In this document: piece by piece, positions 1-64,000 of the stretch | How positions within the stretch are numbered: position 1 is the stretch's first letter | Layout of the letters: each line of letters starts with the position of its first letter | Assembly (NCBI RefSeq): GCF_025147485.1 | Contig: NZ_CP102263.1 | Span: 3,361,501 to 3,425,500, forward strand | Reading direction: 5' to 3' | Length of the DNA stretch: 64,000 bases | Source of the DNA: Bacteroides uniformis | Lineage (GTDB): Bacteria; Bacteroidota; Bacteroidia; Bacteroidales; Bacteroidaceae | Notes under the pieces: generated by a model | Database searches by the model: none | What the model saw: the letters and a program-made list of their open reading frames with translations, nothing else | Told to the model about the DNA's origin: nothing | Program-made: the position numbers and the translations under genes

Positions 1-1209
1 AAAGACGTAAGCGTAGAGGTCGTGGAAACGATGCCCTACGTTGTCAAATTCCCGACCCCGTCTTACCTGCAAACATCCACGGACAGGTACACTTTTGCCG
101 ACCGTCCTGTTTTCCTGCGTCCGTTGTTGGAGTATTTCGACAATCCCCGTTTTGAGTGGAGTGTGGACGGTCAGGTCATGGAAGGAGAAGTGGAACGCAT
201 GTTCAAGTTCACGCCGTCCGCACCCGGAGAATACACCGTCTCCTGTACTGTGTCGGAAGACACACCGACGGAAAAAATAAGCAGGAATATCGACAAAGGG
301 AAAACGGCTGTCACTGCCACCGTAAAAGTCGTTTGTGTGGACAAAAAGGAACAAGACGGCTTCCGGGCTTCGGGAAGTTCCAAGCTCTGGAATAAAGTCT
401 ATGAATATACCCCAGCTCCCGGCCAATTTATCAACGAGACGAGCACGATAGGCGGTATGACCGGCAACGAAACATCCCCTGAAGCGGCTGTCGCATGGGC
501 AACACAGCGTTTGAAAGACAAACTGCACGTCTCTTTAGGTTCTTTCGGGGGTTATATCATCGTCGGCTTCGACCACAGTATTCCCAATTCGGGTAACCAA
601 TATGATTTCTGTGTTCAGGGGAACGCCTTTGACGGCAGTTCCGAACCGGGTATCGTATGGGTCATGCAAGATATAAACGGAAACGGATTGCCGGATGACG
701 AGTGGTACGAACTGAAAGGATCTGAAGCAGGCAAGGAAGAAACAATACAGAATTTTGAAGTGACCTATTACCGTCCGGAAGGCAAAAAAATGGATGTCCA
801 ATGGATCAGTTCCGACGGTAGAAACGGCTGGGTAGACTATCTGTCCGCTTATCATACACAAGACTATTATTATCCGGCTTGGATTTCGGAAAACAGTTAT
901 ACCCTGACAGGCACTTGTCTGGCCGCCCGCAACACCCAAGATTCTCAAACCGGTTATTGGGATAATCAGAGTTATGACTGGGGGTACGTGGATAATTTCG
1001 GAAACGACCAGATAGAAGGCGGCAGTACGGTGGATGGAAGCGGACAAAGGAACGGTTTCAAAATTTCCAATGCCATCCATGCCGATGGAACGGAAGCCAA
1101 TCTGCAATATATTGACTTTATCAAAATACAATGCGGTGTTCTGGCCAAAAGCGGCTGGCTGGGCGAAGTTTCTACGGAGGTATTTTCTTTTGAGGATCTA
1201 ACCAAATAA
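1..1209 (+). CDS. PKD-type surface protein of B12 locus (5' partial)
   Basis: The frame is open from base 1, so the true start and any signal peptide lie upstream of the window; the first internal ATG is at 22. The visible part begins with an Ig/PKD-like beta-sandwich (F-x-W-S-V-D-G near the start, then P-G-E-Y-T-V). A larger domain follows with FGGYIIVGFDHSIPN and DINGNGLPDDEWYEL, a pattern seen in Bacteroidetes 'cell surface proteins' of cobalamin transport loci. It lies 14 nt upstream of the next lipoprotein gene and points the same way as the BtuG/BtuB/BtuFCD genes, so a surface accessory role in corrinoid capture is inferred. Direct B12 binding is not shown. It could belong to one of the accessory B12-binding lipoprotein families such as BtuH, but I cannot assign it from sequence alone. 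Confidence 0.75.
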   Translation, partial: KDVSVEVVETMPYVVKFPTPSYLQTSTDRYTFADRPVFLRPLLEYFDNPRFEWSVDGQVMEGEVERMFKFTPSAPGEYTVSCTVSEDTPTEKISRNIDKGKTAVTATVKVVCVDKKEQDGFRASGSSKLWNKVYEYTPAPGQFINETSTIGGMTGNETSPEAAVAWATQRLKDKLHVSLGSFGGYIIVGFDHSIPNSGNQYDFCVQGNAFDGSSEPGIVWVMQDINGNGLPDDEWYELKGSEAGKEETIQNFEVTYYRPEGKKMDVQWISSDGRNGWVDYLSAYHTQDYYYPAWISENSYTLTGTCLAARNTQDSQTGYWDNQSYDWGYVDNFGNDQIEGGSTVDGSGQRNGFKISNAIHADGTEANLQYIDFIKIQCGVLAKSGWLGEVSTEVFSFEDLTK

Positions 1210-1223
1210 TAAAAATTACAAGT

Positions 1224-3314
1224 ATGAAAATTTATTTTCTTCCCATGCTCCTATCCTTGTTCTTTTTGGGAGCGTGTGACAAAAACGATGAAATTATACC
1301 TGAAGATGCAGATGAAAATTTCATCACATCGGTCGTGATGACCGTGGACGGGAAATCGTACACGGCCGACATTACGGACAATACAGTAACAATAACCGTT
1401 CCCTATACGGTATCGCTGAACAACGCCGAAGTGGAATTCAAGTACACAACTTCTGCAACAATCATACCTGATCCTGAAACGGTAACGGACTGGGATAACG
1501 AACGAACCTTCCGGGTGACATCCTATAACGGAGATGCCCGCGAATATACCTATAAGGTCGTGAAAAGCGAGATAGAATCTGACGGAGATGTGGAGTTGAA
1601 GACCACCGAGGAGGTAGCTTCTTTTGCCGCAACCAAAACAACCGTTGTCAAAGGGAACCTGATTATCGGCTCTGATGCGGAAGAGGCAGAAAAAATCACT
1701 GACATATCTGCATTGGCATCTTTGAAAGAGGTTACTGGCAACATTGTCATTCGTAACAGTTACAACGGTGCAGACTTGACAGGGTTGGATAATATCGTTT
1801 CTGCCGGAGGTTTACAGGTAGGTTCGACCGATGTCGCCTCGAAAGCTACGGAACTTCACATGATTTCCATGAAAGCATTGGAAACGCTCTCCGGAGACAT
1901 ATCGGTATATAACGACCAAGTGACGTATGTCCTATTCGAGAAACTGGCAACTATTGAAGGAAGCGTGATGTTCAATGCGTCGTCGTTACAGAGTTTTGAG
2001 TTTCCGGTTCTGACTACTGTAGGTCAGGATCTGAATCTTCAAGGACTCAATGAAGAGAACACAGCAGCCGGTTCGATTGCGTCTTTGGAAATACCGGAAC
2101 TGACAAGTGTCGGAGGGGTCTTGTCCGTAAACAATCTTGCCAAGCTGACTTCCATGAGCTTCCTTAAGCTGAAAGAGACCGGTGGCCTTGATTTCCATAC
2201 CGTCCCCGTGATGTTGGAAACCATCAACCTTCCGGAAATCGAAACAGTAAACGGAAGTATTATTATGGAAGCCAATATGGAAGCTCCTCCTACCGGTAGT
2301 TTTGTTCCCCAACGAAATGACGTGCTTCAGGCTTTCGGTGGAATGGACAAACTGACAACGATAAAGGGACAGATAAAGATAAAGAATTTCACGGCACTCA
2401 AACAACTTCCCGACTGGAGCAAGATCACCACACTTGGAAGCATCACGCTGGATTATCTTGAAGATGTGAGCGGAACACTGCTGTTGCCGAACGCCCGATT
2501 TGAAACCTTCGGAGAAACAGCGCCCCAGATTGAAATTATAAACAAGGTGCAGCTCTCCAAAATTGAAACAGCCGAAGATTTGTCAAATGTAAATTTTGTC
2601 ATCACCAGTCTCACGAATAATAAGTTCCCTGAAATCACGTTCAAGAATATCAAAGACTTCACTTGTAAGCCAACCACCAACAATACCGATTATACCATAT
2701 CGACAATTCAACATGTATATGGAAATCTAAATGTGACAGGCCAAATGCGAAGCAATGCCAAATTTCCCGACTTGGAAATCATAGATGGATATGGATATAT
2801 CCAAATACCCATGTTTGCTTCAATCACAATGCCAGTCTTGAAAGAAGTGGGAGGACAGTTCTATTTATCTGGAAATTTTACCAGTTGTAACTTGCCCTTA
2901 CTATCCAAAGTTTGTTGTTCAGCTTCTCCTGTATATTATAAAGAGGGAGAGGGTTCGTTAGCAATATCTTTACAAAGTAAATCGCTGGATATTCCGGAAT
3001 TGCTTCACGTAGGAGGTGAAGGGTTGTTCGTTAATAAAGCAACAGGCATTACTTGTGATAAATTACAGACTATAGATGGTACGCTACAGATAAAAAGTGC
3101 GACTTCTCTTTCTCAGGAAACACTTTCCATGGAGAAGTTGGAGACCTTGCATGGGGTTGTTTTTGACGGTTTGACGAAATTTACCGACTACACTTTCTTC
3201 GGCAAGTTTATAGAAAACGGAATGATTACGGGGGAAAGTTGGAGCGTGACGAAATGTGGGTATAACCCAACCTTCCAAAATATGAAGGACAAACAATATA
3301 CGCAGCAGGATTAA
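1224..3314 (+). CDS. Surface lipoprotein with beta-solenoid (receptor L-like) repeats
   Basis: A 696-residue lipoprotein. The signal peptide ends in a lipobox (FFLGAC, Cys near residue 18), followed by an acidic KNDE stretch typical of Bacteroidetes surface export. Residues about 35-115 form a small beta domain (SVVMTVDGKSYTADITDN...). The rest is a long run of irregular leucine/isoleucine-rich coils (for example LTSVGGVLSVNNLAKLTSMS) resembling receptor L-domain or leucine-rich solenoids. It sits between the PKD-type protein and BtuG in the B12 operon and is followed by a strong hairpin terminator. A role as accessory binding or docking lipoprotein for corrinoid uptake is inferred from neighbours only. 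Start ATG is 14 nt after the previous stop. Confidence 0.75.
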   Translation: MKIYFLPMLLSLFFLGACDKNDEIIPEDADENFITSVVMTVDGKSYTADITDNTVTITVPYTVSLNNAEVEFKYTTSATIIPDPETVTDWDNERTFRVTSYNGDAREYTYKVVKSEIESDGDVELKTTEEVASFAATKTTVVKGNLIIGSDAEEAEKITDISALASLKEVTGNIVIRNSYNGADLTGLDNIVSAGGLQVGSTDVASKATELHMISMKALETLSGDISVYNDQVTYVLFEKLATIEGSVMFNASSLQSFEFPVLTTVGQDLNLQGLNEENTAAGSIASLEIPELTSVGGVLSVNNLAKLTSMSFLKLKETGGLDFHTVPVMLETINLPEIETVNGSIIMEANMEAPPTGSFVPQRNDVLQAFGGMDKLTTIKGQIKIKNFTALKQLPDWSKITTLGSITLDYLEDVSGTLLLPNARFETFGETAPQIEIINKVQLSKIETAEDLSNVNFVITSLTNNKFPEITFKNIKDFTCKPTTNNTDYTISTIQHVYGNLNVTGQMRSNAKFPDLEIIDGYGYIQIPMFASITMPVLKEVGGQFYLSGNFTSCNLPLLSKVCCSASPVYYKEGEGSLAISLQSKSLDIPELLHVGGEGLFVNKATGITCDKLQTIDGTLQIKSATSLSQETLSMEKLETLHGVVFDGLTKFTDYTFFGKFIENGMITGESWSVTKCGYNPTFQNMKDKQYTQQD

Positions 3315-3330
3315 ACCTTATACCTTAACC

Positions 3331-3363
3331 AGAGTACCCGTAATGATTCGGGTACTCTTTTTT
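3331..3363 (+). terminator. Intrinsic terminator inside the B12 operon
   Basis: A perfect 10-bp inverted repeat (AGAGTACCCG at 3331-3340, CGGGTACTCT at 3349-3358) with an 8-nt loop runs into six T residues. It lies 16 nt after the lipoprotein stop and only about 7 nt before the btuG start. It could attenuate transcription of the downstream importer genes relative to the upstream surface proteins. The ATG at 3343 falls in the loop, so it is not the btuG start. Confidence 0.85.
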
Positions 3364-3369
3364 ATCCGA

Positions 3370-4443
3370 ATGACAATGAGCAGAACAATACAACGGATTT
3401 GCCTTTTTCTTTTCTGCCTGCCAGTTTTCGGCAGTTGCATGAAATGGGATTACGGAGAGATGGAAGATTTCTCTGTATCGGCCTCTGGTCTTTTCATTAC
3501 CAACGAGGGGAATTTCCAGTACAGCAATGCCACGCTTTCCTACTACGATCCCGCCACGTGCGAAGTGGAGAATGAAGTGTTTTACCGTGCCAACGGGTTC
3601 AAGTTGGGCGATGTGGCCCAGTCTATGGTTATCCGGGACGGTATAGGCTGGATCGTGGTGAACAACTCGCATGTGATTTTCGCCATCGACATCAATACTT
3701 TCAAGGAAGTGGGCCGTATCACAGGTTTCACCTCACCCCGGTATATCCATTTTCTGTCGGATGAGAAAGCCTATGTGACGCAGATATGGGACTACCGTAT
3801 CTTCATCATCAACCCCAAGACATACGAGATTACCGGCTATATCGAATGTCCAGACATGGACATGGAATCGGGTTCCACCGAACAAATGGTACAATACGGC
3901 AAGTACGTCTATGTGAACTGCTGGTCGTACCAGAACCGCATCCTGAAAATCGACACGGAGACGGACAAGGTCGTGGACGAACTGACCATCGGCATACAAC
4001 CTACTTCGCTGGTCATGGACAAATACAACAAGATGTGGACCATCACGGATGGCGGTTACGAGGGCAGCCCATACGGTTACGAGGCACCGTCTCTCTATCG
4101 TATAGACGCCGAGACTTTCACCGTAGAGAAACAGTTCAAGTTTAAGCTGGGCGACTGGCCTTCGGAAGTCCAGCTCAACGGTACACGGGATACACTTTAC
4201 TGGATCAACAACGATATTTGGCGAATGCCGGTGGAAGCCGACCGTGTTCCCGTCCGGCCTTTTCTGGAGTTTCGGGACACCAAATACTACGGCCTTACGG
4301 TCAATCCCAACAACGGGGAGGTATATGTGGCCGACGCTATTGATTACCAGCAACAAGGTATCGTGTATCGCTATTCGCCGCAAGGCAAGCTGATCGATGA
4401 ATTTTACGTGGGAATCATTCCGGGAGCTTTCTGCTGGAAATAA
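3370..4443 (+). CDS. btuG: BtuG-like surface lipoprotein, beta-propeller corrinoid binder
   Basis: A lipoprotein of about 357 residues. The signal peptide has a hydrophobic core (CLFLFCLPVFGSC) ending in a lipobox Cys, followed by a YncE/DUF5074-type beta-propeller with repeated blades (FITNEGNFQYSNATLSYYDP, GWIVVNNSHVIFAIDI, VYVNCWSYQNRILKIDTETD). BtuG proteins of gut Bacteroides cap BtuB at the cell surface and bind cobalamin with extremely high affinity; this gene lies directly upstream of a btuB-like gene, which is the family's hallmark position. Start chosen at 3370 (or 3376) because the upstream ATG at 3343 lies in the terminator loop. Lipid-anchored, outer leaflet of the outer membrane. 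Family and position agree; no binding residue was checked. Confidence 0.88.
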   Translation: MTMSRTIQRICLFLFCLPVFGSCMKWDYGEMEDFSVSASGLFITNEGNFQYSNATLSYYDPATCEVENEVFYRANGFKLGDVAQSMVIRDGIGWIVVNNSHVIFAIDINTFKEVGRITGFTSPRYIHFLSDEKAYVTQIWDYRIFIINPKTYEITGYIECPDMDMESGSTEQMVQYGKYVYVNCWSYQNRILKIDTETDKVVDELTIGIQPTSLVMDKYNKMWTITDGGYEGSPYGYEAPSLYRIDAETFTVEKQFKFKLGDWPSEVQLNGTRDTLYWINNDIWRMPVEADRVPVRPFLEFRDTKYYGLTVNPNNGEVYVADAIDYQQQGIVYRYSPQGKLIDEFYVGIIPGAFCWK

Positions 4444-4461
4444 CGAGGAAGGAGGACAAAA

Positions 4462-6540
4462 ATGAAAAGACATCTTATTCTATTGTTCGTGGGGGTAAGC
4501 CTGCCCTTTCTGCTTGCCGCCCAGCAGAAAAATTCCGTCAGCATTACCAAAAGGGTACTACGTATTCCGGAGGTTACGGTGGTGGGCAAACGACCTATGA
4601 AGGATATAGGCGTGCAACGAACCCGTTTCGATTCCATCGCCATGAAAGAGAACATCGCCTTGTCTATGGCCGATGTGCTGACATTCAACTCATCCGTTTT
4701 TGTCAAGAACTACGGACGCGCCACGTTATCCACCGTGGCTTTCCGGGGTACCTCTCCCTCGCATACCCAAGTGACGTGGAATGGTATGCGCATTAACAAC
4801 CCGATGCTGGGCATGACGGATTTTTCCACCATCCCTTCTTACTTTATCGATGATGCCTCGCTGCTGCACGGAACGTCATCGGTAAACGAAACGGGCGGCG
4901 GCTTGGGTGGTCTGGTCAGGCTCTCCACTTCTCCGGCCAACCATGAAGGGTTCGGGTTGCAGTACGTGCAGGGAGTGGGGTCGTTCAGCACGTTCGACGA
5001 GTTTCTCCGCCTGACCTACGGTGACAAACACTGGCAGTCCTCCACCCGTGTGGTGTATTCCTCTTCCCCCAACGACTACAAATACCGAAACCGGGACAAG
5101 AAGGAAAACATCTATGACGAGGACAAGAACATCATCGGTTCCTATTACCCGACGGAACGCAACCGCAGCGGGGCTTATAAGGATCTGCACGTCTTGCAGG
5201 AAATTTATTATAACACGGGCGAAGGCGACAAGTTCGGGCTAAACGCCTGGTATATCAATTCCAACCGGGAACTGGCGATGCTCAGCACGGATTACGGGAA
5301 CGACATGGACTTCGAGAACCGCCAAAGGGAGCAGACGTTTCGCGGCGTCCTCTCGTGGGATCGCGTGCGGGAGAAATGGAAGGTCGGTGTAAAAGGCGGC
5401 TATATACACACATGGATGGCCTATGATTACAAGCGGGACAAGGGAAACGGCGAAATGGCTTCGATGACCCGCTCACGCAGTAAGATTAACACGTTCTACG
5501 GAAGTGCGGACGGGGATTATGCTCCTTCAGAGAAATGGCTGTTCACGGCCGGTGTTTCCGTACACCAGCATTTGGTGGAAAGCGCGGACAAAAATATCAT
5601 CTCGCAGGAAGGTAACAAGGCTGTTGTCGGGTATGACAAGGGACGTGTCGAGTTTTCCGGTTCCGTTTCTGCGAAATGGCGGCCTGTCGATCGTTTTGCC
5701 GCCTCGCTTGTCCTTCGCGAGGATATGTTCGGTACGGAATGGGCCCCGGTTATCCCGGCTTTCTTCATCGACGGGGTACTGTCGAAAAAAGGCAATATCG
5801 TGGCGAAAGCATCCATCTCCCGGAACTACCGTTTTCCCACGCTGAACGACCTCTATTTTCTGCCGGGCGGTAATCCCGACCTGAAAAGCGAGCACGGCTT
5901 CACATACGACGTGGGGTTGTCGTTCTCGGTGGGGAAAGAAAATGTATATGCTTTGAGCGGTGGTATCAACTGGTTCGATTCGCACATCGACGACTGGATC
6001 ATCTGGCTACCCACAACCAAGGGATTCTTCTCCCCCAGAAACCTCAAAAAGGTACATGCTTACGGGGCAGAGACCAACGCCCACCTTGATATAATGCTCG
6101 GAAAGGACTGGAAACTGGATATGAACGGAACTTTCTCGTGGACTCCCTCGATCAACGAGAGCGAACCGATGAGTCCGGCAGACCAATCCGTCGGCAAACA
6201 GTTGCCATACGTGCCGGAGTTTTCCGCAACGGTGACCGGACGTCTGTCATGGCGGACATGGAGCCTGCTTTACAAATGGTGTTATTACAGCCAGCGTTAT
6301 ACCATGTCGAGTAATGACTATACCCTGACGGGCTATCTGCCCCCTTACTTCATGAATAACGTGACACTGGAAAAACAGCTCTCTTTCCGATGGGCCGATC
6401 TGTCGCTAAAGGGCAGCATCAACAACCTGTTCGATGAAGAATACCTTTCCGTATTGTCCCGTCCCATGCCGGGCATCAATTTCGAGATATTCATCGGCAT
6501 AACACCCAAGTTCGGAAAAAACAAAAATAGTAAACGATAA
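4462..6540 (+). CDS. btuB: BtuB-like TonB-dependent corrinoid receptor
   Basis: A 692-residue outer-membrane receptor: Sec signal peptide (LFVGVSLPFLLAAQ), a TonB-box-like segment (PEVTVVGKR near residue 37), an N-terminal plug (SMADVLTFNSSVFVKNYG, STVAFRGTSPSHTQVTWNG) and a C-terminal barrel rich in aromatic beta-strands ending in a short basic tail. The length suits BtuB/FepA-type receptors rather than the longer SusC type. Substrate is inferred from order: BtuG immediately upstream, BtuF-BtuC-BtuD immediately downstream. It should pass corrinoids from BtuG into the periplasm using TonB energy. Heme or siderophore receptors have the same fold, so the substrate rests on the neighbours. Confidence 0.88.
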   Translation: MKRHLILLFVGVSLPFLLAAQQKNSVSITKRVLRIPEVTVVGKRPMKDIGVQRTRFDSIAMKENIALSMADVLTFNSSVFVKNYGRATLSTVAFRGTSPSHTQVTWNGMRINNPMLGMTDFSTIPSYFIDDASLLHGTSSVNETGGGLGGLVRLSTSPANHEGFGLQYVQGVGSFSTFDEFLRLTYGDKHWQSSTRVVYSSSPNDYKYRNRDKKENIYDEDKNIIGSYYPTERNRSGAYKDLHVLQEIYYNTGEGDKFGLNAWYINSNRELAMLSTDYGNDMDFENRQREQTFRGVLSWDRVREKWKVGVKGGYIHTWMAYDYKRDKGNGEMASMTRSRSKINTFYGSADGDYAPSEKWLFTAGVSVHQHLVESADKNIISQEGNKAVVGYDKGRVEFSGSVSAKWRPVDRFAASLVLREDMFGTEWAPVIPAFFIDGVLSKKGNIVAKASISRNYRFPTLNDLYFLPGGNPDLKSEHGFTYDVGLSFSVGKENVYALSGGINWFDSHIDDWIIWLPTTKGFFSPRNLKKVHAYGAETNAHLDIMLGKDWKLDMNGTFSWTPSINESEPMSPADQSVGKQLPYVPEFSATVTGRLSWRTWSLLYKWCYYSQRYTMSSNDYTLTGYLPPYFMNNVTLEKQLSFRWADLSLKGSINNLFDEEYLSVLSRPMPGINFEIFIGITPKFGKNKNSKR

Positions 6541-6551
6541 TCTGCATCAAT

Positions 6552-7691
6552 ATGAACGCATTAAAGAATTTAAGCCTGATTTTGTTGCTTTCTCTGGCAT
6601 TTACAGGCTGCCACAACAAAAGCTCAAAAATCAATGATTTCAACCTGCTGCTTTATGCTCCCGAATATGCCTCCGGCTTCGACATCAAAGGGGCGGGCGG
6701 GAAGGAAAGCGTACTGATAACCGTCAGGAATCCCTGGCAGGGAGCGGACAGTGTAACCACATGGCTGTTTATCGTCCGCAACGGTGAAGAGGTTCCCGAA
6801 GGGTTTGCAGGACAGGTACTCAAAGGAGACGCCAAACGTATCGTGGCGATGTCTTCCACTCATATCGCCATGCTTGACGCAATCGGTGAAGTCCGGTGTA
6901 TAACCGGCGTTTCGGGAATCGACTACATTTCCAACCCAGACATCCAAGCCCGCCGCGACAGTATTGGTGATGTCGGCTATGAAGGGAACATCAACTACGA
7001 GTTGCTGCTCTCGCTCGATCCCGACCTCGTTCTGCTCTATGGGGTGAACGGCGCAAGCGCAATGGAAAGCAAACTCGAAGAACTCGACATACCGTTCATG
7101 TATGTCGGCGATTATCTTGAAGAGTCGCCTCTCGGCAAGGCCGAATGGATGGTAGTGCTTTCAGAAGTCACAGGAAAACGTGAGAAGGGTGAAAAAGCCT
7201 TTGCCGCAATCCCGGTCAGATACAACGCCTTGAAAAAGAAAGTGGCCGACAGTACCCTCGGCACTCCTTCGGTTATGCTTAATGTTCCCTATGGCGACTC
7301 GTGGTTCATGCCTTCAACCCAAAGTTATGTAGCCCGCTTGATTACTGATGCGGGAGGCCGCTATATCTACCAGAAGAACACGGGAAACGCTTCTATCCCC
7401 ATTGACTTAGAAGAAGCATATCTGCTCGCGTCGGATGCGGACATGTGGTTGAACGTGGGAATGGCGAACTCCCTTGACGACTTGAAGGCATCATGTCCGA
7501 AATTCACCGATACCCGATGTTTCAAAAATGGAGAGGTGTATAACAACAACGCCCGTACCAACACAGCCGGGGGTAACGACTATTACGAGTCTGCCGTCGT
7601 GAATCCTGACATCGTGCTCCGCGACCTCGTGAAGATATTCCATCCTGAACTGGTGCAGGAAGAGTGTGTGTATTACAAGCAACTGAAATAG
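6552..7691 (+). CDS. btuF: Periplasmic corrinoid-binding lipoprotein, BtuF/FecB family
   Basis: A 379-residue substrate-binding protein of the metal-chelate/B12 ABC family. Lipoprotein signal LLLSLAFTGC, then two lobes: RIVAMSSTHIAMLDAIGEV leads the first, and LSLDPDLVLLYGV is the typical helix region. It ends 0 nt from the btuC start. It would carry corrinoid from BtuB to BtuCD in the periplasm; lipidation suggests tethering to the inner membrane. It is longer than E. coli BtuF, as is usual in Bacteroidetes. Iron-chelate binding is the main alternative; the surrounding BtuG/BtuB argues for B12. Confidence 0.85.
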   Translation: MNALKNLSLILLLSLAFTGCHNKSSKINDFNLLLYAPEYASGFDIKGAGGKESVLITVRNPWQGADSVTTWLFIVRNGEEVPEGFAGQVLKGDAKRIVAMSSTHIAMLDAIGEVRCITGVSGIDYISNPDIQARRDSIGDVGYEGNINYELLLSLDPDLVLLYGVNGASAMESKLEELDIPFMYVGDYLEESPLGKAEWMVVLSEVTGKREKGEKAFAAIPVRYNALKKKVADSTLGTPSVMLNVPYGDSWFMPSTQSYVARLITDAGGRYIYQKNTGNASIPIDLEEAYLLASDADMWLNVGMANSLDDLKASCPKFTDTRCFKNGEVYNNNARTNTAGGNDYYESAVVNPDIVLRDLVKIFHPELVQEECVYYKQLK

Positions 7692-8672
7692 ATGCGTTCC
7701 CGTTCGACTATATTATTCTCCATATTGATTACGCTCACGGTCGGTCTTTTTTTACTGGACTTGGCCGTGGGAGCTGTCAACATTCCGATCCGCGATGTAT
7801 GGGCAGCACTGACCGGGGGAAATTGTTCCCGTGCCACGGAAAAAATCGTACTCAACATACGCCTCATAAAAGCTATAGTGGCACTGTTGGCCGGGGCTGC
7901 CTTATCGGTCAGCGGTCTTCAGATGCAGACCCTCTTCCGTAATCCTCTTGCCGGTCCCTATGTCCTTGGCATCAGTTCCGGTGCAAGTCTCGGTGTGGCA
8001 CTTGTGGTACTTGCCGGGATCGGTTCATCAATAGGCATTGCCGGAGCAGCGTGGGTGGGTGCGGCTGTCGTGTTGCTCGTGATAACTGCCGTCGGACAGC
8101 GAATAAAAGACATCATGGTAATCCTGATTCTGGGCATGATGTTCTCATCGGGCGTAGGTGCTGTCGTGCAGATATTGCAGTACCTCAGCAAAGAGGAATC
8201 GCTGAAAGCCTTTGTCATTTGGACGATGGGGGCTTTGGGTGACGTCACCTCCGGACAACTTCTGATTCTTGTTCCATCGGTGTTTGCCGGACTGCTGTTG
8301 GCTGTACTGACCATCAAACCGCTTAACCTCCTGCTGTTCGGAGAGGAATATGCCGTAACAATGGGACTGAATATTCGGCGTTCACGCAGCCTGTTGTTTC
8401 TCTCGACAACGCTGCTCGCCGGAACGATAACCGCTTTTTGCGGTCCGATAGGTTTCATAGGTCTCGCTATGCCTCATGTCACAAGAATGCTTTTCCAAAA
8501 TAGCGATCATCATGTCCTTCTGCCCGGAACAATTCTTTCGGGAGCATCGATATTGCTTCTTTGCGACATCATTTCTAAAATATTCACCTTGCCGATCAAC
8601 GCCATTACAGCTCTATTGGGAATCCCAATCGTCGTATGGGTGGTTTTACGCAACAAATCCATCACCGCATGA
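7692..8672 (+). CDS. btuC: B12 ABC transporter permease (FecCD family)
   Basis: A 326-residue polytopic membrane protein with the FecCD/BtuC signature: N-terminal helix TILFSILITLTVGLFLLDLA, the conserved GAALSVSGLQMQTLFRNPLAGPYVLG block (residues about 57-82), then about eight further helices ending in a short basic tail. Start codon follows the btuF stop directly; the stop overlaps the btuD start (ATGA). It forms a homodimeric channel with two copies of the ATPase, moving corrinoid into the cytoplasm. Confidence 0.92.
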   Translation: MRSRSTILFSILITLTVGLFLLDLAVGAVNIPIRDVWAALTGGNCSRATEKIVLNIRLIKAIVALLAGAALSVSGLQMQTLFRNPLAGPYVLGISSGASLGVALVVLAGIGSSIGIAGAAWVGAAVVLLVITAVGQRIKDIMVILILGMMFSSGVGAVVQILQYLSKEESLKAFVIWTMGALGDVTSGQLLILVPSVFAGLLLAVLTIKPLNLLLFGEEYAVTMGLNIRRSRSLLFLSTTLLAGTITAFCGPIGFIGLAMPHVTRMLFQNSDHHVLLPGTILSGASILLLCDIISKIFTLPINAITALLGIPIVVWVVLRNKSITA

Positions 8673-9427
8673 TAGAATTACAGCATTTTTCCATAGGTTA
8701 CAAAGAAAACTCGTTGCTCCACGAGGTAAATGCCACGATAAAAAAAGGTCAACTGACAGCCCTTATCGGAAGAAACGGGACAGGAAAATCGACGTTGCTC
8801 CGCGCCATAGCCGGTCTGAACCGGTGTTATTCCGGAAAAATCATTCTCGACGGGCACGACATCGCCTGCATGAAAACCGAAGATATGGCAAAAACGCTGG
8901 CTGTCGTCACGACCGAGCGCACGCGCATCGCCAACCTGCGGTGCAAGGATGTCGTAGCCATAGGCCGTGCTCCTTATACCAACTGGATAGGTAGGATGCA
9001 AGAAACAGATAAGGAGATAGTCATGCAATCGCTCATTTCGGTGGGAATGGAGGCTTATGCAAACCGCACGATGGATAAAATGTCGGATGGCGAATGCCAG
9101 CGTGTGATGATTGCTCGTGCATTGGCACAGGATACTCCTATCATTCTCCTTGATGAACCGACTTCCTTTCTTGACATGCCTAATCGCTACGAACTTGTGG
9201 CGTTGCTTCGTAGGCTTGTCCACGACGAGAAAAAATGTATCATGTTCTCGACACATGAACTTGACATCGCGTTGTCCATGTGCGATTCGATAGCATTGTT
9301 AGATACCCCGAATTTAAGTTGCTTGACCGCGTCTGAAATGCAGAAAAGCGGATACATTGACAGACTTTTCCAAAATGAAAACATCCGTTTCGACTCCTTA
9401 TGCGGTACAATGATTTTGAAACAATGA
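8669..9427 (+). CDS. btuD: B12 ABC transporter ATPase
   Basis: ABC ATPase of about 252 residues: Walker A GRNGTGKSTLL near residue 34, signature MSDGECQRVMIARALAQD (LSGGQ replaced by MSDGE), Walker B IILLDEPTSFLD and the H-switch FSTHELD. Start taken at 8669 (MIELQHF), where ATGA overlaps the btuC stop; a longer in-frame start at 8636 would overlap btuC by 37 nt and has no support. Cytoplasmic motor of the BtuCD importer. Confidence 0.92.
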   Translation: MIELQHFSIGYKENSLLHEVNATIKKGQLTALIGRNGTGKSTLLRAIAGLNRCYSGKIILDGHDIACMKTEDMAKTLAVVTTERTRIANLRCKDVVAIGRAPYTNWIGRMQETDKEIVMQSLISVGMEAYANRTMDKMSDGECQRVMIARALAQDTPIILLDEPTSFLDMPNRYELVALLRRLVHDEKKCIMFSTHELDIALSMCDSIALLDTPNLSCLTASEMQKSGYIDRLFQNENIRFDSLCGTMILKQ

Positions 9428-9990
9428 GTATATACACTGTAGAAAATTTTACTTCAGACATCACTGTTGAAGGATACATCGCCGAATTCCGTGACGAACC
9501 ACATTTTCTTGAACTTTGCAAACAATGTACCAATTACGGTAAAAGTTGGGGGTGTCCTCCATTTGATTTTGATACGGAATCGTTTCTCCGACAATACAAG
9601 TATGCACATCTTATGGCAACGAAGATAATCCCTGAAGACAAAGATATTCCGATTGAATATACACAAAAACTCATTTTACCGGAACGGATACGAATCGAGA
9701 GCGAATTATTGGATATGGAACGGAAATATGGAGGGCGTTCATTTGCCTATATAGGTAAATGTCTTCACTGCTCAGATAACGAGTGTACGCGTAACTGCGG
9801 CACACCATGCCGACACCCGGAAAAAGTGCGTCCGTCACTCGAAGCCTTCGGATTTGACATAGCCAAAACGCTTTCTGAACTTTTTAACATCGAACTTCTT
9901 TGGGGAAAGGATGGCAAATTACCTGAATATCTTGTTCTCGTAAGCGGATTTTTTCATAATGAATACGAACTTTGCAACATAGCATACTAA
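9424..9990 (+). CDS. DUF2284 Cys-rich putative metal-binding protein
   Basis: Protein of about 188 residues matching the DUF2284 pattern: an N-terminal C-x2-C...WGCPPF motif (CKQCTNYGKSWGCPPFDFD) and a central cluster CLHCSDNECTRNCGTPCRHPEK, at least ten cysteines in two clusters. The start overlaps the btuD stop (ATGA at 9424), so it is translationally coupled to the B12 importer and closes the operon. Function unknown; the Cys clusters suggest metal or Fe-S binding. A step in corrinoid handling, such as reduction or decyanation after import, is an inference from position only. No membrane segment is visible. Confidence 0.8.
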   Translation: MSIYTVENFTSDITVEGYIAEFRDEPHFLELCKQCTNYGKSWGCPPFDFDTESFLRQYKYAHLMATKIIPEDKDIPIEYTQKLILPERIRIESELLDMERKYGGRSFAYIGKCLHCSDNECTRNCGTPCRHPEKVRPSLEAFGFDIAKTLSELFNIELLWGKDGKLPEYLVLVSGFFHNEYELCNIAY

Positions 9991-10141
9991 TGATTCGGAC
10001 ATGAAATAAACAGACAAACTAACCACATTCGGTTCAATCTGTTTTGTGATTTCAAATGAATTATAATTAGATATGTAAAAAGCGACGCTGGAGCTTGAAA
10101 TAAGTAACGGTTTATCGGTGTATTCTCCGTTAAACCGTCCT

Positions 10142-10186
10142 GTTTTCGTTAAACGAAAACACAACTTGCTGTCCGCAGGAGCGGAC
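10142..10186. repeat. Two hairpins after the B12 operon
   Basis: GTTTTCGTT/AACGAAAAC (10142-10160, 1-nt centre) is followed by GTCCGC-AGGA-GCGGAC (10171-10186). No long T-run follows either, so they are weak terminators; they could be recombinase or protein binding sites at the left border of the mobile island. The gap 9991-10904 has no convincing gene. Confidence 0.5.
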
Positions 10187-10386
10187 CACATTTATCCAAT
10201 AATTATTGTGTATTAGCCCATTGTATGGCTATTCTCCTGTGATTTACGAGGCATTTCCATCAGGTGTTTGCCGGCTGCTCTCCCCATAAAAGGGTGGATA
10301 TCTCTCCATAATCATATGACTTACGTCCATAATTCGGGAATAAGGAGGCGAATATACGGGAAATCTGCCCTTTACATGCCCTATTG

Positions 10387-10590
10387 TCCATTAATGGATT
10401 GTTACTTCTACACATCTACAAATGGAGAGCGGCAGTGAGCCGTATATGGTTTATGGTTTTTCTGCATTATCTTCATTAATGGATTACTACTTCTACACTT
10501 CTGCAAATGGAGAATGTAGCCGTGTACACCTTATGGTCTTCCTTCATAATTCTCCATTAACGGATTAATACTTTTACACTCCCATAGACC
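10387..10590. repeat. Three degenerate 80-85-bp direct repeats
   Basis: The core CATTAATGGATT (third copy AACGG) followed by TACTTCTACAC recurs at 10387, 10472 and 10552, spaced 85 and 80 bp. Copies one and two also share CTACAAATGGAGA/CTGCAAATGGAGA downstream. They lie about 320 bp upstream of the DUF3408-DUF3408-parA genes. They may be iteron- or parS-like binding sites for the ParA system or an origin-of-transfer region; only the repetition is seen. Confidence 0.6.
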
Positions 10591-10904
10591 GATAATTTAA
10601 GAATCCGTATCCGGACGGATGCGCGCTCTCACGCCTGCCCATAAGGATTAAAAAGGAACGGTGGACAAGGAAACGGAATCCCGCTCGCTTTTCCACACCA
10701 CTACGGGCCTCTGATGTCGCCTCCGCATAGGAAGAACCGTCCGAACGGAACGGCATCTCCGTCCCCCCCGTCATGTGTATCATGACAATAACTGACTTTG
10801 GATGACTATAAGTGACAGGTGGTTTCATCCTGTTCTCTTCTTCCTTTATTTTGTATTCCGAGACAATACCAGTTGTGTAATTTAATAATTTAAGATTTTA
10901 AAAT

Positions 10905-11321
10905 ATGGATTCAGAAAAGGAAAAGAACCGGCTTTCCGATATCGTTCTCGAGAGGGTCGGACTCACGGGGAACCTTCTGTCAGCTCCCGTTTCCCCATCC
11001 CTGGAACCAGTGGTGGAGATACCAAGTCATGGAAGTCAGGTCCGGGCAGGGAAAGTGACAGGTCCGGAGGAATACAAGAGGAGGTTTCTGGTTCCCGCTC
11101 CCAGAGCCGCTGAGTGGAAGACCGCCTACATTGATGGGAGACTGCACCGCCGGATCGCCATGCTGGTCAGGGCCGCCGGCTGCGGCAGCATCTCCGGTTT
11201 TATCATCCGGTTGTTGGAACTCCATATGGAGGAACACAGGGAGGACATCGCCTCCCTGCTCGGTGAGGTCTACCGTCCCTGGGATGAGGACGGACAGCCG
11301 GGAGGAACACCTCGCCGATAA
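10905..11321 (+). CDS. DUF3408 conjugative-element protein
   Basis: 138 residues. The N-terminal part is Pro/Ser rich and poorly ordered; the C-terminal half (residues about 65-125) holds the DUF3408 core, an EYKRRFLVP...KTAYIDGRLHRRIAML segment then GSISGFIIRLLELHMEEH, which resembles a ribbon-helix-helix dimer. Such proteins occur next to ParA in the transfer or mobilisation regions of Bacteroides conjugative transposons. GC-rich codon use differs from the operons that follow. It lies 29 nt before the second DUF3408 gene. A DNA-binding accessory role in transfer is inferred. Confidence 0.75.
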   Translation: MDSEKEKNRLSDIVLERVGLTGNLLSAPVSPSLEPVVEIPSHGSQVRAGKVTGPEEYKRRFLVPAPRAAEWKTAYIDGRLHRRIAMLVRAAGCGSISGFIIRLLELHMEEHREDIASLLGEVYRPWDEDGQPGGTPRR

Positions 11322-11350
11322 AACGTTGTCATTGTCCAAGAAGGCATATC

Positions 11351-11755
11351 ATGACAGGAAAGAACGTAAAAGAGCGGATTGGTCTTGGCGGGATGGACGC
11401 GGACCGCATCCGTGAGATCATGGGGGAAGCGCCTGCCTGTCCCCGGAAGAGACGTGGAACGTCCGGTAACGACATTATACGTCCCGCAAGGAAAAATGGC
11501 CCCATGCAACCGTCCGTCTACGGGGAGGAATACCTGCATGGCATTGCGGGCGTGCAGCGTCGGTCGCTGCATATTCCCGCCGCCCTGCACCGGAAACTGT
11601 CCATCCTGGCGGGAGCCTCGAGAAACGGAAAGGTCACTCTGGAGGGGTTCATCAACCACCTTGTCTCGCGGCATCTGGAAGAATACAGGGAAACGACGGA
11701 CATGATTCTGGAGGAGTCCCTGCCCGGCCCGGTCATAAAGGCTCGTCCCCCATGA
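11351..11755 (+). CDS. Second DUF3408 conjugative-element protein
   Basis: 134 residues, paralogous in design to the previous gene: a disordered basic N-terminus and a C-terminal core YLHGIAGVQRRSLHIPAALH...GKVTLEGFINHLVSRHLEEY, again like a ribbon-helix-helix unit. The two probably bind DNA as homo- or heterodimers and work with the ParA encoded 75 nt downstream. No transfer (tra) genes follow, so this is a remnant of a larger element. Confidence 0.72.
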   Translation: MTGKNVKERIGLGGMDADRIREIMGEAPACPRKRRGTSGNDIIRPARKNGPMQPSVYGEEYLHGIAGVQRRSLHIPAALHRKLSILAGASRNGKVTLEGFINHLVSRHLEEYRETTDMILEESLPGPVIKARPP

Positions 11756-11830
11756 CAGGGGATCTCCCCCGATGGGAGCATTATTTTTGTTTCTGAAACA
11801 ATAGTGTTTAACTTTTAATGAAAAAGAAGT

Positions 11831-12619
11831 ATGATGAAAAAAGAAAAAGAGTTGTTGGTTGCCATCGCCAGCCAGAAGGGTGGCGTGGGAAAATCCGTCT
11901 TTACGGTACTGCTGGCCAGTGTCCTGCATTACCGCAAAGACGTGCGTGTGGCGGTTGTGGACTGTGACTCCCCGCAGCACAGCATCGCCCTGATGCGTGA
12001 GAGGGACATGGAGAATGTCATGAAAAATGATGACCTGAAGGTGAACCTGTACCGGCAGTACGAAAGAATCCGTAAGCCTGCCTATCCGGTCATCAAAAGC
12101 GACCCGGAAAAGGGGGTGGAAGACCTGCGGCGTTATATGGACGAAAAAGGGGAGACTTTCGATATCGTGCTCTTCGACCTTCCCGGAACGCTCCGCAGCG
12201 AGGGGGTGGTTCATACCGTTGCCGCGATGGACTATATCTTTGTCCCGCTCAAGGCGGACAATATCGTCATGCAGAGTTCCCTGCAGTTTACCAAGGTGCT
12301 GGAAGAGGAGCTGATCGCCAAGGGGAACTGCAACTTGAAAGGAATCCGGCTGTTCTGGAACATGGTGGATAGAAGGGGACGGAAGAATTTGTATGATGCC
12401 TGGAACCGGGTCATCCACAGGATGGGGCTGCGGCTGCTGTCCTCACACATTCCGAACACCCTCCGCTACAACAAGGAGGCGGACCCTGTCTGTAAGGGTG
12501 TCTTTCGTTCCACGCTGTTTCCACCCGATCCCCGTCAGGAGAAAGACTCCGGCCTTCCTGAACTGGTGGAGGAGATATGCCATGCCATCGGTCTGGAGGA
12601 ATCCGATACCGAGCGGTAG
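11831..12619 (+). CDS. ParA-family ATPase of conjugative element
   Basis: 262-residue ParA/MinD-type ATPase: deviant Walker A QKGGVGKSVF (residues about 17-26) with the signature lysine, VVDCDSPQHS (switch I), and FDIVLFDLPGTL as Walker B. In Bacteroides conjugative transposons this gene sits with DUF3408 genes and relaxase genes; here it is last and is followed by intron debris rather than tra or mob genes. Start may be 11831 or the second ATG at 11834. Likely role: partition or positioning of the element's DNA. Confidence 0.85.
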   Translation: MMKKEKELLVAIASQKGGVGKSVFTVLLASVLHYRKDVRVAVVDCDSPQHSIALMRERDMENVMKNDDLKVNLYRQYERIRKPAYPVIKSDPEKGVEDLRRYMDEKGETFDIVLFDLPGTLRSEGVVHTVAAMDYIFVPLKADNIVMQSSLQFTKVLEEELIAKGNCNLKGIRLFWNMVDRRGRKNLYDAWNRVIHRMGLRLLSSHIPNTLRYNKEADPVCKGVFRSTLFPPDPRQEKDSGLPELVEEICHAIGLEESDTER

Positions 12620-12745
12620 CGGATGATAGGATACAGACACCTTGAATAAGGGCTTTTAGCCTAAGATAAAGTAAGATAATTGCATGATAATAAGTTTTTT
12701 ACAGATGTGACTTCTCCTATAAAAGCATTACCTTAGTAGTGTAAT

Positions 12746-13450
12746 GTGCGCCAAGAGGTCACACAAGTAATTGTTCAGCATCGTGTCTGAACCTATTGTT
12801 CCATCAATAGTAGCCTGAAGAGGCGTACGTGACTGGCAACGGTCGGGTGCGAAGCCCTCTTGACAACGACGTTCCAACCTAAGCATCATAGGCGAAGAAT
12901 GTCAAAGCTGACTGATATGAGTAACCTAAGTGAATCGCCGTACCATCGTGACTATGAATTAGCTCACGGATATTTATGGGCCATTCCAAAAGGCAAGCAG
13001 TCAGGATAGTACGCTGTTACATCGTGCTACACGGATGTCGCACTGCTGGTGGATAGGCGGAGTCTAAGTCGGTCGTCAGTTATTTGTGCGAAACTTGGTA
13101 AGCCCGTATCTCTCCCGTCAGCCAATAACCGATGGGTGGCCAATTGTAAGAGCGGCCGAATGAGGTGCGGGTAAAGGATTGTGGAGAAAGCGAATGCCAT
13201 GGTGTAATGCCCTGGATAAAGGTTTCAACGTCACCCTACGCGAAAGCGGGCAGACTTCCACAGGGTAATTCTTTGTGAAACGAATTGTAGAACTTCAAGT
13301 ATAAAGAAACAGCAAAGGAACAAGGCGCAAGCCGAGTGTGCATCTTCAGCCGGACGCAAAACCGTGTGGAAAGGAATAGACTTCGCACGATGCGAACGTA
13401 AGGTATCAATCGTTCACTGACTGCTATGTTCGGTATTAATGCAGACTGAA
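12746..13450 (+). mobile_element. Group II intron, 5' fragment without ORF or domain V
   Basis: A structured, gene-free stretch opens with GTGCGCCAAGAGG at 12746, matching the 5' consensus of bacterial group II introns. It contains stem-rich segments such as CTTGGTAAGCCCGTAT (about 13094) and CTACGCGAAAGCGGGCAG (about 13235), typical of intron domains I-III. About 600-700 nt is the usual size of the RNA before the maturase ORF, but no reverse transcriptase frame and no domain V hairpin follow. The right edge is uncertain. It lies downstream of parA in the conjugative-element remnant. Confidence 0.7.
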
Positions 13451-13458
13451 TCCTTAAT

Positions 13459-13528
13459 CATTTATCCAAACTCTTGAAATATCAAAGCCTGATTTAAGTG
13501 CAGATAACTGATAGAGTTTGGATAAATG
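13459..13528. repeat. 16-bp perfect inverted repeat
   Basis: CATTTATCCAAACTCT at 13459-13474 is matched exactly in reverse complement at 13513-13528, 38 bp apart. The spacing is too short for a promoter-carrying invertible segment. It lies just past the intron fragment and upstream of the chimeric gene; it may be a long hairpin or the remnant ends of an element. Confidence 0.6.
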
Positions 13529-13735
13529 GAAAGTTTGAATAAAATACATTATTATCAATTTCTACAGATATTTTTCCTTGCGCTCACACCCCACTGCATA
13601 TTTGAGAAAACAGAATGATTTAACATACTATTTTTCATATCCAATCTTTTTTAATACTCCCCATGATAATACTCACTATAAAAAGTCCAATCGAATAATT
13701 TTACGCGGTGATAAATGAAATTAATAGAAAGCGAT

Positions 13736-13743
13736 TACCTTTG
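13736..13743 (+). promoter_or_regulatory. -7 box for the SusC::TOPRIM gene
   Basis: TACCTTTG fits the Bacteroides -7 consensus TAnnTTTG. No clear TTTG lies at -33. It is 133 nt upstream of the chosen start of the chimeric gene. Confidence 0.55.
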
Positions 13744-13876
13744 AAGAAAAAGTCTGTAATTTGGTCAAGAGAAAAGTACAATAGGTCAAAACATGGATAT
13801 TATAATTCGCTTTATTTGCACTACCATTTTAAATCTAATTGTATTAATCCTTATTATAAACTTTAATATCTGCACT

Positions 13877-15757
13877 ATGAAGAGAAAAGTACTATTAAGC
13901 ACATTGTTTCTAATACTACATTTCACTGTAGCATTAGCACAGCAAGTAACTATTTCAGGGCAAGTGTTGGATGAGAAGAGTGAACCTCTTATCGGTGCCA
14001 CGATAAATATCGAAGGTACCACCAATGCAGTAATCACCGATTTAGAAGGAAAGTTCACGATAAAAGTACTTCCTTCTGAAAAACTGGTCATCAGTTATCT
14101 GGGATATAAGCCCAAAACTATCACTATCGGAAAGAACCGAAGATTTGATATCATTCTAGACCCTTCAGTCACAGAGATGGATGAGGTGGTTGTTGTAGGC
14201 TATGGTAGCCAGCGAAAAAGTGATATTGCAACCGCCGTTGCTTCTGTGAATATAAAAGATATTGTAAACAGTAGTTCTACGCAGACGTTGCAAGCACTAC
14301 AAGGCAAAATCAGCGGAGTACAGATTATCCCCACAGACGGTTCATTGTCAAGCGGAATGACTTTCAGAATCAGAGGTGTCAACTCCGTCACAGGAGGAAC
14401 CCAGCCTCTCTTCGTCATTGATGGTGTACCAATGCCTACTCAACAGATCACCAATGAAGATACCGAAACGGTAAACAATCCTCTGCTGGGACTGAATCCA
14501 AATGATATTGAATCCAATTTGAATTATTGGAATCCTCGTCCTATCAAAAAGGATAATCCATATTTGACCGTCCAAAGGAAGCTCTCTCCACAGACTGTGG
14601 AGGATTTCGCCAATAGACTGTTCATCTACCAGGTAGGAAAAAACAATCATATCGGCTTTCCATTCCGCAAACCCTCCCAGATGGAAATCCTTAACTTTGA
14701 AATGAGGAACTATTTTGCAGAGACCAATACCAATTATAAAGCCTTTGCCACGGGTGGTGACAAGGCACAAAGCTGTTGGATGGCCAATTTTGTTCCTTTT
14801 GACAAGGTTACAGACATATATCTCTTTGAATCCGCTATTGACGCAATGAGTTTCTACGAAATAAACCATTATACTAAAGAAACCACATGCGCATTCATAA
14901 GCACGGGGGGATATGTCACCAAATCCCAAATAGAGAATATAAGCCGTATATTCCCATCTGATAAGGTAAAGTGGAATTGTTGCTATGACAATGATGCCAG
15001 CGGTAATGGTTTTGACATCACCACAGCATATTATCTCAAAGGTGAGGAATGTAAAGCTTTTGCAAGGACCAACACTGGAGACACATATAAGACCATCTAT
15101 TTAAGTTTCCCGGATGGAAACACACAGACCTTCAAAGAAGATGCATTTTCCTCCGGCGAGTATCTTAAACAACATGGTATAGACAATGTAAATATCATCA
15201 AACCTTCACGGTACAAAGATTGGAATGAGCTTCTTGTCTATTACAAAAGATTTGATTTGAACCTGGGTCCAGGAATGAAATTCATCCCGGCTATCGAAAA
15301 GACCATATCCCAACTGAATCTAAGAGGATATGAACAATTGGCCAATAGTATCAGTTCTTCCACAAAAGAACTGGCGGATTCTCTGCTTGAGCAAGCCAAT
15401 TACTGCATTTCCGCACCTCTTGCCGAGAGCGGCGCTTATACTCTTATGGTAGACTGTAATATCTTCATGGGGCTGGACACGATGGTACCGGTACCAAGCA
15501 ACTTATATGTTATAGAAAAGTGCACGCAAAAAAAGATATCGGCACATGCCATAAATGAATTTCTTAAAAAAGAATATATAAACATTTTTAGAGACATGAG
15601 TTCATCTGATTTCAAAAATTTTCTAGAGAAAGACATCCTAACTTATACAAAGGGTGCTGTAGAAAAGAATTTTGAGAAAGTGATATTGACTTTCGGATGG
15701 AGCCTTAAACCTTCAATTCTAAAAAAAAAGAGTTTTGACTTAGAACATGGTATATAG
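13877..15757 (+). CDS. Chimeric gene: SusC-like N-terminus fused to TOPRIM/primase-like C-terminus
   Basis: Two unrelated parts share one frame. Residues 1-213 are a SusC-type receptor start: signal peptide (KRKVLLSTLFLILHF...), carboxypeptidase-regulatory-like domain (SGQVLDEKSEPLIGATINIE), TonB-box region (MDEVVVVGYGSQRKSD) and plug (LFVIDGVPMP, GLNPNDIES). At about base 14515 homology switches: the rest (about 413 residues) is a cytoplasmic TOPRIM protein of mobile elements, with the acidic motif LFESAIDAMSF (about 14824) and the DxD motif CYDNDASGNGFD (about 14980). The SusC barrel and the primase N-terminus are both missing. Start chosen at 13877 because the signal peptide begins there; the ATG at 13793 adds a hydrophobic extension. 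A secreted TOPRIM domain is unlikely to work, so this is probably a recombination scar, or an assembly error. Confidence 0.8.
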   Translation: MKRKVLLSTLFLILHFTVALAQQVTISGQVLDEKSEPLIGATINIEGTTNAVITDLEGKFTIKVLPSEKLVISYLGYKPKTITIGKNRRFDIILDPSVTEMDEVVVVGYGSQRKSDIATAVASVNIKDIVNSSSTQTLQALQGKISGVQIIPTDGSLSSGMTFRIRGVNSVTGGTQPLFVIDGVPMPTQQITNEDTETVNNPLLGLNPNDIESNLNYWNPRPIKKDNPYLTVQRKLSPQTVEDFANRLFIYQVGKNNHIGFPFRKPSQMEILNFEMRNYFAETNTNYKAFATGGDKAQSCWMANFVPFDKVTDIYLFESAIDAMSFYEINHYTKETTCAFISTGGYVTKSQIENISRIFPSDKVKWNCCYDNDASGNGFDITTAYYLKGEECKAFARTNTGDTYKTIYLSFPDGNTQTFKEDAFSSGEYLKQHGIDNVNIIKPSRYKDWNELLVYYKRFDLNLGPGMKFIPAIEKTISQLNLRGYEQLANSISSSTKELADSLLEQANYCISAPLAESGAYTLMVDCNIFMGLDTMVPVPSNLYVIEKCTQKKISAHAINEFLKKEYINIFRDMSSSDFKNFLEKDILTYTKGAVEKNFEKVILTFGWSLKPSILKKKSFDLEHGI

Positions 15758-15944
15758 CATAACAATACAGCATGATACCATAATAGTAGCTGTTTCAAGC
15801 AGACATGTTGTCACAATTCCTGCCAGGTTTAATGGAATGATTCTCGGGCTTTGGAACTTGATACAGATTTTCGTTGCCTACTGTAATGAGAATCCGAATT
15901 GGGTGAGTAATGTCCGGTCACTGTGGGGTGACCGATTCAAATAG
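15747..15944 (+). CDS. Small hypothetical ORF
   Basis: A 65-codon frame overlapping the end of the chimeric gene by 11 nt, with a hydrophobic middle (GMILGLWNLIQIFVAYC). I recognise no family. It could be a short coupled gene of the old element or chance. The following gap to 16676 has no other gene. Confidence 0.25.
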   Translation: MVYSITIQHDTIIVAVSSRHVVTIPARFNGMILGLWNLIQIFVAYCNENPNWVSNVRSLWGDRFK

Positions 15945-16104
15945 GGACAGGTATGGAACGGATGCCTATTCATGCCCCTATTATAGCTGACACATGGACT
16001 TTTATACATTCTTGCACTTTTTAAGTGGGTAAAAAAGTACTATTTGTATTTTATACAAAAAATTGTTTGCTTAATGAAATGGAACATACATTGCCAATGA
16101 TATT

Positions 16105-16126
16105 TAATACCTATATATAGGTATTA
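16105..16126. promoter_or_regulatory. 22-bp perfect palindrome, possible operator
   Basis: TAATACCTATA followed by its exact reverse complement. It lies 52 nt upstream of a perfect -7 box and about 550 nt before the TonB receptor start, in a position suited to a repressor or activator dimer. No regulator gene is adjacent. Confidence 0.5.
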
Positions 16127-16177
16127 GATGCGTTTTTATACCCAAAAAATGGTATTTTTATAATCTTTTGTAATATC

Positions 16178-16185
16178 TAATTTTG
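16178..16185 (+). promoter_or_regulatory. -7 box for the TonB/peptidase operon
   Basis: TAATTTTG is a perfect TAnnTTTG match; the -33 region is T-rich without an exact TTTG. If used, the transcript has an untranslated leader of about 485 nt before the ATG at 16677, long enough for RNA regulation. No known riboswitch was recognised in it. Confidence 0.5.
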
Positions 16186-16676
16186 CGTCCTAAAATAGAT
16201 CTTTTATCGAAGAGAGATACAGTTTCCTTATATTTGAACTGGGGCTTCTGTAAAGTGCGATAAATATGAGGCTGGAACGGAGCTATCAGAAGAATTTTGG
16301 AGAAAATCCGTTTTTTAACTTAGTTAGATCTATCAATGAAAATATAAGTATTTATCTGCGTTGTATTAAGATATAGCATATCAGAACTACAACCATCCCG
16401 TTTTTTATTTAGATTTGCAGTTTGCTTTTAATCACTCAAGATCCGTATTACTATGTATGGAACTTAAATAAAGTACTAATATATATTGGATTTTCCTAAA
16501 TATAATGCAGTTGCTATATTGTTAGACAACAGACGGTTGAGGTCTGTGAGATTATGCAACGGCACCAACAAAAACAACATGTATTTTTAATAATTTTAGT
16601 TTTGTTACACACAATGGTTTGTTTTAATTTAAAATTTACATATAATTTTGCATTGTTAATAAATATGATGTTACTT

Positions 16677-19538
16677 ATGAAAAAAGGTATTTTGGGGTGT
16701 AATATTATATACTTGTTTATACTTATTTGCATAGGAATTGCCCTCCCTATCAAATCGCAAAACAATTACAAAGTAAAACTTACAGGCACTGTTTATGAGT
16801 ACGACCACAACAACAAGCGTTTGCCTTTAGAATTTGCAGCTGTGTCTATTCCTGAAATTGCACTAGGGACAACCTCTGATGAAAATGGTAGATACATACT
16901 GGAAAACGTACCTACTGGTAAAATTCGTATGCAAATTCAATATTTGGGCAAAGTCTCCATTGACACCTTAATAAATGTAAATAAGGATTTGGTTCTTAAT
17001 TTTACAATGAGGAATGAGGATTTTAAGTTGAAAGAAGTTACAGTAACTGCAACCAACAGCCGTTCAGGCAAATCCACATCTTCTCACATTTCCCGCTCTG
17101 CTATGGACCATATGCAAGCGACCAGTTTATATGATGTAATGTCATTGATGCCAGGTGGAATTTCACAGAATCAAGATATGAGTTCGGCACAACAGATTAA
17201 CATCCGTCAAGTTTCCAGTTCCAGTGGTCCGGAAGCTCCGATGAATGCTATGGGCACCGCAATAATTCGTGATGGTGCCCCCATCTCAAATAATGCTAAT
17301 CTATCTGCGATGAGCCCTACGGTATTAAGTGGTACGGAAACACCCGCTTCATTGGCCGGAGGTGCCTCGCCGGCTGGTGGAACCGATGTTCGTAGTATTT
17401 CTACTGAAAATATAGAGTCTATACAAATCGTTCGTGGTATCCCTTCTGTTGAATATGGTGATCTGACCTCAGGAGCAGTAATTATTAATACAAAAGCTGG
17501 TCGTGAGCCGCTACGTGTCAAAGCAAAAGCCAATCCCAATATCTATCAGGTGTCTATGGGAACCGGTTTTGAACTTGGAAAAAAGAAAGGCGCTTTAAAT
17601 GTAAGTGCAGATTATGCTTATAATACGAATAATCCAATATCCAGTTACCAGCACTATCAGCGTGCCACAACAAAGTTGCTCTATTCAAATACTTTCTTTA
17701 ATAATAAGTTACGTACCAATTCCAGCTTTGATTTTATTTATGGTAAGGATCAACGTGAACGTAATCCTGATGATGAACAAACTAAAACAGCTTCGGAAGG
17801 CCGCGATATAGGTTTTACTTTGAATACCAATGGTACATGGAATATAAATAAGGGCTGGTTAAAAACACTACGCTATGTATTGTCAGGTACGTATATGGAT
17901 AAAGACAGTTATTATGAAACCGTATACAGTTCTGCTACATCTCCTTATTCCATGACCACTACAAACGGTGCGGTACTTAGTAACTTTGCAGGTCAGCATA
18001 TCTATGATGCCAATGGTAATCAAATTACTAATTTTGGACCGGAAGACATAAATCATTATGCTGTTTATCTACCAAGCAGCTATTTGGGACACTATGAGAT
18101 CGATAGTCGTGAAGTTAATTTGTTTGCTAAAGTGACGAGTTCTCTATTCAAGGCGAGCGGTCATGTAAACAACCGCATCTTGATTGGTGCGGATTTCCGG
18201 AGTGACGGTAACGTTGGTAAAGGAAAAACTTATGACCCAAGTACTCCTCCTTATCGTAGTCAATACGGTCATAATTCATCTTTCCGTCCACGTAACTATA
18301 AGGATATTCCTTTCATTAACCAATTTGGTGCATATGTGGAAGATAATTTCAAATGGTCCATAAGCGGTACGCATGATTTGAACATTCAGGCTGGTGTGCG
18401 TTATGATCATACCTCAGTAGTAGGAGGCATTTTCTCGCCACGTGTAAATGCATCCATTGATTTGATTCCGAATCTATTAAGTCTTCAGGGAGGTTACGGT
18501 ATTGCTGCAAAGATGCCTTCTCTTCTCTATTTATATCCAGAAAATGCATATTTTGAATATATCAATATAAATGAGCTTACCAATGAAAATATTCCGGAAA
18601 GCCAGCGCTTGTTTATGACTACCACAGAAGTTCGGCAAGTAGATAACTCAGATTTGAAGATTGCCCAAAATCATAAAGCAGAAGTCGGTTTTAATTTACG
18701 AGTGGGTAAAACCAATCTGAATGTAATAGCTTATAAGGAGCGTCTGAAGGATGGTTATGTAATGAGCCAAACCTTCAACACCTTCAATACATTTATCTAC
18801 AATGAATACCAGCGCACAGAAAACGGGATAGAGCTTAGTAGTAGCCTACCGGTATTGTCTACTTATGCAAAACCAACTAATAATTTAAATATAGAAACTA
18901 AAGGTTTAGAATTTGATTTGAATATCGGACGTATTGATGCTATCCGTACGGCCTTCCAAATAAATGGCTCATGGATGCGTACTAAGAGTTGGCGTCAGGG
19001 TTATAGCTTCTATGACAATAGCGAAGATGCTGCTTCAGCCCGTAAACCGGTGGCCATTTATTCTCAAGAAGGCAATGCAAGTTACAAACAACAATTTGTA
19101 ACGACTTTACGTGCCACTCACAATATCCCGCGTATCGGTTTTGTTGTTACGATGACAGCACAAGCTATTTGGCAGCAGTCTAATTGGAATACATTTGGAA
19201 ACGATTCTATACCTGTGGGCTATTTAGCATTGGAAGATGCGTCTGTAAATATGTTTCCCAAGGGGAAATATACCACTACCCAGCAAGTAAAGGATGCAGG
19301 ATATGGATATATGTTGAATAATGTAAGTCATAATAATGCTATAAAAGAATCATACAGTCCTTATTTTTGTTTTAACTTGAATGTAACTAAAGAAATTAGC
19401 AATATGCTACGTGTTTCTTTCTTTGCCAACAATATGTTCAGAAGTTATCCGCGCAGAGAATCCAAACGTAATCCGGGTTCATATATTCAATTGAATAACC
19501 GATTTTTCTTTGGGCTGGAATTATCACTCACTTTATAA
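16677..19538 (+). CDS. TonB-dependent outer-membrane receptor of peptidase-HEAT operon
   Basis: About 953 residues from ATG 16677: signal peptide (IIYLFILICIGIALPIKSQ), a carboxypeptidase-regulatory-like domain (GTVYEYDHNNKRLPLEF, GTTSDENGRYILENVPTG), TonB-box-like LKEVTVTATN, a plug with an unusual Ser/Ala/Gly-rich stretch (SGTETPASLAGGASPAGGTD) and IESIQIVRGIPSVEYGDLTSGAVII, then a large barrel ending in FFFGLELSLTL. It is not accompanied by a SusD gene. The upstream in-frame ATG at 16554 is rejected because it puts an extra hydrophobic stretch before the signal peptide. It is the first gene of a six-gene operon with DUF4876, DUF6850 and three peptidase-HEAT genes. Substrate unknown; a peptide, protein fragment or metal chelate released by the peptidases is inferred. 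Confidence 0.88.
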   Translation: MKKGILGCNIIYLFILICIGIALPIKSQNNYKVKLTGTVYEYDHNNKRLPLEFAAVSIPEIALGTTSDENGRYILENVPTGKIRMQIQYLGKVSIDTLINVNKDLVLNFTMRNEDFKLKEVTVTATNSRSGKSTSSHISRSAMDHMQATSLYDVMSLMPGGISQNQDMSSAQQINIRQVSSSSGPEAPMNAMGTAIIRDGAPISNNANLSAMSPTVLSGTETPASLAGGASPAGGTDVRSISTENIESIQIVRGIPSVEYGDLTSGAVIINTKAGREPLRVKAKANPNIYQVSMGTGFELGKKKGALNVSADYAYNTNNPISSYQHYQRATTKLLYSNTFFNNKLRTNSSFDFIYGKDQRERNPDDEQTKTASEGRDIGFTLNTNGTWNINKGWLKTLRYVLSGTYMDKDSYYETVYSSATSPYSMTTTNGAVLSNFAGQHIYDANGNQITNFGPEDINHYAVYLPSSYLGHYEIDSREVNLFAKVTSSLFKASGHVNNRILIGADFRSDGNVGKGKTYDPSTPPYRSQYGHNSSFRPRNYKDIPFINQFGAYVEDNFKWSISGTHDLNIQAGVRYDHTSVVGGIFSPRVNASIDLIPNLLSLQGGYGIAAKMPSLLYLYPENAYFEYININELTNENIPESQRLFMTTTEVRQVDNSDLKIAQNHKAEVGFNLRVGKTNLNVIAYKERLKDGYVMSQTFNTFNTFIYNEYQRTENGIELSSSLPVLSTYAKPTNNLNIETKGLEFDLNIGRIDAIRTAFQINGSWMRTKSWRQGYSFYDNSEDAASARKPVAIYSQEGNASYKQQFVTTLRATHNIPRIGFVVTMTAQAIWQQSNWNTFGNDSIPVGYLALEDASVNMFPKGKYTTTQQVKDAGYGYMLNNVSHNNAIKESYSPYFCFNLNVTKEISNMLRVSFFANNMFRSYPRRESKRNPGSYIQLNNRFFFGLELSLTL

Positions 19539-19551
19539 TGTTTAGGAAGTT

Positions 19552-20823
19552 ATGAAAAAATATTTAATATATTTGTTTACATTGGCAAGTACCCTTTTGA
19601 TAGGATGCGATTCGTTCAGGGACATGTCTGGCACAGCAGAAGTGAATCCTATCACAGTGGATGTATATTTGGATATTACCGTTGAAAATATATCCACACT
19701 GAAAGATCTGACTGTAAAGTTCGACAATTACGATGAAGATTTACATTATGTAAAAGAAGTAACTGATAATAGTGTGAAAGTTGACGGAATTATCCCCGGA
19801 ATTTATTCGGTAACAGTATCCGGTACAGCGATCGATACAGAAAACAATGAATACTACATCAATGGCAATTCTGTAAATGCGGCATTATTTAAGCATGGTA
19901 GCGCATTGAATATTGAAGTACAAGGGCTTAAAGTGAGCCCATTAATATTCAAGGAGATTTATTATTGCGGTAGCCGTCCGGAAAAAGGAGGAGTCTATTT
20001 CCGAGACCAGTTCTATGAGATATACAATAACTCTGCTGACATTTTGTATTTGGACGGTATTTATTTCGCAAATTTAACTCCGGGTACAGCTACCACTAAA
20101 TTACCTATTTGGCCGGAAGCGGACGGTAATAATTATGCATATGGAGAACGTGTGTGGAAATTTCCAGGAAATGGAACCGAATATCCGTTAGCGCCAGGTG
20201 AATCTTGCATCATTTCTCAATTTGCCGCTAACCATCAGTTGGACATCTATAACCCTCAAAGTCCTATAGACGGCAGTAGTTCTGAGTTTGAGTTTAATAT
20301 GAATAATCCAAACTTCCCTGACCAGGCAGCTTATGATATGCAACATGTTTTCTACCAAGGAAAAGCAGAGATGGGAAGTATACCACAATATTTGACATCC
20401 GTATTCGGAGGTGCTTATGTGATTTTTCGTGTTCCTGAAGGAGAAGCTTGGGATCCGGTCAACGATGAAAATATGAAGACAACAGATCTTAGCAAACCGA
20501 ACAGCAATGTTTATTATGCAAAAATACCTATTAAATATGTATTGGATGCTGTTGAAGCAGTAAACAATGAGTCAAAGATGAATGCAAAACGTGTCCCCGG
20601 TGTACTTGATGCAGGTATTACTTGGGTAGGAGCTACTTATTGCGGTTTAGGTATTGCTCGCAAATTGTCCACAGACGAAGAAGGTAATCCTATTATTCGC
20701 GAAGAAACAGGTACATATATATATCAGGATACAAACAACAGTACGGATGACTTTGAACGTGGCGTTGTTCCTGTAATGCGTCGTAATGGAGCAAAAATGC
20801 CTTCATGGAATCACACATTGTAA
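19552..20823 (+). CDS. DUF4876 lipoprotein
   Basis: 423 residues. Lipoprotein signal FTLASTLLIGCDSF; an N-terminal beta domain (VDVYLDITVENISTLKDLTVKFDN) like a carboxypeptidase-regulatory fold; then a larger domain with FKEIYYCGSRPEKGGVYFRD and FYEIYNNSADILYLDGIYFAN, which resembles lamin-tail-like beta sandwiches and fits DUF4876. It starts 13 nt after the receptor stop. DUF4876 proteins commonly sit beside TonB receptors without SusD, so it may act as the surface binding partner of the receptor. Function not established. Confidence 0.8.
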   Translation: MKKYLIYLFTLASTLLIGCDSFRDMSGTAEVNPITVDVYLDITVENISTLKDLTVKFDNYDEDLHYVKEVTDNSVKVDGIIPGIYSVTVSGTAIDTENNEYYINGNSVNAALFKHGSALNIEVQGLKVSPLIFKEIYYCGSRPEKGGVYFRDQFYEIYNNSADILYLDGIYFANLTPGTATTKLPIWPEADGNNYAYGERVWKFPGNGTEYPLAPGESCIISQFAANHQLDIYNPQSPIDGSSSEFEFNMNNPNFPDQAAYDMQHVFYQGKAEMGSIPQYLTSVFGGAYVIFRVPEGEAWDPVNDENMKTTDLSKPNSNVYYAKIPIKYVLDAVEAVNNESKMNAKRVPGVLDAGITWVGATYCGLGIARKLSTDEEGNPIIREETGTYIYQDTNNSTDDFERGVVPVMRRNGAKMPSWNHTL

Positions 20824-20846
20824 TAATTAACTAAAAAGACAGAACA

Positions 20847-22409
20847 ATGAAAAAACAATATATGAACTATATGAAAAGCTGCCTGCTGGTAATGATAGCC
20901 TGCCTTGTAAGTATGGTGGGAGCGGCACAGGGCTTCTCTCCCGCCGCTATGGAACAATTGAAAACAAGACGACTATGGTCTCATTCACAGAATGCTGCCG
21001 GTATGCCATTCGATGATATTCAGAATTATTCGAATGTTATATTGGGATATGACTTACAGGACGGAAACTATTGCCGTCCGCAAGAGGGGCAGAAAGAGGC
21101 TATCGTAGGTGTATCCAGTGAAGGCTTTATCAATCTGAAAAATGCATATGTGTGGGGAGCATTTAATTTTGCACAAAAAAATCTGACAGATGCCGGATAT
21201 AACGCCTCCATTGCCGATCCATTCAGGGGAATGCCTTACTATGTCGCAGACCAGCACTTAAGTAAATGGAGAAATCAATATTACGATCTGAAGTTTCGTG
21301 CAGCTACTCCTTTACTTGGTAATCATTGGGCATTGGGGTTGGAAGGTAATTATGTAGCTACATTAGCTGCCAAACAGCGCGACCCGCGTGTGGATACCCG
21401 TTTTTATACGCTGGGACTGACGCCGGGGATTACTTACAAGTTGAATAATTCACACAAGTTTGGTGCAAGTTTCAAGTATAGTTCTATCAAGGAAGACTCA
21501 AGAATGAGTAATGTCAACTCTTATGTGGATCAGGACTATTATATATTATACGGTTTGGGAACAGCCATAAAAGGAATAGGCAGCGGTGTAACCAGCAATT
21601 ATATTGGAGACCGTTTCGGTGGAGCTCTCCAGTACAACTTCAGTATGCCCTCTTTCAATTTACTGCTTGAGGGCAGTTACGATGTAAAAGCGGAAACTGT
21701 TCAGCAGAGCTATACGACTCCTAAAAAAATAGCCGGTGTAAAAGATAAAACTGCTCATGTTTCTTTAACGATGATTCAGGAAGGAAAGGACTATACCAAT
21801 TATATGAGAACCACATATACAAATCGTAACATCGATGGTATTCAGTATATTTCTCAACGCGATAACTCTGAATCACAAAGTGGCTGGGTGGAATTATATA
21901 ATAACATCCGTTCTACGTACAAGGCACAAACCGCTTCTCTTAATTATGCATTAAGCAGAAACCGCGGGAATGAATATAGTTGGAAAGCAGAATTAAATGT
22001 GAATTATACCAAGCAAGACGATGGATATTTAATGCCTAATTCTGTACAGAATGCAGAAAATTTATCTTTAGGCTTAGGTGGCAAAAAAAATTTTGTTTTA
22101 GGCAATAGTTTGAATCGCAGGCTTTTAATAGATGTTCATGTTGCGTATAACAATAATCTGGGAGGTGAATATGTATATGGTGGCAGCCATGCAGACTATC
22201 CAACTGTAACCGAATTACAACAAGGGCTGACTAATTATTATACCTGTGATTACTATCGTATTGGCGGGTCGATAACGTATTCGCAACAAGTCAGAGAAAA
22301 CAGACGTATGAACTTATTTGCAAAAGTTGTATTCGATCGTGTAAATACCTCTGACTATGATTATGATGGGCGTACTCATTTATCGATAAGTTTAGGATGT
22401 AATTTTTAA
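20847..22409 (+). CDS. DUF6850-type outer-membrane beta-barrel protein
   Basis: 520 residues with a Sec signal (LLVMIACLVSMVGAAQG) and then alternating amphipathic strands with many aromatic residues up to a terminal strand ending in Phe (THLSISLGCNF), the signature of an outer-membrane barrel. The N-terminal WSHSQNAAGM and GYDLQDGNYCRPQ stretches fit DUF6850. It lies 23 nt after the DUF4876 gene and 30 nt before the first peptidase gene. It may export or anchor partners or serve as a second channel; nothing in the sequence decides this. Confidence 0.78.
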   Translation: MKKQYMNYMKSCLLVMIACLVSMVGAAQGFSPAAMEQLKTRRLWSHSQNAAGMPFDDIQNYSNVILGYDLQDGNYCRPQEGQKEAIVGVSSEGFINLKNAYVWGAFNFAQKNLTDAGYNASIADPFRGMPYYVADQHLSKWRNQYYDLKFRAATPLLGNHWALGLEGNYVATLAAKQRDPRVDTRFYTLGLTPGITYKLNNSHKFGASFKYSSIKEDSRMSNVNSYVDQDYYILYGLGTAIKGIGSGVTSNYIGDRFGGALQYNFSMPSFNLLLEGSYDVKAETVQQSYTTPKKIAGVKDKTAHVSLTMIQEGKDYTNYMRTTYTNRNIDGIQYISQRDNSESQSGWVELYNNIRSTYKAQTASLNYALSRNRGNEYSWKAELNVNYTKQDDGYLMPNSVQNAENLSLGLGGKKNFVLGNSLNRRLLIDVHVAYNNNLGGEYVYGGSHADYPTVTELQQGLTNYYTCDYYRIGGSITYSQQVRENRRMNLFAKVVFDRVNTSDYDYDGRTHLSISLGCNF

Positions 22410-22439
22410 TGCTACATAACGAAATCTATATTACAAAAC

Positions 22440-24614
22440 ATGCGTAAATTAATAACTGGAAGTTTGATGCTCTGCAGCATATTATCTCTGCGGGCACAGA
22501 CATTTGTTAAACCGGCTGTGAAAGTAAAGGACACCTCTTTTGCTGTAATTACAGATAAAGGGACATTTCAGGCTTGTGAAGCCGAGCTTAAAGCCTATCA
22601 GGAGATTCTAGGAAAGGAAGGGTTGCCTACGTTCATCGTATACAATGAATGGAATAAACCGGAAGATGTAAAGAAAGTTATTGTTAAACTCTACAAAAAG
22701 GATAAATTGGAAGGAGTGGTATTTGTCGGTGATATCCCTATTCCAATGCTCCGCAAAGCCCAGCATATGACTTCCGCTTTTAAAATGGATGAGAAAAACA
22801 ATGACTGGAGAGATTCTTCAGTGCCCAGCGACCGTTTCTACGATGATTTCGACCTACAATTCGATTTTTTGAAACAGGACAGTGTCGAAAATAATTTCTT
22901 CTATTATAATTTGGCTATAAAATCTCCACAGCAAATTCGGTGTGACATATATTCTGCACGTGTCAAAGCTGTTGATAACGGCGAAGAACCGCATGCGCAA
23001 ATCAGCCGCTATTTTAAAAAAGTGGTGGCTGAGCACCAGATAAACAATAAATTAGACCAATTCTTCTCCTATACAGGTGATGGCTCTTACTCTAACTCAT
23101 TGACTGCATGGACACCGGAAACCTTTACTATTCGCGAACAAATGCCGGGCGTATTCGATAAAGAGGGACGGGCCCGTTTCATCCGTTATAATTTCAGCGA
23201 TTATCCCAAGGACGATGTCATTAATATGCTGAAACGCACAGATCTGGACTTGTCTATTTTTCATGAGCATGGTATGCCCGAACGTCAATATCTTTCCGGT
23301 AGTCCCGCTACTAATAGGTGGAATGCTCATGTAGATGCAATGAAGTACTATTATCGTGGTTTAGCGCGTAGAAAGCAAAACAACAAAAAGTCTTTCGACG
23401 AAATGCTGGATATGATGAAAAACACATACGGTTTGGACACTACTTGGATTGCAGGCTATGATGATCCCAAAGTAATTGCAGAAGATTCTTTACTAGACCT
23501 GCGCACCGGTATTATCCTGTCGGAAGTTACAGAGTTTAAGCCTAATAGCCGTATGGTAATTTTCGATGCATGCTATAATGGTGATTTCCGGGAAAAAGAT
23601 TACATTGCCGGACGTTATATCATGTCGGAAGGAAAATGCGTAACTACTTTTGCCAATTCAGTCAATGTACTGCAAGATAAAATGGCAAACGAAATGCTCG
23701 GCCTGTTAGGTATGGGAGCACGAGTGGGGCAATGGGCTAAATTGACGAATATTCTCGAATCGCACATTACCGGTGACCCTACTCTACGTTTTCATTCTAT
23801 CAATGAGGTAGATGCCAATGCTTTGTTCAAAGAACCATATAGCGAGTCCCGCATGTTGGAGTTATTACAGTCGCCCTATGCCGACATACAGAATTTTGCT
23901 TTGCACAACCTTTATCGCAATGACTATCCGGGTATTTCTGATTTATTAAGAAAAACTTTTGAAACTTCCTCGTTCATGATGGTACGTTTCACCTGCTTGG
24001 CATTGCTTGAGAAGATTAGTGACAAAAACTTCCGGGAAGTCTTACACTTGGCCATTACGGATTCCTATGAATTTATTCGTCGCACCTCCGTTCGTATGAT
24101 GCAACATGTGGGACTGAACGAGTATGTTTATCCGCAAATCAAAGCCTATGTAGAAGACAACCTATCCGAGCGTGTGGCATTTAATGTGAGTTTGGGGCTT
24201 CAAGTCTTTGATCAGGCAGCCGTACAGGCGGCAATTGATAAAGTAATGGCTGAGACCTATGTGTTGCAAGACAAGGAGGAGATGCGTAAGGTTTTGGAGA
24301 ATGCCAATAATAGTCGTAGCATGCAAAAAGAGTTATTAAGCAAAGAAACTTCCGAACGTTGGCGCATCCTTTATTGCAATTCTCTGAAAAATCATATGGC
24401 ACATGCCTGTGTAGACGGCCTCTTGGCTTTACTTACCGACTCCAGTGAAAGTGAAAAGCTAAAAACCTGTTTATTGGAGGCTTTTGCTTGGTTCACTCAT
24501 TCTTATCGGAAGCCTGACATCCTTCGGGTATGCGATCAACTGAGAAAAGATAAGAGCTTATCCGAGAACCTTCGTGAAGAAGCCGACCGTACATATTACA
24601 GACTTAAAAATTAA
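22440..24614 (+). CDS. Secreted clan CD-like cysteine peptidase with HEAT repeats, copy 1
   Basis: 724 residues. Cleavable signal (LMLCSILSLRAQ). Residues about 30-450 resemble gingipain/C25-type clan CD peptidases: VVFVGDIPIPM (92-103), SVPSDRFYDDFD (127-138), a His-Gly dyad IFHEHGMP (H277) and an Ala-Cys dyad IFDACYNGDF (C378), closing with HITGDPTLRFH (442-452). Residues about 460-720 are alpha-helical HEAT-type repeats (SPYADIQNFALHNLY, SSFMMVRFTCLALLEKI). No membrane anchor or type IX C-terminal domain is evident. First of three tandem paralogues in the operon. Predicted to be a periplasmic or surface peptidase; activity and substrate are inferred. Confidence 0.8.
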   Translation: MRKLITGSLMLCSILSLRAQTFVKPAVKVKDTSFAVITDKGTFQACEAELKAYQEILGKEGLPTFIVYNEWNKPEDVKKVIVKLYKKDKLEGVVFVGDIPIPMLRKAQHMTSAFKMDEKNNDWRDSSVPSDRFYDDFDLQFDFLKQDSVENNFFYYNLAIKSPQQIRCDIYSARVKAVDNGEEPHAQISRYFKKVVAEHQINNKLDQFFSYTGDGSYSNSLTAWTPETFTIREQMPGVFDKEGRARFIRYNFSDYPKDDVINMLKRTDLDLSIFHEHGMPERQYLSGSPATNRWNAHVDAMKYYYRGLARRKQNNKKSFDEMLDMMKNTYGLDTTWIAGYDDPKVIAEDSLLDLRTGIILSEVTEFKPNSRMVIFDACYNGDFREKDYIAGRYIMSEGKCVTTFANSVNVLQDKMANEMLGLLGMGARVGQWAKLTNILESHITGDPTLRFHSINEVDANALFKEPYSESRMLELLQSPYADIQNFALHNLYRNDYPGISDLLRKTFETSSFMMVRFTCLALLEKISDKNFREVLHLAITDSYEFIRRTSVRMMQHVGLNEYVYPQIKAYVEDNLSERVAFNVSLGLQVFDQAAVQAAIDKVMAETYVLQDKEEMRKVLENANNSRSMQKELLSKETSERWRILYCNSLKNHMAHACVDGLLALLTDSSESEKLKTCLLEAFAWFTHSYRKPDILRVCDQLRKDKSLSENLREEADRTYYRLKN

Positions 24615-24620
24615 TTGGCC

Positions 24621-26822
24621 ATGATTAAAAAAATAATATATCTGGCATTTCTTTTGCCATTGGCAGGAAATGCACAAACAACAGTCATAAAGCCATTGGT
24701 CAAACAACCTACCGCTTTTGCTATCATAACAGATAACCAAACTTATGCAAATACCAAAGATGCCATGCATCAGTACAAAACTGCGGTTGAAGATGATGGT
24801 TTGGCAACTTATCTGATCAGCGGTGACTGGCAAAATCCAGATCAAGTCAAACAGATAATCATCAAAACATATCAAGAATGCCCTTCATTGGAAGGTCTGG
24901 TTTTAATCGGCGATGTGCCTGTCGCATTGGTACGTAATGCGCAACACATGACTACTGCATTCAAAATGAATGAGAAAGCCTTTCCTTGGGATCAGTCTTC
25001 CGTACCTACCGACCGCTTTTATGATGATCTGAACTTAAAGTTTGAGTTCATCAGGCAAGACTCAGTAAATCATCAGCATTTCTACTACAAATTGACAGAA
25101 GACAGTCCCCAGCGGCTAAATCCTACTTTCTATTCAGCTCGTATCAAGTATCCGGAAAAAAAGGAAGGGGATAAATATGCGGCCATTGCCTCATATCTGA
25201 AGAAAGCTGCTGCTGCCAAGGCAGATAAGCATAATCAATTAGATCGGGTATTCTCATTCAATGGTGCTTCTTACAATTCCGATTGCCTGATTGTATGGAT
25301 GGATGACGAAAAAGCTTATATGGAGAACTTTCCATTAGCTTTTGGTCGTCAAATGGGATTCAAACATTGGAACTTCCGAATGAAACACCCTATGAAATAT
25401 AAGTTATTCAGCGAATTGCAACGAAAGGACCTTGACTTATTTATGTTTCATGAACATGGAATGCCAACAGGGCAGCTTATTAATGATGAATTGGCATGCA
25501 CTGATTTCAATAATCGTTATAAAATGTTGAAGAGTACACTTTATAATGCAGTCATGTCCCATGTTGGAAAACGTGACAAAGACACCTTACGTATTCAGAT
25601 GCAGGAAAAACGACAAGTGAATGAGGTGTTTTTTAAAGACCTGGACAATCCTAAGTTCTGGGAAGCAGACTCTCTTCACTACGCTGATGAACGTATCGTA
25701 ACGGAAGATTTAATGAAGAGAAATCTTTCCACTAATCCGAAGATGATAATGTTTGATGCGTGCTACAACGGTTCTTTTCACGAAAACGACTATATAGCAG
25801 GACAATATATCTTTAATGACGGTCAGACATTAGTAGCACAAGGAAATACCCGTAACGTATTGCAAGACCGCTGGACTATTGAAATGATTGGTTTGTTGTC
25901 CCATGGTGTACGAGCCGGGCAATACAATAAGCTAATCGTATCACTTGAAGGTCATTTGTTTGGTGATCCCACTTTCCGTTTTGCTCCTATCGAAGCCAAT
26001 ACTTTAAGTACCGATATAACAATACACAAAGATGACAAAGCCTATTGGAAGAATTTGTTAAACAGCCCATACGCTGATGTACAAAGTTTGGCCATGCGTA
26101 TGCTGGCTGACGCCGATACCCAAAAGGAATTATCTCCGTTGCTCCTGAAGAAGTACCGGGAAAGTGGCTTCAATACGGTTCGTATGGAAGCTATCAAGTT
26201 GTTGAGCCGTTATCAGGACGACAACTTCATCGAAGCATTACGCGAAGGTTTGAACGATACTTATGAAATGGTAGCTCGCCAAAGTGCCATTTATGCTGGA
26301 TTTGTAGGTGACGATTCCTTATTGCCCGCTATTGTGGAAGCATTGGTCGAACATAATGAACGCTTACGCGTACAAATGAGTGCCAACAAGGCTTTAAGCC
26401 TTTATCCGAAAGAGAAAGTAGAAAAGACAATAGAAGACTTTTATGCAAAAGTTGACCGTTTGAATGAAAACGAAGAGAAAAAACGATTACTAAGAAGCCT
26501 GGAAAGAATGTTTGTACAAGAGGCAAAAGTCCATCAGACCTTGATGGATGTAGCTGCACCGGAAGCAAAACGTATCAGTGCAATCCGCAATGTGCGTAAC
26601 TATACATTCCATTTCCACGTGGATGATTATTTGAATGTAATTCGTGATGCCGGTAATCCACAGGAAGTACGTGTAGTAATGGCCGAAGCATTAGGTTGGT
26701 TTACTAATTCTGTACAACGGCCACACATTCTTGAAGAAATAAAGAAGATGCAACAAACAGCCAATCTTCCGGAAGATTTAAAAGCAGAGCTTGAACAGAC
26801 AATCAAAAGATTAAGTTTATAA
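24621..26822 (+). CDS. Secreted clan CD-like cysteine peptidase with HEAT repeats, copy 2
   Basis: 733 residues from ATG 24621 (the TTG at 24615 directly abutting copy 1 is less likely). Signal IIYLAFLLPLAGNAQ. Same plan as copy 1: VLIGDVPVALV, SVPTDRFYDDLN, His-Gly dyad MFHEHGMP (H279), Ala-Cys dyad MFDACYNGSF (C381), HLFGDPTFRF, then HEAT-like helices (SPYADVQSLAMRMLAD, VRMEAIKLLSRYQDD). Both predicted catalytic residues are kept, so it is likely active. It lies 6 nt after copy 1 and 2 nt before copy 3, which shows tight co-expression. Different cleavage preference from its siblings is plausible but unseen. Confidence 0.8.
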   Translation: MIKKIIYLAFLLPLAGNAQTTVIKPLVKQPTAFAIITDNQTYANTKDAMHQYKTAVEDDGLATYLISGDWQNPDQVKQIIIKTYQECPSLEGLVLIGDVPVALVRNAQHMTTAFKMNEKAFPWDQSSVPTDRFYDDLNLKFEFIRQDSVNHQHFYYKLTEDSPQRLNPTFYSARIKYPEKKEGDKYAAIASYLKKAAAAKADKHNQLDRVFSFNGASYNSDCLIVWMDDEKAYMENFPLAFGRQMGFKHWNFRMKHPMKYKLFSELQRKDLDLFMFHEHGMPTGQLINDELACTDFNNRYKMLKSTLYNAVMSHVGKRDKDTLRIQMQEKRQVNEVFFKDLDNPKFWEADSLHYADERIVTEDLMKRNLSTNPKMIMFDACYNGSFHENDYIAGQYIFNDGQTLVAQGNTRNVLQDRWTIEMIGLLSHGVRAGQYNKLIVSLEGHLFGDPTFRFAPIEANTLSTDITIHKDDKAYWKNLLNSPYADVQSLAMRMLADADTQKELSPLLLKKYRESGFNTVRMEAIKLLSRYQDDNFIEALREGLNDTYEMVARQSAIYAGFVGDDSLLPAIVEALVEHNERLRVQMSANKALSLYPKEKVEKTIEDFYAKVDRLNENEEKKRLLRSLERMFVQEAKVHQTLMDVAAPEAKRISAIRNVRNYTFHFHVDDYLNVIRDAGNPQEVRVVMAEALGWFTNSVQRPHILEEIKKMQQTANLPEDLKAELEQTIKRLSL

Positions 26823-26824
26823 AT

Positions 26825-29017
26825 ATGAATAAATACATCCTTTTGGCAATTACCGCTTTGTGCTTACAGGATATGCAGGCGCAAACAGTTGTACATCCTA
26901 GTATAAAAACAAAGACTACTTTTGCAATTGTAGTCGATCAGAAAAGTTATGATGAAGCGAAAAGTGAAATTGATGCTTATCGTACCAGTATAGAAAAAGA
27001 AGGTTTAGGTACTTACTTGCTAATTGATGATTGGAAAAGGCCCGAACCTATTCGTGAGCAACTTGTCAAATTGCATGAGAATGAGAAAACGCCTTTGGAG
27101 GGTTGCGTATTTATAGGTGACATCCCTATTCCAATGATTCGTGATGCACATCATCTATCTTCGGCTTTCAAAAGGTCTCCCAAAGCCAATTGGCAGAAAT
27201 CAAGCGTTCCTTCCGACCGTTATTATGATGACTTCGGATTAAAATTTGATTATATTAAACAAGACAGTTTGATACCTGACTATCATTATATGACATTGCG
27301 TGCTGATTCTAAACAGTATATTTCACCGGATATTTATTCGGCCCGTATCCGTCCATTACATTTAGAAGGTGAGAACCGTTATCAGATGCTACGCGATTAC
27401 TTAAAAAAGGCAGTTGCCGAAAAAGCAAAGCAAAATGCATTTGACCAACTGACTATGGCCCGTGGCCATGGTTACAATTCTGAAGATCCTTTGGCATGGA
27501 GCGGTGAGCAAATAGCCTTACGTGAGCAATTGCCGCAAATATTCAAATCGGGTAATACAGTGAAGTTCTATGATTTTAACATGCGCTATCCGATGAAACC
27601 ATTATACTTGAACGAGATTCAGCGCGAAGGATTAGATGTCATGCTATTCCATCACCACGGTGGCCCCACCATGCAGTATATCAATGGCTATGAAAATGGT
27701 TCCGGTATTAATTTGAGTATTGAGAATGCCAAAATATTCTTGCGAAGCAAAGTGCCTTCATACGCCAAGAAACATGGGCGTGAAGCTGCTATCAAAGAAT
27801 ATGCCAAGCAGTATGGGGTGCCTGAAAGTTGGTGTGCGGAAGCTTTCGATGAGGAGAAAATAAAATCGGATTCCATTGTAAACCGTAATATGGATATCTA
27901 TACTGAAGATATTCGTCTTTTGACTCCTAATGCGCGTTTTATATTGTTCGATGCTTGTTTCAACGGTTCTTTCCATTTGGATGACAACATTGTAGGCTCT
28001 TATATATTCAATAAGGGTAAGACCATTGCTACTATGGGATGTACGGTTAACACCATTCAAGATAAATGGCCGGATGAATTTCTCGGCTTGTTAGCTGCCG
28101 GTATGCGCATCGGGCAGTTCACTCGTTTTACCTGCTTCTTGGAAAATCATCTGATCGGTGACCCGACTTTTCACTTCACCAATAATGCCGGGCTGGATAT
28201 GGACATCAACCAAGCTTTAGTTGCGCAGGAAGGAAATGTTACATTCTGGAAAAAACAGCTGAATTCCCCTATGGCTGACATGCAGGCAATGGCGCTCCGT
28301 CAATTGTCAATGGCAAATTATAGTGGTCTCGTTGAGTTGCTGAAGAAAAGTTACCACGAATCGAACTATTTCGTTGTGCGGTTGGAAGCATTACGCCTAT
28401 TAGCTTTGAACTATCCGACAGAGGTTGCCGATGTATTGCAGACAGCCATGAACGACAGTTATGAACTGATCCGTCGTTATGCGGTGGAATACGTTGAAAA
28501 GAATTGCAATCCGGAATTGTTGCCGGCATGGATAGAAAGCTATTTATTACGCGGACATGAAAACCGCCATCGTTTCAGAATTTTTAGTGCTATCAACACG
28601 TTCGACCATGATATGGCTTTGAATGAATTGAAGAAACAGGCTGCCGATTGGTCTTTCTACGATTCTTCCTATGTGAATGAATTGTTAGAATACCTTCCTC
28701 GCCAAAAGAAAGGACTTGAAAGAGATTTTGCACTTATTGACAGTCCGGAAAGTACTACCAAACAGATACAAAGCGAAATAAGTAGGTTCCGAAATAAACC
28801 TATTGCTAAAGCTATTGAGCCATTACTGAACATTATAAAAAATGAAAGCCAAGAAGAAGAACTTCGCATATTGGCTGCTGAAACATTAGGCTGGTATAAT
28901 TTATACTATAATAAAGCAGATATAATCAAAGAACTTAACACATTTAGAACTTCCAATCAAAAGCTAATGAACGAAGTTACCAAAACAATTAATAGGCTGA
29001 AAAGTCAAAATAGGTAG
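26825..29017 (+). CDS. Secreted clan CD-like cysteine peptidase with HEAT repeats, copy 3
   Basis: 730 residues. Signal ILLAITALCLQDMQAQ. Motifs: VFIGDIPIPMI, SVPSDRYYDDFG, LFHHHGGPTMQ (H278-G279; EHG of the other copies becomes HHG), LFDACFNGSF (C378), HLIGDPTFHF, followed by HEAT repeats (SPMADMQAMALRQLSM, YFVVRLEALRLLALN). The C-terminus (INRLKSQNR) aligns with the ends of copies 1 and 2, so it is full length although an IS256 fragment starts 3 nt after its stop. Last gene of the operon. Confidence 0.8.
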   Translation: MNKYILLAITALCLQDMQAQTVVHPSIKTKTTFAIVVDQKSYDEAKSEIDAYRTSIEKEGLGTYLLIDDWKRPEPIREQLVKLHENEKTPLEGCVFIGDIPIPMIRDAHHLSSAFKRSPKANWQKSSVPSDRYYDDFGLKFDYIKQDSLIPDYHYMTLRADSKQYISPDIYSARIRPLHLEGENRYQMLRDYLKKAVAEKAKQNAFDQLTMARGHGYNSEDPLAWSGEQIALREQLPQIFKSGNTVKFYDFNMRYPMKPLYLNEIQREGLDVMLFHHHGGPTMQYINGYENGSGINLSIENAKIFLRSKVPSYAKKHGREAAIKEYAKQYGVPESWCAEAFDEEKIKSDSIVNRNMDIYTEDIRLLTPNARFILFDACFNGSFHLDDNIVGSYIFNKGKTIATMGCTVNTIQDKWPDEFLGLLAAGMRIGQFTRFTCFLENHLIGDPTFHFTNNAGLDMDINQALVAQEGNVTFWKKQLNSPMADMQAMALRQLSMANYSGLVELLKKSYHESNYFVVRLEALRLLALNYPTEVADVLQTAMNDSYELIRRYAVEYVEKNCNPELLPAWIESYLLRGHENRHRFRIFSAINTFDHDMALNELKKQAADWSFYDSSYVNELLEYLPRQKKGLERDFALIDSPESTTKQIQSEISRFRNKPIAKAIEPLLNIIKNESQEEELRILAAETLGWYNLYYNKADIIKELNTFRTSNQKLMNEVTKTINRLKSQNR

Positions 29018-29236
29018 AATCATCCAAACGATGAGATAGACCGGATCCAAAGGGCGGTTCTGCCATTCCTGAGCAGCCTGGTTGACTTTGTTCGTGATGA
29101 TGGAAATAGCTGATGTGGACAGTTCTATCTCATAGATTTCACGCATCTCCTCTTCTATGTCTGACACGCTCATTCCTTTGGCATATAGGGAGATAACAAG
29201 TTTTTCTTTAATATTATCGACACTATACAGGGACAT
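29018..29236 (-). pseudogene. IS256-family transposase fragment
   Basis: The minus strand encodes an internal piece of a mutator/IS256 transposase: LVISLYAKGMSVSDIEEEM, STSAISIITNKVNQAAQEW, RPLDPVYLIVWM. Homology breaks after VWM at about 29020, where the catalytic D should follow, and most of both ends is lost. It abuts the last peptidase gene. Confidence 0.75.
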
Positions 29237-29320
29237 TCAGTAAATGTCTATAGTATAACTCCTCAACCAGTTCCAGACACCAATCATTAAAACAGGGATA
29301 TTCCTAAAATAATAAAATTT

Positions 29321-29357
29321 AAGGCAACTAATTCATTGCGAGTTAGTTGCCTTTTTT
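29321..29357 (+). terminator. Intrinsic terminator after the peptidase operon
   Basis: Perfect 11-bp stem AAGGCAACTAA (29321-29331) / TTAGTTGCCTT (29343-29353), 11-nt loop, then a T-run. The A/T-rich left flank could make it partly bidirectional. It would stop the outer-membrane operon and insulate the IS fragment beyond it. Confidence 0.85.
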
Positions 29358-29426
29358 GTATCTTTAAGCATTCCCCCCAAAAAACGGTTTGACGGCCAAA
29401 ACGGGGGTAATCTAAAATAAAAACAC

Positions 29427-30118
29427 ATGGTAAAGATACAAAAAATCTCAGAAATCGAACCTCGTTTAGGTTTTACCGAGTTCGATATGCTAAAAAAATA
29501 TCGTCAAAGTTTTGCAACGAGTGAATTAGGTCGCCTCCATGCTCTGTTTCCTTTCTCGGAACTGGCCCGACAAATGCATTTGAAGTCCTCTGCTTTGGGT
29601 CGTAAAAGTTATTTTTCTCCCGAAGGTAAAATAGCCTTGATGGTCTTGAAGTCCTATACCAACTTTTCCGATGCACAACTGATTGAGCATTTAAACGGTA
29701 ATATTCATTACCAGTTGTTTTGTGGTGTTCAGATTGATCCGCTTCATCCACTAACCAATCCTAAAATCGTTAGTGCAATTCGTCAGGAACTAGCGCATCG
29801 CCTTGACGTTGAGCCCCTCCAGCTCATTCTTGCCGAGCATTGGAAACCTTATCTTGAGAACCTTCATGTCTGTATGACCGATGCCACCTGTTATGAAAGT
29901 CATCTGCGTTTTCCTACTGATACCAAACTCTTATGGGAAGGTATTGTATGGCTTCATCGTCATCTGTGCAAACATTGCCAGACCTTGCACATACAACGTC
30001 CCCGTAACAAGTATCTTGATGTACGCCGTGCCTATCTTGCTTATAGCAAACTGCGTAAACGCAGGAAATCACAGACTCGTATGATTACACGAAGGTTACT
30101 TCAGTTATTGGAAAATTC
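29427..30118 (+). pseudogene. IS1182/IS5-type transposase, 3'-truncated
   Basis: The N-terminal half of a DDE transposase: the DUF772-like region SPEGKIALMVLKSYTNFSDA and LIEHLNGNIHYQLFCG, then the first catalytic-type segment MTDATCYESHLRFPTDTKLL. Transposase sequence seems to end near ITRRLLQLLE at about 30110; the following codons read antisense through the end of the restriction gene. The second half and right terminal repeat are missing. Together with the truncated restriction gene this marks a deletion junction. Confidence 0.75.
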
Positions 30119-33100
30119 AATACTGCCAACAGATAATCCAAATGATCGCCTGTCATAATATAACAGGCATTGTTCATTACATAATTGTTGGCATCATATG
30201 CAAAAGCCATTTGGTTTCCGATTATTTTCCATACAATTTTTGGCTTAGAAAAATCCTCCCAATAACTGATGCTATCTTGTGTTTCAAACCACTCGTTACT
30301 AGTTTTCTTTCGGGCTTTTATTTTTTTGCCATTAACAATATGAGTTTCTCCTGTTTGTTCTAAACGCTCTATGCCAATTGACAGAAGATAATTTTTCACC
30401 GCAGGATAACTTTCTATATCATAATGCCGCGAAGGAAATGTGGCTATAATCCACAAGTCCGCCCATTCATATTCATATCTCTTGATATCCCTGCCACGAA
30501 GAATCGGTCGTATAAGTTCAGCCGTCCGAACACGTTCATCTTCTGTTTGACAATTCGCTAGTATCTCATCACGCTTTTCGGTAGAAATGATAAAAGCATC
30601 ATTGAAACCAGTTTTTATCCCATAGTTGATTTGGATGTTCCAATCCTTCAAGGGTATTCCCACAGACTCAATCTTCTGCTTGATGCTCTGTTCAATGGGA
30701 GACAATATCACCCATGGGATAGAATCTGCAAAGTTACACTTCACGCCTTGTTGCTGCACGAAATCGCTCAAATTATTCAAGCCATTCGAATCTTGTACCA
30801 AACAAGCTTGTGTGTTAAAAATATTTGCTGCTTTTTGAGATAAAAGAATATTTGCTTCTACCGTTATTGCATCGAATATTTTTATACCTGCAAAATCTAC
30901 CAACATAATAGGATTGGTCTTGCTTGCGAAATAACCTCGCAAGGCTTCACCATACCCTGCACGCATCCATTTATTAGACGTGATATAGCAAAGAAAACCA
31001 TTGGGAGTAAGCAGGTTCATACCCAACTCATAGAAGAGGCAGTAAATATCACCAGTGCGTGCATAAGTTATGTAACCCATGCATTCTAATACATCGGCAC
31101 TCTTACCCATAGATTGTAACTGAATGTAAGGTGGATTGCCAATGATACAGTCAAATCCCAAGAAGTTGCCTTCGGCATCGAGTACTTCTGGAAACTCTAT
31201 ACGCCATTCGAATGCACCAAGATAAATTTTGTTGGAGCGTATTTCCTCAAATATATTTTCTAAAGTCGCAATTTCTTTCTTTAAATCGGCAATGCGCTTG
31301 TCCGACGCTTTCTTTTCCTTTTTTGTCGGTTCAAACAGTTGAGGCGCTTGTAAGTTTGCCAACTCAGAGCGGCGTTTGTTCAATCTAACCAATCGTGCAT
31401 CCCGGCGGTTGATCTCTGTTTTCAGTTTCGACTTGATTTCTGTTATAAACGTTTCCAAATCCTGCTTTTCGCTTTTACTTTGGGCATTTTTATATTTAGC
31501 TACAGCCTCCTTATATTGGCTGATGCTGATACTAGACTCTCGCAGTACGGTCTGAATACTGTCTGTCAAAGCGAATCGGTGAAGCAAAGAATTTCCACAT
31601 TTGATGTTAATGTCGATATTTGGTAAGGTTTCTAAATAAGTGTAATTACTTTCAGCCGTATAGTAAGCATTCTTCAACAATTCAATCCACAGTCGTAGGC
31701 GGCAAATCTTCACAGAGTTGGGGTTAATATCAACGCCAAATAAACAGTTCTCAATGATTTGACGCTTCTCCTTGAAAAGAGTTTCCTGCATGCGGCGACT
31801 TTCCGCATTGAGTGGGTTGTAAGCAAATAAATTACCTTCGGTATCGGTAACAATCAGCTCGTCATTTTCAATGGCAAGTTGATAGTCCGCTTTGCGGATA
31901 CGCTTACCGGTAGCATCTACCAAAATACCTAATTCGTATTTCAAGAGTATCAGTTCATTGAGAGCAGACACAAGAAAGTGACCCGAACCAACAGCTGGAT
32001 CACACAGTCGCAAACTGTTAATTAGTTCATTAGCTTCGACTATATTGTCAATATGGTTGTATAGTTCTATACGGGTGGTACAATTCCAGCCATAATAACC
32101 ATTAAACTTTTGCAACACGGTCTTGGTGATTGCTTCACGGCACATGAACATAGTGATAAAGCCTGGAGTGAATACTGAACCATCCTTGTGACCATTTATT
32201 TTCTCGAATATAAGCCCTAAAACAGAAGCATTGATGAGTGTTTTAGCCTCTTCTTGCACTTCTTCACTGCCTTCGCTCGCAAAGTTATAAGCGTCGAGAA
32301 AAGCAAACAAATATTGCAGGGTGGGTAATGCGTTGACTTGTAGATTGCGTTTTTTATTTCGTAATACGCTACTCGCCAAGACAGGAAGTACCGTACGTTG
32401 TGAAAGGCTGTTTATCTTAATTGTTTTACTTTCCAAATCTGTCACCTCGAAAAGAGAACTGTTAAGATAGGGAACGTAAGCAAAATCACGCATAATGGAG
32501 TGTGTGCGGCTGCCCATGTCACGTGCAAGCACTTGGAAAAAGAGTGTGTTGAGATCATCATAGTCATGAATCTTAGTTATTGAAAGAAATTTATAGATTG
32601 CATCTCCATTGTGGTATTTCAACATCTGAGCCTCCAACAGTTTCAAGAAAAGGATACGATTCATCCAAGTAATACACAATTCCATTGCAACATTGAATAA
32701 CCGTTCCTCATAATCATTCCCATACAAACGACCATTTATGTGACGCAAACAATCTTCTGCATCCAGTTGGTTAATAGTATTCTCTAGTAATGAAGCCTCG
32801 TCACGCCGTTCCACAGCTTTGCGTACAATCACGGTTTTATTATTCTCTTTGCGTTCCTCAATACCAATAATGTGTAGCAGCTCAGTGTAGAATCCACGGT
32901 TGAGCGAATTGCTGTCATTTTGGAACGATAGCTTCAAAAGATGTGTATCGCTGAATATCTTATAAAGTTCGATAAGTTTGCGTGAAGCGCTACTGTCTGT
33001 TCTATCAAGCAGGTGTTGATAGTCTTGTAAGTTGAAGTAAGTGTATTCAAGGCTATCTTTCACCTCCTCAATATAGGTTGTTGCAATTTCAGTATAGAAG

Positions 33101-33633
33101 AAATCGGTTTTGTTACTGGTTTTGCGTCCATCCACAAAGTCTTGAAACTCACGACGTAATTGTTTGTTCTGATAGAATTTGCGTTCAAACTCATGGGCAT
33201 CAAAAATAAAGAATTCATGAATATTAGTAGCGATGAGATATTTAATATCATTGTTCTTCTTATTGACACGTTCTTTAAGATAGTATAGCAATAATTCCTG
33301 CAAAGCCTTACGATTAAGATTGTCATTAGAAATCATCTCACCTTTGTTGGTGGTACTCTTTACTTCAATCAATAACCCTATATTGGACTTGATAGTTTTA
33401 TCCAATCGGATAGCCAAATCAATATCTTCTTCGGGAGCCATGTAGTATGGCTTGTAGAACGTTTCACTCAGAAAATTACGTAAATGTTCTTTTTGCGTGT
33501 GTTCTCTTTGCCCATCCACAATATTGTCTCTCAATGTGCGAAGGGCATTTTTGAATAAGTCAAAATCTGTTGTTTCAATCGCAACCTGTCTATATGCTTT
33601 GTTCAAAACTTGATTCGGTTTGAGTAGTCCCAT
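30085..33633 (-). CDS. Type IIG restriction-modification enzyme, C-terminally truncated
   Basis: 1182 residues. N-terminal PD-(D/E)xK nuclease: EEDIDLAIRL (D72) and LLIEVKS (E90, K92). Amino-methyltransferase: DPAVGSGHF (545-553, SAM motif) and IIGNPPYIQL (NPPY 833-836, N6-adenine type). A charged helical linker lies at about 710-805, followed by a TaqI/Eco57I-like specificity region (ELIRPILRGRDIKRY, WIIATFPSR, SKPKIVWKIIGNQMAF). The last native part is probably LDYLLAVLNF; the final residues come from the abutting transposase strand, so the end of the target-recognition domain is lost. Cleavage and methylation domains look intact, but DNA recognition may be impaired. It would act in the cytoplasm against foreign DNA. 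Confidence 0.85.
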   Translation of the reverse strand: MGLLKPNQVLNKAYRQVAIETTDFDLFKNALRTLRDNIVDGQREHTQKEHLRNFLSETFYKPYYMAPEEDIDLAIRLDKTIKSNIGLLIEVKSTTNKGEMISNDNLNRKALQELLLYYLKERVNKKNNDIKYLIATNIHEFFIFDAHEFERKFYQNKQLRREFQDFVDGRKTSNKTDFFYTEIATTYIEEVKDSLEYTYFNLQDYQHLLDRTDSSASRKLIELYKIFSDTHLLKLSFQNDSNSLNRGFYTELLHIIGIEERKENNKTVIVRKAVERRDEASLLENTINQLDAEDCLRHINGRLYGNDYEERLFNVAMELCITWMNRILFLKLLEAQMLKYHNGDAIYKFLSITKIHDYDDLNTLFFQVLARDMGSRTHSIMRDFAYVPYLNSSLFEVTDLESKTIKINSLSQRTVLPVLASSVLRNKKRNLQVNALPTLQYLFAFLDAYNFASEGSEEVQEEAKTLINASVLGLIFEKINGHKDGSVFTPGFITMFMCREAITKTVLQKFNGYYGWNCTTRIELYNHIDNIVEANELINSLRLCDPAVGSGHFLVSALNELILLKYELGILVDATGKRIRKADYQLAIENDELIVTDTEGNLFAYNPLNAESRRMQETLFKEKRQIIENCLFGVDINPNSVKICRLRLWIELLKNAYYTAESNYTYLETLPNIDINIKCGNSLLHRFALTDSIQTVLRESSISISQYKEAVAKYKNAQSKSEKQDLETFITEIKSKLKTEINRRDARLVRLNKRRSELANLQAPQLFEPTKKEKKASDKRIADLKKEIATLENIFEEIRSNKIYLGAFEWRIEFPEVLDAEGNFLGFDCIIGNPPYIQLQSMGKSADVLECMGYITYARTGDIYCLFYELGMNLLTPNGFLCYITSNKWMRAGYGEALRGYFASKTNPIMLVDFAGIKIFDAITVEANILLSQKAANIFNTQACLVQDSNGLNNLSDFVQQQGVKCNFADSIPWVILSPIEQSIKQKIESVGIPLKDWNIQINYGIKTGFNDAFIISTEKRDEILANCQTEDERVRTAELIRPILRGRDIKRYEYEWADLWIIATFPSRHYDIESYPAVKNYLLSIGIERLEQTGETHIVNGKKIKARKKTSNEWFETQDSISYWEDFSKPKIVWKIIGNQMAFAYDANNYVMNNACYIMTGDHLDYLLAVLNFPITEVTFV

Positions 33634-33661
33634 AATGTTTGGTAAATGAGTTAATAAAATA

Positions 33662-33669
33662 CAAAGGTA
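33662..33669 (-). promoter_or_regulatory. -7 box for the restriction-modification gene
   Basis: The minus strand reads TACCTTTG, a perfect TAnnTTTG box, 29 nt upstream of the ATG at 33633. The -33 element is a weak TTTA. Confidence 0.6.
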
Positions 33670-34174
33670 GTCTAAAAACTTGATAATAAAGAATGAACGT
33701 ATTGGTTTAACGAAAGTTTGTTCTACTGCCAGCCATTATCAACAAACAATAGCAGCAGTAGATTTGACATGATTCTACTTATTATATTGTAATAGCCAGC
33801 CAAAGTAATCTTTTCACATCCGGATCTATCACAGGTTGGATAAGTTGTTAACCTGAAGGTAACCGACCTGATGGTATAGGAACAGGAAGAAGTCTGTAAT
33901 CATGGCATTTACCCGGATAGAGAAGCCACATTTTTTATTGCCGGACTTCCGGCATTGCCTCATCCATGTGTGAAAAGGAGTTTTTTCTTTCACCACAACG
34001 TTCCTTTCACATACCCAAAGGGGGTAGTGGATCCAGACCTGCTTCGGCTTTCTTTTTCCTTCCCATATGACAAAAACCGACTATCCATGACTATTCCTGC
34101 CAGTGTGCCGGTCGTGCTTGCCTCTCATGGTTTCTTCCCTTATATTCGCACTGATATTTAAACGAGTTGAAAAT
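33670..34174. other. Gene-free stretch between RM gene and HTH genes
   Basis: No convincing gene. It contains the hairpin TGCCGGA-CT-TCCGGCA at about 33940 and AT-rich then GC-rich segments, marking a composition change from the restriction gene to the integrase module. Confidence 0.5.
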
Positions 34175-34498
34175 ATGGAAATATGCTACATCGAGGCCGG
34201 TGTCCTTGAGAGGATGCTGGCGCGCGCCGAGAACCTGTCCGCACGTGTGGACAGATTGTATGAGAGAAACCGCTGTAAGGAACCCGGAGAGTGACTGGAC
34301 GGCCAGGATGTCTGCCTGCGCCTTGACATCTCGCCGCGTACCCTGCAGACTCTCCGCGATACCGGACGGCTGGCGTTCACCCGCCTCCAGCGCAAGTTCT
34401 ATTACAAGCCCGGGGATGTGGAGAAGTTGATGGTCTACGTCGGCATCAGACGCAAGGAGAAGGAGGTGAGAGAAAGAAGGAAGAACGGAAACCTTTAA
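34175..34498 (+). pseudogene. HTH protein with in-frame TGA (Trp-to-stop)
   Basis: The reading frame from ATG 34175 (MEICYIEAGVLERMLARAE) runs to TGA at 34292-34294 and continues in the same frame to TAA 34496-34498. The continuation encodes the expected helix-turn-helix half (LDGQDVCLRLDISPRTLQTL, then FYYKPGDVEKLMVYV). Family members of this small mobile-element regulator carry E-W-L-D at this place, so TGG to TGA is the simplest change. The product would stop at 39 residues, before the DNA-binding part. It sits 12 nt upstream of an intact HTH gene. Confidence 0.8.
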
Positions 34499-34510
34499 AG
34501 AGCGGAAGAG

Positions 34511-34804
34511 ATGGAAGGCATTATCGACAAGGAGAACGAACGTGTCCGCAGGTTCTTTGCCCTGCTGGACGACATGGAGAAAAAAGTGGAACGTCTTGCC
34601 CGTGACAACCGTCCTCCCTTCAACGGGGAACGGTTCCTGACCGACAGGGAGCTTTCCGGGATGTTGAAGATCAGCCGCAGGTGCCTGCAGGATTACAGGG
34701 ACCAAGGACGGATTCCCTATATCCAGCTTGGCGGGAAGATCCTGTACAGGCAGTCGGACATCGAGAGGCTGCTGGAGGAGAACTATCACCCTGCATTGGT
34801 ATAA
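34511..34804 (+). CDS. Small excisionase-like HTH protein
   Basis: 97 residues: an N-terminal coiled coil (RVRRFFALLDDMEKKVERLA) and a MerR/excisionase-type helix-turn-helix (FLTDRELSGMLKISRRCLQD, YRDQGRIPYIQLGGKILYRQ). In Bacteroides integrative elements such paired small HTH genes lie next to the integrase and act in excision or its regulation. It is followed by its own terminator and faces the integrases tail to tail. Confidence 0.8.
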   Translation: MEGIIDKENERVRRFFALLDDMEKKVERLARDNRPPFNGERFLTDRELSGMLKISRRCLQDYRDQGRIPYIQLGGKILYRQSDIERLLEENYHPALV

Positions 34805-34829
34805 TATCGTATTTAAGTTTAAGGATTGT

Positions 34830-34866
34830 CGCCGGAATTGCATTTACGATTCCGGCGGCAGTTTTT
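34830..34866 (+). terminator. Intrinsic terminator after HTH gene
   Basis: Perfect 9-bp stem CGCCGGAAT (34830-34838) / ATTCCGGCG (34849-34857), 10-nt loop, GCAG, then five T. No T-run on the other strand, so it works rightward only. Confidence 0.8.
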
Positions 34867-34868
34867 AT

Positions 34869-36080
34869 TTAGCCTGCGGCTTCCTTGCCGGCCGCGGGCT
34901 TTCTTCTTTCCATCAGCCGGTTCATGTCCGAGGATATCTTCCGGTCGGTGACCTGGGCGTAGACCTGCGTGCTGTCGATGTTCGTGTGGCCCATCATCCT
35001 GGCGATGCTCTCTATCGGAATACCTGCGGTCAGTGTCAGGGTCCCGAACGAATGCCGGGCCATGTGGTAGGACAGGTTCTCTTTCATGCCTAATGCCACG
35101 CCCATTCCATGTACCTCATACCAGAGGACGTCGCGGACCGGCAGCGGGAATACCGGCCTGTCGTCATCCGTGGTGTTGTAAAGCTCCAGTATCTGTCCGG
35201 CTATGGGATGCAGCGGGATGAACGCCTCCACGTCCGTTTTGGCGCGGCGGATGCGGATATACCTTCTTCCTTCCGAAGTCGTTCCGATGTGACGGGGATG
35301 GAGAGCCCTCGTATCCGCGTAGGCCAGACCGGTCAGCGAGGAGAAGATGAACGTCCTGCGTGCCAGCTCCATCATCGGGTCGGGCAGCGGGGTTTCCATC
35401 ATCCGCTTCAGTTCACTGCGGCTGATATGCCTTAGTTTAGGTGTTTCTTTCCTCTCGTATGCCACGTCCTCTATCGGATTGGCTCTTAGTATTTCCCGGT
35501 CCACGGCGATGTAGATGAGCCGGTTGAGCCAGCACAGGCAGTGGTTCACGTGTCCGTTCCTGTGTCCCAGCTCCTTCTTGAGAAAGACCTTGAACGATTC
35601 GGCGAACTCCTCGGTGATGTCCGAAAAGGCGATGTCCTTCATCCCGCGGGATTCGATGAACTGCCTGAGGTTGAGCTGGGTGGTCTTCGACTGGCGGTAG
35701 GTGGAAGTGGAGTTGATCTCCTTGGAGCGGACCCTGAGCCGTTCGCGTTCCACCTCTCCGGCCTGCAGGAGGTATTCCGGTACGGAATTGGCGCCTGACA
35801 CGGTGGTCTTGAGCAGTTCGGCCGTGACCACTCCCTGGTTCCTCAGCAGGTTCCCGTACGCCTCTTCCAACCGGCTGCGGAAGGCGGCAAGGCGGTTGTT
35901 CTCCCTGGCTGTTTTGATTTCACACTTCTTGCTGTCCCAGTCCCCGGGTTTGCAATAGACGCCTGTCGTGACTGCCGATTTCTTTCCGTCGATGCTGATC
36001 CGGCAGAGGACGGCGGTCGTGCCGTCCGATTTCACCTTGTTACGGTTGATGTAGAATAAGAGCTTGAATGTACTGCGCAT
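34869..36080 (-). CDS. Tyrosine recombinase/integrase 1
   Basis: 403 residues. N-terminal Bacteroidetes integrase arm domain (FKLLFYINRNKVKSDGTTAV), SAM-like core-binding domain (residues about 110-200), and catalytic domain with K in IRIRRAKTDVEAFIPL, H-x-x-R as YHMARHSFGTLTL, the second His in MMGHTNIDSTQVYAQVT and its nucleophilic Tyr. The usual first Arg (TG-x-R) is Ala here (TGLAYAD), a variation also known in IntDOT-type enzymes. It is followed after 19 nt by a second integrase on the same strand, a common pairing in Bacteroides mobile elements. Likely drives integration and excision of the island. Confidence 0.88.
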   Translation of the reverse strand: MRSTFKLLFYINRNKVKSDGTTAVLCRISIDGKKSAVTTGVYCKPGDWDSKKCEIKTARENNRLAAFRSRLEEAYGNLLRNQGVVTAELLKTTVSGANSVPEYLLQAGEVERERLRVRSKEINSTSTYRQSKTTQLNLRQFIESRGMKDIAFSDITEEFAESFKVFLKKELGHRNGHVNHCLCWLNRLIYIAVDREILRANPIEDVAYERKETPKLRHISRSELKRMMETPLPDPMMELARRTFIFSSLTGLAYADTRALHPRHIGTTSEGRRYIRIRRAKTDVEAFIPLHPIAGQILELYNTTDDDRPVFPLPVRDVLWYEVHGMGVALGMKENLSYHMARHSFGTLTLTAGIPIESIARMMGHTNIDSTQVYAQVTDRKISSDMNRLMERRKPAAGKEAAG

Positions 36081-36099
36081 GATAATGATTGTTTAGGGA

Positions 36100-37329
36100 T
36101 TAAAGGATAAGTTTCAAATCGCGGGTTGCCTCGACGAACCTGTCCATGTCCTCGAACAGCTTCTTCGGGGTTACGCGCGCGTATATCTGGGTGGTCTTTA
36201 TGTTGGAGTGTCCCAGCATTTTGCAGATGGTCTCTATCGGCACTCCCTCCTCGAGCGTGACCAGCGAGGCGAAAGAATGCCGTCCCATGTGGTAGACAAG
36301 GTCCTGGCTCAGCCCTGCCATCAGGCGCAGGGATTTCATATTGGCCCTGAGCGTGTGGTAGTCCTGCGGCGGGAAAAGAGTCTCGCGGGTATCGTCCCGG
36401 TATTTCTCAATCAACGCGACGGCTTCCGGAAGCAGCTTGACACGTCCGAGGTAGTCGGTTTTCTTTCGCTGGTATTTCAGCCAGAGGCTGCCCTCGTCAT
36501 CCCGGAAGAGGTTCTTCCGGGTGATGCTTACCGCATCGGCATAGGCGGTGCCGGTGTAACAGGCGAAGAGGAAGAGGTCCCGGGTGATGACATGTGACCT
36601 GCGTTTTTCCGGTATCTCCAGATCACGCAGCTTCTCGAAATTCTCACGGCTGAGTGCTTTCGGTGTTGTCTCCTTCTGCTTGGGCAGCTTGAAGTGGCAG
36701 AAATGGTATTTCTCCGAGTGGCCCTCCTTGTAGGCGATGCGGCAGATCTTTTTCAAGATGGCCAGGTAGCCGCGAAGCGTGTCCACGGCATATCCCTTTT
36801 CCAGAAGGATGAAATCCTGATAGTCGCGGATGAACTGCTCGTTGAGCTGCCCGAAGACAAGGTCCGGAACCTTGAATTTCGCCTTGATGAATTCGGAAAG
36901 CGTGCGGTAGGTGAAGAGGTAGGTCGAGAGTGTGGTGAGCGCACGGTCCACACCGACACGGGCCTTCATTTCCCCGTTATGCCGGTCGAGAAGTTTGAGC
37001 AGGGTCATCTGCATGCCCGCATTGCCCTGGAACATGTCCCTGACCGCGGCGGCATCGAAATCCCTTTTTCTTTCCATGAGGGAATTGAAGGCCGAGTGTA
37101 CGGCAAGCAGCAGTCTTTCTATTTTTTCATTGGTCTCCACCGCTTCCCGGCTCTTGCCGTTCAGCCGGCTCTCACGCGCGTTCCACAGCCCGGGGGTGCA
37201 GGAGAGCTTGCAGCTGAACTGCGCCATCGTGCGGTTGAGGGTGATCCGTCCCATGATCGGGGCTTTGCCGGTCTTGTCCGGCTCGCTCTTTTTCAGGTAG
37301 AGCAGCACCTTGAATTTTTCCACTTTCAT
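36100..37329 (-). CDS. Tyrosine recombinase/integrase 2
   Basis: 409 residues from the start at 37329 (MKVEKFKVLLYLKKSEPDK); an upstream ATG at 37410 adds 27 residues not typical of the family. Arm domain, SAM-like domain (about 110-215) and catalytic domain: TGTAYAD in place of TG-x-R, YQRKKTDYLGRVKLLP, VYHMGRHSFASLV, MLGHSNIKTTQIYARVT with the catalytic Tyr. Paired with integrase 1. It is the gene closest to the right border of the island. Confidence 0.87.
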   Translation of the reverse strand: MKVEKFKVLLYLKKSEPDKTGKAPIMGRITLNRTMAQFSCKLSCTPGLWNARESRLNGKSREAVETNEKIERLLLAVHSAFNSLMERKRDFDAAAVRDMFQGNAGMQMTLLKLLDRHNGEMKARVGVDRALTTLSTYLFTYRTLSEFIKAKFKVPDLVFGQLNEQFIRDYQDFILLEKGYAVDTLRGYLAILKKICRIAYKEGHSEKYHFCHFKLPKQKETTPKALSRENFEKLRDLEIPEKRRSHVITRDLFLFACYTGTAYADAVSITRKNLFRDDEGSLWLKYQRKKTDYLGRVKLLPEAVALIEKYRDDTRETLFPPQDYHTLRANMKSLRLMAGLSQDLVYHMGRHSFASLVTLEEGVPIETICKMLGHSNIKTTQIYARVTPKKLFEDMDRFVEATRDLKLIL

Positions 37330-37601
37330 AACGCTCTTTTTTAGGTTGTAAAAATACTCCTTTGAAAAGCGTCCTTTGGCATGCAAAACATTGATAAACA
37401 GTGAATACAAATCCGCTTTGTTCTTATCGGTAAAAATTCGGTTACCTGCCGTCGTTTCCGAAACAGGCGGCTAACAGTCTGGTAACTGAAACGTCGCAAT
37501 ATTTTGTTTTCTTTTGCAGGTCTGTCTGTTCTGCAATTCTCGCAAAATGCTTAATTATAAACGTTTTACGTTTAATTATCGTCATTCTGTTTTTTATTGC
37601 A

Positions 37602-37814
37602 TTTCTAAATATTACTTATGCAGCGCGCCATACATGGGCTACGTTGGCTTTTCATGCAGGAATGAGTATCGGCATCATCAGCAAGGCATTGGGCCATTTC
37701 TCTATCAAGGTGACGGAAACATACCTGAAACCTTTTGAGAATGAAAAGGTGGATGCGGCCAATGAAGAACTGATAATCTCGGTCGCAGGATACAATGAAA
37801 AGAAAGTTGCATGA
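37602..37814 (+). pseudogene. C-terminal stub of a third tyrosine recombinase
   Basis: An open frame ending at TGA 37812 encodes only the last part of an integrase: YAARHTWATLAFHAGMSIG, SKALGHFSIKVTETYLKPFE and a short acidic tail. It keeps the catalytic Arg-His, LGH and Tyr, but the whole N-terminus and first catalytic half are gone. It sits 36 bp before the invertible fimbrial promoter, where Bacteroides phase-variation recombinases usually lie. It was probably the invertase of that promoter, cut by arrival of the integrase-bearing island. Confidence 0.85.
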
Positions 37815-37850
37815 AAAATGCCGTCTGACAATGGCTCTGGTAAGGGAAGT

Positions 37851-38137
37851 GTTACTTACCAAGTAACGGATAGTTTGATTCACAAAGATTGGAATTCTTC
37901 CTCATAAATCCAAATAATAGTTTAGTTTTCTATAAAAATCTTATCATTTTATTTGTTTACCGACACAACACACGAAAAAATACATATTGTTCCGGTGTGT
38001 ATTCTGAAAAACACACAAAGTGCTCCTCCATTTCTGATGCCTCAAAAACGGAATATATTTCTTTACATCATTATATGACTCCCAAAACAGCTTTTTTATT
38101 GCGGATAGAGAAGACTATCCGTTACTTGGTAAGTAAC
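37851..38137. repeat. Invertible promoter segment with 24-bp inverted repeats
   Basis: A 24-bp sequence at 37851-37874 recurs as an exact reverse complement at 38114-38137, bounding a 239-bp spacer. Each arm holds an inner palindrome (GTTACTT/AAGTAAC around a 3-nt centre), as expected for a recombinase core site. The spacer carries a promoter pointing left. Size and layout match Bacteroides phase-variable promoters, and the fimbrial operon starts 22 nt beyond the right arm. Confidence 0.92.
37883..37914 (-). promoter_or_regulatory. Invertible promoter, OFF orientation
   Basis: Read on the minus strand: TTTG (37911-37914), a 20-nt spacer, then AATCTTTG (37883-37890), one mismatch from TAnnTTTG. 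The start point would fall at or in the left inverted repeat, the usual geometry. Drawn as here it fires away from the fimbrial genes; after inversion it would fire into them. Confidence 0.75.
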
Positions 38138-38158
38138 GGCTTGACAAAGCAAATTATA

Positions 38159-39205
38159 ATGATACTTATAAAAATAAAACACTTGCTTTTTGCATCGGGA
38201 AACATGCTGCTATTGTGGGTGTTTTACAACTTCACCTTCTTCATGTTGGTCGCTTGTAGTCACCGTGAGCAGGTTTACTCCCTTGAAACTGAAATCATGA
38301 TCAGTGCCGATTGGAGTCGGTCGGGATTGAATGAGAAGGAACAGGATTATGGTGCCACCACTGTATTCTATCCTACAGACGGCAGTAGTCCCCTTATGGT
38401 ACTGATGGGCGACCGAACGTATAAGACTGTGTATCTGAAAGAAGGACGTTATGACGTTGTTCTCTTTAACCGTTCATTTGACGATTTTGGTAACCTGGGC
38501 TTTAGGGGAGAAGATGCCTACCGGACGTTGGAGGCACATGCCACAAATGTGGTGACAAAGGATGTCCCTTCCACGGAGATAATCATTATGGATAGTCCCG
38601 ACGAACTTGCAGCCGATTGTATGGAAAGTTTTGAAGTGACTCCGGGCATGTCGGGAAACTATTCATCGGGCATGACTAACTGGGGGGGCAAAAAGATTGA
38701 CGGTAGTAAAAATGGTTGCCAGCTCTGTTTCCTTCCCCAAAAACTGACTCAAAAGATAACAGTTAAAATCCGTATTAAAGGAATGAACAATATACGTAAT
38801 GCCACTTGTAAATTGGATGGTATTGCAGAATCTGTGTTTCTCGCTTCGGGACAGATTTCAGAAAAGACTGTGGCGCAGGAGTTTTGTCTCGGTAATCCCG
38901 TTTATAATTCCGGATCGGCGACGGACGGAACACTAAGCGCCTCTATCAGCGTGTTTGGTTTTGATACGGAGATTTCACATAACCTGCATTTGAGAGCAGA
39001 ATTGGTGGACGGGAAAACCACATTTGAAGAAAGTTTTGATGATCTGAAAATAAGCCAGTTGGAAGAAGGAGATGGAAGAATGAGCATTTTCATCGACATG
39101 ACGTGCGAAAAAAAAGTACCGAATGTGAAAGTTGAAGGAAGTTCGGGTTTTGACGCCAATGTGGATGACTGGGAGGATGAAGTGAACAGTGATATAGATA
39201 TTTGA
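38159..39205 (+). CDS. DUF5119 fimbrial lipoprotein (FimB/Mfa2-like anchor)
   Basis: About 348 residues. Start taken at 38159 or 38204 (MLLLWVFYNFTFFM), because the lipoprotein signal peptide with lipobox LVAC begins there; ATGs further upstream lie inside the invertible segment. The mature part has two beta domains (ETEIMISADWSRSG, TVYLKEGRYDVVLFNRSFDD, FEVTPGMSGNYSSG) matching DUF5119. In Bacteroidales fimbrial loci this protein anchors or caps fimbriae at the outer membrane. First gene of the phase-variable operon; 37 nt to the next gene. Confidence 0.85.
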   Translation: MILIKIKHLLFASGNMLLLWVFYNFTFFMLVACSHREQVYSLETEIMISADWSRSGLNEKEQDYGATTVFYPTDGSSPLMVLMGDRTYKTVYLKEGRYDVVLFNRSFDDFGNLGFRGEDAYRTLEAHATNVVTKDVPSTEIIIMDSPDELAADCMESFEVTPGMSGNYSSGMTNWGGKKIDGSKNGCQLCFLPQKLTQKITVKIRIKGMNNIRNATCKLDGIAESVFLASGQISEKTVAQEFCLGNPVYNSGSATDGTLSASISVFGFDTEISHNLHLRAELVDGKTTFEESFDDLKISQLEEGDGRMSIFIDMTCEKKVPNVKVEGSSGFDANVDDWEDEVNSDIDI

Positions 39206-39242
39206 GGACATAATTAATATTAATTGAAAAAATGAATAGAAG

Positions 39243-40382
39243 ATGGGAACGAAAAGTTTATTGATGGCAATGGCAGCGCTGACGATAGCCGGTTGCTCGC
39301 AAAATGAAGTTACGGAGATAAATCCGGATGCAGACCGGACAATCGGTTTGGATGTATATACGGGAGTACAGACCAGAGGAACGGAAACCACTACGTCCAC
39401 GCTGAAAGAAGCGGATGCCGGTTTCGGTATTTTTGCCTATAAAACAAGCAAGGAAGGATGGGATAGTGAGAAAGCGAGTACAACACCCGATTTTATGTAT
39501 AATGAACATGCTACATGGACTTCCGGTAGTTGGGGGTATGCTTCTCTGCGTTTTTGGCCGACGAATGATGATAAAATAACTTTCTTCGCTTATGCACCTT
39601 ATGAATCCAATCCGGGAGAGGGAACAGACCAAAAAATAATTTTATCGGCACAAAGTGATAAAGAGGCTCCTAAAATCACCTTTGAAGTAAAAACTTCAAA
39701 TAATTGGAAAGATATGGTGGATTTAGTAACGGATTGCCGTACTACCATAAAAGACTTGACTTCTGAGAGCAATGTCGGTAACAAAGGAACAGTCCAGTTT
39801 AAATTCAGCCATGTGCTTACCCAAATAGCCAATGTCAAGGTGAAGCCGGACGTGAATCTGGGCGCTGAAACAAGAATCTTTGTAACAGGATTAAAACTGT
39901 CTCCGGGAAGTGGAATACTTTACAACAAAGCGGTTTATGATTTCGGTACTGATGCTTGGAATGCCATCTCACCTTCCGCATCCTATTTTTCGGCTGAGCA
40001 AGACCTTAGTGAGTTTGTGAATAGAACAGGTATTGACCAATGGGGGTATAAGAAGAGTGCTGTCGACGTGAGTAGTAATACCGATGCAACAGCTTTGTTC
40101 TCAGAAAAGGAAGCTCTTTATTTCATTCCTGTGAATAACCAAAACGGTACAGCCAAGGAAGGGGATTTGAGCCTAAAGATTAGTTATGATGTTGTGACAA
40201 AGGTGAATGATAGTAGTAATCTGACAAGTACTGTGACGGATAAAGAAGTCAAATTGCCGCAAGGAACTTTTAAAAAAGGGACACAGCATACTTACGTGTT
40301 GACCATCAAGATGAATGCTATCAGTATTGCTGTTGATGACAATATGACGGGATGGACCAGTAATGGGGAAAGTAACATTTAG
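39243..40382 (+). CDS. Fimbrillin family protein 1
   Basis: 379 residues with a lipoprotein signal (LLMAMAALTIAGCSQNE) and the fimbrillin pattern: Thr-rich stretch with an Arg cleavage candidate (YTGVQTRGTET), GFGIFAYKT, RFWPTNDDKITFFAYAPYE, VQFKFSHVLTQIANVKVK, and a C-terminal strand region. Mfa1/FimA-type subunits are exported as lipoproteins, then cleaved near the N-terminal Arg and polymerised by strand exchange. Likely the shaft subunit. Confidence 0.85.
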   Translation: MGTKSLLMAMAALTIAGCSQNEVTEINPDADRTIGLDVYTGVQTRGTETTTSTLKEADAGFGIFAYKTSKEGWDSEKASTTPDFMYNEHATWTSGSWGYASLRFWPTNDDKITFFAYAPYESNPGEGTDQKIILSAQSDKEAPKITFEVKTSNNWKDMVDLVTDCRTTIKDLTSESNVGNKGTVQFKFSHVLTQIANVKVKPDVNLGAETRIFVTGLKLSPGSGILYNKAVYDFGTDAWNAISPSASYFSAEQDLSEFVNRTGIDQWGYKKSAVDVSSNTDATALFSEKEALYFIPVNNQNGTAKEGDLSLKISYDVVTKVNDSSNLTSTVTDKEVKLPQGTFKKGTQHTYVLTIKMNAISIAVDDNMTGWTSNGESNI

Positions 40383-40420
40383 GTAGAAGGAGTATGAAAG
40401 GAAAAGCAGAAGATATAGGG

Positions 40421-41467
40421 ATGAAGCGGTTGTGTAGCATCCTCCTTGCATTACTTTTGTTGTTTGGAGCATGCAGTGGGGAAGAAAGTAAGAACGGACT
40501 TCCGCAGGAGAATCTTCCTATCGGCTTTTCTGGAGTTATTACAATGACGAGGGGAACCGGGAAATTTGCCACTGCCGGTGAACTTAAGAATGTGGGAGTG
40601 TTTGCATATTTTACACATGGAAAATTCAACGAGAATACTGCCATACCGAATTTTATGTATAACCAGCTTGTGGAAAAACAACAGGATGAGGGAACATGGT
40701 CTTATAGTCCGGTCAAGTTTTGGCCGGACAATTCCACCACGGATAAAATCAGTTTCTTTGCTTATGCCCCTTACGTGAATGAAGTGGAAAATGGTTACCT
40801 CTCTTTTCAGGATGAAGGAACGGCAAGCGGATTTCCGGTGTTGGGGTATACCGTTCCGATAGCTGTAAATAATCAGATAGATTTTCTTGCCGCAACTCCG
40901 GTAATGAATCAAAACAATGGTAATGTAACTTTCAAACTGCACCATACACTGACCAAGGTCAATGTCTATATAAAAAGTAATGATAATACGGAGGGAAAGT
41001 CAGTAACTTCCTTCTCGATTACGGGAATGAAGAGTGGATTGCTTACCTATTATAATCCTACAGCAGATAGTGACATAGGCTGGAAGTGGACATATCCATC
41101 GGCTGATGAAAAGGAAAACTTTACCACCGGTATAATAAGTTTTCCGGTACCGGATACAATTATAGAAGAAAAGAAACTGCTTGCAACCTTCTTTCTGCTT
41201 CCTGCCGGGGCAGGAAGTAAGTTCAATATTTCTTATCAATATACGGCCAAAGATAGTAATAATGCTCTTGTTGTTCAAACTGTCAGTATGGAAAACCAGT
41301 CTTTGCCTCTGACTGATAATTGGGCTTCGGGAAGGACCGTCAGCTATACTATAGGTATAGCACGAAAGGCAATTACTGTGATACCGGAGAACGGTCCCGT
41401 ATCATGGGAAGAGAATGCTGAAACCGAGACAGTTATTGGAACGGAAGCAAAACAAGAGACTGATTGA
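40421..41467 (+). CDS. Fimbrillin family protein 2
   Basis: About 348 residues from ATG 40421 (MKRLCSILLALLLLFGACSG); ATG 40394 would add nine residues. Same pattern as its neighbour: ITMTRGTGKFAT (Arg cleavage candidate), NVGVFAYFT, VKFWPDNSTTDKISFFAYAP, VTFKLHHTLTKVNVYIK. Paralogue of fimbrillin 1, diverged in the loops; possible minor or alternative shaft subunit. 12 nt after fimbrillin 1 if the first ATG is used. Confidence 0.83.
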   Translation: MKRLCSILLALLLLFGACSGEESKNGLPQENLPIGFSGVITMTRGTGKFATAGELKNVGVFAYFTHGKFNENTAIPNFMYNQLVEKQQDEGTWSYSPVKFWPDNSTTDKISFFAYAPYVNEVENGYLSFQDEGTASGFPVLGYTVPIAVNNQIDFLAATPVMNQNNGNVTFKLHHTLTKVNVYIKSNDNTEGKSVTSFSITGMKSGLLTYYNPTADSDIGWKWTYPSADEKENFTTGIISFPVPDTIIEEKKLLATFFLLPAGAGSKFNISYQYTAKDSNNALVVQTVSMENQSLPLTDNWASGRTVSYTIGIARKAITVIPENGPVSWEENAETETVIGTEAKQETD

Positions 41468-41526
41468 CCTGACGGGGTAATTCTGGACTTCGCAAAAAGA
41501 TGCCAATCTGTTTAAAGTAAGATAAT

Positions 41527-43269
41527 ATGAAAAGATATATGAAATTTTTCACTGGAATAGTCTTTTGGGGCATCCTTTTAGTGTGTAGTGCATGCACTGA
41601 CGAATACGAAGCAAACAATGGAGGTATGAAGGAGTGCTGTGAGGGAGTACCCTTTACAGTCCGGGCTATAGTCGCTGATTTTGAAGAGCTCTCCAATGCA
41701 GGAAAGTCCTCTACACGTACCTCTGTAAGGGACGAACATTTTAAAATGGAGTTTGTCGATGGTGATTCGATTGGTGTTTTTGCCATAAAGGACGGTGCTA
41801 TAATGGATAATATTGATAATGCCAAATTGGTTTACAATATGTCAAGCGGCAGTTGGAATCCGGTGGGAAATGGTACACTTTATTGGTATGATGGAGTGAG
41901 TTATGTCGCTTACTATCCATATAGGAAGAATATCACAATAGATCTCTCAAAAGGTATGGACGGAGCTATTGCTTCACTGACCGGGAATGAAAAACTGCAA
42001 CCTGCGAAGGACCAGTCCACAACAGAAAAGCATATTGTCAGCGATTTGTTGGTTGCCACCGGCGTACCTGCTATTGACAATTCTTCCGGAATAATCCTGA
42101 ACTTGCTGTTTCAACACCAGTTTGCATTGCTTGTGTTGCAACCGCAAGTATACGTAGGTTGTTTTGCACCAGAAAAAGCAGGCTTTGTTTACCATAGGGA
42201 ATCGAGGGTTTTAGGAACAGACTCGGCGGCTATTAATGTGAGTCTGAACGGTATTACTCCATATCAGATAGATTCTTTGAAATATTGTGCCATTGTTCCG
42301 CCGCAAGCAAATGCACGGGTTACCGGAAACTATATGACTACCGATGGCAGAGATGATACGAATATAAAGATAAATTATTCGGGCAGCTCCATCAGTTTTA
42401 CTTCTGGAAAATGCTATACCTTGAAGGTTATTAGTCCCGTACCCGGTAAAGGAAGTATAGAAAGAAAGCTTTATCCCGGGGATTTTGTCTTTCAGAACGA
42501 AATCGATAAAAGAATAGAAGTACATCCCGGAAACGGGAAGTTGGAAGAAGATGGGAAAATCTATGATTATGAAAATGCTATCGGAATGGTAATTACTTGC
42601 GATCCGGAAAGGATGACAGACGAGAGGTGTAATAAAAAAGGATGGAATCATGCCTATGTGATGATGTTGGATAGTTTGAAAGAAGGGAATTGGGGACCGA
42701 TGGATTTAATCGAAGCGGATATTGATACAATATCAATAGCTGATGTGAAGTCAAAGCATGATTTTAGCAGAATTAAGAATAACATGAACGGGTACTCTGA
42801 AACTTTACAAATGCTGGCAAATCATGAGGGTGATGCATCTTTTGTAAGCGACTGTCGTGCTTTTTATCTGGTGAAAACTTACAATAACAGCAATAAGGTG
42901 CCGGATGGGATCGAACGTAGTCCGTGGTTTCTGCCAAGCATAGGGCAATGGTTTGATGTATTGGTGAATATTTGTGGAAAATCTCCGGAAAACTTTCGGC
43001 ACAATACCGGTAATGGTTTACAAGATGAAAAGTGGGGACAGGAAACGTTAGATAAATTAGAAGGACAGTTATCCAAAGTTGGTAAATCGTTACCGCAGTT
43101 TAACGTGAACTACAGACTTGGTTTCAGTTGCAGTTCTCAATATGATAAAGATAGAAGCTGGATGCTTCTCTGGCATATTGATGATCCCTTATATAAGTGG
43201 GAAAGGGTTTGCTTACAAGGATATAATAAGACTTCTGCATGGCATGTCCGGCCGTTTTTTGCATTTTAA
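41527..43269 (+). CDS. Fimbrillin-like tip protein with C-terminal lectin-like domain
   Basis: 580 residues. Lipoprotein signal (FWGILLVCSACTDEY), N-terminal fimbrillin-like domain (GDSIGVFAIKDG, GTLYWYDGVSYVAYYPYR, LLFQHQFALLVLQP), then a second domain from about residue 315 with GMVITCDPERM, NKKGWNHAYVMMLD, RSPWFLPSIGQWFDVLVNI and a final WHVRPFFAF, which recalls the DUF1566/Fib-succ-major type fold. The two-domain plan and last place in the operon suit a tip adhesin or stalk cap. Binding target unknown. Confidence 0.75.
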   Translation: MKRYMKFFTGIVFWGILLVCSACTDEYEANNGGMKECCEGVPFTVRAIVADFEELSNAGKSSTRTSVRDEHFKMEFVDGDSIGVFAIKDGAIMDNIDNAKLVYNMSSGSWNPVGNGTLYWYDGVSYVAYYPYRKNITIDLSKGMDGAIASLTGNEKLQPAKDQSTTEKHIVSDLLVATGVPAIDNSSGIILNLLFQHQFALLVLQPQVYVGCFAPEKAGFVYHRESRVLGTDSAAINVSLNGITPYQIDSLKYCAIVPPQANARVTGNYMTTDGRDDTNIKINYSGSSISFTSGKCYTLKVISPVPGKGSIERKLYPGDFVFQNEIDKRIEVHPGNGKLEEDGKIYDYENAIGMVITCDPERMTDERCNKKGWNHAYVMMLDSLKEGNWGPMDLIEADIDTISIADVKSKHDFSRIKNNMNGYSETLQMLANHEGDASFVSDCRAFYLVKTYNNSNKVPDGIERSPWFLPSIGQWFDVLVNICGKSPENFRHNTGNGLQDEKWGQETLDKLEGQLSKVGKSLPQFNVNYRLGFSCSSQYDKDRSWMLLWHIDDPLYKWERVCLQGYNKTSAWHVRPFFAF

Positions 43270-43357
43270 TCATTCCTTGATTAAAAATAGTCCTAATCTA
43301 AGTTTGAATTCATTATGAAAAAGTCCGGATAGCGCATTGATATTTTATGTAATTTCG

Positions 43358-43388
43358 TTTGTGTTCTCGAAATAGTGGAGTATCTTTG
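43358..43388 (+). promoter_or_regulatory. Promoter of the zeta-like module
   Basis: TTTG (43358-43361), 19-nt spacer, TATCTTTG (43381-43388): both boxes match the Bacteroides consensus exactly. The start point should fall near 43395, 12-18 nt before the small gene. Confidence 0.85.
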
Positions 43389-43406
43389 TTTTCATTTAAA
43401 TATATT

Positions 43407-43610
43407 ATGATTATGAAACTGAATACTTATCGCTTGTCTTCTTTGGAAGACCCTACTGATGAACAACTGCATGCTTTGATGGAACAAGTGGCTGTTGCGG
43501 CCCGTGAAAGTTCTCGCAAGGCAAAAAGAGAATTGGAGCGGAGAATGCAAGAGGTGAGAGAAAAATTGAAAGCATATAGAGCTAAAAATGTAAGTGATAT
43601 ATCCATGTGA
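43407..43610 (+). CDS. Small helical protein upstream of zeta-like kinase, possible antitoxin
   Basis: About 67 residues from ATG 43407 (or 43413, MKLNTYRLSSLEDPTDEQLH). The C-terminal half is a charged helix (SSRKAKRELERRMQEVREKL) likely to form a coiled coil. Its stop overlaps the start of the kinase gene (TGATG). Position and size suit an antitoxin, but no known antitoxin family was recognised; it might instead be a small partner of another kind. Confidence 0.6.
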   Translation: MIMKLNTYRLSSLEDPTDEQLHALMEQVAVAARESSRKAKRELERRMQEVREKLKAYRAKNVSDISM

Positions 43611-44203
43611 TGAACGAAAAAAATCCGACACTTTGTATAGTAGCTGGTCCGAATGGTTCGGGTAAAACTTCTACGACAGTGCAACTGCTTCATAATGAAT
43701 GGGCAGAAAATAGCCTTTACATTAATCCTGATAATATAGCGCAAGAACAATATGGTGATTGGAATTCTCCCGTTGCAGTATTGAAGGCAGCAGAATTGGC
43801 GACTAAAATGCGTTATGAGTGTTTAAGGAAAAGGCAAGATTTTGTATTTGAAACAGTCTTTTCCTCAGACGAAAAACTTGCATTTGTTGAAGAAGCAAAA
43901 AAAGCAGGATTTTTTATTCGCATTTTTTTTGTCTGTACAAATAATCCTGAGATAAATGTACGGCGTATTACACAGCGCTATTTGAATGGAGGGCATGAAG
44001 TTCCCATTTCCAAAATTATTTCCCGTTATTATAAATCGTTATTGAATATAGGCAAAGCAATATCCTTGGTTGATAGGGTATATGTCTACGATAATTCAAT
44101 AGAAAATCAAATTCCTCGATTATTGTTCCGCACTGTAAACGGGACCCTCTTCAAACAATATGTAGAGGAAATCCCGCAGTGGGCACAGTTCCTTATCAAA
44201 TAG
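43610..44203 (+). CDS. Zeta-toxin-like P-loop kinase
   Basis: 197 residues. Walker A near the start (VAGPNGSGKTSTT), NPDNIAQEQYGD (the zeta/PezT-like substrate region with Asp), FVFETVFSS, and FVCTNNPEINVRRITQRYLNGGHEVP, whose Arg residues fit the zeta family. Zeta toxins phosphorylate UDP-N-acetylglucosamine or related sugars. The GTG at 43607 in frame is less likely than ATG 43610, which is coupled to the preceding stop. Together with the small upstream gene it may form a toxin-antitoxin pair; some family members are chromosomal kinases without toxicity. Confidence 0.78.
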   Translation: MNEKNPTLCIVAGPNGSGKTSTTVQLLHNEWAENSLYINPDNIAQEQYGDWNSPVAVLKAAELATKMRYECLRKRQDFVFETVFSSDEKLAFVEEAKKAGFFIRIFFVCTNNPEINVRRITQRYLNGGHEVPISKIISRYYKSLLNIGKAISLVDRVYVYDNSIENQIPRLLFRTVNGTLFKQYVEEIPQWAQFLIK

Positions 44204-44206
44204 AGA

Positions 44207-44776
44207 ATGAAAAGAGTCTATACCAAAACTGGAGACAAAGGAACAACGGGTATTCATGGTGGCGCGCGTGTGCCGAAAGATGACATCCGTATCGAGGCAA
44301 ACGGATGCCTTGATGAATTGAATGCCGTGATTGGTATCGTGCGCTCCATGCTGGCGGCAAAAGATGCCTGGCAGGAGTTGCTGCATGCTGTCCAGCGGGA
44401 ACTGATGGTGGTGATGAGCCATGTGGCCACTCCCTCGGGAGTGGTGAACCCTAATCCGCTTTCTGCCGCAGAGCTCACGCTACGCTGTGAGCAGGAGATG
44501 GATGCCATGACCGTCCTGCTGACGGACAACGGCTACTTCCTTTTGCCTGGTGGCACTCCCATATCAGCCCAACTGCAGTTTGCCCGTACCGTGGCCCGCC
44601 GTGCCGAACGCCGTTTGTGGACACTCCATCGCCAAGACCCTGTGAACGAGGATATTCTGCGCTTCATCAACCGCCTTTCGGACTTGTTCTTCGTCATGGC
44701 CCGCATGGAGATGCAGCGGCAGGACTGGCCGGAGGAGAAATGGCAAGAGTTTGCCTACAAAAGGAAAAGACTGTAA
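44207..44776 (+). CDS. PduO-type ATP:cob(I)alamin adenosyltransferase
   Basis: 189 residues, a typical five-helix PduO adenosyltransferase: N-terminal ATP loop YTKTGDKGTTGIHGG, then DDIRIEANGCLDELNAVIG, VMSHVAT, FLLPGG and ARTVARRAERRLW with NRLSDLFFVMAR near the end. It transfers the adenosyl group of ATP to cob(I)alamin, making coenzyme B12 in the cytoplasm. It begins 3 nt after the zeta-like kinase stop and has no promoter of its own in the gap, so the two are probably co-transcribed. It links the uptake locus at the left with the salvage genes at the right. Confidence 0.92.
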   Translation: MKRVYTKTGDKGTTGIHGGARVPKDDIRIEANGCLDELNAVIGIVRSMLAAKDAWQELLHAVQRELMVVMSHVATPSGVVNPNPLSAAELTLRCEQEMDAMTVLLTDNGYFLLPGGTPISAQLQFARTVARRAERRLWTLHRQDPVNEDILRFINRLSDLFFVMARMEMQRQDWPEEKWQEFAYKRKRL

Positions 44777-44807
44777 GCACTTATCGCTAACCGCCGGGAA
44801 GCTGTTT

Positions 44808-45992
44808 TCAGCATAGGGGTTCTATTTGCTGTCCGAGCCTTAAATCATACAGACATGCCCGTACTTCCGCTTCGCTGCCGATATGCTTTCCTGCATCGTC
44901 GGACAGCTTCACGCATTCGCGCCATTCCTGGTTGACGTTCATCTTGCATTGCGTCAGTTTCATTACAATGTTGGAGGGCTTGAATCCGGTATCATTCGTC
45001 AGATTGGTGCCGATGCCGAAGGAGCAGCGGATTTTGCCCCTGCAATGCTCCTGGATGTCGAGTGCCTTGCCAAAGTCGAGCGCATTGCTGAAGACGATGG
45101 TTTTAGTGGTAGGGTCGATGCCCAGTTCGCGGTAGCGGGCAACGAGCTTGTCGGTGAAATCGAATTCATCGCCGGAGTCGCAGCGTACACCGTCGAATAG
45201 TTTGGCCTGCTTGCGGCTCAGGTTACTTAAGAAAATGCCGGAGGTATAGGTATCGGACAGTGCGATGCCCAAGTCACCGTCGTACACGTTCACCCAGTTT
45301 TCCAAGGCCATGTAGTTGGCGTGTTTGTAGCCGAACTGTGCGCCGTGGAACATGAACCATTCATGCGGATGCGTCCCCATAGGCTTCATGCCGTATTTCA
45401 TGGCGAAGTGGCAGTTGGAAGTCCCGGTACAGTATTCGGCGGCTTCCTTCAGACGGTCTATGACTTTGTCCTGTACCTCGAACGAGAAGCGTCTCCGGGT
45501 GCCGAACTCTGAAAAATACAGCTGGTGTCGGTTGGAGAGTGCCACCTTTTCGGACAGTTTGCAGAGTATGCCGTCCATGTCGGCCACGTTTCCCAAAGAA
45601 CGGTTCTTTATTTCGGATACGATGGAAAGCAGGGGGACTTCGTAAAGGGTGGCCTTGTACAGATAGTCCGTGATTTCAATGTTCAGGTGCCGGTCCTCGT
45701 CCAGATGGATGCTTACCTTCTCCGGCTGGAAGCGGAAGGAGGAGAGCCACTCCCAATAGACCCTCGGCAGGAAACGGCAGTGGCGGGTCATGTATTCCAG
45801 CTCTTCGGCAGTAAGTACGGTCTGTGCCAGGCTGTCCACCGCCTCTTGCAGTTCCTTCAGAAACGTGTCCGTATAGGCGGTGTCGTCTCTGTCCTTGAAG
45901 CTGAAAGTGCCCATGGCATAGGGAAACAATTTGATGTAGGCATACGAGGTGGTGAATTTGTAAAGGTCTGTATCGAGTATGGTATGAATCAT
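44808..45992 (-). CDS. pncB: Nicotinate phosphoribosyltransferase
   Basis: 394 residues, the usual PncB length. Signature segments: LDTDLYKFTTSYAYIKLFP at the N-terminus, FGTRRRFSFEVQ, HFAMKYGMKPMGTHPHEWFM, DTYTSGIFL and FDGVRCDSGDEFDF, FGIGTNLTND. It makes nicotinate mononucleotide from nicotinate and PRPP with ATP, feeding NAD. Nicotinate mononucleotide is also the substrate of CobT, encoded about 14 kb to the right, though this does not imply co-regulation. Convergent with the adenosyltransferase gene, 31 nt apart. Confidence 0.95.
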   Translation of the reverse strand: MIHTILDTDLYKFTTSYAYIKLFPYAMGTFSFKDRDDTAYTDTFLKELQEAVDSLAQTVLTAEELEYMTRHCRFLPRVYWEWLSSFRFQPEKVSIHLDEDRHLNIEITDYLYKATLYEVPLLSIVSEIKNRSLGNVADMDGILCKLSEKVALSNRHQLYFSEFGTRRRFSFEVQDKVIDRLKEAAEYCTGTSNCHFAMKYGMKPMGTHPHEWFMFHGAQFGYKHANYMALENWVNVYDGDLGIALSDTYTSGIFLSNLSRKQAKLFDGVRCDSGDEFDFTDKLVARYRELGIDPTTKTIVFSNALDFGKALDIQEHCRGKIRCSFGIGTNLTNDTGFKPSNIVMKLTQCKMNVNQEWRECVKLSDDAGKHIGSEAEVRACLYDLRLGQQIEPLC

Positions 45993-46206
45993 GGCAAAAT
46001 ATTCTTTAGTTATGATGTTCGATTTTGGGGATGAAGATAGTGAAAATTTCTTATTTGATCAGCCTCTATCTGTTAACAACGGCATATTCCTATTAAACCA
46101 TGTTATAAATGAGACCGTCATGGACAGAAATTTTGGATATTTCGGGGAAGTCCGTACATTTGCAATGTGTTTTTCATAGTATTAGATTTAAGGTTAACAA
46201 AAGATT

Positions 46207-46234
46207 GGCTGTCTGGGATAGATAGCCTTTTTTT
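46207..46234. terminator. Hairpin with T-run at end of permease gene
   Basis: GGCTGTCT (46207-46214) / AGATAGCC (46220-46227) with one G-T pair and seven T on the plus strand. On the minus strand, where the efflux operon ends, the stem has one A-C mismatch and is followed by a weaker AATCTTTT. Probably ends the efflux operon, imperfectly. Confidence 0.45.
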
Positions 46235-48623
46235 ATGCCTTCACTTTTCCTTTTCCGTAGAGGTGGCGTGTAGTGCAGAGCGCCAAAGTTCCATAGACCA
46301 ATACTTGTATCCACATCGTCAGCATCTGCGGCCATACGTCGGCCAGCGTTCCACCCATTGAATTCAGTTTTACAAAAGCAAGTACGGCAGGACCTGCCGG
46401 AAACAGATAGTGGGCTGTCTGCCAATACCACGGCATCAGCTCCAGCGGATAGGACACGCCCGAAAGGAAGATATAGCCCACAGAGAAGAAGGCTATCATC
46501 AGCAACGGCGCTTCGGAGTCTGTAAACCAGCGGGAGACGGCCAGGGCAAGGAAACTCGTGCCCAGCAGGAAGGGTATCATCATTGTGACGATGTCTCCTC
46601 CGCTGCCGATGTGTGGGATGCTGAACAGGTGCGGCAACAGTCCCAGCAGGAATAGGGAAAACACCACGTAGAGCATGAAGTATACGAAGGTCCTGCCTCC
46701 GACAATCCGTAATGTATCCTTCAATGAGTCGGCACGCATCAGCCGTATTCCTTTTCTTCGGGCTTCCGCTTCCTCGCCCGTCAGCATGGCAATCACCATC
46801 AGCATCGTCTGGAAGATGATGACAATTAGGACGGCGGGAATCAGATAGGAACCGTAGCCCTCTGTATAGTTGTAGAGCGCCGTGCCGGACACGCTGACGG
46901 GAGCGGACGAAGCCACTGCCAGCAGTCCTTGCGGAGGTAGGAATACGGTGCCCTCCATGCGGTGGGCATCGTTCACGGCAAGCATGACGCGCGCACTGGA
47001 TTCTTGCAGTCCTTTGAAGTTGAGGAAAGCGTCCGTGGCGGCATAGAGCACGAAGACCGAAGTCTCGCCCCGTGCCACACGTGCCTCGAAGTCGGCAGGC
47101 AGGTAAAGGATGCCTGCCACGTCGCCCTGCTTCATCCATTGGCGGGCTTCGAGGATGTTGGGTGTCTGGCCGTAGACGGCGGTCTGGGGAGTGGCGTCGA
47201 GCAGCCGGATGTATTCGCGGCTGAGGGCAGAGTGGGAGAGGTCTACCACTGCGACAGGAGCCTTGCGCACCAGGTTGGGGGCGTACATGTAGTTGTAGAG
47301 CAGTCCGTAGAGGAAGATACCGCCTGCCAGCACGAGCAGGATGGCGGGATTGGTGGCGATGGCATGCCACTCGTGGCGGATGACGAAAGCTGTTGACAAT
47401 GCGGTAGGTGGGCAAGGTGATGGGGAGGCGGAGATTGCTTCTTCCCTTATCTCTTTTTTTATCCACCATTTCAGCAATGGCAGTATCAGCAGTGCTGCCA
47501 GCAAGAAGATGAAGAGTGTGGCTACCGACTGCCAGAAGTAGGCAAATCCTGCATCGAAGTAAATCATGGCTTGCGCCGCCTCCGTGAAGTGCCGCACGGG
47601 GAAGAGGTAGGAGGCCGCATGCACGGGCGCATACATGGCTGTAACGGGAAACGTGACTCCGGACAGCGTAGCCCCCAACGACCCCACCATGGATACTACA
47701 CTGATGATATAGGCAATCTTGGGAAAGACAGAATAGATAAAGACCGCCAATGCCTGGGTAGCGATGATGAAGAGCACGGTCACTGCATTCATCAGCCACA
47801 GACTGCCAGCGAAGGGGATATGTAGCGGGCCGAACAGTACATAGTTTGCCAGGATACCGATGGACGAGAAGATGAGGGTATAGGGCAGCAGTTTCCCTGC
47901 TACGGCAGTGAGGATATTGCCTCGTGCCGTCTCCAGCCATTCGCCGACGCTGCCGAATTTCAGTTCGCTGCCTATGGAGTAGACGGTGGTGAGCAGGATG
48001 AGTATCTGGAACAGTACGAAAAAGAAAGGCTGGCTCAGGTAGATGGAGTAGTCCATGTCCGGATTGTAGAGGGGATGGGTACTGGCTTCTACGGGGAGCA
48101 GAAAGGTCTGTATCTGTTCTCCGCTGACTCCCAGAGCTTCGGCCTGCATCACGATGGGCGAGAGCGCCACGGGGGCAAGCGTATTCTCGAACGCCGCCAT
48201 CAGCTCGCTGCCTACCGAAAGAAGGGCATAGTGGTAATAATAGGTGAGCGTTGCGCCAGTTCCCGTCACCGCCTTCTGTTCGAAGCGGGGCGGGATGACG
48301 AGGTAGCCGTATATGTCCTTCTGTTGCAATGCCCGGCGGGCGTCGGCTTCGTCGGTGAAGTGCTCCGTCACACGGAAGGTGGGGGCGGCAGAGATGCGCC
48401 GGGAGATATTGCGCGAAGTGGCAGTGTTGTCCAGGTCGACGATACCTACGGGAATGTTCTCCATCTGTCCGTTTCCGAAGATGGTGGCCATGAAGAACAG
48501 ACAGAACAAAGGCAGCACGACGCAGACGCCGAGGTATAGACGGCGGGAGGTCATGCGGTGCCATTCGCGACGGATAACCATGCGAAGCGCTTTCATTGCG
48601 CAGCCAAATTCTTTATCTTTCAT
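46233..48623 (-). CDS. Fused double ABC-2 type permease of efflux system
   Basis: 796 residues made of two similar ABC-2/YhhJ-type permeases in tandem. Half one starts VIRREWHRMTSRRLYLG, with VGIVDLDNTATSRN in its periplasmic loop; half two starts VIRHEWHAIATNPAIL, with VAVVDLSHSALSREYIR. Each half has a first helix, a large extracytoplasmic domain and about five C-terminal helices. These are usually separate genes; the fusion point is about residue 400. The start overlaps the HlyD stop (ATGA). No ATPase gene lies in the operon, so energy must come from an ATPase encoded elsewhere, or the operon has lost it. Predicted inner-membrane part of a tripartite exporter. Confidence 0.88.
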   Translation of the reverse strand: MKDKEFGCAMKALRMVIRREWHRMTSRRLYLGVCVVLPLFCLFFMATIFGNGQMENIPVGIVDLDNTATSRNISRRISAAPTFRVTEHFTDEADARRALQQKDIYGYLVIPPRFEQKAVTGTGATLTYYYHYALLSVGSELMAAFENTLAPVALSPIVMQAEALGVSGEQIQTFLLPVEASTHPLYNPDMDYSIYLSQPFFFVLFQILILLTTVYSIGSELKFGSVGEWLETARGNILTAVAGKLLPYTLIFSSIGILANYVLFGPLHIPFAGSLWLMNAVTVLFIIATQALAVFIYSVFPKIAYIISVVSMVGSLGATLSGVTFPVTAMYAPVHAASYLFPVRHFTEAAQAMIYFDAGFAYFWQSVATLFIFLLAALLILPLLKWWIKKEIREEAISASPSPCPPTALSTAFVIRHEWHAIATNPAILLVLAGGIFLYGLLYNYMYAPNLVRKAPVAVVDLSHSALSREYIRLLDATPQTAVYGQTPNILEARQWMKQGDVAGILYLPADFEARVARGETSVFVLYAATDAFLNFKGLQESSARVMLAVNDAHRMEGTVFLPPQGLLAVASSAPVSVSGTALYNYTEGYGSYLIPAVLIVIIFQTMLMVIAMLTGEEAEARRKGIRLMRADSLKDTLRIVGGRTFVYFMLYVVFSLFLLGLLPHLFSIPHIGSGGDIVTMMIPFLLGTSFLALAVSRWFTDSEAPLLMIAFFSVGYIFLSGVSYPLELMPWYWQTAHYLFPAGPAVLAFVKLNSMGGTLADVWPQMLTMWIQVLVYGTLALCTTRHLYGKGKVKA

Positions 48624-49615
48624 TTTTCATTCTTCATTTTTAAGAGTACGGACATCCCCGGTCTCAATCCCTCTACCTGCTGTGTGGGACGTGCGTGTAT
48701 CTCGAACGTCTGCATGTCATAGCTGCCCGTCTGTTTGGTGGATTTCCAGGTGGCGAAGCTGCCCAGCGGACTGATGTAATAGATGCGGAATTCAATGTCC
48801 TTGCCGTCGATGGCGGGGACATCGGCACGGAAAGTACCTCCCATCTTGAACTGCGGCATCAGGTCCTCGCGTATATTCAGTACCACGTGTGCATCGTCCA
48901 TCACGACGAGGCTCATGATGGGAGTGCCGGGAGCCACCAGTTCTCCGCGTTTGGGGAAGATGGTGGCTATCTGGCCGTCTTCGGGAGCGGTGAGACGGGA
49001 GTCGACGAGGAGGGAGGAGACTTCATCGACAGTGCTTTGCGCCGCTTCCACCAAGCTACGGGCCGAGGCGCGGTCCTCGCTCTGCGCTCCGTCCACGGCC
49101 ATCTGATATTGCTCGTAGGCGGCACGTTCGGCGGCTTGGGCGGCTTTGTACATGGCTTCCACCTCGTCACGCCGCTGGGAGGTGACGACACTGTCCTTAT
49201 AAAGCGTTACAATGCGCTGGTAAGTAGTCTTGGCGAGGGCAAGGTCGCTCTGCGTCTTGTTCCAGAGTTGCCGGGCGGTGGCTACAATCTGGCGGCGGGT
49301 ACCGGCGTCTATCTTCTTGTTCTGCTCCTGGGCCACCTGCTCCAGGGCATTCACCTGGCGGTATTTGGCTTCGATGGTGGGGCTGTTGATGACGACAAGC
49401 GTATCGCCTGCCTTCACCCAGTCGCCCTCTTGTACGAGGAAGGAGTCCACACGTCCGGGCAGCTTCCCGCTGATACGTATTTCCGTTGCTTCCACTTGTC
49501 CTTGCAGGACCAGGGGCTGCCGGCTCATGAGTAATATGCCGGCAAGCGAAATGATGACCGTTGCAGCCAGGATAATGACGAATGCAATGCTGATGCTTTT
49601 ATTATTGATTTTCAT
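48620..49615 (-). CDS. HlyD/EmrA-type membrane fusion protein
   Basis: 331 residues: one N-terminal membrane helix (SIAFVIILAATVIISLAGILLM), a lipoyl-like domain (QGQVEATEIRISGKLPGRVD, VQEGDWVKAGDTLVVI), a long coiled-coil hairpin (residues about 75-200), the second lipoyl half (RLTAPEDGQIATIFPKRGELVAPG) and a beta-barrel region. It bridges the inner-membrane permease and the TolC-like channel. 12 nt after the tolC-like gene, overlapping the permease gene by 4 nt. Confidence 0.92.
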   Translation of the reverse strand: MKINNKSISIAFVIILAATVIISLAGILLMSRQPLVLQGQVEATEIRISGKLPGRVDSFLVQEGDWVKAGDTLVVINSPTIEAKYRQVNALEQVAQEQNKKIDAGTRRQIVATARQLWNKTQSDLALAKTTYQRIVTLYKDSVVTSQRRDEVEAMYKAAQAAERAAYEQYQMAVDGAQSEDRASARSLVEAAQSTVDEVSSLLVDSRLTAPEDGQIATIFPKRGELVAPGTPIMSLVVMDDAHVVLNIREDLMPQFKMGGTFRADVPAIDGKDIEFRIYYISPLGSFATWKSTKQTGSYDMQTFEIHARPTQQVEGLRPGMSVLLKMKNEK

Positions 49616-49627
49616 AAAGGGTAGGTT

Positions 49628-51055
49628 TTAATAAGTTGTCTCGAAATATTTCTCGAACCGTTCCGGCGTTCCGCAGATAGCCAGCAGGTTCATCAGTGCC
49701 ACATCATATTCGTAGTAGGCTGCCAGACGCGCCACGCGGACGGTTGCCAGCATCGTTTCCGCATCTACGACCTCGGTACTGGTTGCCATGCCTTCGGCAA
49801 AGGATTTCTTGCGGATTCGCACCAGCTCTTCGCTCAGCTCGATGGTGGTATTCAAGGCGCGTACGTTGTCTTGTGCCTTTTGCAGTTGGGTGTAGAGCTT
49901 GTCGATGCCTACGCTCAGGTCTTCTTTGGCTTTTTCTTGTCCCAGGGCAAGGGTCTGCTGGGCTATCTTCGACTGGCGGATGCGCTTCTCACGCGCCAGT
50001 CCGTCGAACAGGTTCCAGGTGAAGCCCACGCCTACGATGGTGCGGGGGACGAGGTTGCTCTGTATGCCGTGGGCATAGAGGGTCTGCTTGCCGAATACGG
50101 CGATGTCCGGCAGGTAGTCGCTCTGGTCGATGCGGAGCTGCTGGCGGGCAATCTGTGACTGCAGTTGCAGTTGGTTCACGGTGTAGTTCTCCACCCGCAT
50201 GGCTTGCAGGAACTCCTCTTTGGCGGGCAGTTGGTCGTTGATGAAAAGCTCCGAAGTAGGATGGATGCTGCATGTGTCTTGCAGGTTGAGCAGGGTGCGC
50301 AGGGCACTTTGCACGACGGAGGCCTCCTTCCGGGCAGCCTCCAGTGAACGGGCAGTTTCATCCATATTCACTTGGGCAAAGAGCCGGCCTGCCTTGTCTA
50401 TCATGCCGGCAGCTTCCAGTTTAAGGGCATTCTGGTAATGGCGTTGCAGACTGTTGTAAGTCTCCTGCCGCACGCGTACTACCTCTTGCGCAAGTTTCAG
50501 CCCGAAGTAGCTTTCTGCCAGCAGGGTGCGTTGCGTGGCATCGGTCTGTCCCCGGTTTTCGCGGGCAATGTCTATCATGGTGTTGCCTATCTTCGAGGCC
50601 CGGATGCGCTTGCCGCCGGAGAATACGACCCATTCGGCGGTCAGGCCGACGGAAGTCAGGTTGCGTGGAGCCAGTGGAAAGGCAAGGGTATGGGAGCCTA
50701 TCTGGTCGAGTATGCTGCTGATGAATTGGTCGTCCGGCACGATGTTGTGCACAAAGTCCTTTGCCGGGTCGGTGAACTGGGAAAGGGGCTGTTTTACCTC
50801 TATCTTTTCGGAAAGATGCACGAACGTACCGGCACCTTGCAGGGAGGGGTACCAGAGGGCATTCAGTTTGTCACGTTCCGCACGGGCGGCTTCAATTCCC
50901 TTGTCGGCTATTTTCAGGCTGCGGTTGCCGTTTTGCATCTGCCTTAGGGCATCACCGAAGCTAAGGGGAAGGGAGGTTTGTGCGGCCACTCCACCGATGG
51001 CAAGCAGTACGCAGGCAGCAGCCGGAAAGAATCTCCGGCATAATAGATTATTCAT
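49628..51055 (-). CDS. TolC-family outer-membrane efflux channel
   Basis: About 475 residues from ATG 51055 (MNNLLCRRFFPAAACVLLAI, Sec signal ending VAAQ). Two OEP repeats with long alpha-helical hairpins (ALRQMQNGNRSLKIADKGIEAARAE; LGQEKAKEDLSVGIDKLYTQLQKAQ) and short barrel strands. The in-frame start at 51094 adds 13 residues ahead of the signal peptide and is rejected. First gene of the exporter operon (tolC-hlyD-permease). Substrate unknown. Confidence 0.9.
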   Translation of the reverse strand: MNNLLCRRFFPAAACVLLAIGGVAAQTSLPLSFGDALRQMQNGNRSLKIADKGIEAARAERDKLNALWYPSLQGAGTFVHLSEKIEVKQPLSQFTDPAKDFVHNIVPDDQFISSILDQIGSHTLAFPLAPRNLTSVGLTAEWVVFSGGKRIRASKIGNTMIDIARENRGQTDATQRTLLAESYFGLKLAQEVVRVRQETYNSLQRHYQNALKLEAAGMIDKAGRLFAQVNMDETARSLEAARKEASVVQSALRTLLNLQDTCSIHPTSELFINDQLPAKEEFLQAMRVENYTVNQLQLQSQIARQQLRIDQSDYLPDIAVFGKQTLYAHGIQSNLVPRTIVGVGFTWNLFDGLAREKRIRQSKIAQQTLALGQEKAKEDLSVGIDKLYTQLQKAQDNVRALNTTIELSEELVRIRKKSFAEGMATSTEVVDAETMLATVRVARLAAYYEYDVALMNLLAICGTPERFEKYFETTY

Positions 51056-51204
51056 AAGTTCGTTCGGTTTAGGGGTTCTTGTTTCTCTAAACAAGAGGAG
51101 GTGGGAATTGTTCAGTAGTCATCTTTTTGAATAGAACGTTACAAATATAACGAATAGTTTCCGAAGATATGGCTTATGAATGGGAGAGATATTCGGATTT
51201 GCAC

Positions 51205-51212
51205 TATCTTTG
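51205..51212 (+). promoter_or_regulatory. -7 box of cobQ operon
   Basis: TATCTTTG, perfect TAnnTTTG, 12-21 nt ahead of the two possible cobQ starts. No TTTG at -33. Its position rules out the longer in-frame start at 51176. No cobalamin riboswitch is seen upstream. Confidence 0.65.
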
Positions 51213-51232
51213 CATTCGCTAAAATGGAATTT

Positions 51233-52750
51233 ATGGAGAAACTTCATCCGATTATGTTTGCCGGGACGGGTAGTGATGTGGGAAAGAGCATCATTGCTGC
51301 CGCCTTCTGCCGTATCTTCAAGCAGGACGGCTATCAGCCCGCACCGTTCAAGGCACAGAATATGGCGCTCAATTCATTTGCCACTCCCGAAGGGCTGGAG
51401 ATAGGCCGTGCCCAGGCTGTGCAAGCAGAAGCCGCCGGAGTGCCTTGCCACACGGACATGAATCCGCTGCTGCTGAAACCACAGTCGGACCATACCTCGC
51501 AGGTTGTTCTTAACGGGCGTCCTATCGGCAACCGCAATGCTTATGATTATTTCCGCAAGGAAGGACGCGACGAACTGCGCTGGGAGGTTTGTGCTGCCTA
51601 CGACCGCCTTGCCGCCCGCTATAATCCCGTTGTGCTGGAAGGCGCGGGAAGCATCTCCGAAATCAATCTGCGGGATACCGACCTTGTCAATCTGCCGATG
51701 GCCCTGCATGCCGGAGCCGATGTAATTCTTGTGGGCGACATTGACCGTGGCGGTGTGTTTGCCAGCGTCTACGGTTCGCTGATGTTGCTTCGTCCCCATG
51801 AGCGGGAGCGAATTAAAGGAATTCTTATCAACAAGTTCCGGGGGGATATACGTCTCTTCGAGTCGGGCATTACGATGCTGGAGGAGCTTTGCGGCATTCC
51901 CGTTGTCGGGGTGGTGCCTTACTACCGTGATATCTACATTGAAGAAGAAGACTCCGTGGCGCTTGCCGCAAAGTCTGTCCGTGCCGAGAAGGGAAAGGTG
52001 AACATCGCCGTCATTCTGCTGCGCCACCTCAGTAACTTCACCGATTTTAATGTCCTGGAACGTGACCCGCGCGTACATCTCTTCTATACCAACAATGTGG
52101 ATGAGCTGGCAAAGGCCGACGTCATCCTGCTGCCCGGCTCCAAGAGCACGCTTGATGACCTTTACGAATTGCGCCGTAACGGTGTGGCGGCTGCCATCAT
52201 CCGTGCCCACCGTGAAGGTGCCACCGTGATGGGTATCTGCGGCGGCTATCAGATGATGGGGCAGGAGGTGCTCGACCCTGAGCATGTGGAGGGGGACATT
52301 GAACGCCTGCCCGGACTGGGGCTGTTGCCCATCAGTACCCGCATGTCGGGAGAGAAGGTGACCCGCCAGGTGAAGTTCGGTCTGTGCAATCCCCATTCTC
52401 CATCTTCCACTCTCCATTCTCCATTAATGCAGGGCTATGAAATCCATATGGGAGTGACCACCCCTGTGGAAGGTACTCCCGATTCTCCTTTGAATCTTCT
52501 GGAGAACGGCTCTACCGACGGTTACTACGTGGACTCCACCTGCATGGGGACCTATATTCATGGCATTCTCGACAATCCGGAATTCATAGATTTCCTGCTT
52601 GTGCCTTTTGCAGACAAACTGTCCGGGAATGCCGGCGCTTTCGATTACCATACATTCAAAGAAGAACAATACGATAGGCTTGCCGAGCACGTGCGCCGCC
52701 ACGTCAACCTGCCGCTTATCTACCAAATATTGACAAAGAACCATGATTGA
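51233..52750 (+). CDS. cobQ: Cobyric acid synthase
   Basis: About 505 residues (ATG 51224 is an alternative three codons upstream). N-terminal dethiobiotin-synthase-like ATPase: FAGTGSDVGKSIIAAAFCR (P-loop), APFKAQNMALNSF, VVLEGAGSISEINLRDTDLVN. C-terminal glutaminase: LLPGSKSTLDDLYELRR, VMGICGGYQMMG (nucleophile Cys) and GTYIHGILDN (His). It amidates four side chains of adenosylcobyrinic a,c-diamide using glutamine. A short Ser/Pro/His-rich insert (NPHSPSSTLHSPLMQ) made by a CTCCAT-type DNA repeat sits before GYEIHMG. The stop overlaps the next gene by 8 nt. Confidence 0.95.
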   Translation: MEKLHPIMFAGTGSDVGKSIIAAAFCRIFKQDGYQPAPFKAQNMALNSFATPEGLEIGRAQAVQAEAAGVPCHTDMNPLLLKPQSDHTSQVVLNGRPIGNRNAYDYFRKEGRDELRWEVCAAYDRLAARYNPVVLEGAGSISEINLRDTDLVNLPMALHAGADVILVGDIDRGGVFASVYGSLMLLRPHERERIKGILINKFRGDIRLFESGITMLEELCGIPVVGVVPYYRDIYIEEEDSVALAAKSVRAEKGKVNIAVILLRHLSNFTDFNVLERDPRVHLFYTNNVDELAKADVILLPGSKSTLDDLYELRRNGVAAAIIRAHREGATVMGICGGYQMMGQEVLDPEHVEGDIERLPGLGLLPISTRMSGEKVTRQVKFGLCNPHSPSSTLHSPLMQGYEIHMGVTTPVEGTPDSPLNLLENGSTDGYYVDSTCMGTYIHGILDNPEFIDFLLVPFADKLSGNAGAFDYHTFKEEQYDRLAEHVRRHVNLPLIYQILTKNHD

Positions 52751-53777
52751 AGGACACGGAGACGATTCCTATAAATACAGCCGTCCCATTACGGCAAACT
52801 TCAGCTCGAACGTTTACAGCAGGGTAGACCTCTCTGCCTTGAAGGCGCATCTGTGTACCCGGATTGACGGCATCGGCAACTATCCCGAACCGGAGCCTTA
52901 CACGCTTGAGGCCTGTCTTGCCCGCCACCACCGTCTTCCTGCCGAGGCAGTGTGCGTGACGAATGGAGCTACCGAAGCCATCTATCTTACCGCACAGACT
53001 TTCCGCGGGACAAACACCGCCATTGTGCAGCCCACTTTCAGTGAATATGCCGATGCCTGCCGCATGCACGGTCATCGGGTCACTTCCCTCTATCGGCTTC
53101 CTGCGGAGAGCGAGGGGTATCGCTTGCCGGAAGAGGTGCGCATGCTGTGGCTGTGCAATCCCAATAACCCTACCGGAACGGTTGTGGAGAAGGAATATCT
53201 GGCAACACTTATCAGTCATAATCCGCAGGTATGTTTCGTCATCGACCAGTCCTACGAGTTTTTCACCTTGCGTCCGCTTTTCTCTGCTGCCGAGGCTGCG
53301 GAGTTTCCCAACGTCTTGCTGCTGCACTCCATGACCAAGCGTTATGCCGTTCCCGGTCTGCGACTGGGATATGTCATCGGCGCCCCCCACCTGCTGCACC
53401 GTCTGCGTACCAACCGTATGCCCTGGTCGGTCAACCAGCTTGCCATTGAGGCAGGGCTCCATCTGCTGGAACATGATGTTCCCAATCCGCTGGATGTGGC
53501 GTCTTACTTGCAAGAGGCTGCCCGCCTGCGCAGTGCGCTCGAGGCATTGGGAGGACTGGAGGTATGGGCCACCGAAACCCATTTCATGCTGGTGTGCCTC
53601 CGTATGGGTAGGGCTTCCGCTTTGAAAGACTATCTGGCAGGGGAGCATGGTATCTTGATTCGGGACGCCTCCAACTTCGACGGACTGAATGAGCATTTCT
53701 TCCGTATAGCCGCCCAGAGCCGGGAGGAGAATGACAGGCTTGTAAAAGCAATAGGACAATGGCTTGAGGAGGAATAA
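52743..53777 (+). CDS. cobD: Threonine-phosphate decarboxylase-like PLP enzyme (CobD type)
   Basis: 344 residues, fold type I aminotransferase family: VTNGATEAIYLTAQTF (PLP phosphate loop), LCNPNNPTGTVVE, VIDQSYEFF (Asp to the pyridine N), and SMTKRYAVPGLRLGY with the PLP Lys; Arg near FRIAAQSREEND for the substrate carboxylate. CobD makes (R)-1-amino-2-propanol phosphate, which CbiB attaches to cobyric acid; the gene lies between cobQ and cbiB, which fits. Histidinol-phosphate aminotransferase is the closest lookalike, excluded mainly by context. Confidence 0.88.
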   Translation: MIEGHGDDSYKYSRPITANFSSNVYSRVDLSALKAHLCTRIDGIGNYPEPEPYTLEACLARHHRLPAEAVCVTNGATEAIYLTAQTFRGTNTAIVQPTFSEYADACRMHGHRVTSLYRLPAESEGYRLPEEVRMLWLCNPNNPTGTVVEKEYLATLISHNPQVCFVIDQSYEFFTLRPLFSAAEAAEFPNVLLLHSMTKRYAVPGLRLGYVIGAPHLLHRLRTNRMPWSVNQLAIEAGLHLLEHDVPNPLDVASYLQEAARLRSALEALGGLEVWATETHFMLVCLRMGRASALKDYLAGEHGILIRDASNFDGLNEHFFRIAAQSREENDRLVKAIGQWLEEE

Positions 53778-53780
53778 CCG

Positions 53781-54749
53781 ATGGAAGAAGATGTGCTTAT
53801 ACTTTTGGGTGTCGCCTTCAACTTGAACCTGCCGCTTCTCACTGCCTGGCTGCTCGACCATTGGCTGGGCGACCCGGCGTGGCTACCCCATCCGGTGGTG
53901 GCTTTTGGCAAAGCCATCTCTTTCTGTGAGCACCGGTTGAACCGGGGCGATTCGCGTTTCCTGAAAGGTGCGTTTGTGGCGGTGTCTCTTGTCTTGGGGG
54001 TATATGTCATTACGCTTTTGTTGCTCCGCTTGGCGGCACTCTTTTCTCCGGGCATGCTTCTGACGGTGCAAATATTGCTGATATTCTATTGCTTGGCGGG
54101 CACTACGCTGGTTCGCGAGGTGCGTATGGTGTTCAAGGCGGTGGACCGTTCCTTGGAGGAAGGGAGGATGCAAGTGGCACGTATCGTAGGGCGTGATACG
54201 TCTGCACTCTCGGCGCAGGAGGTGAGAACCGCGGCATTGGAGACTTTGGCAGAGAATTTGAGCGATGGGGTGGTTGCTCCCTTGTTCTGGTATCTGCTGT
54301 TGGGAGTTCCGGGCATGCTTGCCTATAAGATGGTGAACACGCTGGATTCCATGGTCGGCTACAAGAATGAACGCTATCGTCGGTTCGGCTGTTTTGCTGC
54401 CCGTTTGGATGATGTTGCCAATTATATTCCTGCTCGTCTGACAGCCTTTCTGATGGTACTGGTTTCCGGTCGCCTTTCCTTGTTTGCTTTTGTGGGCAGA
54501 TATGGCAGCCAGCATGCCAGTCCCAATTCCGGTTATCCGGAAGCCGCCCTTGCCGGTATTTTGAATTGCCGTTTCGGGGGTCCGCACAACTATTTCGGCG
54601 AGGAGGTATGGAAACCTTATATCGGTTCTAATGAACGGCCTCTGAAGACAGAAGATATGCGTGTGGCTGTCCGCATCAACCGGCGTGTGGAGTGGTGGAT
54701 GGTAGTTGCCGTAATAGTGACATCGACCTTGGCTTCCTTTTGTTTTTAA
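53781..54749 (+). CDS. cbiB: Adenosylcobinamide-phosphate synthase
   Basis: 322-residue inner-membrane protein with the family N-terminus (LLTAWLLDHWLGDPAWLPHP), several hydrophobic helices (VAVSLVLGVYVITLLLLRLAALF), and the conserved blocks VRTAALETLAENLSDGVVAPLFW, NTLDSMVGYKNERYRRFG and ASPNSGYPEAALAG. It joins aminopropanol (phosphate) to adenosylcobyric acid. Third gene of the cobQ operon, 3 nt after the cobD-type gene. Confidence 0.95.
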   Translation: MEEDVLILLGVAFNLNLPLLTAWLLDHWLGDPAWLPHPVVAFGKAISFCEHRLNRGDSRFLKGAFVAVSLVLGVYVITLLLLRLAALFSPGMLLTVQILLIFYCLAGTTLVREVRMVFKAVDRSLEEGRMQVARIVGRDTSALSAQEVRTAALETLAENLSDGVVAPLFWYLLLGVPGMLAYKMVNTLDSMVGYKNERYRRFGCFAARLDDVANYIPARLTAFLMVLVSGRLSLFAFVGRYGSQHASPNSGYPEAALAGILNCRFGGPHNYFGEEVWKPYIGSNERPLKTEDMRVAVRINRRVEWWMVVAVIVTSTLASFCF

Positions 54750-54772
54750 AATGTTGTTATTTTAACTGATTC

Positions 54773-54804
54773 TTTGTCTGTTCCAAAAAGATATAATATC
54801 TTTG
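54773..54804 (+). promoter_or_regulatory. Promoter of the two-kinase operon
   Basis: TTTG (54773-54776), 20-nt spacer, TATCTTTG (54797-54804): exact match to the Bacteroides consensus, with about 54 nt to the start of the first kinase. It gives the kinases their own transcription apart from the cob genes. Confidence 0.85.
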
Positions 54805-54857
54805 CAAGACCGCGTTGCATTAAAAATGTAACTTTTAAAGCAGACAAAGTCTTATAA

Positions 54858-56738
54858 ATGAGGATAAAGCAACTATATATATTCCTTTTCTTTATTTGGT
54901 TCGGGAGCACAATAATTGCATCGACAACAGATAAAGCGGATTCTTGGACTAAAGAAAAGGAAAGTATAGTCCATGAGGTCATCTCCACTTTTCACAACAG
55001 CCTCGGTTTCGACTATCTGACCCGGGAGGAGTGTGACTCGCTGAATGCCGACGGCCTTTTGTCCCAATTGGATGAATCCCAGCGCTACTACACCTATTTC
55101 GAACTGGAAAGAATACTTATAAAATCCTCCCTTTTCCGTGGAGAAATCCGTATGGCCATTGCCCAGAGCGACCAGATGTACTCCAAAGCCCGCGCGCTTG
55201 CCTACCCCTTCGGCAATGCCCTTGCGCTGAATGCCATGGGAGAGGTGTACAGCTATACCGGTAGGCTCCGGGAAGCCGGTGCCGCTTACGAAGAGTCTTT
55301 GAGACTGCTGGATGGGATGGACGGGGAGGATGTGCATATCCGTATGCTACTGGTGGAACTGATAGATTATAACCTGCGCATACGGAATGTAAACGGTGCC
55401 TCGCGTTATCTTGCACGTCTGAACTTCTATCCGGAAGACCGGCTTTCTCCGCTGGAGCTGGCCATGCGTCACATCTCCAATGCTTCCTGCCAATTATTCA
55501 AGGGTGACTTGAAAGCTGCCAGCCATTGTCTGGTACAGATAGGCCAGCTTGAAACGCAACTGATTCCGGAGATACAGCAATACCTTCTGATTATAGATGC
55601 CCGTTATCTGGTGGCCACCGGAGAGCATGAGGCAGCCTTGACCGCCTACAATGATTTCCTTCAAACCGAATATGCCCGGATAAACCATAACATCTACAAG
55701 GAAGCTCTGCTCGAAAAAGCGGATTTACTGGTGAAGATGGGAAACAAGGAAGAAGCCTACGGACAGTACGGCAAGGTCTTTTCGTATATCAAGACTTCGT
55801 TCGAGAAGAACTATCCCAAGGAGATAGACCGGCTCTGTACCCGTTTCCAGGCCGACCAACTGGCCTACCAGAACGAACGCGACCGCATTGTATCCATGCG
55901 TTTCTATCTGGCAGGCATCATTGTGTCCGTACTGTTTCTGATATTCCTCCTGGTGCTGGGCTGGAAGAAGATATTCCGTTTGAAGCATTCCCAAATGCGG
56001 CAGGAGGCGATGAAGGAGAAAGCGGTGCAAGCCATACAACGGAAGAATATGTTTCTTTCGAACATGAGCCATGAGGTACGTACGCCGCTGAATGCCATTG
56101 TCGGATTCTCGGCGGTACTGACGGATGAGGACGAGTCGTTCGATGACGAATCGCGCCGGGAATTCTCCGAAATTATCAAGGTGAATTCCTTTCAGTTGCT
56201 GAAACTTATCAATGACATTCTGGATTTCTCGGATTTCGAGAATGACAACATAACCTTCAACATCCGCACGCATGATGCCGTGAAGTTGTGTAATGAGGTC
56301 GTGGAGACCGTGATGGTCTCGCGCAAGCTGGAGGTTGAAATGCGTTTTGACACGGATTTGTCCGTCCTGATGCTGGATACGGACGATGCGCGTCTCCGCC
56401 AAGTCTTGATAAACCTGCTGGTGAATGCCGCCAAGTTTACGGAACAAGGCTCCATTGTGCTGGAACTGAAGATGGCCGATGCCGATACGGCACTTTTCTC
56501 CGTGACGGATACCGGATGTGGCATTCCACCGGAGAAGCAGCACTTGATTTTTGAACGCTTTGAAAAGCTGAATGATTTTGTGCAGGGAAGCGGACTGGGC
56601 CTTTCCATCTGCCAACTGATTGTGAAATATATGAACGGCAAGCTGTGGGTGGACAGTGGGTACACCCGTGGCGCGCGTTTCTGTTTTACGTATCCTTTGA
56701 AGTATAATCCCGCATTACACGGAGGAACGGCGCAATGA
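54858..56738 (+). CDS. TPR-containing hybrid-less sensor histidine kinase
   Basis: 626 residues. Signal-like N-terminus (LYIFLFFIWFGSTIIAS), TPR-type helical sensor region about 40-330 (ALALNAMGEVYSYTGRLREA; GNKEEAYGQYGKVFSY), a membrane helix about 349-369, then HisKA with the phospho-acceptor in SNMSHEVRTPLNAI (H405) and a full HATPase: N-box NLLVNAAKF (519-527), G1 DTGCGIP (551-557), G2 GSGLGL (577-582). No receiver or output domain and no response regulator gene nearby. It overlaps the next kinase by 4 nt (ATGA). Signal unknown; location between cob genes makes a link to corrinoid status possible but unproven. Confidence 0.88.
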   Translation: MRIKQLYIFLFFIWFGSTIIASTTDKADSWTKEKESIVHEVISTFHNSLGFDYLTREECDSLNADGLLSQLDESQRYYTYFELERILIKSSLFRGEIRMAIAQSDQMYSKARALAYPFGNALALNAMGEVYSYTGRLREAGAAYEESLRLLDGMDGEDVHIRMLLVELIDYNLRIRNVNGASRYLARLNFYPEDRLSPLELAMRHISNASCQLFKGDLKAASHCLVQIGQLETQLIPEIQQYLLIIDARYLVATGEHEAALTAYNDFLQTEYARINHNIYKEALLEKADLLVKMGNKEEAYGQYGKVFSYIKTSFEKNYPKEIDRLCTRFQADQLAYQNERDRIVSMRFYLAGIIVSVLFLIFLLVLGWKKIFRLKHSQMRQEAMKEKAVQAIQRKNMFLSNMSHEVRTPLNAIVGFSAVLTDEDESFDDESRREFSEIIKVNSFQLLKLINDILDFSDFENDNITFNIRTHDAVKLCNEVVETVMVSRKLEVEMRFDTDLSVLMLDTDDARLRQVLINLLVNAAKFTEQGSIVLELKMADADTALFSVTDTGCGIPPEKQHLIFERFEKLNDFVQGSGLGLSICQLIVKYMNGKLWVDSGYTRGARFCFTYPLKYNPALHGGTAQ

Positions 56739-58690
56739 AACGAATACTGATTCTCATCCCTGTTTTGTTTTGCGGATATATCTGTCCGCTGCTGGCAGAA
56801 GACACGGGGGCTGTCCGGTATCAGGACAGCATCCTGAAGGTTGCCGATACTCTGCCGGCCACCCTTGTCCGGCTGACGTATCTCCGTGACATGGCCTACA
56901 AGCACCAGTATGCTCCCTATAACATGACTTTTTCCACCCGTCTGTACGAGGAGGCGCGGCGGCAGAAGAACGCTTTCTATGAGAATATGGGCGCCTACTA
57001 TCTGGCGGCATGTTATGACAAGAAACACGACCCGGACAGTCTGTCGTATTGGGTGGATGTGCTGAAGGATTTTGTCTCCCAGGTAGGCACTTACGATTAT
57101 TATCTGGAGCAGAAGGCTGCCATCAGCCGCGCCCTGGCTTCCAAGAGACAGATAGAGAAAGCGGTGTATGTGGCTAAGGAGACGTTGGAGGAATCAAAAC
57201 TCCGCCATAGCAATAACGGGATGATAGCGGCGTATAACAGTCTGGGATGTGCCTACGGAGTGTCCAGCCGCCCGAATGAGGCACTGGACTCTTTCTTGGA
57301 GGCTTACCGGAATTTCTCTCCCCAGACAAAGGCCAGCCTGAAGGTGGATATACTGTCGCGTATTGCCCAGGTATACGGCAATGGCGGTAAAGACAGCCTG
57401 AAGCTGCCCTATTTGCATGAAATGGACACGACGTTGCAGACGGTTATTTCCAAAGAACCCGAGACACGGAAGAACTGGAGCAATTTCGAGATTGACTGCG
57501 AAGTGAAGTATATCCTGCACTACATGAACCAGAAGAACTTTACAGTGGCGCACGAGCATATCGAGAAAGTAAAGAAACTGCTTGAACCGCATGTAGATCC
57601 CGTCTTCTGGCTGAATGTCCAGTTGATACAGCTTCAATACTATGCCAAGACCGATGAGTATGACAAAAGCATCGCATTGATAGACGAGGTGACCCCTACG
57701 GTACTGAACAACTACGTCTCCACCTTTGCCACTTTGATAAACTACAAGGCGAGTACGCAATATGACAAGGGGGACATTGACGGGGCCATCGAGACCCGGC
57801 GCTACCTCATACGCAAGCAGGATTCGCTGAACAATGCCTTCTCGGCCAACCAGTTGAAGCAGGTGAAGGAGATTTACCACATTGACGAGCTGTTGTTGGA
57901 GAAGCAGAAGATTCAGGACATGAATTACCGTATAGGATTTATATTCCTGGGTGTCTGCCTGCTGCTGATGCTGCTTTTCTACTTGTATACTCGCTATGTC
58001 TCCGGAAAGATTGCTGTCATAGAGAAGAAGACGGCTGAAGCCGCTTTGCAGGCAGAGACGGACAACATCGCGAAGGAACGTCTGAAATCGGAAATCAGCC
58101 ATGATATACGTACTCCGCTGAATGTGGTGGTGGGCTTTGCCGAATTGCTGACCGGAAAGGAGGAGCTGGATAAAGAGACTAAGAGGGAGTACGGACAGAT
58201 GATTCAGACCAATGCGGAAAGTCTGCTGAATTATGTCAACAGCATTCTGGAGTTGTCTCGCTTGGAGTCCGGCAAGATTCAGTATGAGGACGAGGAGTGT
58301 GACATTATTCAGTTGTGCAGTGAGGTGCTGGATAAAGTGAACGGCCGTGAGGAGAGCACTGTGTCTGTCAGCCTGCAGACCGACCTCAAGGAACAGTTTG
58401 CGAGGACGGACCGGAGGTGGTTCGATACATTGCTTGTCAGCATGCTGACTCCGTCAGAGAATGACACTGCCCGTTATGAGGCGATTATCCGCATCAGACG
58501 GGACCGCACTAGGTCGGCCCTCTATTTCGACGTGGTCAACGCCCCGTTTGCAAAGGTACATTTTGAGAATAAAACGAGCTTGATTCGCCATGAAATCAAT
58601 GCCCATTTTATTCATTATTTTGGAGGTATCTACAAGGTGCAAACCGAAGCGGAGGAAGGCTCTACTATTTCGTTCACTATTCCTTGTTGA
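56735..58690 (+). CDS. TPR sensor kinase with degenerate ATPase domain (probable pseudokinase)
   Basis: 651 residues. Signal-like N-terminus (ILILIPVLFCGYICPLL), TPR-rich periplasmic region about 30-390, one membrane helix (GFIFLGVCLLLMLLFYLY, 401-418), and HisKA with an intact acceptor motif SEISHDIRTPLNVV (H456). After it, where the first kinase has N-, G1- and G2-boxes, this one has RWFDTLLVSMLTPSEND, DVVNAPFAKVHFENKT and a short end (GSTISFTIPC): none of the ATP-binding boxes is recognisable. It probably cannot phosphorylate itself and may act as a phospho-acceptor or dimer partner of the preceding kinase. The last 14 nt overlap the convergent cobC gene. Confidence 0.85.
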   Translation: MKRILILIPVLFCGYICPLLAEDTGAVRYQDSILKVADTLPATLVRLTYLRDMAYKHQYAPYNMTFSTRLYEEARRQKNAFYENMGAYYLAACYDKKHDPDSLSYWVDVLKDFVSQVGTYDYYLEQKAAISRALASKRQIEKAVYVAKETLEESKLRHSNNGMIAAYNSLGCAYGVSSRPNEALDSFLEAYRNFSPQTKASLKVDILSRIAQVYGNGGKDSLKLPYLHEMDTTLQTVISKEPETRKNWSNFEIDCEVKYILHYMNQKNFTVAHEHIEKVKKLLEPHVDPVFWLNVQLIQLQYYAKTDEYDKSIALIDEVTPTVLNNYVSTFATLINYKASTQYDKGDIDGAIETRRYLIRKQDSLNNAFSANQLKQVKEIYHIDELLLEKQKIQDMNYRIGFIFLGVCLLLMLLFYLYTRYVSGKIAVIEKKTAEAALQAETDNIAKERLKSEISHDIRTPLNVVVGFAELLTGKEELDKETKREYGQMIQTNAESLLNYVNSILELSRLESGKIQYEDEECDIIQLCSEVLDKVNGREESTVSVSLQTDLKEQFARTDRRWFDTLLVSMLTPSENDTARYEAIIRIRRDRTRSALYFDVVNAPFAKVHFENKTSLIRHEINAHFIHYFGGIYKVQTEAEEGSTISFTIPC

Positions 58691-59216
58691 GATTGATGCG
58701 GACGATGCCGCCGTAGGGCGTCAATGCGTCGAAGGCTTCTTCGGCTTTGAGGATTCCGGCATAGAGTTGTGCGCAGATTAATACGCCTCCGTGTGCGAAG
58801 ATGGCAACGCGTGTATAGGGCTTCTTCTTTAATTCGTCCAAAAACTGGCTGACACGCCGGTATTGCATGGTAAAAGATTCTCCACCGGTAGCTGCCACGT
58901 TCATGTAGTCGGCATACCATTCCTGCAGGCGTGGGTCTTCATTCTGCTCGAACGGCTTCATCTCCCAGTCGCCAAAATTGATTTCCATAATCCGTTTGTC
59001 CCGTTCTGCATCGGGATAGCCGCAATAGGTGGCGAGGCGCACGCAGCGGGTTAGGGGACTGGTGTAGACGTGGTCGAACGGAAGGTATGCCTTCAGGTTT
59101 TCTGCCGTCACGGCGGCTTCCGTTTCAAACGTGGGTTTCAGGGGAACATCGGTCTGACCGTAGCACATCCCCGGAGGAACATCTACCGAAGTGTGTCGAA
59201 TGAGTATTACTTCCAT
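58677..59216 (-). CDS. cobC: Alpha-ribazole phosphatase-like histidine phosphatase
   Basis: 179 residues of the phosphoglycerate-mutase-like superfamily: LIRHTSVDVPPGMCYGQTDV (catalytic His in RHT, and the CYGQ-D-P motif typical of CobC), YTSPLTRCVRLA, ATGGESF and the second His in IFAHGGVL. CobC removes phosphate from alpha-ribazole phosphate or adenosylcobalamin phosphate, the last step of lower-ligand assembly. Last gene of the cobU-cobT-cobS-cobC operon. Confidence 0.9.
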   Translation of the reverse strand: MEVILIRHTSVDVPPGMCYGQTDVPLKPTFETEAAVTAENLKAYLPFDHVYTSPLTRCVRLATYCGYPDAERDKRIMEINFGDWEMKPFEQNEDPRLQEWYADYMNVAATGGESFTMQYRRVSQFLDELKKKPYTRVAIFAHGGVLICAQLYAGILKAEEAFDALTPYGGIVRINLNKE

Positions 59217-59232
59217 CTTTAATTTTCAGTTG

Positions 59233-59976
59233 TTAATTTATAATTAGAATAAGGCTTCCCAAGTAGAAGGACAGTTCGCATAGCAGGAAAGTGGCCCCGC
59301 AGCAGTCACCCGTATATCCTTGTAGGCGCCGCTTCATCAATCGGTAGAGCAGGAAGAAGGTGAGCAGTGGGAAGAGGGTGGCAATCCACAGTTTTATAGG
59401 CAGCAGCAGTACGAAAGGAAGCAGACCGCAAAGAAATCCGGCCAGTAACTCGTGCCAGCTCATGCGGTTGTAGACGGTCTTGCTTTTGCTGTCTTCCTCT
59501 TTCCGGGCATAGGGCAGGTAGTTGACAATCTGGGAGGCACAGAACTTGGACCAGCAGTCACCGCTGAGCACAAGGATGCAGAGAAGTCCCAGTGGCAGGT
59601 GATGAAGTTGGAACAACAGCAGGAAATAGCATATCAATCCGATGACACCGTAGCTTCCGATGTGGGAATCCTTCATGATGGCAAGAGTCCGTTCTCGGGT
59701 GGTGCCGCCGCCGAAGCCGTCGAAAAAGTCCGCCAGTCCGTCTTCGTGCAGGCAACCGGTGACAAGCAGGCGTGCGATGAGGGCAAGAATCCATGCCAAT
59801 GACACCGGCATAATCTGTCCGGCAAGCCACAGCACTGCCGCCATCACGCCTCCCGTCAGCCAGCCTACAAGCGGCCAATAGGGAACCACATGCTTGAAAC
59901 ACTCTGCCGGTACTTCCTTGATTTTCCAGAAGGGCAGTCGGGTGAGCATTATGAATGCAGCCAAGACATTGTTCAT
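59233..59976 (-). CDS. cobS: Cobalamin synthase (adenosylcobinamide-GDP ribazoletransferase)
   Basis: About 247 residues from ATG 59976 (MNNVLAAFIMLTRLPFWKIK), which is 1 nt from the cobT stop; the start at 60063 would overlap cobT by 86 nt. Inner-membrane protein with the family motif LHEDGLADFFDGFGGG (acidic, metal-binding), DSHIGSYGVIGL, SGDCWSKF, and several hydrophobic helices. It joins GDP-activated cobinamide to alpha-ribazole (phosphate). Confidence 0.94.
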   Translation of the reverse strand: MNNVLAAFIMLTRLPFWKIKEVPAECFKHVVPYWPLVGWLTGGVMAAVLWLAGQIMPVSLAWILALIARLLVTGCLHEDGLADFFDGFGGGTTRERTLAIMKDSHIGSYGVIGLICYFLLLFQLHHLPLGLLCILVLSGDCWSKFCASQIVNYLPYARKEEDSKSKTVYNRMSWHELLAGFLCGLLPFVLLLPIKLWIATLFPLLTFFLLYRLMKRRLQGYTGDCCGATFLLCELSFYLGSLILIIN

Positions 59977-59977
59977 G

Positions 59978-61015
59978 TTAAAAGTATTTAGTGATGGAGG
60001 CATGTGCAAAGTTATCCATTTCATTGAGCATCCGCACGGCCGAGTCGACAATGGGATATGCACAGATGGCCCCCGTTCCTTCTCCCAAACGCAGCCCCAG
60101 ATTCAGCAGCGGACGGGCATGCAGGGCGTCGAGTACCAGTTTGTGGCCCGACTCGTCTCCGCAGTGTCCGAAGATGGCGTAATCCGTCACTTCCGGGTAG
60201 AGCCTGGCGGCGGCAAGCAGGCAGTTGGTCATGATGAATCCGTCAACAAGGATAATCATCTTCAGCTCGGCAGCTTGCAGCATGGCGCCTATGGCCATTA
60301 CCATTTCCAGTCCACCAAAGTAGCGGATGATGTCCCGGGGAGAGCCGTCGCCTTTGTAATTCTCCATAGACTGTTTCAGCACTTCGTATTTGTGGCGGAT
60401 GCCCGCGCTGTCGAGTCCGCTGCCTGCGCCGACACATTGTTCCAGAGGAATGCCGGTAAAGCAGGTCATCCACAGGGAGGATGAAGAGGTGTTTCCGATA
60501 CCCATTTCACCGAAGCTGAGGACATTGCTGCCTTCTTCATGGCATTGGCGCACCACCTCGGCACCCCGTTCCAGGCACATCTCCATTTCCTCTTCCGTCA
60601 TGGCTGCCTCGTGCAGATAACTCCGGGTGCTTTTACGTACTTTCATATTGATGATGCCTTTCTCGTAGGGGAGGTCGTAGTCTACTCCTGCATCTACTAT
60701 TTTCAGGGTAAAGCCGTGCTGCCGGCAGAGGAAATTGACACCTGCCCCTCCATGAAGGAAGTTGCTGATTTGCTGCCAGGTGATTTCCTTTGGAGACAGA
60801 CTGACACCTTCTTCTACAATGCCGTGGTCGGCGGCGAAGATAATGTTTTGCGGATGTTTCAAGGTGGGGGATAATGTCTGTTGTATGAGTCCGATTTGGA
60901 GTGCCAGTTCTTCTAAAATGCCCAATGAGCCTTTGGGTTTGGTCAGGTTGTTGATTTTGTCAATCAATGCGGGACGGATTGACTCGTCCGGACGGGTGAT
61001 ATGAAATGTTTTCAT
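59978..61015 (-). CDS. cobT: Nicotinate-nucleotide:dimethylbenzimidazole phosphoribosyltransferase
   Basis: 345 residues, standard length. Motifs: [20 protein letters not shown] at the N-terminus, [62 protein letters not shown] and [12 protein letters not shown] with the catalytic Glu. It activates the lower-ligand base by moving the phosphoribosyl group from nicotinate mononucleotide. Confidence 0.95.
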
Positions 61016-61045
61016 CAGTCTGTTGAATTTTAATTGTCTGTTGTT

Positions 61046-61567
61046 TTATGAATGAGTGTTTTTTACGGTAAGTGGGATGCCGGATACCATCAGTATCACT
61101 TCGTCGGCACGGGCGGCTACATATTGGTTCATCCAGCCTTGCATGTCCGTGAACTTTCGTTGCAGTTCGTTCTCGGAAGTTCCTCCCATACCTATTTCAT
61201 TGGTTACAAAGATGAAGGTTGCGTCTTGTGCCGTGAAGCGGTCGAACTCTGCCTTTACTGCGGCAAGTGCCCGGTCGGTATCTGAATGCAGGTCGAAGAA
61301 AAAGTTGGTACACCATAAGGTGATGCAGTCTATCAGGACGATCCGTCCCTCCAGCCGGTGGCGGCTGAGTTCTTTCTCCTCTTCGATGTTTGTCCATTCC
61401 GGTCCCCGGCGTTCCTGATGCCGGATTACCCTCTGGCGGAATTCTTCGTCCCAGATGCGTGCCGTGGCAAGATAAACGGGAGTGGGAGAGAGCTCGAGTG
61501 CCAGCTTTTCCGCATAGGTGCTTTTGCCGGAACGTGCTCCTCCGGTGATGAGTATGATTCGTTTCAT
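61046..61567 (-). CDS. cobU: Bifunctional adenosylcobinamide kinase/guanylyltransferase
   Basis: 173 residues with P-loop TGGARSGKSTYAEKLA at residues 7-22, YLATARIWDEEFRQRVIRH carrying the guanylyl-accepting His, VLIDCITLW and FVTNEIGMG near the end. It phosphorylates adenosylcobinamide and then attaches GMP. First gene of the minus-strand operon, 30 nt ahead of cobT. Its presence shows that scavenged cobinamide can be used. Confidence 0.95.
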   Translation of the reverse strand: MKRIILITGGARSGKSTYAEKLALELSPTPVYLATARIWDEEFRQRVIRHQERRGPEWTNIEEEKELSRHRLEGRIVLIDCITLWCTNFFFDLHSDTDRALAAVKAEFDRFTAQDATFIFVTNEIGMGGTSENELQRKFTDMQGWMNQYVAARADEVILMVSGIPLTVKNTHS

Positions 61568-61613
61568 TGGTATTTAGTCTGTATTTTGAAAGAATATCTT
61601 TGTTTTCCCGAGC

Positions 61614-61621
61614 AAAAATAG
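61614..61621 (-). promoter_or_regulatory. -7 box of cobU operon
   Basis: The minus strand reads TATTTTTG, a TAnnTTTG match, about 47 nt ahead of the cobU ATG. No TTTG at -33. Confidence 0.5.
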
Positions 61622-61640
61622 GAAATATTTGACGAAACGT

Positions 61641-61673
61641 TTGTTTTTTTAGGAAGGAATTTATTAACTTTGC
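61641..61673 (+). promoter_or_regulatory. tRNA-Gly promoter
   Basis: TTTG (61641-61644), 21-nt spacer, TAACTTTG (61666-61673), both exact, 35 nt before the tRNA. Confidence 0.8.
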
Positions 61674-61708
61674 CACCGTTTTTAAGGCATGACCTTGGAA
61701 ATGTTTAT

Positions 61709-61781
61709 GCGGCAGTAGCTCAGTTGGTAGAGCATCAGCTTCCCAAGCTGAGGGTCACGAGTTCGAACCTCGCTTGCCGCT
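61709..61781 (+). tRNA. tRNA-Gly (anticodon CCC)
   Basis: 73 nt folding as a cloverleaf: acceptor GCGGCAG/TTGCCGC (one G-T pair), D-arm GCTC...GAGC, anticodon stem TCAGC/GCTGA with loop TTCCCAA (anticodon CCC), T-arm CGAG-TTCGAAC-CTCG, discriminator T. No CCA is encoded. An integrase gene begins 130 nt downstream, so its 3' end may be the attachment site of the element to the right. Confidence 0.95.
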
Positions 61782-61910
61782 CATAATGAAAGCCTTGATA
61801 GTTAATAGATTAGCTATCGAGGTTTTCTGCTTTTAGCAGGTTACGGAAAGTCTATTTTCGGGTGGTTTCAGAGGGTGCATGTAAACCAAGATGTAAACCG
61901 AAAATTCATT

Positions 61911-63125
61911 ATGAATGCCTGTGTTTCAGTAGTTTGCTACAAATCTAAGACATTATCCAATGGTGAAAATCCATTGATGCTCCAAGTATCTAAAGGAGGA
62001 AAGCGTAAATACCAAAGTTTAGGCATATCCATCAATCCTAAATATTGGGACTTCACACGAAACAAACCTAAGCCTAACTGCCCTAATAAAGAATATATCC
62101 AAAAGATTATCTTGGATAAACAAAGGGAGCTACAACAACGCATGTTGGAACTAAACAGCGAACAAAAAGAATACACTACCACCACTTTACTCAATAATGA
62201 GAATACAAAGTTTGAGCTAAAAACAGTCAGTATGTTCTACAAGGAACTTATAGAGCAATACACACGGGAGGATAAATGTGGAAACCGTCTTATCTATAAA
62301 GGCTCATTCAATTCACTCAAAGTTTTCACTAATGGGAAATTGGATATTCCATTTAATGAAATAGATATTGCTTGGCTTAACAAGTATGAGAAGTGGCTAC
62401 GCTCCAAAGGTAATAGAGAAACTACAATCAGCCTACTTTTTCGCACGCTCCGTAGTGCATACAATAAAGCTATCAAAGCAAAGTGTGCCCGAAAGTCCGA
62501 TTATCCGTTTGATGATTACAAGATTAACAAATTCGATACCACTACCCAAAAGAGAGCCATTGCCAAAACAGACGTGCTGAAATTCACAACAGAAGTGCAG
62601 CCCATCGGAAAGCAACAATATATGGAGTTAAGCAAAGACATATTCGTGTTCAGCTATCTATGCGGTGGAATCAATTTCACAGACATAGCTAATCTGACAA
62701 ACGAGAATATCCAAAATGGCAGGCTACACTATATTCGTCAAAAGACAAAAAAGCCAATCAAGATAGGAATACCGCAAGAAGCCATGCAGATAATCGAAAA
62801 ATATTCAAAGGAGAGCAAAGGCTATCTATTTCCGATTTTAGATAGCAAGATACACAAGACCGCCCTACAAAAGCAGAACAGAATACATAAGATATTAGGA
62901 AAGGTCAATAAGAATCTAAAACTACTTGCCGCACAGCTTGGAGTTGAAGCCAACTTGACAACCTATGTCGCCCGGCACTCATTCGCAAGCGTCCTAAAGA
63001 AATCGGGAGTAAACATCGCATTGATAAGTGAAGCATTGGGACATTCAGACTTAGCCACCACTCAAATATACTTGGATAGTTTCGATAATGAGCAAGTGGA
63101 TGAAGCCATGAGGAATCTCCTTTAA
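61911..63125 (+). CDS. tRNA-adjacent tyrosine integrase
   Basis: About 404 residues from ATG 61911 (MNACVSVVCYKSKTLSNGEN); an ATG at 61875 adds 12. Arm-type N-terminus (PLMLQVSKGGKRKYQSLGIS), SAM-like domain, catalytic domain with CGGINFTDIANL in place of TG-x-R, LHYIRQKTKKPIKIGIP, TYVARHSFASVL and LGHSDLATTQIYLDSFD with the Tyr. AT-rich compared with the cob genes. Position right after tRNA-Gly suggests site-specific integration into it. It ends in its own terminator. Confidence 0.9.
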   Translation: MNACVSVVCYKSKTLSNGENPLMLQVSKGGKRKYQSLGISINPKYWDFTRNKPKPNCPNKEYIQKIILDKQRELQQRMLELNSEQKEYTTTTLLNNENTKFELKTVSMFYKELIEQYTREDKCGNRLIYKGSFNSLKVFTNGKLDIPFNEIDIAWLNKYEKWLRSKGNRETTISLLFRTLRSAYNKAIKAKCARKSDYPFDDYKINKFDTTTQKRAIAKTDVLKFTTEVQPIGKQQYMELSKDIFVFSYLCGGINFTDIANLTNENIQNGRLHYIRQKTKKPIKIGIPQEAMQIIEKYSKESKGYLFPILDSKIHKTALQKQNRIHKILGKVNKNLKLLAAQLGVEANLTTYVARHSFASVLKKSGVNIALISEALGHSDLATTQIYLDSFDNEQVDEAMRNLL

Positions 63126-63134
63126 TCTATAAAT

Positions 63135-63167
63135 AAATCCCATTTGCAGCAATGCAGGTGGGATTTT
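63135..63167 (+). terminator. Terminator of the tRNA-adjacent integrase
   Basis: AAATCCCATTTGCA (63135-63148) pairs with TGCAGGTGGGATTT (63153-63166) with a two-base bulge and a GCAA loop, followed by TTCTTT. Confidence 0.7.
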
Positions 63168-63195
63168 CTTTATATTTTTGCAAAAAAAGGACAAA

Positions 63196-63683
63196 ATGAG
63201 AAATATTGATTTTAATAAATACCAATCAGCTCTAATCATAGGAAATGGATTTGATTTAAGTTTAGGTTTATCCACAAGCTATATGGACTTTGTGAATAGT
63301 GATGAATTTCAAATCTTGCTGAATATGCAAAATCAATTAGCTATCTATTTAAAAGTAAATGCTGAATTACAAAACTGGATTGATATAGAAAATGAGTTAA
63401 AGCTTTATTCGAAAAATGAAGATAATGCAAAATTCAAAACTGAGTATGAGGCTTTATGTAAACAATTAGTTGTTTATATTAATAATATTGATTATTCAAG
63501 TATAAATAAGAATTCTAAAGCTTATGAAGTACTTACAAATTTGTCTTCAACAAAAAACAATATTATTTTAGATTTTAATTATACTGCATCAACAAGGCTG
63601 ATATTAAAGCAATGTGGGCTATCTGACGAGGATATAGATAATAGATTAATAAAAGTTCATGGAGAAGCATCTGGAAAATCCAG
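63196..63683 (+). pseudogene. AbiH-like abortive infection gene, interrupted by IS21-type element
   Basis: About 162 native residues from ATG 63196 (MRNIDFNKYQSALIIGNGF). The opening ALIIGNGFDLSLGLSTSY and the later ILDFNYTASTRLI and KVHGEASGKS fit the AbiH family, usually over 250 residues, of predicted nucleotide-binding antiphage proteins. The frame then enters IS sequence and stops at 63729. A -7-like box TATTTTTG lies at 63173. The rest of the gene, if kept, lies beyond the window on the far side of the IS. Cargo of the tRNA-Gly element. Confidence 0.8.
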
Positions 63684-64000
63684 TGTAAGCTGCCCCCTAA
63701 AACCAAGCGATTCTGCCCCCTTGTGCTAAAATAATCCTACCCCCTTGATTCCAATATAAAAATACCCCTGCTTGGCAATGCCCGGCAGGGGATTTTTCGT
63801 AGATTTGATTCCCGTCTTGACCGGTGGGATAAAATCATTTCTACTATGACAACAAAGATAGCAAACATCCTCCAATGTTACGCATTGGGGATGGGGATAA
63901 AGCAGATAAGCAGGAGCTTTGAGCTTTCCCGCAACACGGTGCGCAGATATGTGCGCCTGTTTCAAGAGTGTGGTATACCGATAAAGGAGTTGGCCGCCAT
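63684..64000 (+). mobile_element. IS21-family element, left end and start of istA
   Basis: The element appears to begin TGTAAGCTGCCCCC at 63684 and shows repeated end motifs (GCCCCCTAAAA, GCCCCCTTG, ACCCCCTTG), as IS21 elements carry multiple terminal repeats. A hairpin CCCCTGC/GCAGGGG (63765-63791) lies before the gene. ATG 63846 opens istA: ILQCYALGMGIKQISRSFEL, SRNTVRRYVRLF, an N-terminal helix-turn-helix of the transposase, and the frame is open to the window's end. Confidence 0.82.
63846..64000 (+). CDS. istA: IS21-family transposase IstA, 5' part
   Basis: 51 complete codons are visible. The helix-turn-helix (GIKQISRSFELSRNTVRRYV) that binds the IS ends is present; the catalytic DDE domain lies beyond the window, where istB should also follow. 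Confidence 0.8.
   Translation, partial: MTTKIANILQCYALGMGIKQISRSFELSRNTVRRYVRLFQECGIPIKELAA

Follow-up and report, generated by a model that had tools for sequence, protein, structure and literature searches.

We identified a six-gene operon in Bacteroides uniformis that, with about an even chance of this reading being right, encodes an iron-starvation-induced protein-import-and-digest system, resembling the Fus and PqqL systems in its working and differing from them in its parts. In the proposed mechanism, a surface DUF4876 lipoprotein would capture a protein or peptide substrate, a TonB-dependent receptor would move it across the outer membrane, with the help of a DUF6850 barrel acting as its partner or as a second pore, and three periplasmic gingipain-fold cysteine peptidases would cut it, freeing bound iron or heme. 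Each peptidase would bring a helical-repeat tail of its own and a specificity that has long been separate. This proposal rests on observed gene order, predicted folds, a conserved dyad, genomic linkage, an interchangeable slot in sister loci and mobility. We infer the substrate class, the transport direction, the periplasmic location, the peptidase activity and the division of labour. Induction by iron depletion is in print for what is probably the Bacteroides thetaiotaomicron copy (PMC10434189, in the portion available).

Operon layout and the peptidase-HEAT paralogues

The window is the whole 64,000-nt stretch of DNA that we analysed. Its operon consists of six ORFs on the + strand (16677-29017), with successive gaps of 13, 23, 30, 6 and 2 nt, in keeping with an earlier sequence-only reading that described six tightly spaced genes (gaps of 2-30 nt) in 16105..29017. 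The six ORFs do run to 29017; the receptor most likely starts at 16677, a start chosen by eye from its signal peptide, and 16105-16676 has a non-coding look in the receptor frame. The features are as follows.

16677..19538, + strand: TonB-dependent receptor, not of the SusC type (Pfam CarbopepD_reg_2 and Plug; barrel presumed)
19552..20823, + strand: DUF4876 lipoprotein (Pfam E 5e-56; lipobox Cys19)
20847..22409, + strand: DUF6850, predicted to form a large beta barrel in the outer membrane, with helices at the N-terminus (Pfam E 1e-114; AlphaFold; VIA-align)
22440..24614, + strand: peptidase-HEAT paralogue 1, position 1 clade (AlphaFold; VIA-align; tree)
23268..23270, + strand: His277 codon of paralogue 1
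23571..23573, + strand: Cys378 codon of paralogue 1
24621..26822, + strand: peptidase-HEAT paralogue 2, position 2 clade, H279/C381 (ORF, alignment, tree)
26825..29017, + strand: peptidase-HEAT paralogue 3, position 3 clade, H278/C378 (ORF, alignment, tree)

The receptor is not matched by the SusC/RagA model (OMP_RagA_SusC), and a Pfam scan found no SusD among the six operon genes, as expected of the receptor without SusD that had been proposed. The lipoprotein assignment of DUF4876 also stands. Its lipobox cysteine, Cys19, is invariant in 48/48 aligned proteins, and in all 48 the six residues after it include one to three acidic ones. Residues 25-423 of the protein are identical to PDB entry 4Q1Z, for which a literature search returned no paper naming the entry. 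The AlphaFold model of DUF6850 (pLDDT 91.1) is a large all-beta barrel, consistent with the suggested second barrel. The six-gene operon contains no TonB homologue and no inner-membrane transporter or ABC gene, and its own B. uniformis genome holds no further copy of it.

The three paralogues share 33-35% identity over their full length. Identity is 38-39% in the peptidase part and 24-26% in the tail; the tails thus diverge faster. Paralogue 1 is predicted to comprise a gingipain-fold domain (residues 29-456) and a helical repeat tail (residues 457-724; AlphaFold, VIA-align). Paralogues 2 and 3 score above the cut-off of the Pfam model HEAT_2, and paralogue 1 scores below it. VIA-align places the paralogue 1 model with the gingipain catalytic fold (clan CD, family C25; PDB 1cvr and 4rbm), with His and Cys falling within the aligned range of an output that prints no residue pairs. 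The C25 Pfam model has no match in the window's three paralogues and matches 4 of the 46 proteins scanned (best E 4.7e-6), and a profile of the family matched no gingipain among PDB sequences. The dyad positions read earlier from the translations (H277/C378, H279/C381 and H278/C378) are exact, and both residues are conserved in 216/216 aligned proteins, six ORFs of less than 550 aa having been removed beforehand. The triplicated, HEAT-tailed, clan CD-like proteins that had been proposed are supported, the fold at the level of a predicted model.

All three paralogues begin with a type I signal peptide (by eye), a simple pattern finds no lipobox in them, and the T9SS domain Por_Secre_tail has no match in them at E up to 1. 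This combination makes the periplasm the likelier location for the peptidases. The earlier proposal had left surface and periplasm side by side; of these, the surface site loses ground.

We also built a FastTree phylogeny of 208 distinct peptidase-HEAT sequences and picked clades by a 90% purity rule; tips beyond the counts given here are of unknown position. The first-position clade, directly after DUF6850, has 78 tips (68 first-position, 3 upstream; support 0.99). The second-position clade has 52 (45 second, 4 third; support 0.998), and the third-position clade has 25 (20 third, 2 first; support 0.999). Genes upstream of the receptor form a clade of their own (21 tips, 18 upstream; support 1.0), and two additional second-position clades have 9 and 8 tips. 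The largest clades are nearly position-specific, and every window copy falls in the clade of its own position. Copy number ranges from 1 to 4 across the 22 same-family genomes with the peptidase, at most four candidates having been scored per genome. Judged from the tree, the three copies are old, separate lineages whose order has been kept, a pattern that would fit three specificities or a hetero-complex.

Genomic linkage and the slot behind DUF6850

Among 251 same-family genomes, the peptidase profile was found in 22, DUF6850 over its cut-off in 61 and DUF4876 in 60. In all 22 peptidase genomes a peptidase gene lies 34-112 nt from a same-strand DUF6850 match, which is only partial in two of them (G216 and G230); a third genome, G018, has one extra peptidase piece on a separate contig. 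We further searched, in six frames, the best 80 of 358 loci encoding a relative, and identified DUF6850 in 76, DUF4876 in 73 and the receptor in 72. In seven of the eight incomplete loci the contig extends just 0.04-2.1 kb ahead of the first peptidase, and L076 is the sole true exception among the eight. There, five tandem peptidase-HEAT genes (L076:3048-14427) stand without receptor, DUF4876 or DUF6850 in 22 kb.

Outside the class, we examined five strong matches from 395 genomes of the phylum. In four of them receptor-DUF4876-DUF6850 is separated from the peptidase by one or two further genes. A contig end truncates the fifth (L207), in whose vicinity lie a receptor, a DUF4876 gene and an M16 gene. 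This recurrence across the phylum indicates that the arrangement is not due to chance, and the claimed linkage to the receptor set holds.

The DUF4876-DUF6850 pair is mostly found without C25-HEAT peptidases: in the family sample, 57/77 DUF6850 loci (at least 99.9 bits) lack an adjoining C25-HEAT gene. We surveyed the slot after DUF6850 in 55 of these 57 loci, in which the order receptor-DUF4876-DUF6850 is nearly invariant. The slot holds an M16 peptidase in 18 of the 55, often behind a second DUF4876, and PepSY and/or its ABC module in 12. Rarer occupants are Met-zincin/S46 (2 loci; in 1 more, Met-zincin is the third gene), an S8 subtilase (1), AhpC with a ferritin-like gene (2; L144 by Pfam, L149 by equal lengths), GH127 (1) and a second DUF4876 alone (4). 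In 12 loci the slot has no occupant or an unclassified one, and in 2 the DUF6850 ORF was not called. A peptidase is thus recognised in the slot of 22/55 C25-less loci. The other 33, which include the two loci where the DUF6850 ORF was not called, have no recognised slot peptidase, so this core does not have proteolysis as its universal partner.

Each of the 18 M16 assignments is backed by a PF00675 match above the cut-off, and four also by hmmscan; the one in L142 was made manually, disregarding a spurious short ORF. In 18 genomes (17 chosen for an M16 slot locus, plus the window's own) we counted 3-8 M16 matches each, so that chance would place M16 in the slot in roughly 1 locus in 100 or fewer, by a rough estimate. 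L205 has a C25-HEAT gene next to an M16 gene, and the M16 gene is a divergent neighbour in L207 and L208. Several unrelated peptidase families occupy one slot, and nothing else speaks as strongly for proteolysis being part of the function when present. For the same reason the role proposed earlier, proteolysis coupled to uptake, gains weight.

The slot also bears on a different and doubtful explanation, namely that the peptidases, instead of digesting imported cargo, serve to process or mature the receptor, the lipoprotein or the barrel, or cleave a surface ligand and thereby free a small molecule such as heme for uptake by the receptor. The peptidase genes adjoin DUF6850 in same-family genomes, as this explanation would have it, and gingipains act on host hemoproteins outside the cell. 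Among T9SS-bearing relatives, moreover, secretion tails occur on the S8 protein of L192 and on BNR proteins of L204, L205 and L208, pointing to a surface role for some of the slot proteins at least. However, the window peptidases have the plain export signals described above, with neither a lipobox nor a T9SS tail found, and the core occurs without peptidases in many genomes and so hardly needs them to mature.

Iron regulation and a shared mobile element

The link to iron comes from published expression data, cited here from the portions available. In PMC10434189, iron depletion raises PG1019-22 20.8-214.5-fold, BT3625-33 38-128-fold and BT1933-39, whose products include HEAT-repeat, DUF4876 and TonB-receptor proteins, 3.5-7.4-fold; the figure 1C legend groups PG1019-21, BT1938-39 and one P. 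intermedia locus. A hemin comparison in PMC10470040 lists a P. gingivalis DUF4876 gene at log2 -5.42 and HmuY at -6.11. The window operon is probably BT1934-39. This reading follows from the BT1933-39 product list and from the letter-for-letter identity of the window's BtuB2 and BtuG2 (listed below) to PDB 8bmx, an entry that PMC10404256, in the portion available, places among the B. thetaiotaomicron BtuG2/BtuB2G2 structures, labelled BtuG2 alone. The same paper names BT1953 and BT1954.

Two C25-HEAT operons, L195 and L196, carry an HmuY-family lipoprotein, and L197 carries a relative of it. In L195-L197 the peptidase genes are followed by a protein of about 490-520 aa and then by the small HmuY-family lipoprotein. 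The intermediate protein of L195 has a weak, sub-threshold papain-like match.

These data weigh on an unlikely alternative in which the operon scavenges nutrient peptides, with dietary, host or microbial protein digested for amino acids and the iron response indirect. S46 enzymes are dipeptidyl peptidases, and their presence among the several peptidase families of the slot would suit such a role, as would the modest induction of the BT1933-39 locus relative to BT3625-33. On the other hand, PepSY/ABC, AhpC or ferritin-like genes take the place of the peptidases in sister loci, and HmuY-family lipoproteins occur in two peptidase operons, all of these having links to iron, heme or redox. Published data also show a strong response of sister loci to iron depletion (PMC10434189, in the portion available).

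The operon is carried by an integrated mobile element that has the same ends in unrelated hosts and integrase genes at one end.

1..37642 in the window, left end about 4 kb before it, no strand: integrated element of about 41.65 kb (shared ends, split host gene)
3343..4443, + strand: BtuG2 (DUF5074), identical letter for letter to PDB 8bmx chain D
4462..6540, + strand: BtuB2 TonB receptor, identical letter for letter to PDB 8bmx chain C
6552..8672, + strand: Peripla_BP_2 and FecCD permease genes of the vitamin B12 cassette
34869..37410, - strand: pair of tyrosine integrase genes at the element's right end

A third integrase-like ORF lies at the left end. In the window's own genome, the left and right flanks match Phage_integrase positions 4-108 and 132-170, both just below cut-off, so the element splits a host tyrosine recombinase gene. 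The split points (G000:C1 near 3357500 and window position 37642) are near an A-R-H-[ST] motif, which by eye also occurs in the right flanks of three other hosts.

The element is 99.9% identical, with the same ends, in a Butyricimonas (G254) and in B. xylanisolvens XB1A (G253). Paralogue 1 is 100% identical (rounded) in both of these and in Phocaeicola faecicola and Bacteroides bouchesdurhonensis. In B. bouchesdurhonensis the shared stretch runs from 10127 to about 37641 and contains one inversion, the nominal match end of 37741 extending into host sequence. P. faecicola (L020) shares only 16022-29321, with the operon 99.96% identical. The shared segment ends near a contig edge on the left and inside the contig on the right; the operon therefore has other neighbours there and may have been moved by another carrier.

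The element contains several further features. A group II intron fragment (12792-12924, +; RF02012, 77.5 bits) lies between a ParA-like gene and a chimeric ORF (13793-15757, +) that joins a SusC/RagA N-terminus (to residue ~241) in frame with DUF3991/Toprim and is about 99.9% identical in the element's other hosts. Right behind the operon is a transposase-like ORF (29427-30158, +; ISNCY/IS5 models below cut-off, DUF772), and the corresponding stretch of XB1A is mostly a run of N. The B. bouchesdurhonensis inversion covers 1.33 kb (30763-32093) of an Eco57I-like restriction-modification gene (DUF7149/DUF7814; 30085-33633, -); the first comparison gave alignment overlaps of about 12 bp. The inverted segment is possibly a phase-variable specificity switch.

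Mobility, occurrence in several families and several peptidase lineages side by side would also suit a protective role, in which the peptidases destroy bacteriocin-like protein toxins entering through the receptor. We consider this very improbable: a receptor encoded in one operon with the peptidases would import the toxin being destroyed, and the iron regulation and the HmuY and PepSY relatives do not fit.

Taken as a whole, the sequence-only interpretation is partly supported; the published iron regulation, the mobile element with BtuB2 and BtuG2 and the frequent absence of these peptidases from DUF4876-DUF6850 loci go beyond it. More tentatively than for the import-and-digest reading itself, we propose that TonB-DUF4876-DUF6850 could serve the whole phylum Bacteroidota as a protein-import platform whose release module can be exchanged (gingipain-fold, M16 of the FusC family, Met-zincin/S46, S8 or PepSY/ABC). 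One mobile element would let gut strains trade the version with three peptidases along with a B12 importer, and gingipain-type peptidases would then also be periplasmic iron-release enzymes in commensals. If true, whole-protein import for iron would be a general strategy in a dominant gut phylum, DUF4876 and DUF6850 would gain a function, and the iron-regulated orphan loci of B. thetaiotaomicron and P. gingivalis would be explained. It would also show that gut species can pass on iron and B12 acquisition as a unit. This reading can be tested directly on the probable B. thetaiotaomicron copy.

Comparison with known systems

The Fus cluster includes a dedicated TonB homologue, FusB, and an ABC gene, FusD, unlike the window operon, which has neither. 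Whole-protein import for iron is described for Fus-type systems of Proteobacteria (PMC6793856, in the portion available). As in Fus (FusA-FusC) and YddB-PqqL, a TonB-dependent receptor lies beside a peptidase with an export signal, and expression is tied to iron. The broad M16 family of FusC and PqqL is found here in sister loci (18/55), whereas the window peptidases are three in number and gingipain-fold, and the operon adds the DUF4876 lipoprotein and a second barrel. In linking a TonB-dependent receptor to exported peptidases (signal peptides by eye), the operon resembles protease-associated import systems; since M16 and a dedicated TonB/ABC are both missing, we do not file it under the Fus type.

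Compared with the C25 gingipains RgpB and Kgp (PDB 1cvr, 4rbm), the window protein has only 16% identity, a helical insert of about 63 residues between His and Cys, and a HEAT tail in place of the T9SS C-terminal sorting domain. The PG1019-22, BT3625-33 and BT1933-39 loci (PMC10434189) share DUF4876 and a TonB receptor with the operon, and BT3625-33 has PepSY/ABC genes where the window operon has peptidases. The available portion of that paper gives no function, peptidase reading or slot variation for these three loci.

Unlike SusCD-type uptake, the operon has neither a SusC/RagA receptor nor a SusD lipoprotein. The logic of a TonB receptor with a surface lipoprotein is shared with BtuB2-BtuG2, a copy of which lies on the same element; that system imports a small cofactor, without peptidases (PMC10404256, in the portion available). 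BoCTn, a conjugative transposon (Frye et al. 2021, as cited in the available portion of PMC11005914), likewise carries a mobile B12 transport locus in Bacteroides.
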